From contig PHCB01000006.1 in NCBI GenBank assembly GCA_002842095.1, forward strand, positions 67,814-131,813: a stretch of 64,000 bases of DNA. The letters are read 5' to 3'. The first letter of the stretch is position 1. The number at the start of each line of letters is the position of its first letter. Under the pieces are notes generated by a model. That model saw only the letters and a list, made by a program, of their open reading frames with translations. It made no database searches and had not been told where the DNA came from. Of the stretch, positions 1 through 64,000 are shown one piece after another. Position numbers and translations under genes: made by a program. Origin of the DNA: a candidate division BRC1 bacterium HGW-BRC1-1 (lineage in GTDB: Bacteria > Sumerlaeota > Sumerlaeia > Sumerlaeales > Sumerlaeaceae).

Positions 1-959
1 GCATCCACCGAGGCATCACATGGGGGCTGCCCAGCGTGCCGGCGTGTCTTGCGCTGCACTACAACAAGCGCCTTTTCCGCGAGGCCGGACTGGACCCCGA
101 GAAGCCTCCAGCGACGCTGAAAGAACTGGACGAATACGCCGAAAAGCTCACCAAGCGCGATGCCTCCGGCAAGCTCACCCAACTTGGATTCTCCCCCAGC
201 GATCCCGGTTGGTGGAACCCGCTTTATCCCACATGGTTCGGCGGAAAAATATGGGACGGCGTAAACAAGCCGACACCCGACACGCCCGAGAACATCGCCG
301 CCTTCGAGTGGGCCGCGTCCTATTCCCGCAAATACGGCGTGAAAGACCTGCAAGCGTTTCGCTCGGCCATGGTTCAGTTCGATACGGGCCAGAACAGCTT
401 TATCTCCGAGCGCGTGGCCATGCAGTTGCAGGGCGTTTTTATGTTCACCTTCATTGAGAAATACAAACCCGACATGGACTATGGCGTGGCGCCGTTCCCT
501 GCGGCGGATGCGTCGCTTACCAGCGTGACTCTGGTGCAGGCGGATCTGCTGGGCATCCCTCGGGGCGCGGCCAACGTGGAGGAGGGATGGAAGTTTATCC
601 GCTACGTGCAACAGCAGCCCGTGATGGAAAAACTTTGTCAGCTGCAGAAGCGCTTTTCGCCACTGGCCAAAACCAGCGAGCAATTTTACACAAACCACAG
701 CAACCCGGACATCCGAATCTTCCGCAGCCTGGCCGAGTCGCCCACGGGGAGCGAATGGCCGCGCACGCCCATGATTAACGAGTACGTGGACGAGATGGAG
801 AACGGCTACTCGCACATCTTCATGCTGGATGAAACGGCGGCCGAGGCGATGGCTCTGGTGCGCCGCCGGATGACTCCGCGATTCGAAGAGCGCGAGCGAA
901 AATGGGAAGCCATCAAAGATGAGAGAATGCGCAACTGGGAGGAGATCGCACCACGATGA
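1..959 (+). CDS. Extracellular sugar-binding protein of an ABC importer, 5' end missing
   Basis: Reading is open from base 3 to the stop at 959 (318 residues), so the gene begins before the window. The visible part fits a family 1 solute-binding protein: it starts near the hinge (ALHYNKRLFREAG), followed by an alpha/beta lobe rich in Trp and Tyr (PGWWNPLYPTWFGG) as in sugar binders. The signal peptide and lipobox would be upstream. Its stop overlaps the first permease start (ATGA), so the three genes form one operon. No ATPase gene is seen here; such importers often share an MsmK/UgpC-type ATPase encoded elsewhere. The sugar cannot be told from sequence. Confidence 0.85.
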   Translation, partial: IHRGITWGLPSVPACLALHYNKRLFREAGLDPEKPPATLKELDEYAEKLTKRDASGKLTQLGFSPSDPGWWNPLYPTWFGGKIWDGVNKPTPDTPENIAAFEWAASYSRKYGVKDLQAFRSAMVQFDTGQNSFISERVAMQLQGVFMFTFIEKYKPDMDYGVAPFPAADASLTSVTLVQADLLGIPRGAANVEEGWKFIRYVQQQPVMEKLCQLQKRFSPLAKTSEQFYTNHSNPDIRIFRSLAESPTGSEWPRTPMINEYVDEMENGYSHIFMLDETAAEAMALVRRRMTPRFEERERKWEAIKDERMRNWEEIAPR

Positions 960-1837
960 CCCGCGAACAAAAACGCAATCTGGTGAAGGGGTTGCTCTTC
1001 ACCGCACCGTGGATTCTGGGCCTCAGCATCTTCACCATGATCCCGGCCCTTATGTCGCTCTATTATAGCTTCTGCGATTACTCGGTGCTGAACCCTCCGG
1101 TGTTCATCGGAGCAAAGAATTTCACCAGCCTCTCAACGGACGCAGTCTTCTGGAAATCGCTCAACAACACGCTCATTTATGCCGTGGTGGCGCTGCCCCT
1201 GGGCACCGTAATGGGCATCGCGCTGGCGCTGTTGCTCAACCAGCAGATCATCGCCCGGCCCCTCTTCCGCACCATCTTCTTTCTGCCGTCGCTGGTTCCG
1301 CTGGTGGCTCTGGCCATTCTCTGGCAATGGATCTTCAACGGCGAGTTTGGCGTGCTGAACCACGCGCTTTCGTGGTTCGGCATCGACGGCCCCAACTGGC
1401 TCACCGACACCACCTGGGCGAAGCCCGCGCTGGTCATCACGGGACTGTGGGGCGTGGGCAACTCGGTGGTGATTTACCTCGCCGGACTGCAGGATGTGCC
1501 GCGCGATTTTTACGAGGCGGCCCGCGTGGACGGCGCCAACTGGTGGCAGCAGACGCGCCACATCACCATCCCCATGATCTCGCCCGTCATCTATTTCAAC
1601 GTCATCATGGGGACGATCGGCGTGCTGCAGATTTTCGCCGTACCCTACGTCATGACCGGCGGCGGCCCCGCCCGCGCGACCCTCTTCTATACGATGTATC
1701 TTTTCGACCAGGCCTTCCGATACCTGAACATGGGCTACGCCTGCGCCATGGCGTGGGTGCTGTTCGTCATCGTGGCCGGCCTGACCCTGTTCGCCCACCG
1801 CATGTCGAAAGGACACGTCTATTATGGCGGCGCGTGA
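956..1837 (+). CDS. ABC sugar permease, MalF/UgpA type
   Basis: A 293-residue inner-membrane protein with about six hydrophobic segments. The cytoplasmic EAA loop that docks on the ATPase is clear at about residues 185-205 (EAARVDGANWWQQ followed by IPMISP). The ATG overlaps the stop of the binding-protein gene (ATGA), indicating translational coupling. With the next gene it forms the heterodimeric channel of a carbohydrate importer of the CUT1 type. Length matches the family and nothing looks broken. Confidence 0.93.
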   Translation: MTREQKRNLVKGLLFTAPWILGLSIFTMIPALMSLYYSFCDYSVLNPPVFIGAKNFTSLSTDAVFWKSLNNTLIYAVVALPLGTVMGIALALLLNQQIIARPLFRTIFFLPSLVPLVALAILWQWIFNGEFGVLNHALSWFGIDGPNWLTDTTWAKPALVITGLWGVGNSVVIYLAGLQDVPRDFYEAARVDGANWWQQTRHITIPMISPVIYFNVIMGTIGVLQIFAVPYVMTGGGPARATLFYTMYLFDQAFRYLNMGYACAMAWVLFVIVAGLTLFAHRMSKGHVYYGGA

Positions 1838-2696
1838 ATCCCTCGAAGTCGATGCCGGCACCCTCACCACCCAGCGCATCCTGGGGCGCGTGGCCACCTA
1901 TGCGGCGCTGCTGTTCTTCAGCGTGCTCTTCCTTTTTCCGCTGGTGTGGATGCTCACCACCTCGCTGAAAAGCATCGGCGAGATAAACACCTCCCAGCCG
2001 GTCTGGTTCCCGTCGCCGCCGCAATGGGAGAACTACAAGATCGTTACCGCGAAGCTGAACTTCTGGCGCTACGCGCTGAACACCGTCATGCTGTGCGTGC
2101 TCACGGTCACGGGCACGGTGCTCAGTTGCTCGCTGGCCGCCTACGGCTTTTCACGCATCAAATGGCCCGGCCGCGACAAACTGTTCATCATCACCCTCGG
2201 CACCATGATGATCCCCTTCCCGGTGCTCATGGTGCCCCTTTACGCGCTGTTTAAGGAGTTCGGATGGGTGGGGACGTTCAAACCACTGTGGGTGCCGGCA
2301 TTCTTTGCCTCAGCCTATAACATCTTTCTGCTGCGCCAGTTTTTCATGACCATCCCGCAAGACCTGACCGATGCCGCCGTGGTGGATGGTTGCAGCGAGT
2401 TCCGCATTTTCTGGCAGATGATCATCCCCCTGGCGCGATCGGCGTTGATGGTGGTCGGGCTGTTCTGCTTCATGGCCGTATGGAACGATTTCCTCGGGCC
2501 CCTGATTTATCTCTCCAATGAAAACGACTTCACGCTCGCGCTGGGCCTGCAGGCGTTTCAGTCGCAACACGGCGGCACCGACACCAACCTCCTCATGGCC
2601 GCCGGTAGCGTGATGGTGCTGCCCGTAATCGTGCTCTTTTTCTTCACCCAGAAGAGCTTCATCGAGGGGATTTCGCTGACGGGGTTGAAGCTGTAG
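1824..2696 (+). CDS. ABC sugar permease, MalG/UgpE type
   Basis: A 290-residue membrane protein, the second subunit of the importer channel. It has a short cytoplasmic N-terminus, a first transmembrane segment near residues 30-50, and an EAA-type loop in the C-terminal half (DAAVVDGCSEFRIF then IIPLARSAL). It starts 14 bases inside the previous gene, so the two are coupled. It is the last gene of the operon; the 87 bases before the convergent glycosyltransferase gene show no clear terminator hairpin. Confidence 0.93.
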   Translation: MAARESLEVDAGTLTTQRILGRVATYAALLFFSVLFLFPLVWMLTTSLKSIGEINTSQPVWFPSPPQWENYKIVTAKLNFWRYALNTVMLCVLTVTGTVLSCSLAAYGFSRIKWPGRDKLFIITLGTMMIPFPVLMVPLYALFKEFGWVGTFKPLWVPAFFASAYNIFLLRQFFMTIPQDLTDAAVVDGCSEFRIFWQMIIPLARSALMVVGLFCFMAVWNDFLGPLIYLSNENDFTLALGLQAFQSQHGGTDTNLLMAAGSVMVLPVIVLFFFTQKSFIEGISLTGLKL

Positions 2697-2783
2697 CGGA
2701 GCGGGTAAAGGCGTATGGGAGTAATGGGGAGGATGGGGCGTGAGATGAGAACGACAGCGAACTGCGACACCTGCGGGTAGGGT

Positions 2784-4022
2784 TCACACCTTCAGGGCGA
2801 GGCGTTCTTCCCAGAAGCTGAACAGGCGTCGGGCGAGAACGTCCCAGTCGAAATAGGTTTCTGCGGCCGCGCGGGTTTCGGCGCCGAGGGACGGCCAGCG
2901 TGCGGGTTCTGCGGCTACGCGGGCCATGGCGTCGGCGAAGGCTTCGGGCGTTGCGGCGCACAATTTCCCGAACCCGTAGCGACGCAACAGGCGGCCTGTC
3001 TCGCCCACGTCGCAGGCCACAAGGGGCCGACCAGCTGCCACGTAATCGCTTAACTTGTGAGGGTACCTCGCGCGGTTGAGGGCTACGTTTGTTAAGGGCA
3101 GCAGCAACACATCCGCCGCAGCCAGACACGTCGACATTTCCTCGAAGGGCTTGCGGCCCAGGTGCGTGATGCGCCCCGCCACAGCCGCCTGAATGGCGGG
3201 GGTCATGCGGCAGAAATCAGCGCCCACCACCAGCAAACGTGCCTTGGGGCAGCGCTCCACCAATCGCGCGAAACCCGCCAACAGCAGATCTTCGTCGGTG
3301 TGGAAGTTCGCGACGTAGCCAAACACCACGTCGTCACCCTTGAAGTCCAGCCCCAGCGCGGCGCGGGCCTTTGCGGCGGGCTGCGGTACGATCCGGTCCA
3401 GCGGCGCGCCGCTGTGGAGCACCAGCGCCTTCTGCGCCATGGTGTCGGGAGCGAGCGGGTGCTGAAAGTATTCCTCGCTGATAAGCGTAACTGCATCGGC
3501 GGCCGCCACAGCGCGCGGCTCCAGCCAGCCGTCCACGGCGAAGGTGGCGCGTCGCCACGCGCGAATGGGGCGCGGCATCGCCTGAAAGAAATCCGCATTC
3601 ACCACGCAGGACTGATACAGCCCCTCGGGGCCGCCCCACCAGTCGGCCCAGTCGACCACCAGCCGCGCCCCCCGCGACCGCGCAGCGAGACCGGGAAGCA
3701 GGCAGTTGGGCTTGTGAGAGAAGGCGTAGACCAGATCCCAGCGCGACGCCAGCGCATGACGCACCCGCCACAGGTTATCGGGGATGCCGTAGCCCTCCTG
3801 CTTGTCGTTGAATAGGGTGCGGTTGGGCGATTGACTCTCGACCAGCGTGACGCCGGGCAGGTGAGTGGGGACGACTTCGGTGACCGCGCGATGGCGTCGG
3901 TGCTCGCTGGTCATCACCAGATGCACCTCATGACCCCGCGCCGCCAGCCGCACGGCAAGCTCGCGGGCGCGGAAATAACTGCCGCGTTCGGGCAGGTTAT
4001 GGACGAGGAACAGCGCGCGCAT
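2784..4022 (-). CDS. Glycosyltransferase, GT4-like (GT-B fold)
   Basis: A 412-residue protein with the two Rossmann lobes of GT-B enzymes. The N-lobe opens with an acceptor-site pattern (FLVHNLPERGSYFRARELA). The C-lobe has the donor-binding region with PHKLSDYVAAGRPLVA, the equivalent of the E-x7-E motif region. It probably transfers a sugar from an NDP-sugar to a lipid- or protein-linked acceptor at the cytoplasmic membrane face. It follows the methyltransferase gene at 4031-4852 with an 8-base gap and is probably co-transcribed with it. Donor and acceptor are unknown. Confidence 0.85.
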   Translation of the reverse strand: MRALFLVHNLPERGSYFRARELAVRLAARGHEVHLVMTSEHRRHRAVTEVVPTHLPGVTLVESQSPNRTLFNDKQEGYGIPDNLWRVRHALASRWDLVYAFSHKPNCLLPGLAARSRGARLVVDWADWWGGPEGLYQSCVVNADFFQAMPRPIRAWRRATFAVDGWLEPRAVAAADAVTLISEEYFQHPLAPDTMAQKALVLHSGAPLDRIVPQPAAKARAALGLDFKGDDVVFGYVANFHTDEDLLLAGFARLVERCPKARLLVVGADFCRMTPAIQAAVAGRITHLGRKPFEEMSTCLAAADVLLLPLTNVALNRARYPHKLSDYVAAGRPLVACDVGETGRLLRRYGFGKLCAATPEAFADAMARVAAEPARWPSLGAETRAAAETYFDWDVLARRLFSFWEERLALKV

Positions 4023-4030
4023 GAGTCACA

Positions 4031-4852
4031 TCAATCCGCTTGTTTTTTGCCCACGACAAGCACGAACCACGCGAAGCGCCGTAGCACCGGAGCAACCGCG
4101 AACAACGCGCGATCCACTGCGCCCAACGCGGCGAGGGTGGCGCGGAAAAGTCGCGGGGCTCTGACACCATACTGCCAAACAAAGGCCAGAAAAGAGAAGA
4201 GGTAGTAGGTGCGAACGCGCGCCTCGGTAAAGGGAGCGGCCACCGTTTCGGTTTCTCGCCGCGAAAAATAGGTGGTGATGCCGCGCCATTCGGCGGGAGC
4301 GAGGGTGCGCCGGTAAAGCACCACAAAGGGGTTGCTGGTCATGGGCTCGGCAAAGGCGCCCACACCGCCCGGTTTCAAGGTGCGATGGATTTCGTTCATG
4401 GCCTGCGCCAGTTGCGTGTGGATGAGCACGGCGCGGGTGCAGGCACCATCAAACTGGTCGCGGCGAAAGGGCAGCGCCTCGGCCGCACATCGCACGAGAA
4501 GCAGGCGTCCCGCAACAGACCCGACCGCCGTCGGCCACAGCGCCTCGCGGCGCGATTCATCGGCGTGAAACGCGCGCAGCGTGCGCAGGCGTTCGAGCGA
4601 AATATCGGTGGCGACCACGCTCGCCCCGGACGCGCTCATGGCCAAAGCGTTCAGCCCCAGGCCCGTACCAATTTCGAGAATCAACCGACCCGCGCGAGGC
4701 TCCAGCGCAGCGAGGGCGTCGCGTTGGTCCGGCACATCATAAAACGGTTTTTCTCCCGCAAGGGCCGCTGCCGGGTCCATCGCGCCGCCGAGGTTCTGCG
4801 GGTCGAGGTTTGTGTCCCAATACGCAGCGCGGTCGGCGTCACTTGCCTTCAA
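4031..4852 (-). CDS. Class I SAM-dependent methyltransferase
   Basis: A 273-residue protein. Motif I of the SAM-binding Rossmann fold is seen at about residues 58-68 (LILEIGTGLGLNAL), then the acidic strand end (VVATDISLERL) and the post-motif region with a proline-glycine turn (RTLKPGG). The C-terminal 90 residues are hydrophobic and may sit on the membrane. The longest frame starts with TTG at 4852 and overlaps the preceding gene by 14 bases; a later start is possible. Lying between a glycosyltransferase and an RdgC-like gene, it may methylate a sugar or a lipid, but this is only context. Confidence 0.75.
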   Translation of the reverse strand: MKASDADRAAYWDTNLDPQNLGGAMDPAAALAGEKPFYDVPDQRDALAALEPRAGRLILEIGTGLGLNALAMSASGASVVATDISLERLRTLRAFHADESRREALWPTAVGSVAGRLLLVRCAAEALPFRRDQFDGACTRAVLIHTQLAQAMNEIHRTLKPGGVGAFAEPMTSNPFVVLYRRTLAPAEWRGITTYFSRRETETVAAPFTEARVRTYYLFSFLAFVWQYGVRAPRLFRATLAALGAVDRALFAVAPVLRRFAWFVLVVGKKQAD

Positions 4853-5357
4853 AACTCTTTACCCAATCGCTCATGCGTTTGCGTTCGGGACGCCACGCCT
4901 TGTCGTTCAGGCGCAGGGTGAGGAAGTGGTCGAGCACCTGACCCCAGAACTTTTCGAAGGCCTCAAACATCTCGAAACGCAGGTCAAGATAATCGCCACC
5001 GCTCTTGGGCGGCACAGGCAGCTTCAGGCCCGACACGGCGAAGTTCGACGCGCGGAAGGCGAAGGTGAAGGTCTGGTTCTGCCAGATGATGCGCAGGTGA
5101 GCCTTGGCTATTTTCTTGTTTTCGAGCAGCGCGCGGCGTGCCTCGGGGGACTCCAGCGGCGTGCCGCCCTTCAGCGTGATCGTGGTCGCATCGCCATATT
5201 CCGCCGTAAGTTCCACGGGTGCCTCGAACCAGCAATCGAACTCATCCAACCCCTGCAGGCGCAGCTTGCCCGCGCTCTTTTCGCTCTGCCAATAAAGCCA
5301 CGTGGCAAACTCCAGGCCGATAAACTCCGTCGCCGCTGCCTTCTCCATCAAACCCAT
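4839..5357 (-). CDS. RdgC-like C-terminal domain protein
   Basis: A 172-residue soluble protein. The opening pattern (FIGLEFATWLYWQSE), followed by a beta-rich stretch with charged loops and a long amphipathic helix near the end (EMFEAFEKFWGQVLDHFL), resembles from memory the C-terminal half of RdgC, a ring-shaped DNA-binding protein that modulates RecA. The N-terminal half of RdgC is absent, so this is a short relative or a separate family. It overlaps the methyltransferase gene at its 3' end. The assignment would need a profile search. Confidence 0.5.
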   Translation of the reverse strand: MGLMEKAAATEFIGLEFATWLYWQSEKSAGKLRLQGLDEFDCWFEAPVELTAEYGDATTITLKGGTPLESPEARRALLENKKIAKAHLRIIWQNQTFTFAFRASNFAVSGLKLPVPPKSGGDYLDLRFEMFEAFEKFWGQVLDHFLTLRLNDKAWRPERKRMSDWVKSFEGK

Positions 5358-5507
5358 GCCGGTCTTCCTTCCTGCTCCATTCGATTACCATGGCGGGTTA
5401 TGAAAGTCGCCCGGCGGTAGTGCAACGCTTGTTTTCTTGCGCCGCTTCAAATGGGATGGCATGAGTGAAATTGACACGATAACAAAGCCCGCGAAAGGAG
5501 CAATGCC

Positions 5508-6002
5508 ATGCCAACGGTGGACGTGGTAAGCAAGCTGGACCTTCAGGAGATCGACAACGCCGTCAACACGGTGAAAAAAGAGATCGAGAACCGCTACGAT
5601 TTTCGGGGGGCGAACACCGAGCTGGAGCTTAACAAGGGCGACAAAACCATTCGCCTGGTGGTGGCCGACGACATGAAATTGCGCGCCGTGAAGGAGATGC
5701 TGGGCGGGCGGTTTATCGCCCGCAAGGTATCGCCGAAGGTGCTCGATTACGGCAAGGAAGAGGCCGCCACGCTGGGTGCCATCCGGATAATTATCAAGCT
5801 GCGCGAGGGCCTGACCAGCGACGACGCCCGCGCCGTGGTGAAAACCGTGAAGGATTCCAAAATGAAAGTGCAGGCGGCCATTCAGGGCGATCAGGTTCGC
5901 CTGACCGCGGCGAAGATCGACGACCTGCAGACCATCATGCAGAAGCTGCGCGAAGACGACAGCATCAGCGTGCCGGTGCAATTCGTGAACATGAAACGGT
6001 GA
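5508..6002 (+). CDS. yajQ: YajQ family nucleotide-binding protein
   Basis: A 164-residue protein matching the UPF0234/YajQ family along its length: the start with DVVSKLDLQEIDNAVN, the conserved ENRYDFRGANTE, and the C-terminal QLR-type end (DSISVPVQFVNMKR). Family members bind nucleotides or RNA; some proteobacterial ones bind cyclic di-GMP. A good ribosome site (AAAGGAG) lies upstream of the ATG. It stands alone, divergent from the RdgC-like gene and convergent with mraY. Confidence 0.93.
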   Translation: MPTVDVVSKLDLQEIDNAVNTVKKEIENRYDFRGANTELELNKGDKTIRLVVADDMKLRAVKEMLGGRFIARKVSPKVLDYGKEEAATLGAIRIIIKLREGLTSDDARAVVKTVKDSKMKVQAAIQGDQVRLTAAKIDDLQTIMQKLREDDSISVPVQFVNMKR

Positions 6003-6323
6003 CGGCGACAAGTCGTTCGGAACGAACGGGTGTGGTTGTGAAGCGAGCGCAACAGTGAGAAGAAGCTGATCTGGGACCGGCGCCCCCGCCGGTCGCCGGG
6101 GAGGTGTGACTATCAGGATAGATTGTTTTTCTGAGTCCGCCGCTCCTCCGGAGCGGAATGTTGGGTTGGACTGTTCTTGGGGTTCCGGTCGCTGCGCTCC
6201 CTCTACCCCAAGCTACTCGCCGCGCCCCCTCCGGGGGCAAAACCAATTCATGCGATTTGCCCACGACACACAGGTACAGCTCTCGAAAAGAGCGAACCGA
6301 GGGAACCTTTTACCTCGCGCCGT
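6003..6323. other. Intergenic region between convergent yajQ and mraY
   Basis: No credible gene in 321 bases. A perfect 8-bp hairpin lies at 6075-6094 (GACCGGCG, loop CCCC, CGCCGGTC) and a second GC stem near 6228-6242. Neither has a T run, so these are not classical terminators, though they may separate the converging transcripts. Confidence 0.6.
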
Positions 6324-7490
6324 TTACCGAATCTTCAGCGAGGCCAGACCTATCAGGGCTAGCAGGGCCGTGACGATCCAAAAGCGGATGATGATCTTCG
6401 ACTCGGGGACACCCTTGCGTTCGTAGTGGTGGTGGATGGGTGTCATGAGAAACACGCGGCGTTTTCTCAGCTTCATCGATCCCACCTGAATCACCACGCT
6501 GACCGTCTCGATAACGAAAATGCCACCGACGATTCCCAGCAACAATTCCTGTTTGGTGATGAGTGCAACGGTTCCCAGAATCCCGCCCAGCGCCATGGAG
6601 CCGGTGTCGCCCATGAACATGTCTGCCGGGTGGGCATTGAACCAGAGAAACCCGAGGCTAGCCCCGGTGAGCGCACCGAGGAAGACGACCACTTCATCGG
6701 CCCGGCTGACATAGGGCAGCATCAGATAATTGGAGAGGATCTTGTTACTGGCCAGATACGCCACCACAATGAAAGTGAGCGTTACCAGAGTCGTGATGCC
6801 TATGCACAAACCATCGAGACCATCGGTCAGGTTCACCGCGTTGCTGGTCCCCACCAAAACCACCATGGTATACAATATGAAAAACGCGCCAATGGACAGA
6901 TAAGCCCATTTGAAAAATGGCACGAGAATGTGACCGTAGCCGGTGAAAGGCCCCTGAGATCCGCCCACGGCTTCGTAGTAAACGTAGGTTACGGGGGCCA
7001 CGCTGGTCATGCCAAACAAATAAAGGTAGGCGCCTACAAAAAGCCCGAGACCGACCTGACCAACAAATTTGTGGCGTGGTGACAGGCCATCGGAGTTGCG
7101 CTTGGTGATCTTGAGGTAATCGTCCAGAAAACCTAACATGCCGAACCCGACTGCCACCAGCACAAGAAGCCACACGAAGGGATTTAGGAGATTGCAGAAA
7201 AGCAGGACCGACCCCAGCAGCGTACCCAAGATGAGAATGCCTCCCATGGTAGGGACGCCCTTTTTTGCGGCGTGCATCTTGGAGAGATCGGGCGCGTCCT
7301 CACTGGTGGTGGTACGAAAGGGTTGCCCCGCTTTCAGTCGGTGCAGCGCTGCGATCAACATCGGTCCGAAATAAATGCTCGTCAGAAGGGAAAAAGCCAG
7401 AGCCACCGCTGTTCGCACGGTGATGTACTGCATGGGGTTGACGTACATGACCTGTTTGGACTGCAGGAAATTGAGAAAGTGATAAATCAT
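6324..7490 (-). CDS. mraY: Phospho-MurNAc-pentapeptide transferase (lipid I synthase)
   Basis: A 388-residue polytopic membrane enzyme that joins UDP-MurNAc-pentapeptide to undecaprenyl phosphate to give lipid I. Family motifs are all present: FLDDYLKITKRNSDGL with its catalytic aspartates, NLTDGLDGL, NAHPADMFMGDTGSMALGG and the histidine-rich TPIHHHYERKG near the C-terminus. About ten transmembrane segments. The start overlaps the murF stop by four bases, so it is translationally coupled as the last dcw gene visible here; murD and ftsW, usually next, are not in this window. Confidence 0.97.
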   Translation of the reverse strand: MIYHFLNFLQSKQVMYVNPMQYITVRTAVALAFSLLTSIYFGPMLIAALHRLKAGQPFRTTTSEDAPDLSKMHAAKKGVPTMGGILILGTLLGSVLLFCNLLNPFVWLLVLVAVGFGMLGFLDDYLKITKRNSDGLSPRHKFVGQVGLGLFVGAYLYLFGMTSVAPVTYVYYEAVGGSQGPFTGYGHILVPFFKWAYLSIGAFFILYTMVVLVGTSNAVNLTDGLDGLCIGITTLVTLTFIVVAYLASNKILSNYLMLPYVSRADEVVVFLGALTGASLGFLWFNAHPADMFMGDTGSMALGGILGTVALITKQELLLGIVGGIFVIETVSVVIQVGSMKLRKRRVFLMTPIHHHYERKGVPESKIIIRFWIVTALLALIGLASLKIR

Positions 7491-8896
7491 CGGCTCCCCC
7501 CGGGGGGCGTCTCCTTCAACAGATCATAGATGCGTTCGAGTTTCATCAACCGCGAGCCTTTTACAAGCAGGAGATCACCGGTCTGGAGAAGTCCACGCAG
7601 ATGTTCTGCAGCGATGGCGGCATCGGCGAAATGCTGCGCGGACAAACCCGCCTTCGTGGCCGTCTCGTGGATAATCTTCGCGCGTTCGCCCACCGTGAGC
7701 AGCATATCCAACCCCGAGGCCGCTGCCACGGCGCCGATGTGGGCGTGGAAATCGTGTTCCATGTCGCCCAGTTCCAGCATGTCGGCGAGCACGGCGTAGC
7801 GCCGTCCGCTCACGTGAAAATCCTGCAACGAACGCAGCGCGTTCTCCACGGCGGCGGGGCTTGCGTTGTAGTAATCCTTCACCAGATGCCAGCCGCCCAT
7901 ATCCTCAACCTCGCTGCGATTGAGCCCGGCGGAGAACCCGCCCAGACGCGGAGCGATGTCGGCCGGCGCGGCACCCAATGCCTGGGCCGTGGCCGCCGCG
8001 CAGAGCGCGTTCGAAATATTGTGGCGACCGAAAACGCGCAGTTCCACCTGTCGCCCTGCGGCCTCATCTTCCGGCAGATGCAGGCGAAACGCATAACCAT
8101 AAGGCTGCAACGCCACCACATCTGTCGCGCGCACATCGGCGGATTCGTCCATGCCGAACGTGATGCAGCGACGACCCCGGGCAAATTCCACGCGGGCGCG
8201 GCGGCTCAACTTGTCGTCGGCGTTCATCACGAGCAGGGCGTCTGCCGGGGCGGATTCCAGCGCCTCACACTTGGCGCGATACAACGCTTCCTGTGAGCCG
8301 AAATTTCCCACGTGGGCATTGCTGATGTTCGTCAGCGCCACGCATTGCGGCTGGATGATACCCACCAAACGGCCCAGTTCACCGGCCTGGTTCATCCCCG
8401 CTTCCAGCACCGCCACACGGTGGTCGGGTCGCAGGCCAAACACCATGCGCGGCACACCCACAAGGTTGTTCAGGTTGCCTTCAGTAACCAGCAATTCTCT
8501 ACCGCCACCCAACAAAGCCGCCATCATTTCCTTGGTGGTGGTTTTGCCGTTCGATCCAACAATGGCCGCCGTGGGGACATGATGATTTTCGAACCGCCAG
8601 AGACGCGCGATCTCGCCGAGGGCGAACAACGTGTCGGGGACGACCAGCATCGTCACCTCGCCGGATTCGTTCGGATCAGAATCTGTGTGGTCGCAGACCA
8701 CAATTCTGGCACCCGCTTCAATCGCCTGCGGGATGAAGTGGTGACCGTCGAAATTATCTCCGCGCAACGCCACGAAACAATCGCCCGGTGCAATGGATCG
8801 CGTATCGGTTGACACACCCGTCACCCAGCTACCCAGCGCGTGTTCCGGCAGGCGACAGCCGAGCGTACGACTCAGTTGCTGCAGCGATAGTTTCAT
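7487..8896 (-). CDS. murF: UDP-MurNAc-tripeptide:D-Ala-D-Ala ligase
   Basis: The enzyme adds D-Ala-D-Ala to the UDP-MurNAc-tripeptide in the cytoplasm. It has the three Mur ligase domains: substrate-binding N-domain (VSTDTRSIAPGDCF), central ATPase with P-loop (GSNGKTTTKEMM), and C-domain (DYYNASPAAVENAL). I start it at ATG 8896, where MKLSLQQL begins and an AAGGGG ribosome site precedes; an in-frame extension to 8977 carries no family sequence. It is 469 residues, normal for MurF. It lies between murE and mraY in one operon. Confidence 0.96.
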   Translation of the reverse strand: MKLSLQQLSRTLGCRLPEHALGSWVTGVSTDTRSIAPGDCFVALRGDNFDGHHFIPQAIEAGARIVVCDHTDSDPNESGEVTMLVVPDTLFALGEIARLWRFENHHVPTAAIVGSNGKTTTKEMMAALLGGGRELLVTEGNLNNLVGVPRMVFGLRPDHRVAVLEAGMNQAGELGRLVGIIQPQCVALTNISNAHVGNFGSQEALYRAKCEALESAPADALLVMNADDKLSRRARVEFARGRRCITFGMDESADVRATDVVALQPYGYAFRLHLPEDEAAGRQVELRVFGRHNISNALCAAATAQALGAAPADIAPRLGGFSAGLNRSEVEDMGGWHLVKDYYNASPAAVENALRSLQDFHVSGRRYAVLADMLELGDMEHDFHAHIGAVAAASGLDMLLTVGERAKIIHETATKAGLSAQHFADAAIAAEHLRGLLQTGDLLLVKGSRLMKLERIYDLLKETPPGGSR

Positions 8897-8924
8897 GAGG
8901 GCGCCCCTTCGACGTGCGTCGCTG

Positions 8925-10442
8925 TCACCGCTCCGCACGCGCCGCGAGAAACTCGCGAGCGACCTCGGCATCATCAAAATGGATTTTTTCGGTGCCGAGA
9001 ATCTGATAATCTTCGTGGCCCTTGCCGGCGATCACCACAATGTCACCGGGCTGGGCGGTGTCAATGGCATCGCCAATGGCCGCGCGGCGGTCGAGTATCA
9101 TGCGCGAACGATCTTCCGGCAAACCGGCCTGGCGTACACCCTCCACCACCATCTCGGCGACCTTTGCCGGATCTTCCGTGCGCGGGTTGTCCGACGTCAC
9201 AATCGCCAGATCGCTCAGTGATGCCGCGATGCGACCCATGATGGGACGCTTCGAGTTGTCGCGATCGCCGCCACAACCGAACACGGTAATTACGCGGCCG
9301 GTTGTCATCTCCCGGGCGTTTTGAATGATACGCTCCAGCGCGTCGGGCGTGTGGGCGTAATCCACAACCACTGTGAATGGCTGACCGGCGTCCACCACTT
9401 CAAATCGCCCGCGCACGTTCTCCAGCGCACGAATGCCCGCAAGAACCTTCTCGCGGGGGAGCCCCATCGACAACGCTGCCGCCACCGCGCCGAGAATGTT
9501 CTGAACATTGAACATGCCCAGGAGGCGCGATTCCACCTCGAACGACTCACCCGCCATATCCACCGTGAACGAAACTCCCGACGGTTTGAAGGTCACGTCG
9601 CGGGCGTGCACATCAGCGCCCGCTTCCAAACCGAAGGTTAGCTTCGCGCCTGAAAAAGCCTCGGCAAATGCGCGGCCCGTTTCATCGTCGCTGTTAAAAA
9701 TCGCCGTGGGTTCGGGGCGGTTCACACCCGTCTTCGGACGCAGCAGATGGTCGGCATACAACAGGAGTTTCGCCTGCGCGTACGCTTCCATGGTGCCATG
9801 ATAATCGAGATGGTCCTGCGTCACGTTGGTCAGCACCGCGCAATCAAACTGAATGCCCGAGATGCGTCGCTGGTCCATGGCGTGGCTGCTCGCCTCCATG
9901 GCAAGGGCGGTCACCCCGGCAGCTTTCATGTCGGCCAGAACCGCCGCCAGTTGCAGGGCCGTGGGCGTGGTGTTGGCTGCGGGAAAATGTTTCCCATCGT
10001 ATCGCGCCTCGATGGTTCCAACCACTCCAGGCTTGTAGCCTGCCGCCGTCAGAATCGATTCGAGAAGATACGTCGTGGTGGTTTTTCCGTTGGTTCCCGA
10101 GATGCCAAACACGAGCATGTCGGCGGTGGGGTTGCCATAAAACGCATGGGCCAGGCGACCCAGCGCATCGCGGGAATCCTCCACGCGCACGATGACCACG
10201 CCGTCGTAGTCGGGAGTATCGCGCTCCACCACCACGGCGGCCACGCCACGCTCCACGGCATCGGAAATAAACAGATGGCTGTCGGTCTGCGACCCGCGCG
10301 TAGCCACGAACAACGATCCCGTTTCTGCGAGGCGCGAGTTATCCGAAACCGCTTTGATGAGCGGATCGCTTCCATCGGGAAGCTGGTGCTCGATACCTGC
10401 GGCCTTGAACAACTTCGAGAGCGGCATCGCCTTGATTGCCAT
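8925..10442 (-). CDS. murE: UDP-MurNAc-L-Ala-D-Glu ligase (meso-DAP type)
   Basis: It adds the third amino acid of the stem peptide. The P-loop (GISGTNGKTTTTYLLES), a lysine-containing loop region and the DNPRTEDP motif are visible. In characterised MurE proteins DNPR marks meso-diaminopimelate as substrate, so this bacterium probably has DAP-type peptidoglycan. I choose ATG 10442 (505 residues); ATG 10427 is an alternative. It sits 23 bases after ftsI and 28 bases before the murF start. Confidence 0.95.
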   Translation of the reverse strand: MAIKAMPLSKLFKAAGIEHQLPDGSDPLIKAVSDNSRLAETGSLFVATRGSQTDSHLFISDAVERGVAAVVVERDTPDYDGVVIVRVEDSRDALGRLAHAFYGNPTADMLVFGISGTNGKTTTTYLLESILTAAGYKPGVVGTIEARYDGKHFPAANTTPTALQLAAVLADMKAAGVTALAMEASSHAMDQRRISGIQFDCAVLTNVTQDHLDYHGTMEAYAQAKLLLYADHLLRPKTGVNRPEPTAIFNSDDETGRAFAEAFSGAKLTFGLEAGADVHARDVTFKPSGVSFTVDMAGESFEVESRLLGMFNVQNILGAVAAALSMGLPREKVLAGIRALENVRGRFEVVDAGQPFTVVVDYAHTPDALERIIQNAREMTTGRVITVFGCGGDRDNSKRPIMGRIAASLSDLAIVTSDNPRTEDPAKVAEMVVEGVRQAGLPEDRSRMILDRRAAIGDAIDTAQPGDIVVIAGKGHEDYQILGTEKIHFDDAEVAREFLAARAER

Positions 10443-10465
10443 CGTTGTGCGTGTCTGCCTTTGGA

Positions 10466-12943
10466 TCAATTGGTGGTGCGGGAACTGTCCGATACATCGT
10501 ACATGGAGGCTGGTGCAGCGTCACTTTTTTCAGTGGAGGTGCCGGCCGTTGATTCGCTTATGGGTGGGGCGGATTCCTCGGGCTTCGATGCAGCCTTTTT
10601 CTCCTCTGCAGCCGCCTTCTCGCGCTCTTTTTTCCACGTCGACCAGGCATCCTTGGCCACGGCCTTGTTCACTTTGCGCTCCACGGCGGGGTCGGTTTCG
10701 ATGGCTGCCGTTGCTTCCGTTTCAGGAGTCGGAAGGTTATTTGGACGCGGCAGCGGCGCGCGAATCAGCGAGGTCTGGTTCACGGTCAGCCGCACGGGCT
10801 GGGCCTCATCGCCATGCATCAGCATCAACTCTCCCTCGGTCTTGTCCGCAGCAAAGGCTACCGGCGCGGCATTGTGCAGACCAGCCTCCTTACGCGCCGC
10901 GTCCACGACCAATTTGCCCATGTATTCCTGTCGGGGAGCGAAGGTCAGTTGCACCTTCTCGCCCGGCTCCAGCGTCACGTAGGGGCGCGGTGTCTGATCC
11001 ACCACCACGCCGGTGCCTTCAAACTCGAACGGCAGGCGCAGATTAGCCAGATGCTCGCTGGCCTCCTTCATCGACATCCCGCCTAAGTTCGGCATTGTGT
11101 CGGAACTCACCTCGTCCTCGGGCCGGTTCTCCGTGAGATACTCCACGGGCACGCGCCCCTCAAGCTCGGTGCGCATGCGCTCACTGGTCAGGATCGCGAC
11201 CTTCAAAGACGGATCGGCCTCCTGTTCCATGGGAACCTTCAGCGTCTTCAGCGCAACTGAGGCCACTTCCCTGAACGTGGGGGCGGCCACCGTGCCACCG
11301 TAATAGCTGCTTCCGCGGGGGTTATCGATGTAGATATACACGACAATTTCCGGATCTTCCAACGGGGCCACACCACAGAAAGAGGCAACGTAGCTACGCC
11401 CGTATGTCCGCGTCTCCGGGTCAATCTTGCGGCTCGTGCCGGTCTTGCCACCCGCCCGATAATCGTCCAAAGCAGCCGTTTTTCCGGTGCCCTTTACAAC
11501 AACCTCTTCCATGAGGCGCAGCACCCGCTTGCTGGTGGTGGGACTGCAAACCCGCCGCAGAGCCTTGGGCTCGATGCGCTTCACCACGTCACCGCGAAAA
11601 TCGCGAATCTCGCGCACCACGTGGGGCTTCATGTAAATTCCGTTGTTCGCAATGGCCGCCACGGCCGCTGCCATCTGGATGCCCGTCACTCGGAGCTCAT
11701 AGCCCATGGGGATCGACGACATCGACATGGACGTCCAGTTGCGCACGTTGCGCAGCAAACCGGCGGATTCACCCGGGAGATCGATTTCGGTGGCTTGGCC
11801 CAGGCCAAAACGCACCAGGCGCTCATGAAAACGTGCAGGGGTCATGCGCATCCCCACCTTTACGGCCCCCACATTGCTCGACGTGGCAAAGGCCTCCATG
11901 GCGGAGACGATCCCCGTGCCCATGTGCGAGTCGCTGACCGTTCGACCGTGGACGTTCCACCGACCGCCCTCACAGTTTATCGAGTCGTTGAGGTTGAGCT
12001 TGTCCTCGTCGATGGCGGAGGCATAGGTCAGGATTTTCATGACAGAGCCGGGCTCGATGGAATCGGCCACGGCTCGATTGCGAAACTGTTCCGGGTTGGC
12101 ACGGCGATCGGTCAGGTTGAACGTGGGGCAGTTGGCCAGAGCCAGAACTTCGCCGGTCTTAACCGCTATCACCACAACCATGCCGGCCGTGGCATCATGT
12201 TCCTCCACGGCCTGCACAATGGCCGTCTGCGCGGCGCGCTGGATGCTGTCATCCAGCGTTAACACCACCGAGTTTCCATAGGTGGAGAACATCTGCGAGG
12301 CATCCGCCGGTTCCATCGCAACGGATACGGCATTCGTACGCACGCGCGCCTTCTCGCGCTTCCCGCGCAGTTCGTCGTTGTAAATGCTTTCCACACCGGC
12401 CAGGCCGGTGTTGTCGCCGGTTTCATCCAGTTGGGTAAACCCGATCACGTGGGAGGCGAGTTCGTCGCGCGAATACTCGCGCTTTCCCTCTTCGAGAAAA
12501 TAAATCGCGCCGTTGGCGACACGCTTGCGGAAGTCGAGACTCACGTCCTGAAGTGCCAGAACCGTATCGTTGCTCAGTTTACGAGCGAGGGGAGAGTTGC
12601 CCTTGCGAGTCATGCGGCCGTAAACTTCATCGAAGGGGATGTTCACCACGCGCGAAACCTCGTGGGCGAAGGAGACCTTGTGTTCGTCGGGAATTTTGAA
12701 CGGGTCGATGTAGGCGCTGTTCATCAACCGGCTGCCGGCCAGTTCGTGGAGGTTGCGGTCGAGGATCTTGCCCCGGCAGGGGACGATGGTGACGGTCTTG
12801 GTGTGCTGCCGGGCGGCGAGCTCGCGATAGTGATCGCGCCGCGCTATTTGAAGCACATAAAGGCGCGGAACAAGCGCACAAACGGCCAACAGCGGGATCA
12901 GCAGAAGGAGATGGATGCGGTGACGATAAGTTTTACGGAGCAT
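10466..12943 (-). CDS. ftsI: FtsI/SpoVD-like transpeptidase with PASTA domain
   Basis: A class B penicillin-binding protein of 825 residues for septal cross-linking. Order: short cytoplasmic tail, one transmembrane helix (HLLLLIPLLAVCALVP), dimerisation domain, then the transpeptidase domain with SVMK (active serine), SSN and KTGT motifs. One PASTA domain follows (MPNLGGMSMKEASEHL to VQLTFAP), then an Ala/Lys/Glu-rich tail of about 110 residues. PASTA on FtsI is typical of Gram-positives (SpoVD, PBP2x) and of scattered diderm phyla. I start at ATG 12943 just before the membrane anchor; the frame is open to 13006 but that part is uninformative. Confidence 0.95.
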   Translation of the reverse strand: MLRKTYRHRIHLLLLIPLLAVCALVPRLYVLQIARRDHYRELAARQHTKTVTIVPCRGKILDRNLHELAGSRLMNSAYIDPFKIPDEHKVSFAHEVSRVVNIPFDEVYGRMTRKGNSPLARKLSNDTVLALQDVSLDFRKRVANGAIYFLEEGKREYSRDELASHVIGFTQLDETGDNTGLAGVESIYNDELRGKREKARVRTNAVSVAMEPADASQMFSTYGNSVVLTLDDSIQRAAQTAIVQAVEEHDATAGMVVVIAVKTGEVLALANCPTFNLTDRRANPEQFRNRAVADSIEPGSVMKILTYASAIDEDKLNLNDSINCEGGRWNVHGRTVSDSHMGTGIVSAMEAFATSSNVGAVKVGMRMTPARFHERLVRFGLGQATEIDLPGESAGLLRNVRNWTSMSMSSIPMGYELRVTGIQMAAAVAAIANNGIYMKPHVVREIRDFRGDVVKRIEPKALRRVCSPTTSKRVLRLMEEVVVKGTGKTAALDDYRAGGKTGTSRKIDPETRTYGRSYVASFCGVAPLEDPEIVVYIYIDNPRGSSYYGGTVAAPTFREVASVALKTLKVPMEQEADPSLKVAILTSERMRTELEGRVPVEYLTENRPEDEVSSDTMPNLGGMSMKEASEHLANLRLPFEFEGTGVVVDQTPRPYVTLEPGEKVQLTFAPRQEYMGKLVVDAARKEAGLHNAAPVAFAADKTEGELMLMHGDEAQPVRLTVNQTSLIRAPLPRPNNLPTPETEATAAIETDPAVERKVNKAVAKDAWSTWKKEREKAAAEEKKAASKPEESAPPISESTAGTSTEKSDAAPASMYDVSDSSRTTN

Positions 12944-13538
12944 GGATACACCTGAATGCGCCCGATGCGAAGGGTGCGTCAAGCGGACAGGCGCGCCCTC
13001 AGTCATTTTTCCATTGACTAAGGCGCGCCCTACCTCTTGGTAATCGAGCCAGATAATAATACAGGCCAGACCGGCAACATACGGAAGCTAGGATGGGCAT
13101 CCTGAAAAATCCGCTAGTCATCGGGAACAGGAACTGGAGCTTAAAAGGGGCGAAGCGTCAACTTCGCCTCTTTTTTTATGTGCAGTAACTGGAAGGGTTC
13201 AGATTCGGCTGGGGCTTGGGGCAATCGCAATCCGCGGGAAAGGGGGCCGTCGGTGGGGCCTTCGGGGCCATCACCAGTCATTGGGAGCAGCAGCAGTCAA
13301 CTTGGGTGCGGGGACGCTTCCTCGGGAACAGTACCCCTTGCGGGGCGTCAGCGGGAACGGGAGCGGGACCACGGGTAACTAGAGCTTCAACGGGCGCTTT
13401 AACGGGACATCAGGGCAACGAGAACATCAGAAGGGAACGGGAGCCTGATTGCCGATCTGGCCTGAACTTGTCTGTCGATAAACTCTCCTTTTCGCCTCTC
13501 GCGAAATGATAAATTGTAGATCTTAATCTGGTGCTGTC
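12944..13538. other. 595-base spacer inside the dcw cluster
   Basis: No credible coding sequence. It holds a bidirectional terminator hairpin (13143-13177) and, from about 13200 to 13450, a G-rich low-complexity stretch made of variations on GGGAAC and AACGGGAGC. Such spacers between ftsL and ftsI are usually a few bases long, so this one is unusual. Confidence 0.6.
13143..13177. terminator. Bidirectional intrinsic terminator between ftsL-like gene and ftsI
   Basis: A 9-bp stem (GGGGCGAAG and CTTCGCCTC, one G-T pair) with a 6-base loop, an A run on the left and seven T on the right. It is strong on the plus strand; on the minus strand, the direction of the dcw genes, four T follow the stem. 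It could lower ftsI transcription relative to the genes upstream, or end an unannotated plus-strand RNA. Confidence 0.75.
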
Positions 13539-14024
13539 TCAGGGCTTGTCCGCCGCGAAGGCCGAACGCGTATCCATCAACGACATCAGGAAACTTTTTT
13601 CGGGCTTCTCCAGCTCGCCGGCCATGGCAACAGCCGAGCCCGCCGAAGAGGAACCCTTGAGATACTTGTCACGCAGATCCGCCGCCATCACCACCGTCGG
13701 CTGCACCCGCAGGTCGGCTTCCACCATTTCCATCTGGCGCTTGCCAAAATCGCGCAATGTCTGCGCGTCACAGATCGCTTCTTTCTGATGCTCGAGCTGA
13801 TCCACTTCCAACTGCAGGGAACGGACAGTCTCCTGCATCTTGCTCTGCTGCAGACGCGAATCGATGATCTGGAAGCGCAACCCCACGTGAGCCACGCCGA
13901 GCGCGCCCAGGAGCACGAAGGCGAACAACGACAAGGCTATGCGACGCTCGTTGAGCGAAGTTTGCCGTGGCGCAGTGGCCTTACATCGTGAAAAATTTGA
14001 CCGGGTATATCTTTTCGACGCCAT
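13539..14024 (-). CDS. ftsL: FtsL-like cell-division protein
   Basis: A 161-residue protein with the FtsL layout: a basic cytoplasmic N-terminus, one transmembrane helix (RRIALSLFAFVLLGALGVAHVG without breaks), then a periplasmic coiled coil (LQQSKMQETVRSLQLEVDQL). FtsL sequences are poorly conserved, so the call rests on topology and on position between rsmH and ftsI. The C-terminal 50 residues beyond the coiled coil are longer than in typical FtsL. It starts 8 bases after the rsmH stop. It would recruit and regulate FtsI/FtsW at the septum. Confidence 0.75.
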   Translation of the reverse strand: MASKRYTRSNFSRCKATAPRQTSLNERRIALSLFAFVLLGALGVAHVGLRFQIIDSRLQQSKMQETVRSLQLEVDQLEHQKEAICDAQTLRDFGKRQMEMVEADLRVQPTVVMAADLRDKYLKGSSSAGSAVAMAGELEKPEKSFLMSLMDTRSAFAADKP

Positions 14025-14032
14025 GATTCTCG

Positions 14033-15028
14033 TTATCCGTCCTTTCTCTCGCCCGAAGGCGGAATTTCCTGTTTCTCAATCACCCTCAGCTTGGCGCTGC
14101 GGGCCCGAGGGTTTTCCTCGATTTCCTTCTCCCCCGCCGTTATCGGGCGGGGACCAAGCAACTTGTACTGCGGCTGCCGTCCGCACATGCAGACCGGCAA
14201 CTCGGGTGGGCAGATGCATCCGCGAGCCAACTCGCGAAACGCCTCCTTCACCCTGCGGTCTTCCAGCGAGTGGAAGCTGATGATGCCGGCCCGTCCGCCC
14301 GGGTTCAGCAACCCGGGAAACGCCGCCAGCACCGCATCCAACTCGTCCAGTTCGCCGTTCACGGCAATCCGGAGGGCCTGAAAGACCCGCGTGGCCGGGT
14401 CCAACCTGGGCGGCCACGCCCGACGGGGGATCGCTCCCGCCACAACCTCCTGCAGTTCGCGCGTCGTCTTGAAAGACTCCGTGCTGCGCCGCATCACAAT
14501 CGCCTGGGCGATGCGATACGAGAAGCGTTCCTCGCCATACTGGCGAAAGATTCGCTCCAGTTCCTCCTCCGGCCAACCGTTCACCAGGTCCGCAGCGCTT
14601 GCGGCCCCCGTCTCCTGCGGATTCATCCGCATGTCCAGAGGACCCTCACGCTTGAGGCTGAAACCACGCTCCGCCCGATCCAGATGGAGGCTGTTCACCC
14701 CCAGATCCAGAAACAGGCGGTCGAAGCGGGGGGTGCGGCGGCAGGCCAGCGCCTCGGACAGTTGAGAAAACCGCCACACCTCCACTTCGAACTGCTTTCC
14801 GCGGGTGAAACCAGCACGTATCAGCTCCCGCGCCGCAAGTTCAGCAACCTGCGGGTCTCGATCCAAGCCCAGAAGGAAACCCTCTGGACAAACCTTCTCA
14901 AGGAACACCCGGGAGTGCCCTGCGGCACCCACCGTTCCATCAACAACCGTCAAACCGGGCCGAAGCCCCAGCCACTCGACCGACTCCCGGAGGAGAACCG
15001 GCCGGTGAACCAAACTTTCCGTCTCCAA
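14033..15028 (-). CDS. rsmH: 16S rRNA m4C1402 methyltransferase
   Basis: A 331-residue enzyme (also MraW) that N4-methylates C1402 of 16S rRNA. Visible: N-terminal HRPVLLRESVEWL, SAM motif I (VVDGTVGAAGHS), DLGVNSLHLDRAERGFS, and the C-terminal IISFHSLEDRRVK. In the GVNS region most homologues read GVSS, a small change. It is the second gene of the dcw cluster, and its start abuts the mraZ stop, fitting co-transcription from the mraZ promoter. Confidence 0.96.
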   Translation of the reverse strand: METESLVHRPVLLRESVEWLGLRPGLTVVDGTVGAAGHSRVFLEKVCPEGFLLGLDRDPQVAELAARELIRAGFTRGKQFEVEVWRFSQLSEALACRRTPRFDRLFLDLGVNSLHLDRAERGFSLKREGPLDMRMNPQETGAASAADLVNGWPEEELERIFRQYGEERFSYRIAQAIVMRRSTESFKTTRELQEVVAGAIPRRAWPPRLDPATRVFQALRIAVNGELDELDAVLAAFPGLLNPGGRAGIISFHSLEDRRVKEAFRELARGCICPPELPVCMCGRQPQYKLLGPRPITAGEKEIEENPRARSAKLRVIEKQEIPPSGERKDG

Positions 15029-15520
15029 CTAAGACACAGAACGCGAGTTGCGGAAAACTTCCGCCATGACGTTGCGGAAGTTCGAAGCCGTGGCCTTCGT
15101 GAACTCACGCCACTTGTCTGCGCTCCAGATTTCCATCATGTCCTGACGACCCACAAAAACCGCTTCCTTCTCCAACTCGGCCAAACCGCACAACCCCGGG
15201 GTCAGCTTCACCCGGTTCTGGGCATCCAGCGAACAAAGCGCCATGTTACCGAAAATGAACGTACGGTAATCCTCGGAGTTCGGATCGAAATCCGACAGAC
15301 CGTTAAGCTTTCCTTGCAATCTCCGCCAGACCGGCAGAGGCAGTACTTTGATTTTCGCTAAATCTGGAATCAGGACAACTTGGGACGACTCTTCACCATA
15401 CTGCTTTTCGAGCACATCTTTGAACTTCGCCGGAATTGCGACACGCAGGGCGCTGTCGAGTTTCAACGGGTAGTTGCCCGTGAACCCGAGAGAAACCTCT
15501 GTGGCCATCTCTTCCGACAT
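15029..15520 (-). CDS. mraZ: MraZ transcriptional regulator of the dcw cluster
   Basis: A protein of two AbrB-like repeats that binds upstream of its own operon. The first repeat starts GFTGNYPLKLDSALRVAIPAKF (shown broken here as two motifs: GFTGNYPLKLDS and LRVAIPAKF); the second has CSLDAQNRVKLTPGL. I choose ATG 15520 (163 residues), because the ATG at 15532 lies in the last MraZ box and the longer frame to 15613 runs through the whole operator. ATG 15508 is also possible. First gene of the dcw cluster. Confidence 0.92.
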   Translation of the reverse strand: MSEEMATEVSLGFTGNYPLKLDSALRVAIPAKFKDVLEKQYGEESSQVVLIPDLAKIKVLPLPVWRRLQGKLNGLSDFDPNSEDYRTFIFGNMALCSLDAQNRVKLTPGLCGLAELEKEAVFVGRQDMMEIWSADKWREFTKATASNFRNVMAEVFRNSRSVS

Positions 15521-15526
15521 CTTCGC

Positions 15527-15561
15527 TCCCATGTTTCCCCAAGATTCCCCAGAAACACCCA
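15527..15561 (-). promoter_or_regulatory. MraZ operator: four TGGGN boxes
   Basis: Read on the minus strand there are four TGGGN boxes with exactly 5-base gaps (boxes end at plus positions 15561, 15551, 15541 and 15531; period 10). MraZ of E. coli, Mycoplasma and others binds three or four such direct repeats and represses or activates its operon. The array sits directly upstream of the mraZ start. Confidence 0.88.
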
Positions 15562-15594
15562 AAGACCTATGCCTTGCCCCCATAGTTCCGCAAC

Positions 15595-15620
15595 TAAAAA
15601 ACGCATGCCCCATGCGTTAT
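15595..15620. terminator. Intrinsic terminator between tgt and mraZ
   Basis: Perfect 8-bp stem AACGCATG / CATGCGTT with a 3-base loop. On the minus strand it is followed by a run of T, placing it to end the tgt transcript before the mraZ promoter. On the plus strand five T follow after one A, so it may act both ways. Confidence 0.8.
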
Positions 15621-15811
15621 TTTTAAGCGTCGTAAACAGCTGATAGTTATTGGGTTACGGAGAACCGCACGGTTCCTCCGACGATTATGTTAAAAATAAT
15701 CGTACGTAACGCTCCCCCACACACCCAATTTCTCCCCCAAGCAATCCCCCAAAACGCGCGTCCACCCCAAAAATCCCGGGGAATTGTGGGGAGGCCTCGC
15801 GATGAAGCTTT
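15621..15811. other. Spacer between mraZ and tgt with two more hairpins
   Basis: No gene. A GC hairpin lies at about 15658-15680 (GAACCG, CA, CGGTTC core) and an AT-rich one at 15681-15703 (ACGATTAT, 7-base loop, ATAATCGT). Together with the terminator they may form a stacked termination region after tgt. Confidence 0.5.
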
Positions 15812-16936
15812 TTACTCCGCTTTTCCACCCTTGGGATAGACCGCGTACACTTCGTTTTTCAGCGCCTCGAAACTGCCGTCGCGCACCGACTCGCGAATGC
15901 GGCGCATGAGGTCGATGAAGAAGAACAGATTGTGCCCCGTGGCCAGGCGCGGTCCAAGAATTTCGTCGCTCATGAAAAGGTGGCGCAGGTACGCCCGCGA
16001 ATAGTTGCAGCAGGTGTAGCACGGACACGATTCGCTGACCGGCGCCGCGTCGCGCGCGTGAACCGCGTTGCGGATGTTCAGCGCGCCCTCGGTGGTGTAC
16101 ATGCGCCCGTTGCGGGCCGTGCGCGTGGGGTGCACGCAGTCGAACATATCCACGCCGTTTTCCACACCGGTGATAAAATCTTCCGGCGTGCCCACGCCCA
16201 TCAGGTAGCGGGGTTTGTCGCGCGGCAGGTGCTCGTTCATCACGCGCAACGTGCGCTCCATGTCGGCCTTGCTCTCGCCCACGCTCAAGCCCCCGATAGC
16301 GTAGCCGGGGAAGCCGACCTCCACCGTGGCCTTCGCGCTCCACTCGCGCAGATCGTCAAACACGCCCCCCTGCACGATGCCGAACAGCGCCTGATCATCG
16401 CGCGTGTGAGCCGCCTTGCAGCGCGCTGCCCAGCGGGCAGTCATCTCGGCGCTGCGACGCAGGTAATCGTGGCCGGCATCGTGGGGCGGGCACTCATCAA
16501 AGCACATCATGATATCCGCGCCGAGATTCTGCTGAATCTCGATGGAGCGCTCCGGCGTGAGATAAACCTCTGACCCATCCAGCGGCGAACGAAACCGCAC
16601 GCCGTCCTCCACAATCTTGTTCAGCCGCGTGAGGCTCCAGACCTGAAAGCCGCCGCTGTCGGTGAGGATGGGCCGCCGCCAGTTCATGAACTTGTGCAGT
16701 CCGCCCAGTTCCGCCACAAGGTCATCCCCCGGGCGCAGCAGCAGGTGGAAGGTGTTGGCCAGAATGATCTGCGCACCCAACGCCTCCACCTCTTCGGGGG
16801 TCATCGCCTTCACGGTTCCCTTCGTGCCCACGGGCATGAAGATCGGCGTTTCCACATCGCCGTGGGGCGTGCTCAGCAAGCCGGTACGCGCGGCCGACCC
16901 GGCGAGTTCGTGGGTGACGGTGAAGGAAAGACTCAT
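15812..16936 (-). CDS. tgt: tRNA-guanine transglycosylase
   Basis: A 374-residue queuosine-pathway enzyme that exchanges guanine 34 of GUN-anticodon tRNAs for preQ1. The general base region (TDSGGFQVWSL), the nucleophile segment (GVDMFDCVHPTRTARNG) and the zinc site CPCYTC followed by a histidine in YLRHL are all present. ATG 16936 (MSLSFTVTHE) is chosen; the in-frame extension to 17080 has no family similarity. It is divergent from comM. Confidence 0.96.
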   Translation of the reverse strand: MSLSFTVTHELAGSAARTGLLSTPHGDVETPIFMPVGTKGTVKAMTPEEVEALGAQIILANTFHLLLRPGDDLVAELGGLHKFMNWRRPILTDSGGFQVWSLTRLNKIVEDGVRFRSPLDGSEVYLTPERSIEIQQNLGADIMMCFDECPPHDAGHDYLRRSAEMTARWAARCKAAHTRDDQALFGIVQGGVFDDLREWSAKATVEVGFPGYAIGGLSVGESKADMERTLRVMNEHLPRDKPRYLMGVGTPEDFITGVENGVDMFDCVHPTRTARNGRMYTTEGALNIRNAVHARDAAPVSESCPCYTCCNYSRAYLRHLFMSDEILGPRLATGHNLFFFIDLMRRIRESVRDGSFEALKNEVYAVYPKGGKAE

Positions 16937-17171
16937 CGGGAAAACCTCGGACAGAAAAATATCAGGCAGTGCAACCATCTTACCACACAGCCCGACCGAA
17001 TGCGCAACGAAACCTCTGCCGACATAAAAATATTTGAGGTTCCCGGGCACTCCCACCCGTTTTTTTCTTGTGCCTGTCACGTTCTTGATTCAGCTAAAGC
17101 CTCACTAAACAATCGTCGCGACGCGCTTCGACCATCCGGTTTTTCGTGCGCCGTTTTCAGGGGAGAAGACG

Positions 17172-18230
17172 ATGCTGGCGAAGGTAAACAGTCAGGCGGT
17201 TTTCGGCGTCGATGCGTTCAGCGTCGAAGTGGAAGTCGACATCCTCCGCGCCCCCGAGACCGTCTTCAACATCGTCGGCCTGCCCGACACCGCCGTGAAG
17301 GAAAGCAAGGATCGCGTCCGCGCGGCCCTCACCAACTCCAATTTTTTCTCGCCCCACGCTCGCATCACCGTGAACCTCGCCCCGGCGGACATGCGCAAGG
17401 AAGGCCCCTCCCTCGATCTCCCCATGGCCATCGGTGTGCTGGCGGCCTACGGGCGCGTCTCGCCCGAACGCCTTGCGCAAATTTGCACCTGGGGCGAACT
17501 GGGCCTCGATGGCTCCGTGAAGTCCGTGACAGGCGTGCTGCCCCTGACCCTCGGCGCCCGCGCCGCCGGTTTCCCCGAGGTGCTCGTGCCCGCCGACAAC
17601 GCCACCGAGGCCGCCGTGGTGGATGGAATCGACGTCATCCCCATCTCCAGCCTCGCACAGGCGGTGGCGTTCCTCAATGGCGACGAAATCATCGCGCCGC
17701 TGCGCGTGGATGTCGCCGCGATCTTCTCGCGCACAAACCACATCGGCCCCGACTTCGCCGACGTGAAGGGTCAGGAAGGCGCCAAGCGCGCCCTTGAGAT
17801 CGCTGCCGCAGGCGGCCATAATCTGCTGATGATCGGCCCACCCGGGAGCGGCAAGACGATGCTCGCCAAGCGCCTGCCGGGCATCCTGCCCGACATGAGC
17901 CTCGACGAAAGCATCGAAACGACGAAGATCCATTCCATCGCAGGTCTCACGCAAGCGCGCGAGTCGCTCATCGCCGAGCGCCCGTTCCGCTCGCCCCACC
18001 ACACCATTTCCAACGTAGCCATGATCGGCGGCGGCACCATCCCCAAGCCCGGCGAAGTGAGCCTCGCCCACCACGGCGTGCTCTTCCTCGACGAGATGCC
18101 CGAGTTCGGGCGCACCGTGCTGGAGGTGCTGCGCCAGCCGCTGGAGGATGGCCTGGTTAACATCGCCCGCGCGGCCATGAGCCTGCAATTCCCCGCCCAG
18201 TTCATCCTCTGCGGCAGCATGAACCCATGA
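17172..18230 (+). pseudogene. comM: comM 5' fragment, cut by the integrated element
   Basis: ComM (YifB family) is a hexameric AAA+ helicase that speeds branch migration in natural transformation. This fragment (352 codons) contains the Lon-protease-like N-domain, Walker A ([15 protein letters not shown], about residue 220) and Walker B ([11 protein letters not shown]), and ends ILCGSMNP followed by TGA. The stop is made by the TG crossover bases plus the first element base. The remaining 159 codons are at 54808-55287. Joined at TG they give a 511-residue ComM, the usual length. The fragment lacks the last part of the AAA+ module, so it should not work as a helicase. Confidence 0.93.
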
Positions 18231-19722
18231 CGTTGTGTTGCCTTTTTGCCATCACTTCAGAGGCTGAAGGCAAATAACTTAGGTCGATGGTGATCTCACC
18301 ATTGCCGATGACGATAGCCTCTGTGATGTTCTCAACGATCTTCCTCTTTTCATCCTGATCGAGGCGGGGCCATTCCTTCCAGAGGTCTTGGGCCTCATGG
18401 AGGACCTGATCGCTGGAGAGGTAGTGGATGCGGAGGAAGTCGATCTCTGCCTGGAGGCGCGGTATCTCGTCGTCTAGTTGCTTGACCCGATCCTCCAGTG
18501 GGCGATAGCGCTTGCCGAATCCCTCCCCGGTCATCTGGCCGTCGATGTATGTTCGGTAGACGATATCCATCTCTTTGCTGATTCGTCCGTGCTCCTGTTC
18601 GAGGACCCGCAGGAGTTCCTCCTTCTCCCGCACGGTCTCGTCGCCCGTCTTCAGGTACTCGGCCACATCGACCGGGGATTGGAAGAAATCCTGCAGCTGG
18701 TCGTAGAAGACGTTCTCCAGATCGACGACGGCAATTTTGTTGCGGCATTTCTGGCAGATGTATTTTGGGGAGTTCGACGGTACGTACATCTTTTGGCCGC
18801 AGGCGCAGCGGGTGAGGCCCGCAAAGAGTTGGACTGGACGGCGGCCCAGGCGCTTGCCCTTGGCTCGGCGCTCATCGAGCAGATGGTTGCACTGCTCCCA
18901 GAGGGCCTCGGAGATGATCGGCTCGACCTCGCTGTGGACCCAATCGGATTCCGGTTTCGTCACCCAATGCTTCTTGTTGCCGAGCGAGCGGGTGTAGTTG
19001 GCGCGGCGCAGGCCCTTGGCCAGCGGATCGCGGATAAGGCGCTCGACCGTGGTATCGGAAAATTCCGAGCCGTTCCGCGTGCGGTATCCGGCCTCATTGA
19101 GGAGTCGGGACACGGTTTTCTTGCGCCGGTGCTCAAGGAAAAGTTCATACATCAGCTTCCGCACAGGGGCTTCCTTGGGATCGGGTACCAGCTTGCGGTC
19201 TTCCCACTTGTACCCGAAGGGCGCCTGTCCGCCGAGCGGTTTGCCGAGCTTGGCGCGGATCGGCACCGACGCGGCCACACGCTCGGCTATCTCCTCACGC
19301 TCCCACTGGGCCATGGCAGCGATCATAGTGTAGAAAAAGCGGCCGGCCGGGGTGGAGGTGTCGATGGACTCTTGGAGCGAGATGAGGTGCGCGTTGTGCT
19401 TCTCGAAGTGCTCGGCGAAGTCCAATAGTTCCCTAGTGTTGCGGGCGAGACGGGCGAGCTTGGAGAAAATGAGGCCGGTGATTCGGCCGCGGCGGATGTC
19501 TTCAAGCATCCGCTGCGTTTCGGTTTGGGCGATCACTGATTTGCCGCTCACGCCTTCGAGGTGGTAGACCTCGACGACCTGCCAGCCCTTGGACTCGGCA
19601 TAGTAGTGGGCGCGCTTTTCGTGGTGCTCGGGGCTCTCGCCCCGGGCTTGGTCCTCGGTCGAGACGCGAATCCAAATGCCGACGCGCTTGGAGTCTCCGT
19701 CGTGGCGCGTGTTCGCTGTCAT
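18202..19722 (-). CDS. Large serine recombinase, probable integrase of the element
   Basis: A 506-residue recombinase. N-terminal resolvase domain with the catalytic serine in [10 protein letters not shown] (about residue 20) and the arginine-rich SKLARLARN motif; then the recombinase domain ([20 protein letters not shown] end), a zinc ribbon (CACGQKM and CQKCRNK, residues about 305-330) and a coiled coil. The gene crosses attL: its last 8 codons and stop (18204-18202) are antisense comM. Reading past the crossover into the right end, as in an excised circle, the frame stays open and joins the HTH gene at 54338-54760. It follows the ATPase gene by 2 bases, so the three minus-strand genes form one operon. 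Its place at the end makes it the likely integrase. Confidence 0.92.
18228..18250 (+). other. attL: crossover TG plus element left arm
   Basis: Junction CCCA-TG-ACGTTG. The element arm at 18230-18250 (core GTTGTGTTGCCTTTTT) is the inverted partner of the right arm at 54787-54807: 17 of 21 positions match. The arm lies within the 3' end of the recombinase gene. Confidence 0.85.
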
Positions 19723-19724
19723 TT

Positions 19725-22700
19725 TCAGTCCTTCTTCTTCAGCCGACGCATTCCTGTCGTAATTACCTTCGAGATGGCCTGCTTGCGCACAGCTTTTTCC
19801 TCTTCGCTTACCGGGTGGAAGCGCACCTTCACTCTATATCCTCGCACTGTGCCTTCGTGGCCGGCCGCCTCGGCCTCCAACCCCTCGATCACCGAAAAAA
19901 GCGAGTCGGGGGTGACGAAGCGAATCTTGCTGAGCACGGCCTTGTCGATCCGGTCACGGGCCATGTCTTCAACTTTGGATAGCTGTTTCGGATCGGCGGC
20001 GATCACCACCACATGGCCGAAGCCCGCCCGGAAGCATTTCTCTATGTTGCCCATCTCGTAGTCGGCGGTCGAAGTAATGGAAATCTCGCATGCCACCGTG
20101 CACTGGCCCTTCTCCAAAGCGACATCGATACTGCCGCCGGCGATTTCCTTCTCGATGGTGGCCCGCCAGCCCATGCCTTCGGCCAGTTGCTTGACAAGTT
20201 GCTGCAGGTACTTGTGCTCGCGCCCACCCTTGCCGAGCGCGGGAAGCTCTCCGGGTTTGGGTTTAGCCTTCGCGCGCGACTTCTTCTCCGTGGGAGTGGC
20301 CATGCCGGACGATGAGGTCGGCGAGGGCGGAGGCGTCGGTTCCACCGGAGTAGGCGCGGGCGGTTCGTCCTCGTCGTCCGGTTTCCTCGACGCTCGGCGT
20401 GCGGGTCTGGCGTCTACTTGCCCGTCTTCTCCACGGGCCTGATTGAGATGCGCTTCCACTTCGCTGCGCGGTGTGGCGAACTTGCGACGCGACACGGAGG
20501 TAATCTCTTCCATCTGCGCTTCGGCACATTCGGTGTCGATCTCCGGCAGCGGATCGATGCGCAGGTTGAAGTCATACTCGGCTCGCTCGATGCGGGCGAT
20601 GGCTTCACCGGTGCCGAGGTTCTGCAAATCCTTGGCGTCAAAGAAAGAGAAGCCGCTCGCGAGCTTGGCTGCATCCTGATCACCCAAGCGGAAGCAGACG
20701 CGCGCGAACGGATTGGCGAGAATGGCGCTGCCGATCTCGGAGTCCTTCCCCAGCTGTCGCATTTCCTGGTGAGCGAGCACCAAACCCAGCTGGTACTTGC
20801 GCACCCCCGAGAGGATCGATGCCATCGAGGGGGTGACGAAATAGGGAAACTCGTCGATATAGAGGTAGAAAGGACGGCGGTCGGAGGCGCGCTGCTCCTG
20901 CCGGCAAAGGGCGAGTTGGTGGAACTTCGAGACGATGAGCGAGCCCAGCAGGTACGCGTTCTCTTCGCCGATGGCGCCTTGGGAGAGCTTGGCCAGGAAT
21001 ATGCGTCCCTGGTTCATGATGCCGCCGAAATCGAGCCGGTTTTCCTTCTGGCTCACCATGTACCGGATGAGCTTGGGTCGCAGAAAGGTGTCGAGCCGGG
21101 TGAGGATCGGAGCCTGCGGCTTGCCGGAGAGGAGCGGGAATTCTTTCTGCCAGTAGTACGCGACTTCGGGGTCCTGGACCGTTTTCACAAACCGTTTGCG
21201 GAAGTCCTGATCGACCAGGAAGCGCCGCAGGTCGGCGAGCGTGCCACCTTCGTTCGATTCGAGGAAGGCGAGTACGGCATTGCCCAGCACGGATGTCATC
21301 TGATCGCCCCAACTGGTGGCGAGCCGCTTGAAAACACCGACCAGATCCGAAGCGAGCAGGTTCTTCTCCAGTTCCGAATGGGCCTGCAGGATGTTGAAGC
21401 CGACAGGGAAATCCGAGTCGGACGGGTCCACCAGCACGACATCATCGAAACGCTTCTCGGGCAGACGCGCGAGGACCTGGTCGATGAGATCGCCATGCGG
21501 ATCGAGCACAGCCACGCCCTCGCCCCGCTCGATGTCCTGCATGATGAGGTTGAGGAGAAAGGTGGATTTGCCAGTGCCCGATGCGCCGATCACATGCATG
21601 TGCCGTACGCGCTGGACCGGGCTGAGGGAGACGGTTTCCGCTTTGCCGTTGTGGAAGTTCTCGCCCAACGCGAACTTGTTCCCGAGGGCGATCCCCGGTG
21701 CGGCCTTGGTTTTCTTTGAGAGGCGCTTGAGCTTCTCCGAGCGGACGAATGGCCCGGGCATGTGCACCAGTGTGAGCAACTCATCCGTCGAGAGGATCAT
21801 TCCGCTCCGGTGCGTTTGGCGGCAGACGAGATCCCGCTCATGCCAGTCATCGTCATAGTCATCATTGGAGAGCGGGATGAATTCGTTGGCCATGGGGTTC
21901 GCCAGTTGAGCCAGGCCACTGCCCATGTTCCTGGCGATATCCATGGCCCGGCCATGCCGTTCGCTCTTGGCAGCTAGGCGCACGAGACCGGCAAAGAGCG
22001 GGCTCGACACCTTCTGTTTCGCCTGGCTAACCAATTCGGGAGCATCGGCAAAGAAAGGCTTGCCGTCATAGTCGGTGACAGAGCGGACGACGCTCTCAGC
22101 CCAAGGGTGGTGCACGGGCTGCAGCAAGACCTGGAAGACACCAATCTCACCACGCCGCAGATTCTCCAGGGCGCCGATCACGGCCGCCAGAGGATCGACA
22201 TCGAAGTTCTTCGCTACCCGCAGTGGCAGCATGAACTCGTTGCACAGTCCGAACTCCATGACAAGGCGGTCACGCTCGTCCTCATCGTCTTCGTTCAGGT
22301 TGCCTCCCAACCACCGATCGAGCAGAAACCGGTCTGCCCGCTCCAGCACGATTTCGGGATAGAACGTGCGCAGTTGCTGGACGACTTGCTCATCATCTTT
22401 GTCGCGACAGACGATTTGGAGCACGATGGAGTCGGGCAGCCCGATGATCTCAAAGGCGATTGGGTGCCGGCAGTACCCGAGCACGAGCAGGAATTCTTGC
22501 GCTATGTCTTTGGACGACTTGAAGCCGGTAGGCAGCACGACCTGGAACTCGACGGGCTCATCGGGTTTGACCAATGCGTCAGTGTCTGGCTCACGGTCAT
22601 AGAGCGCCAGGTACCTCTGTTCGAACTCCGCTTCCGGGCTGATGATGGGTGCGCTGGCGCGTCCTCGCAGCCGATCCGCGATGGCACTGACGAGCGATGG

Positions 22701-22865
22701 CCTACGATTGTCGTTGGCATGCCCCATGCTCGGTGGGGCCACCCGGAAGAAGGGAACGAACGGGGGTTCAAGCACGACCGGATCGCTCCACAACTGCCAG
22801 CCACGGCCGCGGCTTTCCCAGGCAAAGAACTGGGCGGTGAGCGCTTGGGCCGGATCTCTCATCAC
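19725..22865 (-). CDS. VirD4/HerA-type ATPase with putative nuclease-like C-terminus
   Basis: A 1046-residue protein. Residues about 420-830 form a TraD/VirD4/HerA-like motor: Walker A IGASGTGKSTFLLN (about 425) and VLDPHGD, Walker B YLYIDEFPYF (about 665), VLAHQEM sensor. Before it is a 400-residue region of unknown fold; no transmembrane helix is clear. After a Pro/Lys-rich linker (residues about 815-870), a C-terminal alpha/beta domain has GGSIDVALEKGQ and VACEISITST, which resembles a PD-(D/E)XK nuclease core with Ser in place of the usual Lys. It probably pumps DNA, either as a coupling protein for transfer or in partition. The membrane protein upstream may be its anchor. Confidence 0.75.
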   Translation of the reverse strand: MMRDPAQALTAQFFAWESRGRGWQLWSDPVVLEPPFVPFFRVAPPSMGHANDNRRPSLVSAIADRLRGRASAPIISPEAEFEQRYLALYDREPDTDALVKPDEPVEFQVVLPTGFKSSKDIAQEFLLVLGYCRHPIAFEIIGLPDSIVLQIVCRDKDDEQVVQQLRTFYPEIVLERADRFLLDRWLGGNLNEDDEDERDRLVMEFGLCNEFMLPLRVAKNFDVDPLAAVIGALENLRRGEIGVFQVLLQPVHHPWAESVVRSVTDYDGKPFFADAPELVSQAKQKVSSPLFAGLVRLAAKSERHGRAMDIARNMGSGLAQLANPMANEFIPLSNDDYDDDWHERDLVCRQTHRSGMILSTDELLTLVHMPGPFVRSEKLKRLSKKTKAAPGIALGNKFALGENFHNGKAETVSLSPVQRVRHMHVIGASGTGKSTFLLNLIMQDIERGEGVAVLDPHGDLIDQVLARLPEKRFDDVVLVDPSDSDFPVGFNILQAHSELEKNLLASDLVGVFKRLATSWGDQMTSVLGNAVLAFLESNEGGTLADLRRFLVDQDFRKRFVKTVQDPEVAYYWQKEFPLLSGKPQAPILTRLDTFLRPKLIRYMVSQKENRLDFGGIMNQGRIFLAKLSQGAIGEENAYLLGSLIVSKFHQLALCRQEQRASDRRPFYLYIDEFPYFVTPSMASILSGVRKYQLGLVLAHQEMRQLGKDSEIGSAILANPFARVCFRLGDQDAAKLASGFSFFDAKDLQNLGTGEAIARIERAEYDFNLRIDPLPEIDTECAEAQMEEITSVSRRKFATPRSEVEAHLNQARGEDGQVDARPARRASRKPDDEDEPPAPTPVEPTPPPSPTSSSGMATPTEKKSRAKAKPKPGELPALGKGGREHKYLQQLVKQLAEGMGWRATIEKEIAGGSIDVALEKGQCTVACEISITSTADYEMGNIEKCFRAGFGHVVVIAADPKQLSKVEDMARDRIDKAVLSKIRFVTPDSLFSVIEGLEAEAAGHEGTVRGYRVKVRFHPVSEEEKAVRKQAISKVITTGMRRLKKKD

Positions 22866-22869
22866 TCCG

Positions 22870-23592
22870 CTACTTCCTGAAGAACTCCTTCATGATGGGC
22901 TTTCGTTCCTCTTCGGTCAGGGCTTTTAAGCCTTTGGTCTCCGTCAGGGCATCAACCGCCTCCATCACCGCCGCCTGGACGGTGCTGCGAAACATCGTCT
23001 GCGTGTCGATGCGGTAGTAGGTGGCGGGGAGGAAGAGCGACTCCCAGACGCGACCCAGCAGCGGCACAGCCAGAAGGTCATTGGCACTCTGGCTCTCGCC
23101 TTGGGCGATGTATGCCCCGACGGCCCAGAAGAGCAGTAACAGCGCGAAGCCGCTGACAACTAGGCCCGGCAGATAGGGTATGGCAAAGAGCCAGAGCCAC
23201 CCGGTTGCTTGGATGATCGAGAAGAGCGTCTCTCTGCCGATCAGGTATTGCGGGAGAATGAGAACGAAGAGCACCATCAGGATGATGGCGATCAAGGACT
23301 TAATGGGGCTGGGGCACTTCTTGGCAAACCACCAGGAGAAGAAGAAGCCAGAGCCGAACGGCGCCGCGCAGATGTCGAAAACGTACGGTCCGCGTTCGAT
23401 ACGCAGGTACTGGCGCTTGGCTGAAGTGAGCCCGCTTTCCCGCCACTCTACCGTTGATGTTGCGGCGTCGGGGATCTGCCGTTTCTCGACTGCCTTCTCG
23501 ACAGTGTTGTAGAAGGCGGTTGGCGAGGTTTCGAAGTCGCTAAACAGCTTGTGCCAATTGCCCAGCGGCTCGACGGGTACACTCTTAGCCAT
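22870..23592 (-). CDS. Membrane protein of the ATPase operon, unknown function
   Basis: A 240-residue protein I do not recognise. It has a soluble N-domain (residues 1-95), two to three hydrophobic segments (about 97-118 and 130-162) and a soluble C-domain rich in Glu/Lys. The ATG has a strong ribosome site (GGAGGAAGTGGGAG). It ends 4 bases before the ATPase gene, so a membrane anchor or channel partner of that ATPase is plausible from context only. No homology to VirB6, VirB8 or TraG was recognised. Confidence 0.65.
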   Translation of the reverse strand: MAKSVPVEPLGNWHKLFSDFETSPTAFYNTVEKAVEKRQIPDAATSTVEWRESGLTSAKRQYLRIERGPYVFDICAAPFGSGFFFSWWFAKKCPSPIKSLIAIILMVLFVLILPQYLIGRETLFSIIQATGWLWLFAIPYLPGLVVSGFALLLLFWAVGAYIAQGESQSANDLLAVPLLGRVWESLFLPATYYRIDTQTMFRSTVQAAVMEAVDALTETKGLKALTEEERKPIMKEFFRK

Positions 23593-23778
23593 ACTCCCAC
23601 TTCCTCCAAGAATTAAATTTCGACTTCAGCATGCCATTCGTTGGCATGTCGGATTTGGATGCAACAAAAACCCTGCGCGTTTCGCGGAATTGACGTAGAA
23701 CAAGAGCGGCCAGTGCCACCTCCTTTCGCCTGCGGTCTCCTCGCGCTTCAATGGTGAGCAGAAAGGAGGTGGTCCAGC

Positions 23779-24216
23779 ATGTATCGAATCCCCGTGGTCT
23801 CCCTGCGCTTGGTGCGCGAGAAGTCGAGCTCCTATGCCGAGAAGCAGATCACCGATTCCCGCGCCACGTACAACCTCTTCCGTTCCTTGGTGGAAGATCG
23901 CGACCGTGAGCATCTCTGGCTGATTTGCCTGGACACGAAGAACCGCGTGAACTGCTTGGCAGAGATCGCTATCGGTTCGCTCAATGCGGCGATCGTCCAT
24001 CCGCGCGAGGTGTTCAAGACGGCATTGCTCGCCAACGCAGCGACAGTGATTGTCCTGCATAACCATCCCTCGGGCGATTGCGCTCCGAGCCATGAGGACA
24101 GGACGATCACGAAACGGTTGGTTGAGGCTGGTAAATTGCTTGGCGTGCCGATGCTCGACCACATCATCATCGGCAACGGGAGGTTCTACTCCTTCGCCGA
24201 CGAGGGCGGCCTGTAA
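23779..24216 (+). CDS. radC: RadC-like JAB/MPN domain protein
   Basis: A 145-residue protein with the metal-binding JAMM pattern HNHPSGDCAPSHED (about residues 93-106) that defines the RadC family. The usual N-terminal helix-hairpin-helix part of chromosomal RadC is missing, as in many plasmid and island copies. A full AGAAAGGAGGTGG ribosome site precedes ATG 23779. The role of RadC is unclear; it is common next to mobile-element replication and defence genes, perhaps as a peptidase or DNA-processing factor. Confidence 0.85.
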   Translation: MYRIPVVSLRLVREKSSSYAEKQITDSRATYNLFRSLVEDRDREHLWLICLDTKNRVNCLAEIAIGSLNAAIVHPREVFKTALLANAATVIVLHNHPSGDCAPSHEDRTITKRLVEAGKLLGVPMLDHIIIGNGRFYSFADEGGL

Positions 24217-24321
24217 CAGGGTCGCCCATTTCTTGCCGCCTGCAAAACACCCATTGAATTGCGAACACTATCAGCACTATTTCGTAATCATCGACGTTCA
24301 AAGAGGTAGAGGACTAACACA

Positions 24322-24606
24322 ATGCCAACCTTCAAAATTGCCCACATTCGTGAGCAAGGCCAAGATATCATCTTGGCCTTGGTGTCAGACCAGATTCATT
24401 ACAAAGGCGATACCGAGAAAGCGGCCTTGGCCGCGTCTCTGCAGGCATGTGCAGAAGCAGCGGGATTGGCAGGTATAGTTGTTCTGGTCTGGATTCACGT
24501 CAACCAGATCTACTTCCGGGGGCCAAGTCCCTGGCATGCGTTCTTGAAGGGTCTCACGGTTCCCTTCTTTATGTCGAACATCAACAAGGAACTCACCTGT
24601 AAGTGA
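24322..24606 (+). CDS. Small hypothetical protein, 94 residues
   Basis: Not recognised. It begins MPTFKIAHIREQGQD, has a predicted beta-alpha start (IILALVSDQ) and one hydrophobic stretch (GLAGIVVLVWIHV). A purine-rich AGAGGTAGAGGA lies before the ATG, and the codon use is acceptable. It overlaps the convergent ATPase gene by 14 bases at the 3' ends. Confidence 0.55.
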   Translation: MPTFKIAHIREQGQDIILALVSDQIHYKGDTEKAALAASLQACAEAAGLAGIVVLVWIHVNQIYFRGPSPWHAFLKGLTVPFFMSNINKELTCK

Positions 24607-25786
24607 GAATTGGTCTTGCTGCTACCGAGGTATTGGCGCTGAATGGCCGAGACGCCGTCCCGTCAATCATCATCCGCAGGTAGATCGCGAAGTTGGGGAG
24701 AGCGGTGAAGTCTTCGGCCCGGAATTCGGGCAGGAATTCCTTCTCCAGCATCTCGGCATCGGCAGCTCCCACCCGGAAGGCAATGAGGGTGCCCACGTTG
24801 CCGATGATCGCGTCCCGGATCGGCTCTTCAAGTTGCGCGAGGTACTGGTGGGCCAGCACGAGCCCGAGTCGATACTTGCGCAGTTCGGAGAGCATGGTTG
24901 CGAGCGAAAGCGTGGTGAACGAATGGAACTCGTCGAGATAGAGGAAGAAGTCGCGACGGTTCGCTTCGGACATCTCGGCTCGGCTGAGAGCGGCGAGGTT
25001 GAACGAGGAGACGAGCAGCGATCCAAGCAAGAGGGCTGCACTTTCACCGATACGTCCCTTGGCCAGGTTCACCACGAGGATCTTCCTTGTATCCATGATC
25101 TCTCGCAGGTTGAAGCTGCTCCTGGTTTGCGCGAGGATGCGGCTCACCACCGGATCGGTGAGGAAGGCCCCCACCTTATTCTGGATCGGGGCGACGGCCT
25201 CGGCACGGAAACGGGGCGGATAGCCCTCGAACTCGCGCAGCCAGAAGTTGCGCACTTGGGCATTCGAGGTGCGCAGGGCGGCCATTTTGCGGAAGGTGGG
25301 ATCGCCGAAGAGCCGAGGGATGTCGGCGAGCGTGGAGAGTGGCTGATCGAGGAGCACCAAGATAGCGTTGCGCAGGATATGCTCCAAGCGCGGTCCCCAG
25401 GAGTCTGACCACAACTTTTTGAAGGCATCGAGCAGGCCGGCAGCTGCGAGCCCGCGCTTGTCGGGGGACACCGATTCGAGTGGGTTGAAGCCGAATGGCT
25501 TCGTGCTGTCGGGCACGTTGAAGTAGATGAGATCGCCGCGTCTACCTGGTGGAATGGAATTCACGATGCGTTCGGCCAGATCACCGTGAGGATCGAGCAG
25601 GGCCAGTCCTTGCCCGCCGGACATGTCTTGGCGGATCATCGTCTCCAACAGCGTCGTTTTCCCTGTGCCGGTCTTGCCGATCAGGTATATGTGCGCCCGC
25701 CGGTCGGCCTGGCGGATACCGAAGAAGCGCCGCTGGTTGCGGAAGTTCGTCTCGGCAAAGAAGGTGATGCGCCGGTCGTCTGTCAT
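24593..25786 (-). CDS. Second VirD4/HerA-type ATPase
   Basis: A 397-residue motor with only the ATPase core: Walker A IGKTGTGKTTLLET (about residues 36-48), LALLDPHGDLAE, Walker B FFLYLDEFHSF and a VLAHQYLAQ sensor motif. It is a distant relative of the 1046-residue ATPase of this element but lacks its N- and C-terminal domains. It has no transmembrane segment. It could be a second coupling or partition motor; the pairing of two such ATPases in one element without other transfer genes is notable. Confidence 0.8.
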   Translation of the reverse strand: MTDDRRITFFAETNFRNQRRFFGIRQADRRAHIYLIGKTGTGKTTLLETMIRQDMSGGQGLALLDPHGDLAERIVNSIPPGRRGDLIYFNVPDSTKPFGFNPLESVSPDKRGLAAAGLLDAFKKLWSDSWGPRLEHILRNAILVLLDQPLSTLADIPRLFGDPTFRKMAALRTSNAQVRNFWLREFEGYPPRFRAEAVAPIQNKVGAFLTDPVVSRILAQTRSSFNLREIMDTRKILVVNLAKGRIGESAALLLGSLLVSSFNLAALSRAEMSEANRRDFFLYLDEFHSFTTLSLATMLSELRKYRLGLVLAHQYLAQLEEPIRDAIIGNVGTLIAFRVGAADAEMLEKEFLPEFRAEDFTALPNFAIYLRMMIDGTASRPFSANTSVAARPILTYR

Positions 25787-25943
25787 CCCCTCAGTATGAG
25801 AGCGCGCAAGAGCGCAGCCAAGTCGGCTCTACTGGCCGCGGGCGACCAACCCCGCCTCCTTTCGGCCCTCCCGCCACCCGGTACACTGGTCGCAGATCAT
25901 GCACCTTGTGATCACCAATCCACACTAAGGGAGGGTCACTCCG

Positions 25944-26789
25944 ATGACACCCACCGCAACCCAGGCACCACCCCAGTCCATCCAGACTGGCGTGATGGTC
26001 GCCTTCCAAACCGAAGAGGGAATCCGGGTCTATTCGCCCGACAATCCCCGTCAGTCGTACCTTGTCACCGGCACTGTCGAGAATCCGCAGTGCACCTGCC
26101 CGGAGTTCGGGCAGGACGCGGACGAGCCGCTGTGCGAGCACATCCGGGCCGTTGAAGCTCAGCTGCCGCACGGTCCGGCTCCGCTCGATGCCGACGAGGA
26201 AGCCTATGCCGCTGCCGAGCGGGAAGGCTTGCGGGAAGAGAACGCCCCGGCCGTCACCGTTCCGGCCATCATGCTCATCAAGCGGAGCGTGAGTCCGGAC
26301 GGACGCATCGACTCGCTGTCGGTGGAATTCTCCTGCCCGGTCGACCACGCGTCATCGAGTCAGATCCGGGACAAGGCCGAGAAGTCGCTCGCCCTGCAAG
26401 CGGCGATCATCAGTCGTTTCCTGGAACTGAACGGCAATGGGCAGCCCAAAGGAAACGGCCACGATGGCGGCAATGGCAACGGCTCGGACGAGAGTATTCC
26501 GGCTAAGCTGCTCGGCATCGCGGGCATGAACACCCGCTATGGCTGGAAGCTCTTCATCAACGTCGAGGCGTCCGGCCAGGTGCTCAAGTTCTTCGGCAAC
26601 CGCAAGCAACTCGCCGAAGCGATTGAAGCCGCTGGCTACCCGAACCTCACCCGCAACATCGCGGGCGGCATCTCTCTCAACGTGCCGTGCCGGATCATCA
26701 CTCGCGAGAGCGAGGATGGTCGGTACACGAACGTCGAGAAGATCCTCGCCGCGAAGAACGGTCGCCCGCTGGGAAGGAGCGGACACTGA
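25944..26789 (+). CDS. SWIM zinc-finger protein
   Basis: A 281-residue protein. Residues about 48-67 carry CTCPEFGQ...CEHI, a CxC-xn-CxH SWIM finger, known to bind DNA or protein. The linker near residue 160-180 is Gly/Asn rich (GNGHDGGNGNG). The C-terminal 100 residues have a mixed alpha/beta pattern (GWKLFINVEASGQVLKFFG) that I do not recognise. A GGGAGGG ribosome site precedes. It overlaps the nuclease gene by ATGA, so the two probably act together in DNA repair or recombination of the element. Confidence 0.75.
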   Translation: MTPTATQAPPQSIQTGVMVAFQTEEGIRVYSPDNPRQSYLVTGTVENPQCTCPEFGQDADEPLCEHIRAVEAQLPHGPAPLDADEEAYAAAEREGLREENAPAVTVPAIMLIKRSVSPDGRIDSLSVEFSCPVDHASSSQIRDKAEKSLALQAAIISRFLELNGNGQPKGNGHDGGNGNGSDESIPAKLLGIAGMNTRYGWKLFINVEASGQVLKFFGNRKQLAEAIEAAGYPNLTRNIAGGISLNVPCRIITRESEDGRYTNVEKILAAKNGRPLGRSGH

Positions 26790-27589
26790 TGAGCACCGCC
26801 CTGCTCCAGACCGAAAAGGGGGAGCCTGTTGCGACAGCCCCCCACCTCTCGTACTCGCGCATCAATCGCTACCTATTCTGCCCGGAACAGTATCGCCTCT
26901 ACTACATCGAGAACCTCCGCCCCCGCGTCCCCTCGGCGAGTCTCTGCTTCGGACAGACCGTCCACCAGGCGTTGGCCCACTTCTTCCGCGGCTATGGCGA
27001 TCCGGTTCACTTCTTCAAAGAAGAGTGGCTGCGCGTGCAGCACGAACCCATCGCCTACTCGTACCGCGAGTCCTGGGACAAGCTGGCCGAACGGGGCGTC
27101 CTCCTGCTTCAGAGCTTCATCCGTGACGAACTGCCCAAACTGGGCAAGATCATCGCTTCGGAGAAGCCCTTCGATCTCTCCATCTCCAATCTCGACTCGC
27201 CGTTCATCGGCGTGATCGACCTCGTGGCGGAGATCGACGGAGAGCGCACCGTGATCGACTTCAAGACCGCCTCGCAAGCCTACGACGACTACGAGGTCGT
27301 GCTCTCGGATCAGCTCACGGCCTACGCTCTAGCAGAACCCGATGCCCAGCAGTCGGCCCTCTGCGTCTTCGTCAAGACCAAGGAGCCGCGCATCGATTGG
27401 TACTTGGCCAAGCGCACGAGCGTTCAGCTCGCGGAGTTCTTGGCCAAGGCGTCCATCGTGGGGCAGAGCATCGCCGCCGGCCACTTCTACAAGCGCCCTG
27501 GTAAGCAGTGCGGATGGTGCGATTATCTCCCGGTCTGCACCGGCGACCTCCAGGCGACCGAACAGTCCCTGACACGTCCTGATGCCTGA
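26789..27589 (+). CDS. RecB/Cas4-like PD-(D/E)XK nuclease
   Basis: A 266-residue protein with the pattern of the RecB/Cas4 exonuclease family: LSYSRINRYLFCPEQYRL near the N-terminus, FGQTVHQALAHFF, the catalytic GVIDLVAE followed by TVIDFKTA (D and ExK-type DFK), and a C-terminal cysteine group CGWCDYLPVC which with the first cysteine could hold an iron-sulfur cluster. The start at 26789 overlaps the SWIM gene stop and has a GGAAGGAGC ribosome site. A terminator follows at 27596. Likely a single-strand exonuclease for DNA end processing. Confidence 0.85.
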   Translation: MSTALLQTEKGEPVATAPHLSYSRINRYLFCPEQYRLYYIENLRPRVPSASLCFGQTVHQALAHFFRGYGDPVHFFKEEWLRVQHEPIAYSYRESWDKLAERGVLLLQSFIRDELPKLGKIIASEKPFDLSISNLDSPFIGVIDLVAEIDGERTVIDFKTASQAYDDYEVVLSDQLTAYALAEPDAQQSALCVFVKTKEPRIDWYLAKRTSVQLAEFLAKASIVGQSIAAGHFYKRPGKQCGWCDYLPVCTGDLQATEQSLTRPDA

Positions 27590-27595
27590 CCCTTC

Positions 27596-27626
27596 GAGCC
27601 AGCAAGATCATCTGCTGGCTCTTTTT
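27596..27626 (+). terminator. Intrinsic terminator after the SWIM-nuclease operon
   Basis: Perfect 9-bp stem GAGCCAGCA / TGCTGGCTC with an 8-base loop and five T. It separates this operon from the four-gene cluster that follows, which must have its own promoter. Confidence 0.92.
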
Positions 27627-27763
27627 ACCCGCGCGGCGCACTGGTGCGCACAAGCATCATCCCTTCATGCAAGGGATCAATTGCTTGTACATCTGGCCTC
27701 GGTCCCCAAGGGAAAATTCGCCTTGACATCTGCAATCCCGTTGTGTCAGTGGACATATTGACA

Positions 27764-28528
27764 ATGATTGAACCCACGCTTAAACGACTCGTCCCTACCG
27801 CCGACGAATTGCGTTGGCGCGCAAGCTACCTCCGTACGCTTGCGGCATTGACTCCGTTGCCCAGTGAGGATTCTCGGCCGTCTGGGCTTGCGTTGGGGAA
27901 CAGCAAGACCGGCTCAACTGGCACCAAATATCGTACCGTTTTCGTTTGGAACATTCCATCCGTGGCAACCTGTCCAGGCGCGACTGCCTGGTGTTTGGAT
28001 TGCTGTTACAATGCCGATCCTCGCGCTGAGAAGTTTCCGCTGCGAGAATGGCAGATCAACTGGTGGTGGGTGACTGTGCATCCAGAGGTTCTGTACGATC
28101 GCATATCGACGCAACTGCGCGAGGGGTCAACTCCTTGCGCGGTCCGTATCCACTCCTCCGGAGACTTCTACAATAACCGCTACATCCAGTTTTGGTATGA
28201 TCTCGCAACCGCTTTTCCTGCGGTATTGTTTTGGGGTTACACACGGTCATGGTCAGTCCGCGAACTCCTTCCTCAGTTGGTGGCGTTCCGCGATCTACGC
28301 AACGTCCAGCTGTTTGCATCATGGGATTCCTCGATGTCAGAACCGGACCCACGCTGGCGCCGTGCTATCGTCATGAAAGAGAGTTCCCCACGAGAATTGT
28401 TGTCATGTCATGATCCAAAGCGTAGTCAGGAGTTCTGTCCCGAGCAGTTCCTTCAGGCAGACAACTGCGCCTCCTGTGGGAATTGCATTGAACCCAAGAA
28501 CTATGATGTCCTTTTTGTCATACATTGA
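27764..28528 (+). CDS. GP88-like cysteine-rich protein, first gene of the four-gene cluster
   Basis: A 254-residue protein (from ATG 27764; the frame is open to 27644). It resembles the phage gene product 88 family: two cysteine groups, CPGATAWCLDCCY near residue 70 and CASCGNC near the C-terminus, and the conserved VRIHSSGDFYN, then FWGYTRSW. The cysteine sets could hold metal or an iron-sulfur centre; no biochemical role is known to me. It ends next to the kinase-methyltransferase gene. Its base composition is lower in GC than the genes to the left, suggesting a different origin. Confidence 0.65.
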   Translation: MIEPTLKRLVPTADELRWRASYLRTLAALTPLPSEDSRPSGLALGNSKTGSTGTKYRTVFVWNIPSVATCPGATAWCLDCCYNADPRAEKFPLREWQINWWWVTVHPEVLYDRISTQLREGSTPCAVRIHSSGDFYNNRYIQFWYDLATAFPAVLFWGYTRSWSVRELLPQLVAFRDLRNVQLFASWDSSMSEPDPRWRRAIVMKESSPRELLSCHDPKRSQEFCPEQFLQADNCASCGNCIEPKNYDVLFVIH

Positions 28529-28542
28529 GAGGCTGTTGTGCC

Positions 28543-29856
28543 GTGACGTTACCACTTCCTAAGGTTCTTCAAGCGAATTCCCAGCCTGTTCTCGTTTTGG
28601 TTGGGGGGCCAAGCGGGTCTGGCAAGACTTCCATTATCAACAGCCTGCTCAGCCGCTATCCCGGAGTATACGAGCGACCACTGTCATACACAACGCGACC
28701 TCCAAGACCGGGCGACACATCAGGCGAATTCCACCACACCACAGAATCCCATATTCTTGAACTGCTTGGTGCCAATGAAATTCCGACTATTGACCGAGTT
28801 TACGGCAATGCTTACGCAATGAGTTCCAGGTCCATCGACATTATCATCGAGTCGCACCGGATTCCAATCAAGGAAGTTCACCCCAGCAATCATGCCAAGC
28901 TTCGTCGGACTTTCCCCAGTCTGCTATCCGTGCACATAACATGGATCCCCGGCGACCGTGAGTCCACCGTAGAACGCTCAGATCGCGCGGCTGCGGACGG
29001 CTCGTATTACGCATCCTTCAGCTTGGCCGAGACCGACATCGTTATCTGGAATGACCATAAGGATTCGATAGACGCCTTGGCTGATCGGCTTCATCATTCG
29101 CTCACGTCCACTCTTTGTGAAGCGGACCGGTTCGCACTTCCAAGCGAAATAGACAGACTCAATACGGCTGGTTACACCGGGATTGCGGCGGAATTCTCCG
29201 AGGCCAAACGGATAACCACTAGGAACTTCCATGAGATGTCGACGCCCTTCTTTGAGAAATCCTTGCAGAACAGAATCGCCGACGGCGCATGTTGCGCGGA
29301 GATCGGCCCAGGCAGGGGTTGGCTTCGCAACTCCTTCACTTGGCCGCATGTGCACTACACCGCTATCGATGTTTCTGAAAGCATGCTCAAGGCTCAGCCC
29401 GCAGATTCGACTATACTGGCCTCAGCACGTGCCATTCCCGTTCGCAACGCCTCGTTCGATGCAGTATTCGGATCACTAATCGACCCATACTGCTATCCAG
29501 CGGCACTTTGCGAAATTCGACGTGTCCTCAAGACGGGTGGCCTTTTTATTCTGAGTTCGCCGGCTGCTGAATGGGCCTATGGGCTGCGTGACGGCGACGG
29601 TCTTGACAAGACGCGGTTTGTTCACGACGACGGTACTATTGCCGAGGTGTTCTCATATGTCTTTACTCTCGAGGAACTATCTCTGTTGCTGGAGCGCTGT
29701 GGATTTTCAGTTCTAGCATCTGACCGTCTTCTTGGAAATGCCCTTATGCTTGGAAGAGAGATATCTCCTGCAATTACGGACTCGGCCAGCCGTCTAGGCG
29801 TTGCAGTAAGCGACTTGCCAATCGTGAACCTTGCAGTGGTCCAGCGAATGGAGTAA
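28543..29856 (+). CDS. Guanylate-kinase-like / SAM methyltransferase fusion
   Basis: A 437-residue two-domain protein. Residues about 15-195 resemble guanylate kinase: P-loop GGPSGSGKTS (21-30), SYTTRPPRPGD (the GMP-binding region of GMP kinase), then an altered lid. Residues about 240-437 are a class I methyltransferase: CCAEIGPGRGWLR (motif I, about 249), YTAIDVSESM, IRRVLKTGGLFIL. I prefer the GTG at 28543 with GAGAGG before it; a TTG at 28525 is possible. A fusion of these domains suggests phosphorylation and methylation of the same nucleotide. Overlaps nothing, but is tightly packed in the cluster. Confidence 0.75.
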   Translation: MTLPLPKVLQANSQPVLVLVGGPSGSGKTSIINSLLSRYPGVYERPLSYTTRPPRPGDTSGEFHHTTESHILELLGANEIPTIDRVYGNAYAMSSRSIDIIIESHRIPIKEVHPSNHAKLRRTFPSLLSVHITWIPGDRESTVERSDRAAADGSYYASFSLAETDIVIWNDHKDSIDALADRLHHSLTSTLCEADRFALPSEIDRLNTAGYTGIAAEFSEAKRITTRNFHEMSTPFFEKSLQNRIADGACCAEIGPGRGWLRNSFTWPHVHYTAIDVSESMLKAQPADSTILASARAIPVRNASFDAVFGSLIDPYCYPAALCEIRRVLKTGGLFILSSPAAEWAYGLRDGDGLDKTRFVHDDGTIAEVFSYVFTLEELSLLLERCGFSVLASDRLLGNALMLGREISPAITDSASRLGVAVSDLPIVNLAVVQRME

Positions 29857-29866
29857 ACTGACGGTA

Positions 29867-30679
29867 ATGATGACGAGATCCGTACAACAGAATCTGCTGT
29901 TCGGTGCATCGGACACCGCTCTCCGCAGTGAGAGTGCGATCCGCGAGTCTATTGCACGCCTACTCGCGATCTACAGTCGGGGCTTACTGGGAGGATCTGT
30001 AATGCCAGAGGATTCTAATCCGGGTCTGCCTGTAAGCGAAATTGACAACTATCATTATTTCACGCTGCCGATGGCCCTGAACTATCAACGTAATTCGTAT
30101 ACTCTCTGGAGGGCGGCAAGAACCACGTACTTCGACCCGACAACTTCAGATGTTTTCAGGCCAAAGGCTGTCTGCAAGATGGATGAATCCGACTTGGCGG
30201 CTATGTTGATGAAGCACAGTGTAGCGCTTCAGCCGAGAAAGCATACGGCAACATGGCGAAGGCTCTGCGAGACAATTCAGGAGCTGTATGAGGGCGACAT
30301 CCGCACCCTTTTCACTCAGACAAGTGGTTCTGTCCCCGCAATTCTTGAAATCATCCAGGGCACTCAGAAAAAGCAATTTCCATATTTGAGCGGACCTAAG
30401 ATAGCCAACTATTGGCTTCACGTTATGGAGAGCTACACTGACGTTCACCTAACGGACCGGGGCGGATTGACCGTTGCGCCCGACACTCATGTTATTCAAG
30501 CATCCGTCCGTCTTGGACTTGTTCAAGGAGGCCAAAGAGACGACACCGAGCTTCGGAACGAAGTCGCCGAGGCTTGGAGGAACGTTCTGGCCCCAACCGG
30601 CATTCTCCCAATTGACGTTCATACGCCATTGTGGTTGTGGAGCCGTTCCGGTTTTCAGTTTAGTGCGGAAATCCTGTGA
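29867..30679 (+). CDS. HhH-GPD (DNA-glycosylase-like) protein
   Basis: A 270-residue mostly helical protein. Residues about 170-215 show YLSGPKIANYWL and, 18 residues on, VAPDTHVIQASVRLGL. These parallel the LPGVGRKTA and VDTHV-RLG patterns of HhH-GPD glycosylases, with the Lys and Asp in catalytic positions. No C-terminal iron-sulfur cysteines. It could remove or bind a modified base, or be a non-catalytic fold relative such as those seen in phage base-hypermodification gene sets. The start is ATG 29867 (ATG 29870 also possible), 10 bases after the previous stop. Confidence 0.55.
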   Translation: MMTRSVQQNLLFGASDTALRSESAIRESIARLLAIYSRGLLGGSVMPEDSNPGLPVSEIDNYHYFTLPMALNYQRNSYTLWRAARTTYFDPTTSDVFRPKAVCKMDESDLAAMLMKHSVALQPRKHTATWRRLCETIQELYEGDIRTLFTQTSGSVPAILEIIQGTQKKQFPYLSGPKIANYWLHVMESYTDVHLTDRGGLTVAPDTHVIQASVRLGLVQGGQRDDTELRNEVAEAWRNVLAPTGILPIDVHTPLWLWSRSGFQFSAEIL

Positions 30680-30715
30680 TCTGTATTTGACCGGTTGACC
30701 TGGGGAGTGATGTTG

Positions 30716-31801
30716 ATGCCGACGTTTAGGCTTGGGTGCAATTTTGATCCGGCTCTCATTGAAGGAGTGGCGGGGCTGAATGCTCGATTTTCTAGTCGGC
30801 CGCTAACTGAGTTCTATGGGTCTATCCGTTCTCACGCGGAGTGGACAGCTAGGCCGGCGTTTCGGCTCCCGGACATATCGGAGTTGACTTTGCGTCGGTA
30901 CGTTCAGGCATGCCGTCGGGAAAACATCGATTTTAACTACACTCTTAACACGGTTCATCCGGGGAGCAAGCGAGCACTGTGGGCCAAGCGTAAAGAGCTC
31001 GCGGCCCTAGTACAGCGTCTTGAGGATTTTGGAATTCGGAACGTAACGATTACTCATCCGCTTGTGGGCGAGATCGTGCGCGAAGCATCTCGGTCGTTGG
31101 ATATTGAAATCAGCACCATTGCACATGTAGACACCGTTAGTCAGATACTCGCATGGAAGCAGGCTGTAGGTGCGACCGGTATATGCGGCTCCTTGTCTAA
31201 GAACCGTTCAATGCTCTTCTTGAGTAGAGCGGCAAGAGTCTGCGCGGAACATGGTATTCGTCTGAACCTGATGGTGAATGAATTCTGCAGTAGTGGCGGG
31301 ATGGTCCAGGGACGAGGGTTTGGAACCAATTGCATTTATCGTGCGAGCTGCTATCTGTGCCATGCGGAGGATGTAACGCGTGAGGATGCCCAGCTCTTTG
31401 AGAAATTTCCCATGGGTCGGTGTATTTCGGGACGTGACGGCACTGCGGCATGGTTGAAAACGCGATTCATTCGACCAGAGGACATCGGAAAGTATGAAGA
31501 CATTGGTATCAGTCACTTCAAAATTACTGGACGTACTGGGTCGACGCTCTATTTATTGTCCACAGCTACGGCTTATATGCAAGGAAGTTTCGGTGGGAAT
31601 CTTCTTGAACTATGGAAACCACTCGAGACGATTGTCGGCGAGGTACAGCAAGATACTTCAGCTGGTGGTTTGCGAATCAACAACCGAATGCTTGATGGAT
31701 TCATAGATCACTGGGTGCAAAACCCTCAGCATGAGTGCGCAAACGAACTGTGTGGTGATACCTGTTCATATTGCGATGAATTCGCGAGCGGCATTTCCTA
31801 G
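30716..31801 (+). CDS. Peptidase-U32-like protein with cysteine cluster
   Basis: A 361-residue protein with a TIM-barrel-like pattern. The motif LMVNEFCSSGG, then GTNCIYRASCYLCH, and a later CGDTCSYCD, resemble the cysteine set of U32 family proteins (TrhP, RlhA, UbiU/UbiV), which hold a 4Fe-4S cluster and take part in oxygen-independent or prephenate-dependent hydroxylation. It is far from the known members, so the substrate is open. Start ATG 30716, chosen for the GGGAG ribosome site 9 bases ahead. It ends the four-gene cluster. Confidence 0.65.
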   Translation: MPTFRLGCNFDPALIEGVAGLNARFSSRPLTEFYGSIRSHAEWTARPAFRLPDISELTLRRYVQACRRENIDFNYTLNTVHPGSKRALWAKRKELAALVQRLEDFGIRNVTITHPLVGEIVREASRSLDIEISTIAHVDTVSQILAWKQAVGATGICGSLSKNRSMLFLSRAARVCAEHGIRLNLMVNEFCSSGGMVQGRGFGTNCIYRASCYLCHAEDVTREDAQLFEKFPMGRCISGRDGTAAWLKTRFIRPEDIGKYEDIGISHFKITGRTGSTLYLLSTATAYMQGSFGGNLLELWKPLETIVGEVQQDTSAGGLRINNRMLDGFIDHWVQNPQHECANELCGDTCSYCDEFASGIS

Positions 31802-31910
31802 AACAGATGCGGTTGAATATTGTCACTCGCCACGAGATTGAGGTCGTTGCGCGGTGTACTTGGGGACTTCGGGGACGTTGTGGCGGGAGTCCCCATCTAC
31901 TGTCGACCGC

Positions 31911-33263
31911 TCACCGGATGGCCTCGTCGTGCCGATCCGAAGGGGCGGTGGTTTGCTCCAAACCATACCGACCATACAATCGCTGCAAATTGACGGAATC
32001 TGGAAGAGCCACGGCATAGTTACCGTGGGTTTTCTGTGTGTGCAGGTGGAGGCGCTGGCGGATCACGGTGCCGATCCACTTGGCGGTGATCTTGCGCTCA
32101 TACTCGTCGGAGTGCCTGTCGGCAAACCAACTGGTGATGTCCTTGATGAGCAGGTGCTGGTCGCCGGCGGCGAGCATGTCGCGCAGGACTTCCAGAACCT
32201 GAGCTTCGGTATCCATTCCGCGGTCGGTAATCATCTCCTGGTGCCGCTTCCGGGCGAAGTCCTGAAGAGACCGCTGGGTGTCGGCGTCCTCGATCACCGC
32301 TAACAGCGGGGCAACGATCTGATTCAGGCGGGGTTCGATGCGCCGGTCCATCTGCCCGTCATCGATGTGGTAATCGGTGAAGTGGCGGAAGCGGAAGGCG
32401 AGCAGCCGATTGCGCAAGGCCAGTGCCTCGCCTTTGTACCGCGACGGCAGGTTGATCGGGATGTCCTCCCGCATTGTGGTCGTGCCCAGGGTTTCAGTGA
32501 GAAAGCGACTCTCCAAAGCCGGGTCCTGAAACGGTCCACGGCTGGCCACGATCTTCGGGCCGAAGACATGGAAGGCGGTCGGGTTGAATTCCCTGAACTG
32601 GTTGACCTCGCTGCGCAGCACCGGGAATCCGCGGGCATTCCCATTGTTGAGGATCTTCACAATCTCCGCCTTCTCGTCCGTCACCCGGAAGTCGCTCTCA
32701 TCGATGATGAGCGTGCCCCGGAAGGAATCGAGAATCCGGAAGAGCGGCGAGACGGTGGATGAGCCCGAAGCGAAGATCGGCTTGTAGCAGAGGGAGCCAA
32801 CGGTGAGCAGGAAACGGGTCTTGCCGCAGCCATAGTCCGCCTGCACGCGCAGGTACGGCAACTCGTTGAAGGCGTCGTGCACCCAGGAGAAAAGGATGTA
32901 GTGGGCGGCGAGGGTCTCGAAAGCGGGACTCACCTGCACGTAACGGTGGATGAAGGTTTGGATGTCCGCCACAAGGGCGGCTGGTGAGCCGTCGCCGTCC
33001 GGCTGGGAAGGCAGAAGCACGACTTCGTTTTGGAGCAGGTTGTTCTCGGGCGAGAAGGGGATGTACCGCCGGCCCTTTATGACGATGTCCGGTGCCTCTT
33101 GCCACTGTCCAGCGCGCGCGATCGCGAAGAGCGCCTTGTTTTCGTCCGCTCGGAAGAGCATCTCCACCATGGTGCCGTCATCGAGAATCGCCGAGACCAG
33201 CGGCTTGGCTCGATCCTGTTTGGTTTTCCCGATGATCGCGTCGATGCTGGGGTCCTTGGGCAT
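31911..33263 (-). CDS. AAA ATPase, primase partner
   Basis: A 450-residue protein with a P-loop (ADYGCGKTRFLL, about residue 145), Walker B (TLIIDESDF) and an arginine-containing C-part of the kind seen in replication helicases of plasmids and prophages. It lies 3 bases after the primase gene on the same strand, so the two form a replication module. The N-terminal 100 residues are beta rich and the last 60 look like a winged helix (WIGTVIRQRLHLHT). A helicase/primase pair would let the element copy itself when excised. The helicase assignment is inference. Confidence 0.7.
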   Translation of the reverse strand: MPKDPSIDAIIGKTKQDRAKPLVSAILDDGTMVEMLFRADENKALFAIARAGQWQEAPDIVIKGRRYIPFSPENNLLQNEVVLLPSQPDGDGSPAALVADIQTFIHRYVQVSPAFETLAAHYILFSWVHDAFNELPYLRVQADYGCGKTRFLLTVGSLCYKPIFASGSSTVSPLFRILDSFRGTLIIDESDFRVTDEKAEIVKILNNGNARGFPVLRSEVNQFREFNPTAFHVFGPKIVASRGPFQDPALESRFLTETLGTTTMREDIPINLPSRYKGEALALRNRLLAFRFRHFTDYHIDDGQMDRRIEPRLNQIVAPLLAVIEDADTQRSLQDFARKRHQEMITDRGMDTEAQVLEVLRDMLAAGDQHLLIKDITSWFADRHSDEYERKITAKWIGTVIRQRLHLHTQKTHGNYAVALPDSVNLQRLYGRYGLEQTTAPSDRHDEAIR

Positions 33264-33266
33264 AGG

Positions 33267-34202
33267 CTATGAAGCGAGATCCCGGAGCACCTGGAGCGCT
33301 TCTGGGAAGGTGAGGTTCTGATAATGCATGAGAAAATCGATGGCGTCGCCGTGGGCCTGGCAGCCGAAGCAGTAGAAGTTCTGACTCTGCGAGTAGACGA
33401 CAAAGGAGGGGTGGGCGTCGTCATGGAAAGGGCAGCGTCCGACGCGGTGCCGGCCCATGCGACAGAGCGGCAGGTATCGGCCGATCAGCTCCTCGATGGG
33501 CACAAGTTGCCTGAGCCGCTCGATCTCGCTGTGGACGCCAGTGCTCGGTGCCCCATGGGGAACAACTTGGGGAACGACTGGTTCCGGTTTGGCGAGCGGC
33601 ACGGCGGTATCGAGCAGGGCAACGAACTCGTCGCGGATTTTTCCGAGCCGCACGAAGAAGTCGGTCACGTCTCCGCCTTCGCCCACTTCTTCCGGGAGTT
33701 GTACAAGCCGGGCACGGGGGATGAGTTGCGCCACCTTGCAGGCGCCAAGCCGGCCGGGCTGGTCATTGTCGAAGCAGACGAAGACTTCCATCTCCGGAGG
33801 AAGAGCTTCGGCCCAATCGGGCAGGAAGGTGGCCGCTCCCGCCGTAGAGGTGAGGGCGTTGATCCCCTGGCTCTCCAGAACGAGGCGGTCGAATTCGCCC
33901 TCGCAGATCACGACACCGGTGGGGGACGATTGGAGAATCTCCCAACCGTACAGTTCCGCTTTGGCGCCGGGCGTCGAGAGCATCTTCGGGCCATCTGAGC
34001 GGTCCTCGGGATCTTTGGCCAGGCGGAAGGAGGCGATCTTCCCATCGCGCCCGAAAACGGGGATGGTGATCCGCCAGCCGTTCCATCCGAGCAGGCGCGC
34101 ATCGATGATGCGGTCAGCAATGCCGCGACCGTTGAGGTAGCGGCGGATTTTGGCCGGCAAAGCCTGATGGTAATGGTGTGCGAGACGATATTGATGATCC
34201 AT
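33267..34202 (-). CDS. DnaG-type primase with permuted domains
   Basis: A 311-residue protein with DnaG parts in unusual order: primase N-core (LNGRGIADRIIDARLLG), TOPRIM (VVICEGEFDRL with E101, then FVCFDNDQPG with D145/D147), and only then, at residues about 241-305, the CHC2 zinc finger (CPFHDDAHPS, C257, H260, and YCFGCQAHGD, C278, C281). In normal DnaG the zinc finger is first. All metal and zinc residues are kept, so it should be active. It is divergent from the small gene at 34309, with a very short or absent leader (promoter at 34209-34236). Confidence 0.85.
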   Translation of the reverse strand: MDHQYRLAHHYHQALPAKIRRYLNGRGIADRIIDARLLGWNGWRITIPVFGRDGKIASFRLAKDPEDRSDGPKMLSTPGAKAELYGWEILQSSPTGVVICEGEFDRLVLESQGINALTSTAGAATFLPDWAEALPPEMEVFVCFDNDQPGRLGACKVAQLIPRARLVQLPEEVGEGGDVTDFFVRLGKIRDEFVALLDTAVPLAKPEPVVPQVVPHGAPSTGVHSEIERLRQLVPIEELIGRYLPLCRMGRHRVGRCPFHDDAHPSFVVYSQSQNFYCFGCQAHGDAIDFLMHYQNLTFPEALQVLRDLAS

Positions 34203-34208
34203 GCGGTT

Positions 34209-34236
34209 AGCATAGAGGATTGGATGCGGCCACCAA
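34209..34236 (-). promoter_or_regulatory. Primase promoter, leaderless arrangement
   Basis: On the minus strand: TTGGTG, 16 bases, TATGCT, 6 bases, then the primase ATG (34202). Transcription would begin almost at the start codon and there is no ribosome site. It mirrors the promoter at 34275 on the other strand. Confidence 0.6.
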
Positions 34237-34274
34237 GGCGGGGCAATTGGTCCAGGACGGCTAAGCGAGCGGCC

Positions 34275-34302
34275 TTGGGTGTGCCACGAAGCCAGCTATG
34301 CT
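34275..34302 (+). promoter_or_regulatory. Promoter of the small ORF upstream of recombinase 2, leaderless arrangement
   Basis: TTGGGT at 34275-34280, 16 bases, TATGCT at 34297-34302, 6 bases, then ATG 34309. Same spacing and same -10 as the divergent primase promoter, with 38 bases between the two -35 boxes, so both could share a regulator. Confidence 0.6.
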
Positions 34303-34308
34303 CGGAAC

Positions 34309-34494
34309 ATGACCAAGAAGATGCGACCAACACCAAGCAAGGCCGACCTGCCGCCGATCTCACCGGAGGCTTGGAGCGCCCTGCAGGAACTGGCTCAGAT
34401 CATCCTGGCCACGTACCTGAAGGAGCATCCCTTGCCAGACCGGCCCAACACGGTATCATTAGCCAAGGACCCAGTCTCTTTGCTGGGTCCGTAA
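34309..34494 (+). CDS. Small protein upstream of the second recombinase
   Basis: A 61-residue protein starting MTKKMRPTPSKADLPP, with a helix (SPEAWSALQELAQIILATYL). Unrecognised. It lies 12 bases before the second serine recombinase and is driven by a clear promoter, so it is likely real. It could be a recombinase accessory or directionality factor, but that is a guess from position. Confidence 0.55.
   Translation: MTKKMRPTPSKADLPPISPEAWSALQELAQIILATYLKEHPLPDRPNTVSLAKDPVSLLGP
34467..34490 (+). promoter_or_regulatory. Hairpin before recombinase 2
   Basis: Perfect 8-bp stem GGACCCAG / CTGGGTCC with an 8-base loop, ending 16 bases before the recombinase ATG. It has no T run. It covers the last codons of the small gene and may act as an attenuator or block the recombinase start. 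Confidence 0.5.
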
Positions 34495-34506
34495 CCACCA
34501 ATCCAT

Positions 34507-36141
34507 ATGCCCAACGCCATCATTTACGTGCGGGTCAGTTCAGACGAACAGGTCAAGGGCATGAGCCTCGGGTTTCAGAAGCAGGACTGCCTCGCGTATG
34601 CCGAGAAGAAGGGACTTACCATCGAGCGTATCTTCGAGGAGAAGGGCGAATCGGCGAAGTTCGCTGACCGGCCCGAACTCATCGATCTGTTGGAATACTG
34701 CCGCAAACACAAGCGTCTCATCGACGCGCTCATCGTCTGGAAGATCGACCGCCTCAGCCGCAACCAACTTGATTACTACTACCTCAAGCGCACCTTGCGC
34801 GATCTTGGCATCAATATTCACTCCGCCACTGAACCGTCCATGGACGATTCTTCTTCGATTGCCGGCAAGATCTTCGAAACCTTCTCCGCACTCCAGGCCG
34901 AGATCGACAACACGATCCGCAGTGAGCGGGCACGCCGCGGTATGGCCGCAAAGATCGCGTCGGGGATTCATCCTTGGCGCTCGCCGATTGGCTATGTCTG
35001 CCAACAGGCCAAGCGTCATGGCGAGAAGAAGACGCGGCCTGACCATCCGCATCCAGAACTATTTCCGATTATCCAGTCGGTGTTGCGCGAGTATGCTCAG
35101 GGCCACCGGAACCAGAGAGAATTGGTCGAGATGCTGGATGAACGTGGACTGGCTCAAATTCGGGGGCGCAAAACACACCAGCAGTTCGTTCATCGCCTTC
35201 TCCACAACTACCTCGATTTCTATCACGGAGAAATTGTCGATCCCTGGAGCGGGGAACGGTATCGAGGACTGCATGTGCCCATGCTCAACGATGAGGAATA
35301 CCTGCGGGTCGTGGCCGCCCGTGACGGGCGCAGCTATGGCCTCTCCATAAAGAAGAAGCTGTACAACCCGGACTTCCCACTCCGGCGGACCATTCGTTGC
35401 GCGGGTTGTAGTAATTTCCTCACCGGCAGCTATACCAGCAAGCGCAATGGCAAACGGTTCGGCTATTACCACTGCCAGAACAAGGACTGCTCCAACTATG
35501 GCCGGTGCCTGCGCAAACGCGACATTGAGATGAGATTCGAGGAACTGGTTGAACAGCATGCGCTGAAGACAGGGTATCTCGATGCGCTGCGCGTGGCTCT
35601 GGCCCAGGCCCTCGACGACTTAAACCGAACTGCCGCCGCCAAGATTGCCTACTGTACCGTGCAGATTGACCAACTCGAAGCCAAGCGTCGCCGCATCTAC
35701 GAGATGCGCGAAGATGGCTCGTACACAAAAGATGAATTTCTGGAGCGAAAGGGCGCCCTGGAACAACAGATCAACCAGTTGAAGATCGACCAAGTGGCCG
35801 ACCAGACCCAGGCTGTCGATCTCGACCGCCTATTTCAATACGCCAACGATTTCGTGCAGACATTCGGCGGGAAATGGTCGGCGATTCCAGATTCGGTCAA
35901 GCCTCGGTTCCATAATCTGCTGCTGCCGGAAGGAATTTCTTACGATCCGATCGGTGGTTATCAGACCGCGAAACTGGGGCCAGTTTTCGAGCTGAATCAG
36001 CGATTTCGGAACACGAAATCCCCTTGGGTGGACTGCGCGTTACCTATATCAGACCAAATCGTTGAAAACCTTCGCTCGTTTGGCGACATCATGGTGGATG
36101 CGCTCGACTTTTCGTCCGCGCAGCAACCAGATCCATTATGA
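34507..36141 (+). CDS. Second large serine recombinase
   Basis: A 544-residue recombinase unlike the first. Resolvase domain with serine in IIYVRVSSDEQ (residue about 10) and IDRLSRNQLDYY; recombinase domain; zinc ribbon (CAGCSN ... CQNKDCSNYG); coiled coil with many Gln and Glu (about residues 375-440). It lacks a clear ribosome site. No second att pair around it was found. It may be a relic of an older nested element, or may serve another site such as a plasmid dimer, or use comM together with the first. Confidence 0.9.
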   Translation: MPNAIIYVRVSSDEQVKGMSLGFQKQDCLAYAEKKGLTIERIFEEKGESAKFADRPELIDLLEYCRKHKRLIDALIVWKIDRLSRNQLDYYYLKRTLRDLGINIHSATEPSMDDSSSIAGKIFETFSALQAEIDNTIRSERARRGMAAKIASGIHPWRSPIGYVCQQAKRHGEKKTRPDHPHPELFPIIQSVLREYAQGHRNQRELVEMLDERGLAQIRGRKTHQQFVHRLLHNYLDFYHGEIVDPWSGERYRGLHVPMLNDEEYLRVVAARDGRSYGLSIKKKLYNPDFPLRRTIRCAGCSNFLTGSYTSKRNGKRFGYYHCQNKDCSNYGRCLRKRDIEMRFEELVEQHALKTGYLDALRVALAQALDDLNRTAAAKIAYCTVQIDQLEAKRRRIYEMREDGSYTKDEFLERKGALEQQINQLKIDQVADQTQAVDLDRLFQYANDFVQTFGGKWSAIPDSVKPRFHNLLLPEGISYDPIGGYQTAKLGPVFELNQRFRNTKSPWVDCALPISDQIVENLRSFGDIMVDALDFSSAQQPDPL

Positions 36142-36250
36142 CATGGACACGGGACCACCGCCACAAAGTCCCCCAAGTCTCCAAGTCCACCCGAGCGGCC
36201 GTTTCTTGGAGGGTGACCGGGCCAGCCTCCACCTTTGCGAATACACCCGG

Positions 36251-36291
36251 TTGACGCCAGTATATACTGTGTGTATAATGGTGAATACAAT
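36251..36291 (+). promoter_or_regulatory. LexA-like gene promoter and operator
   Basis: TTGACG (36251-36256), 17 bases, TATAAT (36274-36279): near consensus. The promoter overlaps palindromes: AGTATATACT (36259-36268) and TATAC-TGTGT-GTATA (36263-36277), candidate operator for the regulator itself. The leader before ATG 36292 would be only about 5-6 bases. Confidence 0.75.
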
Positions 36292-36927
36292 ATGCTCCAA
36301 CCACTGAACCCAAAGGCATTGCAGGCCCTGCGGATCATCCGCAATCGTCTCGTTCACGATGGCTCTTCACCGTCGATTCGCGAACTGATGCGCGAGATGG
36401 GATACAAGTTTCCCCGCTCGGCGGCGGTGCTCATCGAGCGCCTGATTGCGGGCGGATATGTGCGCCGCACTTCTGCCGGACTCCAGATTCTACGCGAACC
36501 ACCGGCCGATTTTCAACGGGCGAGTACAGTTCGCGTGCCACTGGTTGGCCGAGTGTCCTGCGGGACGCCGATCTGGGCGGCAGAGAACGTCGAGGCCTTC
36601 GTCCCCGTCGCCACCACCATCGCCCGCCCGGGTTCCCAGTACTTCATCCTGCGGGCGGAGGGCGATTCGATGAACCGGGCCGGCATCGATGACGGCGACT
36701 TGGTGCTCATCCGCCAGCAGGCGACCGCCGAAGAGGGAGACCGTGTGGTGGCGCTCATCGACGATGAGGCCACCATCAAGGAACTTCGCTTCGGTCCGAC
36801 CGAGATCATCCTGAAGCCCCGCTCCACCAATCCGAAACACAAGCCGATCATCCTGGATCGGGAATTCCACATCCAGGGGGTGGTGGCGCACGTGCTGAAG
36901 GGGGGAGCCGAACTAATGGAGTCCTAG
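36292..36927 (+). CDS. LexA-like repressor with S24 protease domain
   Basis: A 211-residue protein with an N-terminal winged helix (ALRIIRNRLVHDGSSPSIREL) and a C-terminal S24 protease domain: nucleophile serine in AEGDSMNRAG, lysine in DDEATIKEL. The usual Ala-Gly cleavage site is here Cys-Gly (RVSCGTPIWA). This layout is that of LexA, cleaved when RecA filaments form. It is 24 bases from the CBASS genes on the same strand, so it is a good candidate for DNA-damage control of CBASS. I start at ATG 36292, not at 36235, because the promoter lies between. Confidence 0.85.
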   Translation: MLQPLNPKALQALRIIRNRLVHDGSSPSIRELMREMGYKFPRSAAVLIERLIAGGYVRRTSAGLQILREPPADFQRASTVRVPLVGRVSCGTPIWAAENVEAFVPVATTIARPGSQYFILRAEGDSMNRAGIDDGDLVLIRQQATAEEGDRVVALIDDEATIKELRFGPTEIILKPRSTNPKHKPIILDREFHIQGVVAHVLKGGAELMES

Positions 36928-36950
36928 TTATTAGTCCAAGGCAATCGAAT

Positions 36951-38117
36951 ATGAGAAAACCATCGAAGAACAAACTATCACCACAGACCTCTCCTGTTAA
37001 GGACGTCTCCAGACAGATCAAACCCGATATCCGCCTGTTTCTCTCGGTTTATGCCGGCGGGCGGTGTGAGTTTGACGGGTGCAACCGATTTCTCTTCAAA
37101 CACCACGTGACAAGGAAGACCGGCAATTTCGCTGAACTGGCCCACATCGTGGCTTTCAAAGAAAAGGGGCCTCGTGGCTCCGATGCGTCGCGACCCGCGT
37201 TACCAGATATCAACGACATCGAGAATCTGATGTTGCTCTGCCCCGTGTGCCACAAACACATAGATGACGAGCCTGACAATTTCTCTGTCTGTACGCTCAA
37301 GAAATACAAGAAGCAGCACGAATGTCGAGTTTTCCGTCTGACTGACCTCGACAAAGAGCGCGGCACTCATGTTGTTCGTTTCAAAGCGCTGATCCGCGGA
37401 GAGCCAGTCATGGTATCTCGGCAGGGGGTCTATGAAGCGGTGTCGCCATTCTATCCGGAAGAACACGATTGTGAGATTGATCTCACCGGTATGGATGGCG
37501 ACGGGCTGCCGTTTCTCGAAAACGCGACCCACACCATTGAACGCAAGATCGGCCAGTTCATAGAATACCAATCGCCCTCGCGTCTTTCGGTTTTCGGTCT
37601 GGGCCCGATTCCACTGCTCATATACTTGGGATCGACGATCAGCAACAAGATGGACGATGTGCAGTTCTTTCAGTTTCATCGCGACAAGACCTGGAAATGG
37701 AAACGCGACGGGGAGATCGTAAAGTACGACTATGCTCTCCGCCAAAAGGGGGCGGCCGGCAAGGTGGCTTTGGCGCTTTCCATTAGTGGGCAGACAGATA
37801 TGGAGACGGTTCGAGCGGTTGTTGGGACGGGGCGCTTCATCTACGAACTTTTCCCGACCAACGTTGCGCCCTCGACGGTTTTGCTCCGGCGGAAGGAGGA
37901 CCTGGACAACTTCAAGACAACGTATGAACGCTGTCTTGCCCATATTGTGAAGGAACACGGCGTCATCGATTCGATCATGATCTTCCCAGCAGTCCCGGCA
38001 CCGATTGCCATCTGCTGTGGACATGTTCCTCTCAAGAAGGCTCACCCCGCCCTGGAGATCTACGATCTGGATCGCACAAAGGGCGGCTTTATCAAAACGA
38101 TAACGGTAAACACATAA
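36951..38117 (+). CDS. cap5: CBASS effector Cap5: HNH nuclease with SAVED domain
   Basis: A 388-residue protein. The N-part has an HNH endonuclease core: zinc cysteines (CEFDGCNR), AELAHIVAF, and LMLLCPVCHKHID. The C-part (about residues 150-388) fits a SAVED sensor that binds a cyclic oligonucleotide and turns on the nuclease, causing DNA loss and cell death. Order with the next two genes (CD-NTase and E2) is that of a CBASS operon. Its TAA overlaps the next ATG by one base. The start has CCAAGG ahead. Confidence 0.87.
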   Translation: MRKPSKNKLSPQTSPVKDVSRQIKPDIRLFLSVYAGGRCEFDGCNRFLFKHHVTRKTGNFAELAHIVAFKEKGPRGSDASRPALPDINDIENLMLLCPVCHKHIDDEPDNFSVCTLKKYKKQHECRVFRLTDLDKERGTHVVRFKALIRGEPVMVSRQGVYEAVSPFYPEEHDCEIDLTGMDGDGLPFLENATHTIERKIGQFIEYQSPSRLSVFGLGPIPLLIYLGSTISNKMDDVQFFQFHRDKTWKWKRDGEIVKYDYALRQKGAAGKVALALSISGQTDMETVRAVVGTGRFIYELFPTNVAPSTVLLRRKEDLDNFKTTYERCLAHIVKEHGVIDSIMIFPAVPAPIAICCGHVPLKKAHPALEIYDLDRTKGGFIKTITVNT

Positions 38118-39007
38118 TGAACACCAACGAATATCTCAGCAAAGTGCTCGCAGCACAGAGTCTCACCGATCAGGATCCAGAAGTGAATGAGCTTCAAACC
38201 CATCGCCAGGAAATCGAGGATTTGATTTACTCAAAGTATGCTCCGACCATTCGCTACGGCGGGTCTAGGGCCAAGGGGACTATGATCCGAGCCGCCTACG
38301 ATTTGGACCTGCCGTGCTACTTCTCGCATGATGACACGTCCGGTGGAGAGACGCTCAAGGACATCTTCGGCAACATTAGTGCGGCGCTGCAGACGCAGTA
38401 CACGGTCGTCCCGAAGAATTCGGCTCTGCGTGTCTATGGCGCGAGCAAAGAGAAACCGGACCTGCACATTGATGTAGTGCCTGGGCGTTTCATCGACGAT
38501 TCCGAGAAGGACGCGTTTCTCTACTGCTCATCTGCAGACAAGGAACGCCAAAAAACCAATCTGGACGTCCACATTAAACATGTGCGCGGCTCGGGAGTGC
38601 GGGAAGCAATTAAGCTGATGAAGTACTGGCGCTTCCGGAACAGCATACTGCTGAAGCATTTCGTTCTGGAGCTGCTGGTGATCGATCTGCTCAAGAACAA
38701 GAAGACCTCTGTGCTTGCGGATCAACTGATTCATGTGTGGACGAAACTTCGAGACGAAGTTGAGGACATTAAGGTTGAGGATCCAGCGAATCCCACCGGC
38801 AATGATCTCTGTGATCTATGGAACGACGAGATCAAGAAAGAGGTCTCGGCTGTTGCCAAAACCACCCTGGATCTCATCGATCGATATGGATGGCAGGATG
38901 TGTTCGGGCCGGTGGAAGAGAAGACTGAGTCAGTGTCCATTATTGGGAACCTGAATCGCGCAGCGTCTGCGGCTGCTGTGAAGCCCAAGCCGTGGGCGTG
39001 TGAATGA
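38117..39007 (+). CDS. CBASS CD-NTase
   Basis: A 296-residue nucleotidyltransferase that makes a cyclic di- or oligonucleotide signal on phage infection. The core has GGS (48-50), the acidic pair D62 and D64 in AAYDLDLPC, and the third aspartate D119 in LHIDVVPGR. The rest is the helical CD-NTase domain. Product and clade cannot be told. It overlaps the effector gene and the E2 gene (ATGA at 39004), so the operon is tightly coupled. Confidence 0.9.
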   Translation: MNTNEYLSKVLAAQSLTDQDPEVNELQTHRQEIEDLIYSKYAPTIRYGGSRAKGTMIRAAYDLDLPCYFSHDDTSGGETLKDIFGNISAALQTQYTVVPKNSALRVYGASKEKPDLHIDVVPGRFIDDSEKDAFLYCSSADKERQKTNLDVHIKHVRGSGVREAIKLMKYWRFRNSILLKHFVLELLVIDLLKNKKTSVLADQLIHVWTKLRDEVEDIKVEDPANPTGNDLCDLWNDEIKKEVSAVAKTTLDLIDRYGWQDVFGPVEEKTESVSIIGNLNRAASAAAVKPKPWACE

Positions 39008-39684
39008 CGCGGACTTCCTGGCATCTAGTTGATCCTGCCGCATACGACTTGGCGAAGCGCACGGTTACCGAGAAGTATCACCATCTGCACTTCGTTGAAC
39101 ACAATGGGATTGTCATCATAAGGGGGTCATTCCCGGTTCTGTTTGAGCAGCGGGAGCTGGACCGATTTGCTATCGAGGTTATCATTCCGCCGGATTTCTC
39201 ACGAGATCTCCCCCTGGTGCGCGTAACAGGAGGACGTATTCCCCCGATTCTGGATCGGCATATCAACAACGACGGGTTTGCCTGTCTCTTCGTGGCGGAA
39301 GAGAAGGCCAAGTATTATCCAGACGGCTCGTCATTACTCGACTTCTTTGACGGTCCCGTACATAGTTTCTTCCTGGGTCAGGCCCTCGTTGATCGTGGCG
39401 AGCCATGGCCATTTGGTGAACGCTCTCACGGAGTCGCGGGAATCCGCGAATACTACGAGGAACTGCTGGCAACAACAGACATCTCCGTCATCCTGAAATA
39501 CTTGCAGTGTTTGACGCCCCGGGAGCAGAAGGGGCACTGGGAGTGTCCGTGTGGAAGTGGGCGTAAGCTGCGGCACTGCCATGGTTCGTTTGTGTACAAA
39601 CTACGGCAGAGCATCCCCCGCAAGGTGGCCAAGGTCTCATACGAAGCACTGAAGAAGGAGTATGGAACGCAAAGTCCCAGCTGA
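39004..39684 (+). CDS. cap2: CBASS E2-like ubiquitin-transfer protein with SEC-C motif
   Basis: A 226-residue protein. Residues about 25-130 follow an E2 fold, with catalytic Cys94 in NNDGFACLFVAEE. Residues 181-193 form a SEC-C zinc motif (CPCGSGRKLRHCH). No E1 domain exists, which defines the short form of type II CBASS, where a single E2 primes the CD-NTase. SEC-C on this protein is unusual to my knowledge. A conjugation of the CD-NTase C-terminus is expected: the CD-NTase ends in Cys-Glu, not in Gly. Confidence 0.82.
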   Translation: MTRTSWHLVDPAAYDLAKRTVTEKYHHLHFVEHNGIVIIRGSFPVLFEQRELDRFAIEVIIPPDFSRDLPLVRVTGGRIPPILDRHINNDGFACLFVAEEKAKYYPDGSSLLDFFDGPVHSFFLGQALVDRGEPWPFGERSHGVAGIREYYEELLATTDISVILKYLQCLTPREQKGHWECPCGSGRKLRHCHGSFVYKLRQSIPRKVAKVSYEALKKEYGTQSPS

Positions 39685-39720
39685 TTGCTGAGACATTACC
39701 TCTGAGAGAAGGAGATGGTT

Positions 39721-40719
39721 ATGGCAGGCACGTTTTCACACATCGCGGTAGTGCGGGTGCTGTACGACAAGCACCTCGACGAAATCCCGGGGTTGACCGA
39801 TGAGATGAAGGGGGCTCTCCGCGACTTCGGCCCGTTCCTGGAACTGGGCTCCGTCTCGCCAGACTACCCATTCTTCACCTCCCTCAACAACGAGGCCAAA
39901 GGCTGGGGAAACGTAATGCACTACGGCCCGACTGGGCGCTATATCAAGCTCTCCATCCCGCGGCTCGTCCGGTTGGAGTCTGACGAGAAGCGCCACCGAT
40001 GCCTGGCCTGGCTCTTCGGTTTCGCCGCGCATGTCATCACCGATCTCACGGTCCACCCGGTGGTGAAAGCCAAAGTGGGTGACTACGACAGCCATCCCAA
40101 GCAGCATCGGTTCTGCGAATTGCAGCAGGACGCTTTCATTTTCCATGAGATGGGCTATGGGGAGATCACCACAAGCAACGTCCAGATCGGTCGTTTGATG
40201 AGTTGCAGTGATCCAGCCAACAACATGAGGCTCCATCCGGACATCAAAGACTTCTGGTTGCAGATGCTCCGAACGTTTCCGCTCCACGACATTGAACTGC
40301 TAAACCGTGTCAGCAAACCGACGATGACGCCGCAAACTCTGGACTTTGGCAAATGGCACAACAATTGCTGCGATCTGCTGGGATTAGCCGATAAAACCGG
40401 ACATTTGTACCCTCTGGCGCGGTTCATCGCGGAAGACAAGGCGGCGGTGTACCCGTTGCCGGACGAGATCAACTATGATTATGTCACCGATTTGCAGCGG
40501 CCTGACGACAACCAGCCAATCGATTTCAAGGCAGTCTTTGAGCGAACGCTGGAACAGGTGAAAGGGGTCTGGCAGCAGCTCAGCACCGCCATCACGGCTG
40601 ACGACGCGGCACTCTTCACGCTGGCAGACAGCAATCTGGATACCGGTCTCGCAGCCGGCAAACTGGTGGCTTGGGACAATGCCGTGCCATTTGCAGCGGG
40701 GCCGGTCGCGACCGCCTGA
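39721..40719 (+). CDS. Zinc-dependent phospholipase C-like protein after CBASS
   Basis: A 332-residue protein with zinc-ligand pattern of the Zn-dependent phospholipase C family: GTFSHIA (H7), VSPDYP (D48), NVMHYGP (H68), AAHVITD (H104, D108), VHPVV (H112) and KQHRFCE (H129, E133). No signal peptide, so it stays in the cell. The start is ATG 39721 with AGAAGGAG ahead, 36 bases from the E2 gene, probably in the same operon. A membrane-degrading second effector is one reading; a separate gene is the other. Confidence 0.65.
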   Translation: MAGTFSHIAVVRVLYDKHLDEIPGLTDEMKGALRDFGPFLELGSVSPDYPFFTSLNNEAKGWGNVMHYGPTGRYIKLSIPRLVRLESDEKRHRCLAWLFGFAAHVITDLTVHPVVKAKVGDYDSHPKQHRFCELQQDAFIFHEMGYGEITTSNVQIGRLMSCSDPANNMRLHPDIKDFWLQMLRTFPLHDIELLNRVSKPTMTPQTLDFGKWHNNCCDLLGLADKTGHLYPLARFIAEDKAAVYPLPDEINYDYVTDLQRPDDNQPIDFKAVFERTLEQVKGVWQQLSTAITADDAALFTLADSNLDTGLAAGKLVAWDNAVPFAAGPVATA

Positions 40720-40802
40720 TTGGGTTCCGGAACGTGGCAGATTTGCTGCCTACAACCCTGTTTCATTTTTTCAAAGCCTGGCTCTGTCGAGGACGGTATG
40801 GT

Positions 40803-40814
40803 ACAATGCATTGT
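40803..40814. promoter_or_regulatory. 12-bp palindrome ACAATGCATTGT
   Basis: Perfect palindrome in the 131-base gap between the phospholipase-like gene and the small ORF at 40851, overlapping a possible -10 (TACAAT). Candidate operator, nothing more. Confidence 0.4.
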
Positions 40815-40850
40815 TAATGCGGTCGGGCACGTCTCGATCACAATTCGCAA

Positions 40851-41069
40851 ATGCCACAACAGATCATCATTCGCAAATCCGGGCAGCAAGTCTGGCTACC
40901 CGATGGGAAGCTCTGGAGCGTAGGAGAAGAAGCCGTCTTCAACGGGACGGCGTTCAGTCTTCAGCGGTCATCCGATGGACCGCTCTGCATCGTTGAATAC
41001 AGCTTAAGCAACGGAGTGAGCTGCGTCCAGGTCTTGCAGGAAGACGGCGAGTACACTCTCACCATCTGA
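40851..41069 (+). CDS. Small hypothetical protein, 72 residues
   Basis: Not recognised; predicted all-beta (QQIIIRKSGQQVWL then VEYSLSNGVSCVQVL). It lacks a strong ribosome site. Codon use looks real and the frame is free of competition on the other strand. Confidence 0.45.
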   Translation: MPQQIIIRKSGQQVWLPDGKLWSVGEEAVFNGTAFSLQRSSDGPLCIVEYSLSNGVSCVQVLQEDGEYTLTI

Positions 41070-41144
41070 GACTTCGCCGATCGCGCGTCCCGCGCCGATT
41101 TATCCACACACAGAGCCGTACTCCGGATCGCTCGCGCCGTGTTT

Positions 41145-41160
41145 GTTCATGCTATAATGA
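41145..41160 (+). promoter_or_regulatory. Extended -10 promoter before surface-protein remnant
   Basis: TGCTATAAT at 41150-41158 is a perfect TGN extended -10. No good -35. It drives the degenerate gene at 41208. Confidence 0.5.
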
Positions 41161-41207
41161 GGGCATGATCGCATAGTTTTGTCTCCTGCATCTTCGCCTC
41201 ATCGTTA

Positions 41208-42275
41208 ATGATCCACAACGCAGTTCACATTCGCAGGGGAGCGTCCGCGTGGCTTCGCTCGGCTGCTTCCGGAGTATCCTTCCGCCTTCTGGGCGGCGTT
41301 GTGCTGCTCGGGCTGTGTGCGACCGTCATCCTCATTGCGTCACTCACAGCCCAAGCGGCCTTCAACCCCGAGATAAACTATCAAGGCAACCTCTACCAGA
41401 AACATGATCGGCGTGGTCTCCACTAACCCCGGTCTCCAGATGGGCGTTGAGACTCCCAACAGCCCGTCGCCCTCGCGGGGCGCGTACCCGTCAAGGTGAG
41501 TACCGAAGGAGGAACAATCCATACCGGCGATCGCATCAGTCTCTCATCGCTTCCGGGTATTGGTATGCGAGCCATTTCCAGCGGCTCCACCCTTGGTATT
41601 GCTCTGGAAGACTGGAGCGGTGACGGGGGCACGACCGCAAGCATCGGCCAAGGCAGGAGTACCCAGAGCGTGAACGTGGGCGAGGTCACAGTCTTCGTGA
41701 ATCTCAGTTGGTCGCGCATCGATCCCATGCTCAAGAATGGGAGGATCGTCTCGGACGAGCCGTGGGAGATCGATTCCGACACCGGAGCCTTGAAGCCGAT
41801 CAGCATGCTCGACCTCAACGGCCATGATATGGTGAACGTCCGGGCGATCAGCTAGATGACGGGTGCCTGGAGCATCAGTGAGGATGGGGTGCTCACTGCG
41901 AAACTGGTCCAAGCCGATATCGTTGACGGTGGTCAGGTGAAGGCAAGGGGCCAGTTCTGCATCGGCTCGACCTGCATCTCCGAGTCCATGCTCCAGAGCA
42001 TCTTGCAGGATCGTGGCCTCACTACGGAAACGTTAATACCCGCGAATACGAGCACACCTTCCATGAGCACAACATCAGGAAGTGGTGATGGCACCAGCAC
42101 TCCCGCTGCAACCTCAACCGGTGACGATCCGGTTGCTGATCCAGCCCCCGAGGCGGGCGCTTCCGATTCGGTTCCACCGGCGCTAGAAATCACGAACCCC
42201 ACGAGTGACCCTGCGAGTGACCCTGGTGACAGTCCCAGCGTACCTGATTCGGCTCCTGCCCCTACGGCTCTGTAG
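41208..42275 (+). pseudogene. Decayed surface or fibre-type protein
   Basis: Three pieces of one protein. 41208-41400: signal peptide/transmembrane start (LLGGVVLLGLCATVILI) then AAFNPEINYQGNLYQ. About 41466-41855: after a frame change, PVALAGRVPVKVSTEGG, IHTGDRISLSSLPGIGMRA, STLGIALEDW. A TAG at 41853 then breaks the frame, which resumes at once with TGAWSISEDGVLTAK and a low-complexity Thr/Ser/Pro/Asp tail. The repeat AGRVPVKVS-GD-SS-PG is, as I recall, found in fibre and surface proteins of several phyla. The middle, usually hundreds of residues, is missing. Remnant of a cargo gene. Confidence 0.6.
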
Positions 42276-42300
42276 ACCAGAGCCAGATCGGCGCTGTGGA

Positions 42301-42316
42301 TAACTAATGTTAGTTA
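42301..42316. promoter_or_regulatory. Palindrome upstream of the XRE gene
   Basis: TAACTAA-TG-TTAGTTA, arms of 7 bases. A second palindrome (TGACCGC-TG-GCGGTCA) is at 42361-42376 with the same TG centre. Both lie before the HTH gene at 42457 with a TATAAT between them (42334-42339), so they could be operators. Confidence 0.5.
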
Positions 42317-42360
42317 CGCAGGCTGTTGTTTTGTATAATAAAAAGTTTCCCTACCGCCAC

Positions 42361-42376
42361 TGACCGCTGGCGGTCA
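42361..42376. promoter_or_regulatory. Second palindrome upstream of the XRE gene
   Basis: TGACCGC-TG-GCGGTCA, 16 bases, perfect arms. See the palindrome at 42301; 60 bases apart, which is close to six helical turns. Confidence 0.5.
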
Positions 42377-42456
42377 ATCGAGACTCCTTTCTTCTGTCCT
42401 TCGCGTCGGTAGAATGGAACGACCCAAAGGTCGAAGCCAATTCATACAGAGCATCC

Positions 42457-42825
42457 GTGTGTGTTCACAAGCTTCAGAACTATCTCCGGACCTTCCGCCG
42501 CCGTAGCGGGCTATCGCAGCAGGATATCTCATACCTGTGCGGCTGCCAGAGCGGCAACAAGGTCTCGCGCTATGAGCGGTTCGTCCGCGAACCGTCGCTG
42601 CGCGCCGCCTTCATCTTTGAAGTCGTCTTCAAAGAACACGCCAGCGACCTCTTCGCTGGCACTTTTCAGGAGATGCACAAGAGCACGATTCGTCGTGCTC
42701 GTTTTCTGTTGCGTCGGCTGGAAAGGAAGGCGGGGTCCGATCCCCAATTCCAGCAGAAGCTGGAAGTGCTGCGCGAAATCGCCGGCCTAACCCGTCGTGA
42801 ACCACCCTGTTCTTCATCTCAATGA
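42457..42825 (+). CDS. XRE-type HTH regulator
   Basis: A 122-residue protein. The helix-turn-helix is RSGLSQQDISYLCGC followed by KVSRYERFVREPS (residues about 18-50), typical of Cro/C1 repressors. The rest is helical with many Arg. GTG start at 42457 (or GTG 42461). It overlaps the RuvC-like gene by ATGA, so it may control that operon through the two palindromes upstream. Confidence 0.75.
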   Translation: MCVHKLQNYLRTFRRRSGLSQQDISYLCGCQSGNKVSRYERFVREPSLRAAFIFEVVFKEHASDLFAGTFQEMHKSTIRRARFLLRRLERKAGSDPQFQQKLEVLREIAGLTRREPPCSSSQ

Positions 42826-43352
42826 TTGACTCATCATCCAGTCGCGTCTTGGCTATCCGCCCGTTTTGCCGCGGTTTCGGTTTTGTTCTCTTGGAAGGAC
42901 CGCGCTTCCTCTTGGACTGGGGCGTGCGCGAAGCCGCCCGGACTGGCAAGAACTGCATCTGTCGATCCAAGATCGATATTCTGATCCAACACTACCAACC
43001 CGATTGTCTCTTGGTGGAGGATACCACGGCCACGGGTTGCCGTCGCTGCCCGCGGGTGCGCCATCTGCTGCGCTCTACCATCTCGTCTGCTCGACGAAAA
43101 CAGCTGCGTGTCGCCACCCTATCTTTGGCACAAGTGAAAGCCGCGTTCGCTTCCGAGCAAGCGATCACCCGTCACGATCGGGCGCGCGTCATTGCTCGCT
43201 ACCTGCCCGAGCTCCTTGGACGAATGCCGCCGAAACGCAAGCCGTGGATGAGCGATGACTCGCGGCTCTCCATCTTCGATGCCGCCGCGTTAGCCCTAAC
43301 TTTCTATACCCATGAACAACGTCGCCGCGTCCGCTCCCCGCGGGCGCAATAA
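42822..43352 (+). CDS. RuvC-like (RNase H fold) protein, first of two
   Basis: A 176-residue protein with a RuvC/YqgF-like RNase H pattern: VLAIRPFCRGFGFVLLEG, LLVEDTTATGCRR, and the C-terminal DDSRLSIFDAAALAL. The first catalytic aspartate is replaced by Arg (AIRP instead of AIDP), so metal-dependent cleavage may be lost. It overlaps both the regulator and the next RuvC-like gene by 41 bases. A catalytically dead partner of the second protein is conceivable. Confidence 0.65.
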   Translation: MIDSSSSRVLAIRPFCRGFGFVLLEGPRFLLDWGVREAARTGKNCICRSKIDILIQHYQPDCLLVEDTTATGCRRCPRVRHLLRSTISSARRKQLRVATLSLAQVKAAFASEQAITRHDRARVIARYLPELLGRMPPKRKPWMSDDSRLSIFDAAALALTFYTHEQRRRVRSPRAQ

Positions 43353-43853
43353 CAAAAGCAAACACATCCGGATCGTGGCCATTGATCCGGGGACGCGGGA
43401 AATGGGGATTGCCGTCCTCGACGGCTCCGAACTCATCTACCACGAAGCCAAAGCCATGCGGAAGCGCGGATCTGCCCAGAAGATCCTGGCCGAGACGCAC
43501 CGCCTCATTCTCCGATTGGTCCTCGACTTCCATCCCACAGTGCTCGCCTTCGGACGCACCTTCATGTCCAAGAGTCGCCGGGTGGCGCTTCAAAACGTTG
43601 TCTCCGACGAGATCAAGCGACTCGGTGAACAACTCGGCGTACGGGTGCTCTCGCTGGCCGTCAACACGGTGCGAAAGCGCCTGTGCGGTACCGGCCGGGG
43701 TATCCGAGGTTGAGGTTGGCCAGGGTGGTCGTATCGCGCTACTCCGAACTCAAGGTGTACCTCTCCCGGGATCGGAAATGGAAAACCCGCTTCCACGCCA
43801 ACATGTTCGATGCCGTGGCGCTGGGGATCATCGCCGTCAAGCACGTCAGCTGA
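43312..43853 (+). pseudogene. Second RuvC-like gene, frameshifted near 43700
   Basis: Residues 1-127 read well: IRIVAIDPGTREMGIAVL keeps the catalytic Asp, and IKRLGEQLGVRVL follows. The frame then stops at 43713. The homologous C-terminal part continues in another frame (LARVVVSRYSELKVYL, RFHANMFDAVALGII) to a TGA at 43851. A one-base change at the GGGG run near 43700 would join them. It is either a real mutation, a sequencing error, or, less likely, a programmed shift. It would be a Holliday-junction or phage-type resolvase. Confidence 0.7.
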
Positions 43854-43873
43854 CCACTCGTCCGACGAAAAAG

Positions 43874-43906
43874 AACGGCTTCCTACTTGCGCAGAGAAGC
43901 CGTTTT
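43874..43906. terminator. Bidirectional terminator between convergent genes
   Basis: Perfect 9-bp stem AACGGCTTC / GAAGCCGTT with a 13-base loop; four T on the plus side, and a T run on the minus side too. It ends the RuvC operon (plus) and the DUF932-like gene (minus). Confidence 0.85.
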
Positions 43907-43922
43907 ATAGTGCCACCAACAA

Positions 43923-45143
43923 TCAGTTCATCATACTCCCGGCGAGCAAGAGTACCCGGCGGGCATTTCGATCCAGTTCGTCGCGCGCGTCGGCATAGGG
44001 CAGTGTCTGGGAAAGCCGAGTCATGCCGCTCGCGAAACCCCAGATCGTGTTCGGAGCGCCGTGGATGTCGGCGTAGGCGTCGGCCAGGTCGTAGCACTGG
44101 CCAGCGAGTCGCCGCGAGAGAAGGCTGCGATCGCTCACCATGTCGATGGTCGATTCCTTATCCTTGCCGAGCGTCTTCGTGCGGGCCGCAGCGATCAGCT
44201 CGCATTCGCGCGAGGTGTCCGCATCAGCGAACTCGCGGACAGCGGCGAAGGCGCGGTGGAAGCGCGTCTCCAGATCCTCCTTCTCACCCAGGTGCTTGAT
44301 CCGCATCTCCTGCACGTTTCGACAGCCCCAGATGATATGGTTACCGCAGATCGCGAGGTAGTCGAAGATCGTGATGGAGAGGCACGAGTTGCCCACCTCG
44401 GAGTTCTCGATGTAGAAGCCGCGGTAGAGGGTCTCCTGCGGGGAAACGCTCACGGGCCGCTCTTCGTTCACCATGAACACGAAGATGGAACGATCGTCGC
44501 CGTAGACTCCGGCCGGAGCGATGAGGTCGCCCTCCTTAATGGAGAGGCCGATCCGGTTGCCACTGAGCACATCGGTAGCGGTGGCCGGTCGGCTGCGCGG
44601 ATCATCTCCGCTCGGTCGGGCCGGCGGCACGCGCCATTCGCTCGGAAGCGAAAGCAGGGCGTCGCAGACCTTGACGTATGGAATGCGCCCGTACTTCTCC
44701 GAGGTGATGGCGAGCGCAGTGTCGCTCTCTCCGCCGTGAAGCCAGAGCATGGCCGTGTCGTCGGCGTGTCGCCCGAGTTCGAAGTTGAGCAGGTCGGCGG
44801 CGCGCTCGGCCGGCAGGGTGCGCAGATACTGCGCCGGTGCCTGGAGGCGGTTGCAGAACTGGCCGAAGCTCCAGTGGTTAAACTGGGCCGGGCCGCTATG
44901 CGCCCGCAGCAAGACATTGCCCGGATCGTCAGGATTGTCGCTGGGGGCGACCGCCTGCACCGAGAGCAGGCGATTGGGCAGGATGATTTCGGCCGACTCG
45001 TCGAAGATGCCCTTGGTGTGATCGCGCAAATCCTCGATGGTCCAGAACCGCTCCGAGGCGGGGCGACTGGCCCATTGGCGGAAGCAGGCGAGGTTATTGT
45101 GAACCGTACGGCTTGCTGGTGATGTTGGTGTGGAAAGGTACAT
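43923..45143 (-). CDS. DUF932-like plasmid/phage protein
   Basis: A 406-residue protein starting MYLSTPTSPASRT with an AGGAGGA ribosome site. The pattern ALAITSEKYGRIPY, RSIFVFMVNEERP, GFYIENSEVGNSCLSI and YLAICGNHIIWG resembles the DUF932 family, common on plasmids and phages and of unknown function. It is on its own transcript. The longer open frame to 45527 has no support. It may mark the element as plasmid-derived. Confidence 0.6.
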   Translation of the reverse strand: MYLSTPTSPASRTVHNNLACFRQWASRPASERFWTIEDLRDHTKGIFDESAEIILPNRLLSVQAVAPSDNPDDPGNVLLRAHSGPAQFNHWSFGQFCNRLQAPAQYLRTLPAERAADLLNFELGRHADDTAMLWLHGGESDTALAITSEKYGRIPYVKVCDALLSLPSEWRVPPARPSGDDPRSRPATATDVLSGNRIGLSIKEGDLIAPAGVYGDDRSIFVFMVNEERPVSVSPQETLYRGFYIENSEVGNSCLSITIFDYLAICGNHIIWGCRNVQEMRIKHLGEKEDLETRFHRAFAAVREFADADTSRECELIAAARTKTLGKDKESTIDMVSDRSLLSRRLAGQCYDLADAYADIHGAPNTIWGFASGMTRLSQTLPYADARDELDRNARRVLLLAGSMMN

Positions 45144-45461
45144 GGCGAGGTTCCTCCTCGTAGGGGGATGGTCCGCCGTCCCATCGTGATGAGGTGGCGG
45201 AGACGCCCTGCGAGCGGGGAACGGTCGCGTCTCCTGCCATAGTGACCTTACCGCCGAGAAGCCAAAAGGGATGAGAACTGGCCGGAAGCGGTCAGGCAGC
45301 GAGAATCCTCTTGCGAGAGGCCCGCGCAATGCGATCATGGACTTGCAGCGTATAGAGAGCAGGCACCACTTACTGAATTGCGCAGATCCGCTCATATCAA
45401 GCCCTGCGATCTTCAGCCCGCATCGTTGCCCGTCGATGCTTAAAATGGTAATCTGGATGGA
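45144..45461. other. Divergent promoter region, 318 bases
   Basis: Between the DUF932-like gene (minus) and the methyltransferase gene (plus). No gene seen. A possible promoter for the latter is TTGCCC (45426), 17 bases, TAATCT (45449), ending 7 bases before the ATG, where GGATGGA would be the ribosome site. Confidence 0.5.
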
Positions 45462-48400
45462 ATGATCGATTCTCGAACACGCAGATTTCGCAATGCAGTT
45501 TCGGCTGAATTTATGCAAACGGCCCACGACATAGACCTTCTTTACACCGACCCTTTGCCGTCGACACGGACTGGGGCGCTTTACAACGCCTTCTCCTACC
45601 CAACGAAAATCTCACCCGAAGCGATAGCTGTCTTCATCGCAACACACACCGAACCGGGTGCGCTTGTCCTCGATACCTTCGGCGGCAGTGGTACGACTGG
45701 ACTGGCCGCAATGTTATGCGACAAGCCGACCGAGTACATGCGGAACCTTGTCAGCCAAATCGGCGTCACACCAAAGTGGGGGCCGAGGCGAGCCGCCGTG
45801 TACGAAATTGGAGTCCTCGGGTCTTTTGTTTCGAGAACAATGTGTTCACAAATCGACCCCGATGCCTTTGAGAAGGCGGCTAAACGGCTCATTGACGACG
45901 CGGAACAGGCCTCGACTGGACTCTATGAAGCCATCGACTCACACGGTCAATTAGGCTCGATTCGTCATACAATATTGTCGGACATCTTGGTATGCCCTGC
46001 ATGCGATAAACAGGCTTCATATTGGGAGGTCGCAGTCAGGTTCAAACCACTACAGCTTGAAACCAAGTTTCGCTGTCCCCATTGCCATCATAAGGCTGAC
46101 CTGGATTCAGTTGAGAGAGCCGTTGAGACGGTCCTTGACCCACTAATCAAGAAACGCATCACGCGCAAGAAGCGTGTCCTGGCCCGTGTACATGGCGAGA
46201 CCAATGGAAAGAAATGGCAGCGAGAGGCAACTGAAGATGATGTCCGTCGATTCGAAACAATCCGGAGACGTTCTATTCCGAAGATCGCTCCAATCGTTCC
46301 TGTTGATTGGGGAGACCTTTATCGATCAGGTTACCACAAAGGCATCAGCCACATCCATCATTTCTATACACACCGTAACTTTCTAGCGCTCGCGACGCTG
46401 TGGGAGAAAGTCGACGGTGCTCCCGAAGAGCTACGTGATGCCTTGAGGCTCCTCATTCTCAGCTACAACGGAACGCATTCCACATTGATGACGCGAGTTG
46501 TGGTGAAGCAAGGTCAGAACGACTTTGTTTTGACGGGTGCCCAGAGCGGAGTACTCTACATCAGCAGTTTGCCTGTCGAAAAGAATATCTTCACGGGAAT
46601 TCGTCGCAAGATCCGAACATTCTGTGAAGCCTTTGCCCTCGTGCATGGCAGTACAAGCACCGTCGATGTGGTCAACGGGAGCAGTGTTAATATTAATCTT
46701 CCCGACAGAAGTGTCGACTATGTGTTCACAGACCCTCCGTTCGGCGATTTTATACCGTACGCCGAGGTGAACGAGATCAATGAGGTATGGCTTGGACCGA
46801 TTACGCAACGCCGGTCGGAGATTGTCATAAGCCAGGCGCAAGGCAAGACCGTTGAGGCGTACGGTCGTCTAATGGGGGACGTTTTCTCGGAGATCGCTCG
46901 AACGCTGAAAGATGACGGACGAGCCACGGTCGTGTTTCACTCCGCAAAGGCCGAAGTGTGGCAGTCCCTTTGCAAGGCTTACCTTGATGCTGGCCTAGCC
47001 GTTAAGGCGACCAGTGTACTTGATAAGCTCCAAGCCACCTTCAAGCAAGTGGTCTCGACCGTAACGGTAAAAGGCGACCCGCTTCTTCTGTTGCAGAAGG
47101 CCCCAGTAGCGAAGCCGAATGGCGACAATGCCGCGGCCCGCGAACGAATACTGGCCGAGTTGCTCAAAGAGACCAGCACTCATGCGGAAGGATCGAAAGA
47201 GCGAACGCCGGAGCGGCTCTATTCGCGGTTTGTCGCGCGGTGTCTTGAGGCCGGAATCCCTGTAGGGATTGACGCAGCTGAATTTTACGAGAGGGTTCGC
47301 GACTCGCTGAAAGCGATGACCTCGGGACCGTCGTCAAACGGGAATGCCAAGGACTTCTGCGATTCACTGGATCCAGTTCGCAAGAAACGTCTGGGGCAGT
47401 ATTTTACCGAGCCCAAATTGTCTCGATTTCTGGCAAATGTTGCTGGCGCGGCAAAAGCCCACACAGTGATTGATCCGTTTGCCGGCCTTGGGGACATGAT
47501 CATCGCCAGTAATGGTGCCAATCCATCCCAACAGCTCTCGGCCATCGAAATTGATCAGGCTGTTTGCGATTTCGGGCAGAAGCGCTGCTCGACTGAGTGC
47601 AAAGGTGATGTAGCCTTCATTCTTGGCAGCGCGTTCGATTGGTCCGTATTGGCAGGATTGCCAACGAAGAGTTTTGATCTCGTCATCACCAACCCTCCGT
47701 ATGTTCGATACCAAAGTTTCGCGAAGAAAGGCGTGGATGAGTGTTCAACGCCTGATGCAGCCGGCGTTCGAAATGCTCTGCGTACATTGATTGACAAGTC
47801 ATCCACTCTTGATGCGGCAGATCGCAACTTGCTGACGACCTTAGTACAAGGATACTCCGGTCTGGCCGATTTGGCGGTTCCGGCTTGGTTGCTCTGTGCC
47901 ATGCTGACCCGAATCGGAGGCACGTTGGCCATGGTTGTCCCGGAAGCATGGCTAACTCGTGATTATGCGCAGGCGATCCAATACTTGCTCTTGCGATGGT
48001 TCCGCATTCGCCATGTAATCGAAGATGCCAATGCTGCGTGGTTTCCGGAAGCACAGGTGAAGACGACGCTGATTATTGCCGAGCGTATTCAACGCCGCGG
48101 CTCGATCTTCGACTGGAAAGACGAGGGATATCTGCGGACGCAAATCTCGGGTTCCGCCTCCGACGACCGGAGTATTGTCGGAAATATCGAAAAGGGTGCA
48201 CCAAATCCTGACGGGCAGTTCGCGCACCACTTGGAGGCACTGCTCAGACTCAGGCGCGGCGAAGAGCGGCCGTTGTGGAGCACTCGCTGGGTTTCGATGC
48301 TGGAAAAGGCTGAAAATCTTCGAAGTGCAGCTGCAGGCGAAACCTGGTTTCGGGCGCTGGAGGGCGCCAGCGACGCGACGGACCGCACGAACCACAATTC

Positions 48401-49436
48401 CAATGGCTCCGCAGTTATACCTACAGAACTACGATCATGGCTGGGTACGACCTCCAAGGCGACGTTCACCAGTTTGGAGCACATTGGAGTGCAAGTTGGG
48501 CAGGGGCTTCGTACCGGGGCGAATACATTCTTTTACGTCGATGTGGAGTCCGTAAGCGACCATGACCTCCTGATTCGAGCACATCGTTCTTTGAAAGTAG
48601 AAAAGGTACGCGTGCCCTCTGAGTGCGTGGAAACGGTTTTGCGCAAGCAGGCGGAGATTGGTCCAGGCTATCGACTCGATGCAACCGCGTTGACCGGCCG
48701 TGTTCTGGTATTTCAGAATTTTGCCTTGTCGGAGGATATGAAAGCAGTCGCCAAGGTCAGCAGGGTGGTAGCGAATGCTATTCGGGCGGCTTATATCCCT
48801 ATGCCGGCTGATTTGGTGAAGTTGGTCAATGCCGCGGCGATCCGAGCAGAGCATAACGGCAGCGAAGAACGCTATATCCCAGAGTTTTCCGCTGTCAGAA
48901 CCAATGTTCGCAAAGTTGACCCGGCTCGTCCGGATGTGCTTCCGCGCTGGTGGTACATGTTGCCGCCGTTTGCACCGCGCCATCGGCCCGAGCTTGTGAT
49001 AGGACGCGTTAATGGTGCGCCGCCTAGAGCGGTCCTCAATGACGAGCCGAAGGTCGTTGTTGATGCGAACTTTTCCACGATGTGGTTGCGGCCTGATGCC
49101 AGTGTTGACGTTTACGCGCTGCTTGCAGTGCTGAACAGTACCTGGGCCGTTACGGCTATGGAATGCATGGGTTCTGTAATGGGCGGGGGTGCCTTGAAAT
49201 TGGAGGCCACACACCTTCGAAAATTGCCGATCCCAGTTTTCGAAAAATCGGAGCGGCGGCGACTCTCCAGCCTGGGAAAGGCTTTGGTGCGTGCGTCCGA
49301 TCCAGCAGCGACACTTTCCGTAATCGACGAGGTAATCATGAAGGCCTTGTTCGGAGAAGTTGCGGTGACCGGGCAATTGGCTACGCTTACAAGAATTAGG
49401 GACAACCATATTAACGCGAGAGCGCGAACAACATAA
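45462..49436 (+). CDS. Giant protein with two DNA methyltransferase domains
   Basis: 1324 residues. First methyltransferase: motif I LDTFGGSGTTGLAA (about 68-80) and motif IV FTDPPFGDF (about 423), with a zinc ribbon inserted between them (CPACDK ... CPHCHH, about 175-205). Second methyltransferase: KRLGQYFTEPK (about 645), VIDPFAGLGDM (about 671), VITNPPYVRYQ (about 743), then a target-recognition-like part ending LRKLPIPVF. The first is like N4/N6 class beta enzymes, the second like type IIG/PglX N6-adenine enzymes. No nuclease domain is clear. One base separates it from the next gene, so they form one system. Confidence 0.8.
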   Translation: MIDSRTRRFRNAVSAEFMQTAHDIDLLYTDPLPSTRTGALYNAFSYPTKISPEAIAVFIATHTEPGALVLDTFGGSGTTGLAAMLCDKPTEYMRNLVSQIGVTPKWGPRRAAVYEIGVLGSFVSRTMCSQIDPDAFEKAAKRLIDDAEQASTGLYEAIDSHGQLGSIRHTILSDILVCPACDKQASYWEVAVRFKPLQLETKFRCPHCHHKADLDSVERAVETVLDPLIKKRITRKKRVLARVHGETNGKKWQREATEDDVRRFETIRRRSIPKIAPIVPVDWGDLYRSGYHKGISHIHHFYTHRNFLALATLWEKVDGAPEELRDALRLLILSYNGTHSTLMTRVVVKQGQNDFVLTGAQSGVLYISSLPVEKNIFTGIRRKIRTFCEAFALVHGSTSTVDVVNGSSVNINLPDRSVDYVFTDPPFGDFIPYAEVNEINEVWLGPITQRRSEIVISQAQGKTVEAYGRLMGDVFSEIARTLKDDGRATVVFHSAKAEVWQSLCKAYLDAGLAVKATSVLDKLQATFKQVVSTVTVKGDPLLLLQKAPVAKPNGDNAAARERILAELLKETSTHAEGSKERTPERLYSRFVARCLEAGIPVGIDAAEFYERVRDSLKAMTSGPSSNGNAKDFCDSLDPVRKKRLGQYFTEPKLSRFLANVAGAAKAHTVIDPFAGLGDMIIASNGANPSQQLSAIEIDQAVCDFGQKRCSTECKGDVAFILGSAFDWSVLAGLPTKSFDLVITNPPYVRYQSFAKKGVDECSTPDAAGVRNALRTLIDKSSTLDAADRNLLTTLVQGYSGLADLAVPAWLLCAMLTRIGGTLAMVVPEAWLTRDYAQAIQYLLLRWFRIRHVIEDANAAWFPEAQVKTTLIIAERIQRRGSIFDWKDEGYLRTQISGSASDDRSIVGNIEKGAPNPDGQFAHHLEALLRLRRGEERPLWSTRWVSMLEKAENLRSAAAGETWFRALEGASDATDRTNHNSNGSAVIPTELRSWLGTTSKATFTSLEHIGVQVGQGLRTGANTFFYVDVESVSDHDLLIRAHRSLKVEKVRVPSECVETVLRKQAEIGPGYRLDATALTGRVLVFQNFALSEDMKAVAKVSRVVANAIRAAYIPMPADLVKLVNAAAIRAEHNGSEERYIPEFSAVRTNVRKVDPARPDVLPRWWYMLPPFAPRHRPELVIGRVNGAPPRAVLNDEPKVVVDANFSTMWLRPDASVDVYALLAVLNSTWAVTAMECMGSVMGGGALKLEATHLRKLPIPVFEKSERRRLSSLGKALVRASDPAATLSVIDEVIMKALFGEVAVTGQLATLTRIRDNHINARARTT

Positions 49437-49437
49437 C

Positions 49438-52400
49438 ATGACAGACGACCACGTTATCACAGACGCGCAGATTCAAGCTGCGAAAGAATGCATCGCTGTA
49501 GCGAAGGGTTTGATTGCTACGGGACAGAACGAACAGCGCATTCGAGACAGCTTTACTTCCCGACTGCGCGGGCTATTTGCGCGCAAGCCAACTTGGATCG
49601 AAGAGCATGTGTTGGGCGGGGAGGCGGCCCTCAAAACCCACAAGAAGAGCAAGGTGACGACGGGGTTTGTGGATAATCTCGTTGGTCTTACCGCCATTGA
49701 GTACGAAGGCAATCTGAAGAACGTCGCGAAATTTGAGGAGGGCTACGGACAGGTCGAGAAGTATTGTGCGTCGCTACTTAACGATGGAAACGATCCAACG
49801 CAAGTCATCGGGGTGCTTTCGGATACCTTGCGCTGGCACGCTTATTCCGTGAAGGAAGTGCGAAATTCCGAAGGTGGTCCGATTGAGGCAGAACACGTTG
49901 TGTTGGGGGAGATCGAACGCATCGACGTGAGTGGGGGAAGTGACAACGATGCCAAGCGCCTGATTACCTTCTTGAAGAAGTATCTTCAGCGATTGGGATC
50001 ACGGCCGCTGAGAGCAGAAGCCATTGCTCGTGATCTCGGATTCTACAGCTCGTTTTGCAAACGTCATATTGGCGGTTTTACTGCGGTGGTGGACCAAGCC
50101 TTCAAAGATAACCCTGGATATGCAAGGTTGATCGCAGAATTGTGGTGTAACTTCGTTAGTTATGTAAGTGCCAAGGGACAATCGAGTGCTTTCGATAGGA
50201 CGGAGTACTCGAACGAACTGTATATTCTGACGCTGGCCAAACTCATCTGCGCCAACGCCCTTGCGGATCGCGCGTTGCAGAGTCCCGATGACGAGGTGAT
50301 CGCAATTCTCAATGGGGAGTTCTTTAGTGGAAGAGGTTTGGTCAATTTTGTGGAATATGATTATTTTGGCTGGATCAACAGCTCGGCCCCTTACTTAAAG
50401 GGTCTGATTCCGATTGCGCGGGGACTCCAGGACGACTTGCGCGCTTATGACTTTACGAAGGCACCGAGTGAGGATATTTTTGGTCACCTGATGGCGCAGC
50501 TTGCGAGCCGATCACAGCGCCTGCTACTCGGGCAAGAGTGGACTCCAGCGTGGCTGGCGCGAGCCATCGTGGCAAAGACTATCGCGGATTTACCAGCCGG
50601 CACGCCTCCGCGCTTCGTTGATATGTGCTGCGGTTCTGGCTCCATGATCGTTGAGACTGTTCTTCAGGCCAAGAAGAGGATTGATGCGCAGGGTGGTGGG
50701 GGGAAGAAGGGAGATAAGCGAATTGCTCTTCTGGCTGCGGCGATTACCGGGTTCGATATTGACCCCTTGGCGGTCATGCTGTCGAAGGTTGGCTGGGTTC
50801 TCGCAGCCCGTGATTGGCTAGGGGCGCCCGGCACGTACCAAGTCTCCATTCCCATCTACCATGCGGACTCGCTGTTCGCGATGACCCCGCTCTCAAAATC
50901 AATCCAGCAAGAATCGGATGAATTGACGCTGCAGATTGCTGAGCACCAAGTTGCGCTCCCAAGATTCCTGGTGTCGTATCCGTGGCAAGCGGCGTTCGAC
51001 TATGCGCTTGATCGTGCATATGCCCTGGCTACCGGCGTGAAGAACCTCAGGCTCAGTGACAAAGACGCTGCTGATATTGCCAATGAAGCAATGAATGACG
51101 CTCCTCCGAAAGCCACGAAAGATGACGAGAAGGTTCTCGCGCGGTTCATCAAAGTGCTAACAGAGAGGATTCATCAGCTTCATCGAGAAGGGCGTAACGG
51201 AATTTGGATCTTCATCTTACGCAACAGCTATCGACCGGGATTGGTCTCTGGTCAGTTCAACGGATTAGTCTCTAACCCGCCATGGCTAGCTCTCAGCAAG
51301 ATTGCGGATAATCCGTACAAGGAAGCACTGGAAGAACTCGGTGGTGCCCTGAACGTGAAACCAGAGGGACCATCCTTTCTCCATCTTGAAATGGCGACGA
51401 TTTTTCTACTTCACGCGGTGGACCGCTATCTTCAGTCCGGAGCAGTGATCGGTTGCGTTGTCCCAGAGACCGTACTCAATGGGCATCAACACAATCCGTT
51501 CCGGGAGAATGGCTATACTAAAGGGGAACGACGAGTTGAGTTTGCGGTTAGCAATATCTGGAAAGTTCATGAGTCGGCGTTCAAGAACCGCGCAGCTGTC
51601 CTCTTTGGACGCAAGCTCAATCCTGCAAAATTGAGGCCAAACCCGATTCCAGGTGGCACGATATTGCCGGACGGAACAGTTGTATCCGGCAAATTCAAGC
51701 GAGTGACAATGGGTCCCCGCACTGTTTGGACGGACACCGATGGAAAAGCATCGGCTGCCGATTTCCATCCGGCTGATTTTGAACAAGGGGCCGACATCAT
51801 GCCACGGCGTCTGTTCTTCCACGAGGTTTCGCCTGTTGGGAACTCAGGCCTGTCGAAATTGGTCCCGATAGATGTGGACTCGCCCGTCTATTTCCTTGTC
51901 AACGATGCCAAGCAGTGCAAGGACTTCGCCCTGGTCTCCCCTTGTGTTGTCCAAGACGAGTTTCTTTTTGATATACTAATCTCCAAATTGATGAGCCCGT
52001 TCATTATGGCTTCACCGGTCAAGGCATTCTTGCCGATCCGACATGGGACCTCCGGGAATTGGGAACGGTGGACAGACCAAGAGCTTCTGGTAAAGGCGAA
52101 GTATCGCGCTGTTCAGAAGGCGTTTGAAAGTATCGCAGGTGAAGTCGCAAAGATGAAGGCGGGCGCGGCAAAGGCCGATCACGCGGAGCGGATATGGGAG
52201 CGAATCAACTTCCGAAACAAGGTTGGGAAACAGGTGATTCCTTCCAACGGTTATCTTGTATTTACCGGTGCGGGTGGAAGCGACATTTGTTCTGCTTTCA
52301 TTGATCTTGGTCGTATCCCTGCGGAAAAACTGATTGTTGATCAAACCTTGTATTGGGCACATGTGGAGAGCCGGGGAGCTGCGCTGTATTTGACTGGGTT

Positions 52401-52737
52401 GTTTAATAGTGAAGCGGCTAATCAACTGATTAAGGCTTTTCAGCCTCGGGGGCAGCAAGGAGAGCGCCATATTCATGAACTCGCTTTCGGCATTACCCCA
52501 CCATTCGATCCTAGTCGGCCAGAGCATGTGGAAGTAGTGAAAGCAACGGCCCGACTAATGAGTGAATACGACAAAGCCAGGCAATTTGCGATGAAGAAGG
52601 GGGATGACGGCGTGCTGCAGTGGCTCGATCCAGGCAAAGACTTGGCGAAACGCAGGAGTCGGCTTCGAGGTATCATCAGGGAACTCCCTGGCTATCGTGA
52701 CTACGAGAATGCGTGCCGGGCCGTGTACGGTGTGTAG
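49438..52737 (+). CDS. N6-adenine methyltransferase with nuclease-like N-terminus
   Basis: 1099 residues. The N-part (about 1-150) has VDNLVGLTAIEYEGNLK, which could be a PD-(D/E)XK-like core (D, then ExE), then GYGQVEKYCASLL as in type IIG R-M enzymes. Methyltransferase motif I FVDMCCGSGSM (about 393) and motif IV VSNPPWLAL (about 614). The C-part (about 750-1000) holds a recognition-like segment. It may be the restriction partner of the 1324-residue protein; alternatively both act together in a BREX-like way. Its spacing to the prior gene (1 base) shows coupling. The nuclease call is weak. Confidence 0.7.
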   Translation: MTDDHVITDAQIQAAKECIAVAKGLIATGQNEQRIRDSFTSRLRGLFARKPTWIEEHVLGGEAALKTHKKSKVTTGFVDNLVGLTAIEYEGNLKNVAKFEEGYGQVEKYCASLLNDGNDPTQVIGVLSDTLRWHAYSVKEVRNSEGGPIEAEHVVLGEIERIDVSGGSDNDAKRLITFLKKYLQRLGSRPLRAEAIARDLGFYSSFCKRHIGGFTAVVDQAFKDNPGYARLIAELWCNFVSYVSAKGQSSAFDRTEYSNELYILTLAKLICANALADRALQSPDDEVIAILNGEFFSGRGLVNFVEYDYFGWINSSAPYLKGLIPIARGLQDDLRAYDFTKAPSEDIFGHLMAQLASRSQRLLLGQEWTPAWLARAIVAKTIADLPAGTPPRFVDMCCGSGSMIVETVLQAKKRIDAQGGGGKKGDKRIALLAAAITGFDIDPLAVMLSKVGWVLAARDWLGAPGTYQVSIPIYHADSLFAMTPLSKSIQQESDELTLQIAEHQVALPRFLVSYPWQAAFDYALDRAYALATGVKNLRLSDKDAADIANEAMNDAPPKATKDDEKVLARFIKVLTERIHQLHREGRNGIWIFILRNSYRPGLVSGQFNGLVSNPPWLALSKIADNPYKEALEELGGALNVKPEGPSFLHLEMATIFLLHAVDRYLQSGAVIGCVVPETVLNGHQHNPFRENGYTKGERRVEFAVSNIWKVHESAFKNRAAVLFGRKLNPAKLRPNPIPGGTILPDGTVVSGKFKRVTMGPRTVWTDTDGKASAADFHPADFEQGADIMPRRLFFHEVSPVGNSGLSKLVPIDVDSPVYFLVNDAKQCKDFALVSPCVVQDEFLFDILISKLMSPFIMASPVKAFLPIRHGTSGNWERWTDQELLVKAKYRAVQKAFESIAGEVAKMKAGAAKADHAERIWERINFRNKVGKQVIPSNGYLVFTGAGGSDICSAFIDLGRIPAEKLIVDQTLYWAHVESRGAALYLTGLFNSEAANQLIKAFQPRGQQGERHIHELAFGITPPFDPSRPEHVEVVKATARLMSEYDKARQFAMKKGDDGVLQWLDPGKDLAKRRSRLRGIIRELPGYRDYENACRAVYGV

Positions 52738-52780
52738 GCCCCGTGTTGGCCGCGCGCGATTGATGATTGATTGGGCATAG

Positions 52781-53233
52781 ATGAAGATTGTTAGTGGCGG
52801 CCAGACCGGCGTGGACCGGGCAGCGCTTGATTTGGCGCTCGAACTTGGTATTCCCTGCGGCGGTTGGTGCCCGAATGGGCGGCTCGCTGAGGATGGCCCA
52901 ATTCCCGACAGTTATCCGCTCACCGAGACGACCTATTCGGATTACCGGGTCCGCACCCGAAAGAACATCGAGGAAAGCGACGCCACGCTCGTGCTGACGG
53001 TGGGGCGGCCGACCGGCGGAACGGCGCTCACGGTCCGCCTGGCGCAGGAACTGCGGAAACCGTGCCTCGTTGTCGATCTGGACCAGGCGGCAGATATTGC
53101 GCGGGTGGTTGCATGGATTGAGAAAAATCGTGTGACCATCCTGAATGTGGCCGGGCCGCGCGAAAGTAAGTCGTCGGGCGTGCATGGGCTCGCGCTGAAT
53201 TTTTTGCGGGGGGTCTTCACATGGACGAGTTGA
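52781..53233 (+). CDS. SLOG-family (YpsA-like, MoCo-carrier) protein
   Basis: A 150-residue Rossmann-like protein: SGGQTGVDRAALDLAL (nucleotide loop), CGGWCPNGRLAEDG, NIEESDATLVLT and GRPTGGTALTV. These match the circularly permuted YpsA-like SLOG family, annotated as molybdenum cofactor carrier-like. SLOG domains are predicted to sense or make nucleotide signals in defence. It overlaps the next gene by 13 bases, strong evidence for a two-gene unit. Ribosome site is weak. Confidence 0.8.
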   Translation: MKIVSGGQTGVDRAALDLALELGIPCGGWCPNGRLAEDGPIPDSYPLTETTYSDYRVRTRKNIEESDATLVLTVGRPTGGTALTVRLAQELRKPCLVVDLDQAADIARVVAWIEKNRVTILNVAGPRESKSSGVHGLALNFLRGVFTWTS

Positions 53234-54405
53234 GCAAGAGGAAGTGGAAACCGTTGCCGAAAGCCTGGGTGCGCCGGAGCGATCCCTGGAAGCGGCCCCC
53301 AACTGGTCCATGGAAAACAGAGCAGGACGGTGACACTCTCCGGTTCAGTGCTCCGCTTCCGGTTGACGAAGAGGGGTTCATCGACCGTCGTTGCCCTTCG
53401 GAGCCGTGCCGGCAGGAGTTCAAGATTCACGGTGATGACCTTGAGGCCAAGACAACGGACGAGATTGTTCATTGCCCATTCTGTAACCACACGGCGAAAG
53501 GCAACGACTGGTATACCGAAGCTCAGTTCGAATTCGCCAAACAGACAGCCATTGCCGAAAGTCGCCAGTTGCTTCTGGGTGAGACGCAGCGGATGTCCGA
53601 CGACTTCAACCGTAGCCAGCCACGAGATGGATGGCTACGATTAAGCTTATCGGTAGAGAACTCGCCCAATCCCGTCCTCATGCCCTGTGGGGTCGCTGAG
53701 ATCATGCGGCAAAAGCACACCTGCGAAACCTGCGGGTGCCGGTACGCCTCCATTGGTGCAGCGTTTTTCTGTCCGGCATGCGGTGGCAATTCGGTGCTGA
53801 CTGATTTTCTTTCGACGCTTCACACCATGAGAAGGACGATAACCGAGGCGCTTCCGCTTCTCGACGCACTGGCCCCGGATACGGCCGCGGATGTCAGCCG
53901 CGAAATGGTCGAGTCGAGTTTCAGGACTGTGGTAGAATGTTTTGAAGCCTACTCATTGGCTTTGTTCCGGCGCTTGCCTGGAGCCGTGGGGATCGAAATA
54001 AAGATGGGGGTGTTCCAGCGCTTGGATGACGCTTCCGAACTTTGGAGCACAGCGGCAGGGATCTCGTACGAGGGCGCTTTTGGAACTGAGGACTTCGGCA
54101 GTCTCAAACTCGCGTTCCGTCGGCGACACCTCCTGACCCATACCAAGGGGATTGTGGACGAACGATATGTGACGGGATCGGGCGATTGCCAGTGGGCCGT
54201 TGGTCAGCGGATCGTGGTTCAACCAGCCGGCATCCTTCGCTTAGCCGAGTTGGTGGAGAGGCTTGGCCGGGTACTCATTGATGTGGTCGACCGCCACACC
54301 TTGCCGAATTCAGAGCTGGATCGGAAAGGGTCTGGCATCACCGATCCTCCTGCCGAACATCATCCGGAACAGCTGCTCGGGCAAACAGATTCTGAAGCAG
54401 GCTGA
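53221..54405 (+). CDS. Zinc-ribbon protein with HEPN-like C-terminus
   Basis: A 394-residue protein. Two zinc ribbons: CPSEPC ... CPFC (about 58-90) and CETCGC ... CPACGG (about 167-188). The C-terminal helical part has RRHLLTHTKGIVDERY at about residue 300, an R-x4-H motif typical of HEPN domains, and the last helix before GDCQWAVGQRIVV. HEPN proteins are mostly RNases in toxin or defence systems. Coupled to the SLOG gene, it may be the effector. The final 40 residues run close to the right end regulator (converging, overlap 54338-54405). Confidence 0.65.
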   Translation: MDELSKRKWKPLPKAWVRRSDPWKRPPTGPWKTEQDGDTLRFSAPLPVDEEGFIDRRCPSEPCRQEFKIHGDDLEAKTTDEIVHCPFCNHTAKGNDWYTEAQFEFAKQTAIAESRQLLLGETQRMSDDFNRSQPRDGWLRLSLSVENSPNPVLMPCGVAEIMRQKHTCETCGCRYASIGAAFFCPACGGNSVLTDFLSTLHTMRRTITEALPLLDALAPDTAADVSREMVESSFRTVVECFEAYSLALFRRLPGAVGIEIKMGVFQRLDDASELWSTAAGISYEGAFGTEDFGSLKLAFRRRHLLTHTKGIVDERYVTGSGDCQWAVGQRIVVQPAGILRLAELVERLGRVLIDVVDRHTLPNSELDRKGSGITDPPAEHHPEQLLGQTDSEAG

Positions 54406-54760
54406 CCGTCCGCTTTGCCGTGGGTCGGTGAAGACCACGTTCCCAATCGCGGAGCGTGCTTTCGTCCACCCCGAGTTCGGCTGCCAGACGCTTGCGTGAT
54501 AGCCCCAGCACCCGTTGGCAGTGGATCAATTTCTCGCCGAGCGTCTGGGGTGCCGGATTCGGATCGTAGCCGAGGAATTCGATGATCAAAGGCAGGAATC
54601 GCACCTCCGGTTCGGTGCGATTCTTCTCCCAATTGACCACCGTATCGGTCGTGACGCCCAATCGCCCACCAACATGACGCTGGAATAGCCCCAGATCGAG
54701 CCGCCGCTTGCGCAGGTGGTCACCTAATGTTTTCACCGCGGGTGGATAGGCGGAGACCAT
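54338..54760 (-). CDS. Tandem-HTH regulator at the right end
   Basis: A 140-residue protein with two XRE-type helix-turn-helix units: HLRKRRLDLGLFQRHVGG to VVNWEKNRTEP, and GLSRKRLAAELGVDESTL to LRDWERGL. A start at ATG 54760 with AAGGGT 11 bases ahead is possible. In the excised circle its frame is continuous with the serine recombinase (codons before 54760 are open up to the crossover TG at 54808). It overlaps the convergent HEPN-like gene by 68 bases. Either a separate regulator or the C-terminal part of the integrase. Confidence 0.75.
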   Translation of the reverse strand: MVSAYPPAVKTLGDHLRKRRLDLGLFQRHVGGRLGVTTDTVVNWEKNRTEPEVRFLPLIIEFLGYDPNPAPQTLGEKLIHCQRVLGLSRKRLAAELGVDESTLRDWERGLHRPTAKRTVSLLQNLFARAAVPDDVRQEDR

Positions 54761-54786
54761 TGGTTTCGCTACCCTTAGCCTCGCTT

Positions 54787-54809
54787 GGTAAAAAGGCAAC
54801 GCAACAGTG
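54787..54809 (+). other. attR: element right arm plus crossover TG
   Basis: Arm at 54787-54807 (AAAAAGGCAACGCAAC core) ending AG-TG-CCCC. It mirrors the left arm. The restored attB is CCCA-TG-CCCC inside comM; the restored attP has the two arms in inverted orientation around TG. Confidence 0.85.
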
Positions 54810-55287
54810 CCCCTGCGGCTACGCCACCGACCCCACGAAACATTGCCAGTGCAACCCGCTGGCCGTGCAACGCTACCGCAGCCGCATGAGCGGCCCGCTG
54901 CTCGACCGCATCGACATCCACGTGGAAGTGCCCGCCGTGCCGGTGCGCGAACTGGCAAGGCGCGACGCCGCCGGCGAACCCAGCGTCACCATCCGCGCCC
55001 GCGTAAACGCCGCCCGGGCCATCCAGCAGGAGCGCTACCACGACGTGCCCGGCGTCCACTGCAACGCCCACCTGGGCACCCGCGAAATGAAAAAGTTCTG
55101 CCCCCTCGACGACACCAGCGCCTCAACCCTCGAACGCGCCCTCAACATGCTCGGCCTGAGCGCCCGCGCCTACGACCGCATCATAAAGGTAGCCCGAACC
55201 ATAGCCGACCTCGCCGCAGCAGAAAACATCCAGGTAGACCACATCAGCGAGGCGATCAACTACAGGGCGCTGGATAGGCATGTGTGA
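54808..55287 (+). pseudogene. comM: comM 3' fragment
   Basis: The last 159 codons of comM: CPCGYATDPTKHCQC, then PLLDRIDIHVEVP, RARVNAARAIQQERY and the C-terminal LDLSARAYDRI-type helix (LGLSARAYDRIIKVARTIADL is longer; key part GLSARAYDRI). Without its own ribosome site or start in the fragment, it is not expected to be made. Its frame matches the 5' fragment exactly when one TG copy is removed. Confidence 0.93.
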
Positions 55288-55325
55288 AATTACCCGAAAT
55301 CATAGAGCGTGTATTTAAAAAACAA

Positions 55326-55358
55326 GTCGACAGAGGCACCTGACAGTTTTTGTCGACA
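55326..55358. repeat. Two GTCGACA repeats upstream of the STAND gene
   Basis: GTCGACA occurs at 55326-55332 and 55352-55358, 26 bases apart; the second is part of TTGTCGACAA. Within the 96-base gap before ATG 55384. Candidate operator. Confidence 0.4.
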
Positions 55359-55383
55359 ACTCGATAAAAAAAGCAGTGTACAC

Positions 55384-58300
55384 ATGAACGCAACCCCCGG
55401 CATTGGAGATCCTTACTGGTACGAATGGTCACTTGGCCAAGAGTACATCGTGGACATGCTCCGCCCGGACACGGACATTGAAGGAGTAACCCTACAGGCG
55501 GCGTCCGCTGCGGCCGGACTCGATGACGTGGTTGTAGCCTATAAAGACGGGCGAAAGCTTTTTATCCAAGTTAAGCACACCCGAGCAGATAATTCTCTCA
55601 CATTCGGAGACCTTGTTACACCTGGCACTGCAGACAGCAGCAAGCCATCCATGCTAAAGGGTATGGCTAATGCATGGATGAAAGTCGCAAACGCTGGATC
55701 CCGTTGCGATGCGATACTCGTAACCAACAGGCCCTTTGGCACTCAGCGATTTACCGTTAAGCGAGACCACGCTGAGATCACGCGCCCGCCTCTCAATTCC
55801 TTCTGGCCAGATCTCAAGGCTCAACTGTCAGCCGCTAAGCATCTAGATGACCTGAAGTTTACTCAAGAATGGGCTCCTGCGTGGTTCGACGAATTCCTTA
55901 CGCAATTGTCGGACCTGCCCGATGACGAGACGCGGCTACGTTTCCTGCAGTGTTTCGACATCCATGCCGGTGAGCCAGACCTCCATGGGATTGAGACGCT
56001 TTTGCTCAGCAGTCTGTCGAGCATCTTTGGCATTTCGAGGACCCAAGCGTCAGCATTGCTGGATACTCTTAATAGTCACCTTAAGCGGTGGGCAACGACG
56101 CTTCGGCAACGCGAACGAATCGTCGTCGAAGACGTTTGCGAGGCCATCAAGCTTCGCCAAGAGGAGTGGCACGGTGATCACTATCTGCCGCCACCCGAAC
56201 CGTTCTTCGCAAGCCGCGAAGAGTTCTGCACGCGATTGGTGGAAGCTCTGCGTTGCCGGACCCACCCAGTATTCCTTGTAACCGGCCCTCCCGGCTGCGG
56301 CAAGACAAGCATCATAAGTGCACTTGCAGACCGTGTTGATCCGATTATCGACTTCCGCTTTCATGCCTTCAAGCCGATCACTCCAGAAACAAGATCTTTG
56401 CCCGTTGACACAGGCCAGACGGTGGCTGCCGAGGCACTCTGGGGCGACCTCCTCGGTCAACTCCGTGTCTATTTTCACGGGAGGCTCGGAGCGCTTCGCG
56501 TCCCACTGAGGAACGATTTCCTTACAGTCGAGCAGATGCGAGATCATGTGCTGCGTCTCGCCATCGAGGTCAGTCGGGATCGCAACAGAACCGTTATCAT
56601 TGCGATCGATGGGTTGGACCACGCAGCGCGCGCGCGACCCGAGGCAAACAATCTATTCCTACAGACATTGGTTCCGCCGGAGGCAGTACCAGCCGAGATC
56701 TGTTTCGTGCTTGCCGGTCAGGAGCCGAATGCGTACCATCAATATCCAGAGTGGCTGCGAAACCCGATTCCGAACGCTGTCAGTGTCTGGTCACTGCCTC
56801 AAGTGGTGCAAAATGATGTCGCAGACCTGATCAGCCATTCACGGCATGACATTCCAGACGACCAGACCGAGGCTGTAATTCGGATCATCACAGAGTATTC
56901 TGACGGTAATACCCTTGCAGCCGTATTTGCGAACGCGGAAGCCGCGTTGAGCCACTCAGCGCTGGAACTCCAGAAGCGACTAGAGCACCGAAATCTAAAG
57001 TCCGGAATTGCGAGCTATTACGACAGTATATGGCGTGCTGCCGTACAACCTCTTGTGCGTCTCACCTTTGCGGAGCAACGACTCGCTTCTCTAATTGCCC
57101 TGGCGCCGGAGCGCATTTCAGGAACTAAACTGGCTGCGGTCTTTCAGGAACTCTTGGTCCCAGCACATGACTGGAGCATCGCACTTCGGGCCCTTCAACC
57201 ACTCCTTATAGAAGAGCATGGTGAGTTTAGGGTTCTGCACAACGATGTGCGAGTCTATTTGCACCGGCATGCTATGGCGGATCGCGGGACCTTTGTCGAT
57301 GTGGCGTCTTGCATGGCAGATTATTATGCGAGCGCTGTCGCTGATCCAGCGGCGCGACACGCCAGTCTCTTGTCACTACTATCGATCAGTAATCGATCAG
57401 AGGAACATGCTGATGTGGTCACGCCGGCTTACATTGTTGAGGGCGCCGCCATCGGTCGGTCAATGGCAGAACTCCTTGAACATTGTCAAATGGCTCTGCG
57501 GTCGGCCGTGTGCACAAGAGAACCGGCTTGGTCCCGTCTGCTAAATGCGGCTTGTGTCACCGCCACGGTGCTTCAATTCCGGTCGTCACAGATTTGGCAG
57601 GGATTAGACCACAGCGCACATGAGCACAGGTGGACACTGCCGCCGCCCGTTCTGCCAGCTGAGGCCCATATTCCTTCGCGCGACGCGTGGACTACTAGGA
57701 TTCTGCTTTCTGCCACCGGCGATGCTTTGGATCTGATCCATGCAGGTGAGCATATCCGCGCACGAGGCTTGTTGCGCAGATGGTTCGCCGATGTCGCACC
57801 CGGCGGCCTAGGTGAGCTGCTACGGAGTCAGCGTGACGAGAGCGAGAGTCCGCAAGTTGGCGACCGTGTGCTTTCAGAACACCTGGAAGAGGCTCTGCGG
57901 TTCTTGGGTGAAGTGACACTGCTCGCTGGCGTTCAACTGCCCCGCTTGTCAGATCTGTCCGTAAGCGATGCTGGGAAGGCCTCGGAGGCTGCATTCTCCA
58001 CCGGCCAATTGAGGGCTTTTATATCAGGCGACTCAGCTGCAGAGTTGCCAAAGATGCTGAAGGAGATGACTTTCTATTTCTCGGAAGACTTGGGACCATT
58101 GCTGGAACATTTGGCGTTTAAGTGCAATTGGCAGGATCTTGAAGCGCTGCTAGAATATGAACAGCCAGATCGCGCATCTACTGGATTCCTTGCTAGAGCG
58201 TCACTTCTGTGCAGATTCGCTCCAAATCCGCAGACCCAGACCAAGTGGAGTCCTGATGTTAACGCTTGGCCAAGGCTTCTAGATGCCGTTTCACAGTGCG

Positions 58301-61300
58301 ACTATTCTGAACAGCTTGAGACTGCGGCGTGGCTCTGCGCAGGCATGGCTTGCGCGAATCCAACAAGGGAACCTGCGGCTGTGCGCGATGATGTTCTTGG
58401 CGCTTACTACGCATCACCTAAAGACGCTCGCGAGCGAAGCCACTGCGGACGGATTTTTCACGCCGCCAGCGTGCTTGGGAGGGCGCTTGCGATCTGCCGG
58501 CATAGGGGGGCTGCGAAAGCTCAGCAATTGGTGTCTCCGGCTGATGTGGGATTATCAGCCCACGCCCTTCTGTTTCCAGAAGAGAGTACTCCTACGTCGA
58601 TTCCATTTCATTACCATGACGTTGCCAAAAAGCTTCTTGCTGCCGCTGATGAGTGTGCACACAGAGCGGCGGGAGATCTGAGCGACGCACTTTATGCGGA
58701 GTATGAGAAGTACGCGAGGACACAGAAGTGCGGTTCTGGGATGGAACTCTGTTGGCGAGGCCTTGCCCGTCGAGGAGAGGTGCAGTTACTCCGAAAATGG
58801 GCGGAAGTATGGATTGGAGAATCAGGGAAAGCTTGGGATTGCGAGATCGGTGATAGAGCTGAGTTGGTCCATCGCTTTGCATCACTGTGTACCGAGGTCG
58901 GGCTGACGAGCCTTGGAGACTCTGCGCGCTCAAGGGATCAGTGGGGGCGCATCGGTTACTTGGGTCACAAGGAGTACTCACTGTCAGTTCCATTGGACTG
59001 GTTCGGTGCGTTGGCCGAAACAACTCCGGAGTCTTGGAGTTTATATGGGGTCTGGCTTCTCGCGTTATCAAGAGAAGCTACGGAACTTGGTGATAACCGA
59101 ATGGGGTTGGAAGTCGAAGCGGCCGTAGGAACAGCAACTGCCCGCGCCGGTGTCAGCGCCATGTGGCAACTGCTTAACGCAACTGGATCCCAGCAAAGTA
59201 CTGATTGGGTTCCATTTGGCGATTGGATGATCGTCGATGCTCTGTGTGGAATGGTGGAACGAATGCCGGTGACCGAAGACGACGCTTTGGCAATGTGGTG
59301 CTTTGCCGTGGGCTTTCTCAACTGGCAGATTCCGGCCGAGCGCGTGCCACTTGGGGAACTGCGCGAGACACTTCTCAGGACCGCAGAGAGGAATGCCTGG
59401 CTGGCCTTGAAGACTCGCATGGAGTCCCTCGCGCCCGCTGAGTTTTCTGCCACCTGCAATCGAGACCGTTTTCGGCGTCCATACCGCGAGGCGTTTCAGG
59501 AATCGGACACTTCGAAAGACGAGTCCGGGATGCCACTAAACGAGCAAATCGAGCAGATGTGTGACGAGATAACTCGTGCAATCCCGGGGGAGCGATCGGG
59601 GACGTGGTCAGCAATGGCAGTTGCGCTGCAAAAATGCCAAACACAGCGATCTGAGAAGACGCCAACTCTGGTCAATAGAATCCGGCGTATCCTTCATGCA
59701 GAATCTGAGCGCTACTCATGGTCTTTTGATGGACGCGATCGGGTGTATGAGGCACTCATTCCCCTAATGGACGAGCGGTCCAGATGGGAAGTCGCTCGTC
59801 AGTTTGTCGAGACTATGGAAGTTAGCGATCCGGATCGCTGGCTCATGACAGCGATTGAGAATCTGAACACCCTTTGCTTGTCGCAAGCTCGGGTGTCGGG
59901 AATTCGCGATCTCGAAATGGGAACAGAGCGTGTTCTGGCGATGCACACCACGTGGGTCGAAGGTGCGGGACGCCTAAAGCGGCTCAATCGGGTCAGGGTC
60001 GGTGCCGAGGCTGGGGACGCTCCGACTAGCTGGTCTGAGTTCTTCATGGAAGTGCTGATTCGGCTGCTCACATTTGACGAAAGCGAGACGGTTCAAACTG
60101 CCCTTAGGGGGATGTGGTTGCTTGGTCGTATCAACCCTGAAGTGTTTGTCCGTCTCGCAAGAAGCTCGCATGGTTTTGACCGTCGGCAACGCTATCGAGT
60201 CTTGTTGATCGCCGAGCGAGCCGCAGTGGAACCGCAGCTATTCGATCGTCTACGCAAGTTCTCTGAGGAGAGCGCGCAGTCGGAATTCCTCGAGGTGGCG
60301 CTCCAGGCATCAATCGTCCTTCGGACCGCAGCGAGAGTGTCGCGCGCAGAGCTTCCGGCAATGTCCATCGGAGTATATCCCAGTACCGGAGTCAGTGTTG
60401 GAGTCGGCCCTGGCCTTCTAGACATTCCCGCCGAAAGCCGTGGTATAGTTACCACTGGCGGATCCCTTCGGATGGCGAGAAGCTTGCTGCAGCGCATAGA
60501 GGCAGCGCTTGGTTCCATCGGTGATCTCGAAGGCCGGGTCGCCGCTATAGCCCGAACCACGCCCGTAACATCACATGAGCCCGTGCGCAGACATCGGCAC
60601 GGTCCCACAATACTACTGCGTCGAAGCGCCGCAGTCGAACAGACACTGGACATCCTTAGCGCTGACCTTCACGATGGCCGAATTCGGGGAGATTGCTTGG
60701 AGATGTTGGCACAGGCGATTCTCTCGAACGATGAGCCGTGGCTTCTACTGGAATCGCCTTCCCCAGCTAGAACAACGGAGACATGGCCTGTGGATGAAGG
60801 GATTGAGGGGCTGTTTGGACGGAGTCCAGGGCTCGTGACCGATGCTCTTCGCGCTCAATTGTTTGACGGACTACCCGACGGCGCGATGCCTGTTGCGGGG
60901 GTTGTCTCATCGTACTCGCGGGTTGCTGACTACGTTCTTCGGTACAACCACGTCTTGAAGAGTGGAATGCTCTTGGGTTGCCCCCCCATCTCATCAACCA
61001 TAGGAGGCCGCACATTCGCGCTTTATGACCTTGAGAGATTCGAGCCAAGTGTTCAGGGCTACGACAAGCCGTTCTTTTTTGAGGCGGGCGGTTCTGGGGA
61101 ATTCGTGTTCCAGCAGTTAGATCCGTTCCCAGCTCTGATCTGGCAGAATGTATTTGGCTGGGTTCCAGACCCCGCCGATCCACTTCAGTTCCTCTTGGGT
61201 GGACAACGAGTCGCTTGGCTTGAACGCTTGCATGGACCATTTCGAGACGAGGAACGAGAACCAAGCTATCGCCAACCTCTATTGACAAGATGGGTGGTTA

Positions 61301-61392
61301 AAAGTGACGCGCTCAATTCTGCAAAAGAGGCCCTGGGCGTCTACGTTAAGGAGAATCATCGGTTTTTCAGAGTCCCGTTTTCTGAAAAATAA
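55384..61392 (+). CDS. Avs-type STAND NTPase with Cap4-like nuclease
   Basis: 2002 residues from ATG 55384 (frame open from GTG 55309). N-terminal Cap4-like nuclease: DPYWYEWSLGQEYIV, GLDDVVVAY and LFIQVKHTR (D and QxK, about residues 44-64). STAND NTPase: Walker A VTGPPGCGKTSI (about 299), Walker B VIIAIDGLDHA (about 404). The remaining 1400 residues are helical, repeat-like, as in Avs sensors that bind phage terminase or portal. Such proteins degrade DNA on recognition. It lies outside the comM element, just after the comM 3' end, with lower GC than chromosomal genes. Its 3' end overlaps the next gene by 26 bases. Confidence 0.8.
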   Translation: MNATPGIGDPYWYEWSLGQEYIVDMLRPDTDIEGVTLQAASAAAGLDDVVVAYKDGRKLFIQVKHTRADNSLTFGDLVTPGTADSSKPSMLKGMANAWMKVANAGSRCDAILVTNRPFGTQRFTVKRDHAEITRPPLNSFWPDLKAQLSAAKHLDDLKFTQEWAPAWFDEFLTQLSDLPDDETRLRFLQCFDIHAGEPDLHGIETLLLSSLSSIFGISRTQASALLDTLNSHLKRWATTLRQRERIVVEDVCEAIKLRQEEWHGDHYLPPPEPFFASREEFCTRLVEALRCRTHPVFLVTGPPGCGKTSIISALADRVDPIIDFRFHAFKPITPETRSLPVDTGQTVAAEALWGDLLGQLRVYFHGRLGALRVPLRNDFLTVEQMRDHVLRLAIEVSRDRNRTVIIAIDGLDHAARARPEANNLFLQTLVPPEAVPAEICFVLAGQEPNAYHQYPEWLRNPIPNAVSVWSLPQVVQNDVADLISHSRHDIPDDQTEAVIRIITEYSDGNTLAAVFANAEAALSHSALELQKRLEHRNLKSGIASYYDSIWRAAVQPLVRLTFAEQRLASLIALAPERISGTKLAAVFQELLVPAHDWSIALRALQPLLIEEHGEFRVLHNDVRVYLHRHAMADRGTFVDVASCMADYYASAVADPAARHASLLSLLSISNRSEEHADVVTPAYIVEGAAIGRSMAELLEHCQMALRSAVCTREPAWSRLLNAACVTATVLQFRSSQIWQGLDHSAHEHRWTLPPPVLPAEAHIPSRDAWTTRILLSATGDALDLIHAGEHIRARGLLRRWFADVAPGGLGELLRSQRDESESPQVGDRVLSEHLEEALRFLGEVTLLAGVQLPRLSDLSVSDAGKASEAAFSTGQLRAFISGDSAAELPKMLKEMTFYFSEDLGPLLEHLAFKCNWQDLEALLEYEQPDRASTGFLARASLLCRFAPNPQTQTKWSPDVNAWPRLLDAVSQCDYSEQLETAAWLCAGMACANPTREPAAVRDDVLGAYYASPKDARERSHCGRIFHAASVLGRALAICRHRGAAKAQQLVSPADVGLSAHALLFPEESTPTSIPFHYHDVAKKLLAAADECAHRAAGDLSDALYAEYEKYARTQKCGSGMELCWRGLARRGEVQLLRKWAEVWIGESGKAWDCEIGDRAELVHRFASLCTEVGLTSLGDSARSRDQWGRIGYLGHKEYSLSVPLDWFGALAETTPESWSLYGVWLLALSREATELGDNRMGLEVEAAVGTATARAGVSAMWQLLNATGSQQSTDWVPFGDWMIVDALCGMVERMPVTEDDALAMWCFAVGFLNWQIPAERVPLGELRETLLRTAERNAWLALKTRMESLAPAEFSATCNRDRFRRPYREAFQESDTSKDESGMPLNEQIEQMCDEITRAIPGERSGTWSAMAVALQKCQTQRSEKTPTLVNRIRRILHAESERYSWSFDGRDRVYEALIPLMDERSRWEVARQFVETMEVSDPDRWLMTAIENLNTLCLSQARVSGIRDLEMGTERVLAMHTTWVEGAGRLKRLNRVRVGAEAGDAPTSWSEFFMEVLIRLLTFDESETVQTALRGMWLLGRINPEVFVRLARSSHGFDRRQRYRVLLIAERAAVEPQLFDRLRKFSEESAQSEFLEVALQASIVLRTAARVSRAELPAMSIGVYPSTGVSVGVGPGLLDIPAESRGIVTTGGSLRMARSLLQRIEAALGSIGDLEGRVAAIARTTPVTSHEPVRRHRHGPTILLRRSAAVEQTLDILSADLHDGRIRGDCLEMLAQAILSNDEPWLLLESPSPARTTETWPVDEGIEGLFGRSPGLVTDALRAQLFDGLPDGAMPVAGVVSSYSRVADYVLRYNHVLKSGMLLGCPPISSTIGGRTFALYDLERFEPSVQGYDKPFFFEAGGSGEFVFQQLDPFPALIWQNVFGWVPDPADPLQFLLGGQRVAWLERLHGPFRDEEREPSYRQPLLTRWVVKSDALNSAKEALGVYVKENHRFFRVPFSEK

Positions 61393-61615
61393 AATCGTAC
61401 AATAATGCGGCGTAGGCGGCCTCGGGCCAGTAATTGAAAACGCCGATCGTGCGACCGGCGGGATACTCCCACCCCTTTGCAGCCAGAACGCTCTGAACCT
61501 GTGGCAGGCGCGCGTCGGGGATGGACTCATCAACCCGAACCCCGTAGGCCGCGTGGGCTGTGCCCGTTAGCGCCAAAACCGCCAGGACGGCTAATATATA
61601 TTTCCCGTATCGCAC
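61367..61615 (-). CDS. Small secreted protein
   Basis: An 82-residue protein with GTG start and GGAGGA ribosome site; signal peptide YILAVLAVLALTGTAHA with an AHA cut. The mature part (AYGVRVDESIPDARLPQV) is 60 residues and not recognised. The last residues are read from sequence shared with the 3' end of the STAND gene, so the gene may have been truncated by its arrival. Confidence 0.6.
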   Translation of the reverse strand: MRYGKYILAVLAVLALTGTAHAAYGVRVDESIPDARLPQVQSVLAAKGWEYPAGRTIGVFNYWPEAAYAALLYDFIFQKTGL

Positions 61616-62079
61616 GATAGTCCTCCACGCCAGAATGGTTCCATTGGTTGGACAACCTTAGAACGGTTTTGGCGTAGGTGTCAAAAAATTCTGCAATCTC
61701 GAAATAGTAGGAGCATTGGGTTAGAGGCGAATGTGCGTGTAGGGCAAACTGGAGGCCGCGTGGAGGCCTGAGTCAGACCGCTGGATGGATAATGGCTTGC
61801 CGATTGCGCGCCAATTGCATCGCTTGCACTCCGGTTGCACACCGGTTGCACGCCGGTCGCACCGAGGTTGCCATCCGCCAGCAAGTGGGCAAGTGGGAGG
61901 GCGGTAGCATCGGGCGCCAGGGCGAGGCTATGGTCGCCACCTACGTCAGAGATGGGCGGTCACAATTCGACATCCCAGCGCACCACGAGTCTGAAATCAT
62001 TGGAATCGAAAACGCTCTAGAAAAAACCCTCGCAAAACATCGATTGATTTAGAGGCATCGCAATCCCCCACGCCCAAAC
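61616..62079. other. 464-base intergenic region
   Basis: Holds the 11-bp tandem repeat. An 86-codon frame at 61792-62052 starts in the repeat and shows no family pattern; I do not call it a gene. Confidence 0.5.
61824..61867. repeat. 11-bp tandem repeat, four copies
   Basis: Copies TTGCACTCCGG, TTGCACACCGG, TTGCACGCCGG and a degenerate TCGCACCGAGG at 61824, 61835, 61846 and 61857. No function clear. Confidence 0.7.
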
Positions 62080-63999
62080 CTACACCACATACTGCAGCAG
62101 CGCGTCTTCGCTTTCTACTATGGGGATGAAGATGTCTACGATGGTGCCCATGCCTACGCGGCTGCGGATGGTTATGCGGCCGCGGTGGTCGTCTACTATG
62201 CGCTGGACCAGGGCCAGGCCAAGGCCGGTGCCCTGGGTTTTGGTGGTGTAGAATGGCGACCAGATTTTGCGTAGTTCTTCGCGGGGGATGCCGGAGCCGT
62301 TGTCGGCCACGCGGATGCGCACGTAGGCTCCGGCGTTTTGCGTGCGCAGCGTGATGACGCCCTTGTTACCCAACGCCTGCCTGGCGTTTTGCACCACGTT
62401 GAGCAGCATCTGTTTGATGAGCGATGAATCCACCACGGTCTCGCGCAGGTCCATGTCCAGCGCGGGGACGAGCATAATCTCGGACCCCTGAAGGTCTTCG
62501 CCGATCAGGTCCACGATGTCGCCCAGAATCTTGTTCAGGTTCACCTTCTCGAAGGCTGGCTTCACGTGGCGGGCGAAATCGAGCACGTCTTTGATGAACT
62601 TGTTCAGGCGGTCGACTTCCTCGATGATAATGCCCGTGTAGTGGCCCATGCGTTCGTCGGCTTGGGCCTCGGGGCGGCGCGCGATGCGCTGGGCGAAGCC
62701 GCGGATGGAGGTGAGGGGGTTGCGAATTTCGTGGGCCACGGTGGCGGCCATTTCGCCCAGGGCGGCCAGGCGCTCGTTCTTCACCAGCTCGTGCTGGGTG
62801 CGGCGCAGGGTGTCGTAGCTGTTGCTCAGCTCGCGGTTTTTCAGCTCGATCTGCTTGTACAGCCGCGCGTTCTCGATGGCCACGGCGGCCTGTCCAGCCA
62901 GGGCCATCATCATCTTGCGGTCGGCCACGCTGAACTCGCGCCGCTCGCCGGTGTATAGGCGAATGGCACCGATGGCCTTGCCCTTGGTGACCAGCGGCGC
63001 TGCGAGCAGGCTGACGATGCCCAGCTCCGTGGCGCGCGCGCGGTTGGCGAATCGCTCGTCGGTGCGCACGTCCTCCATGTAGAGCATGTCGCCACCCATG
63101 ACGAAATTCTCCACAAAACTTTCTTCCTGCAGCGCCATTTCGGGTCCGATGAAATGCTTGCCGGTGGTGGCGGCCATACGCACGAAGCGCCGATCGTCCT
63201 GCTCCATCACCAGGCGGATGCTGCACTCGCGGGCCTGAAACAGTTTTTTCGCGCGCGCCACCAGCAGCGTCAGCACGTCGTGGTAATCGAAGGCCGACGT
63301 GATTTCCTGCTGGATTTCGTACAGCAGCGAAAGCTCGCGATAGTGCTGCGCCAGTTCCTCGTGGTTCAGCGCGTTGCGGATCACCAGCGCGGCCTGGGCG
63401 GCCAGCGTGGTCAGCAGTTCCTCGGTCTCGGTGTCGAAGGGCGAGCAGCGGCGCGCCTGCATGTCGAGAACGGCCATCACTTCGTCATCGGCCATAAGGG
63501 GCACGGCCAGGCGGCATTCGAAATCGCGACTGATCACTCCATCCGCAGAACTGGTGGCGAGGGCCTGACGGGCGATGCCCGTGTGGCAAACCTCCACGGC
63601 CAGGTCGTCGGAATCCATCAGGTCCAGCGAGCGCTCCTCCACCGGCGACCCGAACGTGAACCGCGGCGAGAGTTGCTGGGTCTGGTGGTCCACCATGTAC
63701 AGAACAGTGCGGTCGGCATCGGTGAGATGGACCACCTCGCCCACGACCTGCTTGATCAACTCGGCGGGCTTCATGGTCGACGTCATGGCGATGCTGATCC
63801 GGTGAAGCGCCTGCAAACGGCTGAGGCGGCTCATGCGCGCGGGTGGTACCACCATGGGGTCGTCGCCAACCGTCGATTCAGCCTCTTCGAAATTCGCGAG
63901 TTGCTTTTCGGACTCGACCGCTTTGGCCGTGGGTTTCTTCGTGGCTTTGTCGGCCTTCTTTTTTGCGGACGAATCTTTGGTGGGTTTTGGCGGCGTCAT
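62080..63999 (-). CDS. GAF-GAF sensor histidine kinase
   Basis: 639 residues from an ATG at the window edge (63999), so an upstream start is possible. A basic Lys-rich N-tail, GAF 1 (about 65-215) and GAF 2 (about 230-375), a coiled linker, then HisKA with the phosphorylated histidine in VAHEIRNPLTSI and the ATPase domain: N box VVQNARQAL, G1 VADNGSGIP, G2 GTGLGLAL. No transmembrane segment, so a cytoplasmic sensor. No response regulator is next to it here. Confidence 0.93.
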   Translation of the reverse strand: MTPPKPTKDSSAKKKADKATKKPTAKAVESEKQLANFEEAESTVGDDPMVVPPARMSRLSRLQALHRISIAMTSTMKPAELIKQVVGEVVHLTDADRTVLYMVDHQTQQLSPRFTFGSPVEERSLDLMDSDDLAVEVCHTGIARQALATSSADGVISRDFECRLAVPLMADDEVMAVLDMQARRCSPFDTETEELLTTLAAQAALVIRNALNHEELAQHYRELSLLYEIQQEITSAFDYHDVLTLLVARAKKLFQARECSIRLVMEQDDRRFVRMAATTGKHFIGPEMALQEESFVENFVMGGDMLYMEDVRTDERFANRARATELGIVSLLAAPLVTKGKAIGAIRLYTGERREFSVADRKMMMALAGQAAVAIENARLYKQIELKNRELSNSYDTLRRTQHELVKNERLAALGEMAATVAHEIRNPLTSIRGFAQRIARRPEAQADERMGHYTGIIIEEVDRLNKFIKDVLDFARHVKPAFEKVNLNKILGDIVDLIGEDLQGSEIMLVPALDMDLRETVVDSSLIKQMLLNVVQNARQALGNKGVITLRTQNAGAYVRIRVADNGSGIPREELRKIWSPFYTTKTQGTGLGLALVQRIVDDHRGRITIRSRVGMGTIVDIFIPIVESEDALLQYVV

Positions 64000-64000
64000 C

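Follow-up and report, generated by a model that had tools for sequence, protein, structure and literature searches.

The 64,000-nucleotide stretch of the candidate division BRC1 bacterium HGW-BRC1-1 analysed here (the window) carries, at positions 27764–31801, four adjacent genes (P1 to P4), and raises the question of what their products make together and for what use. Each of the four proteins lies within or near a known family, and we know of no system that combines these families. The original prediction that the set is without a known counterpart is upheld by searches of Pfam, PHROGs, NCBIfam and PADLOC, which returned no named system with these four parts; in PADLOC, P1, P3 and P4 gave no match, and P2 gave only weak, generic P-loop/methyltransferase matches. 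Our answer, put forward tentatively and at slightly less than an even chance, is that the genes constitute a mobile four-enzyme cassette for the synthesis and processing of a modified nucleotide.

The cassette is a conserved and rare mobile unit

The reading frames of P1–P4 are intact and lie on the same strand with intergenic gaps of ∼10–36 bases, downstream of the terminator of a Cas4-like gene (Table 1), in agreement with the packed arrangement behind a strong terminator that had been described from the sequence. The distinct composition noted at that time is also evident, as the GC3 of P1–P4 is 0.51–0.58 as opposed to 0.74–0.83 for the flanking element genes, which indicates a foreign origin of the cassette relative to the element backbone. 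The surrounding island, originally termed defence-rich, does encode a PglX-like methyltransferase, a type IIG RM enzyme and an Avs/SAVED-like protein. A search for an empty site found the element backbone gene in no other genome of the window's phylum.

Table 1. Coordinates of the cassette genes, their upstream boundary and the two further cassette copies.
Feature	Sequence	Coordinates	Strand	Remarks
Intrinsic terminator of upstream Cas4-like gene	Window	27596..27621	+	9-pair stem and T run; left boundary of the cassette
P1, GP88-family protein (PF17338, phrog_1392)	Window	27764..28528	+	Possible earlier start GTG 27644
P2, guanylate-kinase-like and class I methyltransferase fusion	Window	28543..29856	+	GTG start; assigned by Pfam and L008/L009 homologues
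P3, HhH N-glycosylase-like (AGOG/Qng1 group)	Window	29867..30679	+	Assigned by alignments, AGOG profile match and Foldseek to Qng1
P4, U32 oxidase, phage phrog_5757 subfamily	Window	30716..31801	+	Alternative start ATG 30710
Cassette, locus L008	Clostridia MAG (Bacillota)	7191–11077		
Cassette, locus L009	Eubacteriaceae MAG (Bacillota)	7136–11101		

A scan of 84,980 species, each represented by a single genome, with short peptide patterns from the P4 alignment, which will have missed other copies, gave two loci, L008 and L009, each of which holds all four genes in unchanged order and strand and which bring the cassettes found to three. The four genes therefore do occur together elsewhere, and the expectation that they moved together as one module is substantiated by the retention of the whole set in distant Bacillota MAGs. 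Identities between the window and the MAG copies are 38–39% for P1, 38–40% for P2, 45–47% for P3 and 39–42% for P4, and the two MAG copies are 50–62% identical to one another per protein; the similar divergence of P1–P4 implies a long shared history. As the flanking genes are unlike one another at the three loci, the boundaries of the cassette are set at GP88 and P4. P1–P4 are thus a four-gene unit conserved across phyla with unrelated flanks, an arrangement that chance cannot credibly explain. A C5-cytosine DNA methylase and further element-type genes are found near both MAG copies, and the cassette copies are situated among defence or mobile-element cargo; the cassette is a unit travelling on mobile DNA between distant bacteria.

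The cassette is also rare, as ∼430 further genomes from the host groups yielded none: P3 is missing in the 39 others of the window's phylum and in 393 further genomes sampled from the order to which L008 and L009 belong, the two order samples coinciding largely. Scans of viruses with the P2 and P3 alignments gave no cassette, plasmids gave no P4 match and only two lone haloarchaeal relatives as P3 matches, and the cassette was not found in E. coli.

P4 belongs to a phage subfamily of U32 oxidases

P4 matches Pfam Peptidase_U32 (E = 5e-8, 33.1 bits, cut-off 22.4) and, across residues 8–363, phrog_5757 with E = 4.8e-108. It is 46–49% identical to phage proteins and is placed inside the phage tree, in which a single origin of the cassette copies apart from the phages was not resolved. 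Known U32 enzymes carry a [4Fe-4S] cluster and catalyse prephenate-dependent hydroxylation of pyrimidine C5 in RNA or of the quinone ring (PMC6599085, PMC6747719, PMC11574389). P4 has ten invariant cysteines, with a C-x14-C-x5-C spacing and a C-terminal Cx4Cx3Cx2C, and the common U32 cluster motif CX6CX15CX3/4C (PMC6747719) was not found in it. UbiV and UbiU likewise deviate from the common spacing. The U32 domain and conserved cysteines are common to P4 and TrhP, RlhA and UbiUV, and prephenate-dependent hydroxylation is presumed, whereas the cysteine spacing differs, Glu162 of TrhP is without a conserved equivalent and the C-terminal motif of P4 is an addition.

Relatives of P4 in sequenced phages number 218 (Mosigvirus, Thanatos, Providencia, Proteus, Serratia and similar), and the closest of these sit in DNA-hypermodification clusters of the arabinosyl-hydroxycytosine kind, consistent with the phage-style base modification that was first suggested. 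In RB69-type phages and Thanatos, a pentose is O-linked to cytosine C5 (PMC13390438, PMC12838424). P-loop nucleotide kinases (NMP kinases), some identified by eye from the P-loop and the remainder by phmmer, lie beside the phage U32 gene in ∼11 of 15 distinct lineages, and TS homologues, glycosyltransferases, nucleotidyltransferases and recurrent UDG-type glycosylases are other neighbours. DAHP synthase or chorismate mutase adjoins the U32 gene in four lineages (DAHP synthase in three); chorismate mutase is the neighbour in T4-like phages (Thanatos, E = 8e-8), the U32 gene of Thanatos being placed directly before it inside the hydroxycytosine modification cluster. Prephenate is the product of chorismate mutase, and DAHP synthase catalyses the entry step of the pathway that leads to it. 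Such adjacency points to a prephenate-fed hydroxylation step in phages carrying the phrog_5757 U32, insofar as gene neighbourhoods can suggest one. A 2025 paper by Lee et al. reportedly deals with the biosynthesis of glycosylated 5-hydroxycytosine, and the role of phage U32 may, in part, already be known. In RB69-type phages, the 5-hydroxy-dCMP synthase described in the literature is homologous to TS and is not a U32 protein (PMC13390438), and the U32 role in these phages is therefore only a candidate one.

No TS homologue is encoded in the cassette or anywhere in the genome of either MAG, and hence P4 would work without a TS partner there. The glycosylated 5-hydroxycytosine clusters of Mosigvirus (RB69-like), Shewanella Thanatos and Providencia/Proteus phages share with the cassette the U32 subfamily (46–48% identity), its pairing with a nucleotide kinase and often a glycosylase nearby. 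The cassette differs from them in that none of its three copies has a glycosyltransferase, that sugar genes, a TS homologue and a shikimate enzyme are likewise missing, that its kinase belongs to a different family and carries a methyltransferase fusion, that GP88 and P3 are added, and that bacterial mobile elements are the carriers. The repeated pairing in phages of this U32 with an NMP kinase, and in many cases with a glycosylase, involves unrelated families of both enzymes and is more readily explained by a shared logic than by accident.

The P2 kinase domain has lost the guanine-recognition acids

P2 consists of a guanylate-kinase-like domain (∼residues 15–185; Guanylate_kin, E = 1.5e-13) and a class I methyltransferase domain (∼residues 250–400; Methyltransf_11, E = 3e-10), and the same fusion in the L008 and L009 homologues corroborates the kinase–methyltransferase fusion seen at the outset. 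Conserved sequences include the linker KRITTRNFHEL and, in the methyltransferase, the motif SLxDPYxYP. Alignment with guanylate kinase reveals that P2 keeps the P-loop (GGxSGxGKT), TTRxxR and the Tyr78 equivalent, which, from guanylate kinase structures, we take to bind ATP and the substrate phosphate. P2 departs from guanylate kinase in a shortened lid, in the fused methyltransferase and in two acids, the Glu69 equivalent being Thr/Asn and the Asp of EIDxQG being His in all three cassette copies. These are presumably the acids that recognize guanine in guanylate kinase structures, and their loss suggests that the P2 kinase domain probably binds a base other than guanine; guanine was rejected as its substrate on this ground. 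The modified guanine nucleotide of the original prediction is not sustained, given this loss, the action of characterized U32 enzymes on pyrimidines or quinones and the occurrence of the P4 subfamily in cytosine-modification clusters.

The solved methyltransferases nearest to P2 are generic class I enzymes, RlmA(I) being among them as a weak match. This, and the synthesis of mo5U in B. subtilis by TrhP and a methyltransferase, would suit a wobble-type modification of tRNA or rRNA (U32 and methyltransferase, 5-methoxyuridine-like) through which the mobile element escapes ribonuclease-based defences. We regard such a role as very improbable, as neither the kinase domain nor the glycosylase would be accounted for and P4 groups with the phage DNA-modification U32 proteins, not with the TrhP or RlhA models.

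P3 resembles HhH N-glycosylases

Lys178 (LSGxKI) and Asp206 (VAPDTHV) of P3 are invariant in five aligned sequences and occupy the HhH-GPD catalytic positions, with the catalytic Asp aligning with D172 of AGOG. Pfam gave no match above cut-off, the best being AGOG at E = 0.006, under the gathering score; a P3 profile that includes the two haloarchaeal relatives matches Pyrobaculum AGOG with E = 4e-4. The AF2 model of P3 is of low confidence (pLDDT 54.7), and with this query the eleven best PDB matches in Foldseek are all queuosine-5′-monophosphate N-glycosylase (Qng1, DUF2419), ahead of EndoIII and archaeal Ogg, with E from 5.6e-3, probability ∼1 and TM ∼0.39. P3 has no Pfam match to the Qng1 family PF10343 (Q_salvage), for which hhalign with shallow alignments gave no significant match (probability <1%), and an AGOG/Q_salvage-like protein from a genome of the same class aligns with P3 at E = 5e-4 and low probability. 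The catalytic Lys and Asp, the AGOG profile match and the low-confidence Qng1 fold matches suggest, as the likeliest identity of P3, an HhH N-glycosylase belonging to the AGOG/Qng1 group but changed in base specificity, which may act on nucleotides or DNA. P3 has the predicted HhH fold and the catalytic Lys and Asp in common with Qng1 and AGOG, whereas it falls under both Pfam cut-offs and, at the position of AGOG D218, which we take to be a base-pocket residue, all cassette copies have His and the haloarchaeal relatives Asp. 8-Oxoguanine was rejected as the P3 substrate owing to this replacement.

DNA is the target of most HhH proteins, AGOG gives P3 its best sequence match, and TrhP and RlhA, the characterized U32 pyrimidine hydroxylases, work on RNA polymers, all of which would be in line with modification at the polymer level. 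In this reading P4 would hydroxylate a base already incorporated into DNA or RNA, P2 would modify it, and P3 would be a transferase or an eraser with the HhH fold and not a nucleotide hydrolase, reminiscent of the AADT enzymes, also of HhH fold, in thymidine-hypermodified phages. We judge this somewhat unlikely. P3 as an AADT-type transferase was rejected, with no match in Pfam, PHROG or viral predicted structures, and neither P2 nor P3 has a Pfam or PHROG match to the 5-hmU DNA kinase (5-HMUDK) or AADT families. Moreover, monophosphates are the substrates of the guanylate-kinase-like fold, and the 5-hydroxycytosine of RB69-type phages is formed at the mononucleotide stage (PMC13390438).

The Qng1-like fold modelled for P3, and the finding together of enzymes that fit the NMP level, may also accommodate a pathway to a free modified base, nucleoside or nucleotide (an antibiotic or signal) in which P3 frees the base from the NMP. 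CMP glycosidases release the base from an NMP in this manner in nucleoside-antibiotic synthesis. However, the surroundings of the three copies have no transporter, resistance or tailoring gene in common, the genes number only four, and they recur on mobile elements beside defence-type cargo, so that a small-molecule product appears quite improbable.

P1 is a predicted Fe-S protein of the GP88 family

P1 matches GP88 (PF17338) with E = 5e-24 and 85.8 bits (cut-off 24.4), and contains the motifs RxHxSGDF and GYTRSW together with seven cysteines in two groups, each of which is invariant or at least 90% conserved across 30 sequences. P1 is thereby a predicted Fe-S protein, and the conserved cysteines of P1 and P4 accord with the two cysteine-rich proteins originally reported. 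The AF2 model (pLDDT 90.6) has no match to a solved fold in the PDB by Foldseek. A radical-SAM assignment was rejected: the layout of strand, Cys loop and SGDF is suggestive, but the cysteines are spaced CX6CX3C and not CX3CX2C, and Foldseek gave no convincing match. GP88 is abundant in phages, with no fewer than 221 viral loci and with members in Streptomyces, Mycobacterium and Sphingomonas phages, and these phage proteins share the family and cysteine motifs of P1, whereas P2–P4 were not seen beside GP88 in the viral neighbourhoods read.

A proposed pathway and its possible role

In the favoured nucleotide pathway, P4, as an Fe-S U32 oxidase, would introduce a hydroxyl onto C5 of a pyrimidine nucleotide with prephenate as the oxygen source, and P2 would phosphorylate the resulting modified nucleoside monophosphate through its kinase domain and, through its methyltransferase domain, cap the new hydroxyl or another group. 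P3 would cut the base from the modified monophosphate (Qng1-like) or from DNA (EndoIII/AGOG-like), a cleavage that may serve as an editing or executing step, and a further, putative Fe-S-dependent step may fall to P1. Judging from location, the product would serve the mobile element, either by acting against phages as a nucleotide or mark or by shielding the element's own nucleic acid.

The cargo position, rarity and defence neighbours of the cassette fit defence or element protection, and an undescribed defence system is a possible reading from its location. We place the cassette among the nucleotide or nucleic-acid modification pathways and give a minority chance to its being a chemical defence of a new type. 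It is unlikely that the cassette is an immune system on mobile DNA that produces a 5-hydroxy/5-methoxy-type pyrimidine nucleotide of its own with prephenate oxygen, activates it through the kinase–methyltransferase and employs the glycosylase for execution or editing; if true, this would be chemical defence built from phage hypermodification chemistry. The cassette would be a bacterial, mobile-element use of a phage-type U32 oxidase, and its enzyme set would imply a novel nucleotide product. The authors of the Thanatos study had no valid hypothesis for the placement of the hydroxyl on the modified cytosine (PMC12838424). The phage U32 gene is a direct candidate for this oxygen-donating step, and the cassette makes the question of the origin of the hydroxyl testable.

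Genomic surroundings of the cassette and of its relatives

Defence genes lie in the same island as the four-gene cassette, with a GC3 (0.55–0.58) similar to that of the cassette. In the Clostridia copy, a SpoVAD gene ends close to the cassette and its match covers only part of the profile; the element has possibly inserted into spoVAD. The Eubacteriaceae cassette is neighboured by conflict-type genes.

The first cassette protein, GP88 (alignment A10), belongs to a widespread phage family; its fold is predicted confidently (pLDDT 90.6), and comparison with solved structures gave no convincing match. Relatives of the HhH-glycosylase-like third protein occur alone on haloarchaeal plasmids, without the other three genes, and these AGOG-like proteins retain the AGOG base-pocket Asp. 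An AGOG/Q_salvage-like protein in a genome of the window's class has a C-terminus rich in cysteines, and Q_salvage (Qng1-like) proteins of a small phylum carry a four-cysteine extension there.

Features of the cassette flanks and of related loci
Locus	Coordinates	Feature
Window	45462-61392	PglX-like methyltransferase, type IIG RM enzyme, 2027-aa Avs/SAVED-like protein
L008, Clostridia	11742-12491	SpoVAD
L009, Eubacteriaceae	5258-6656; 11629-13602	Pepco-domain protein (PF24393), HExxH proteins, ADP-ribosyltransferase lookalike
L006; L007, haloarchaeal plasmids	7782-8612; 7635-8477	Lone AGOG-like protein
L110, window's class	1300-2310	AGOG/Q_salvage-like, C-terminus cysteine-rich
L109; L111, small phylum	1360-2433; 484-1542	Q_salvage (Qng1-like), four-cysteine C-terminal extension
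L010, virus	7779-10130	U32, DAHP synthase, nucleotide kinase
L002, Thanatos-2	8001-9391	TH2_068 and TH2_069: U32, chorismate mutase

Phage relatives of the U32 gene

DAHP synthase, the first enzyme of the shikimate pathway, is encoded beside or near the U32 gene in viral lineages other than that of Thanatos-2 (L010 and L136–L139), as is a nucleotide kinase. In Thanatos-2, the U32 gene is directly followed by a small chorismate mutase gene (PF01817, E=8e-8) within the cytosine-modification cluster, and this pair is a candidate origin of the cytosine hydroxyl.
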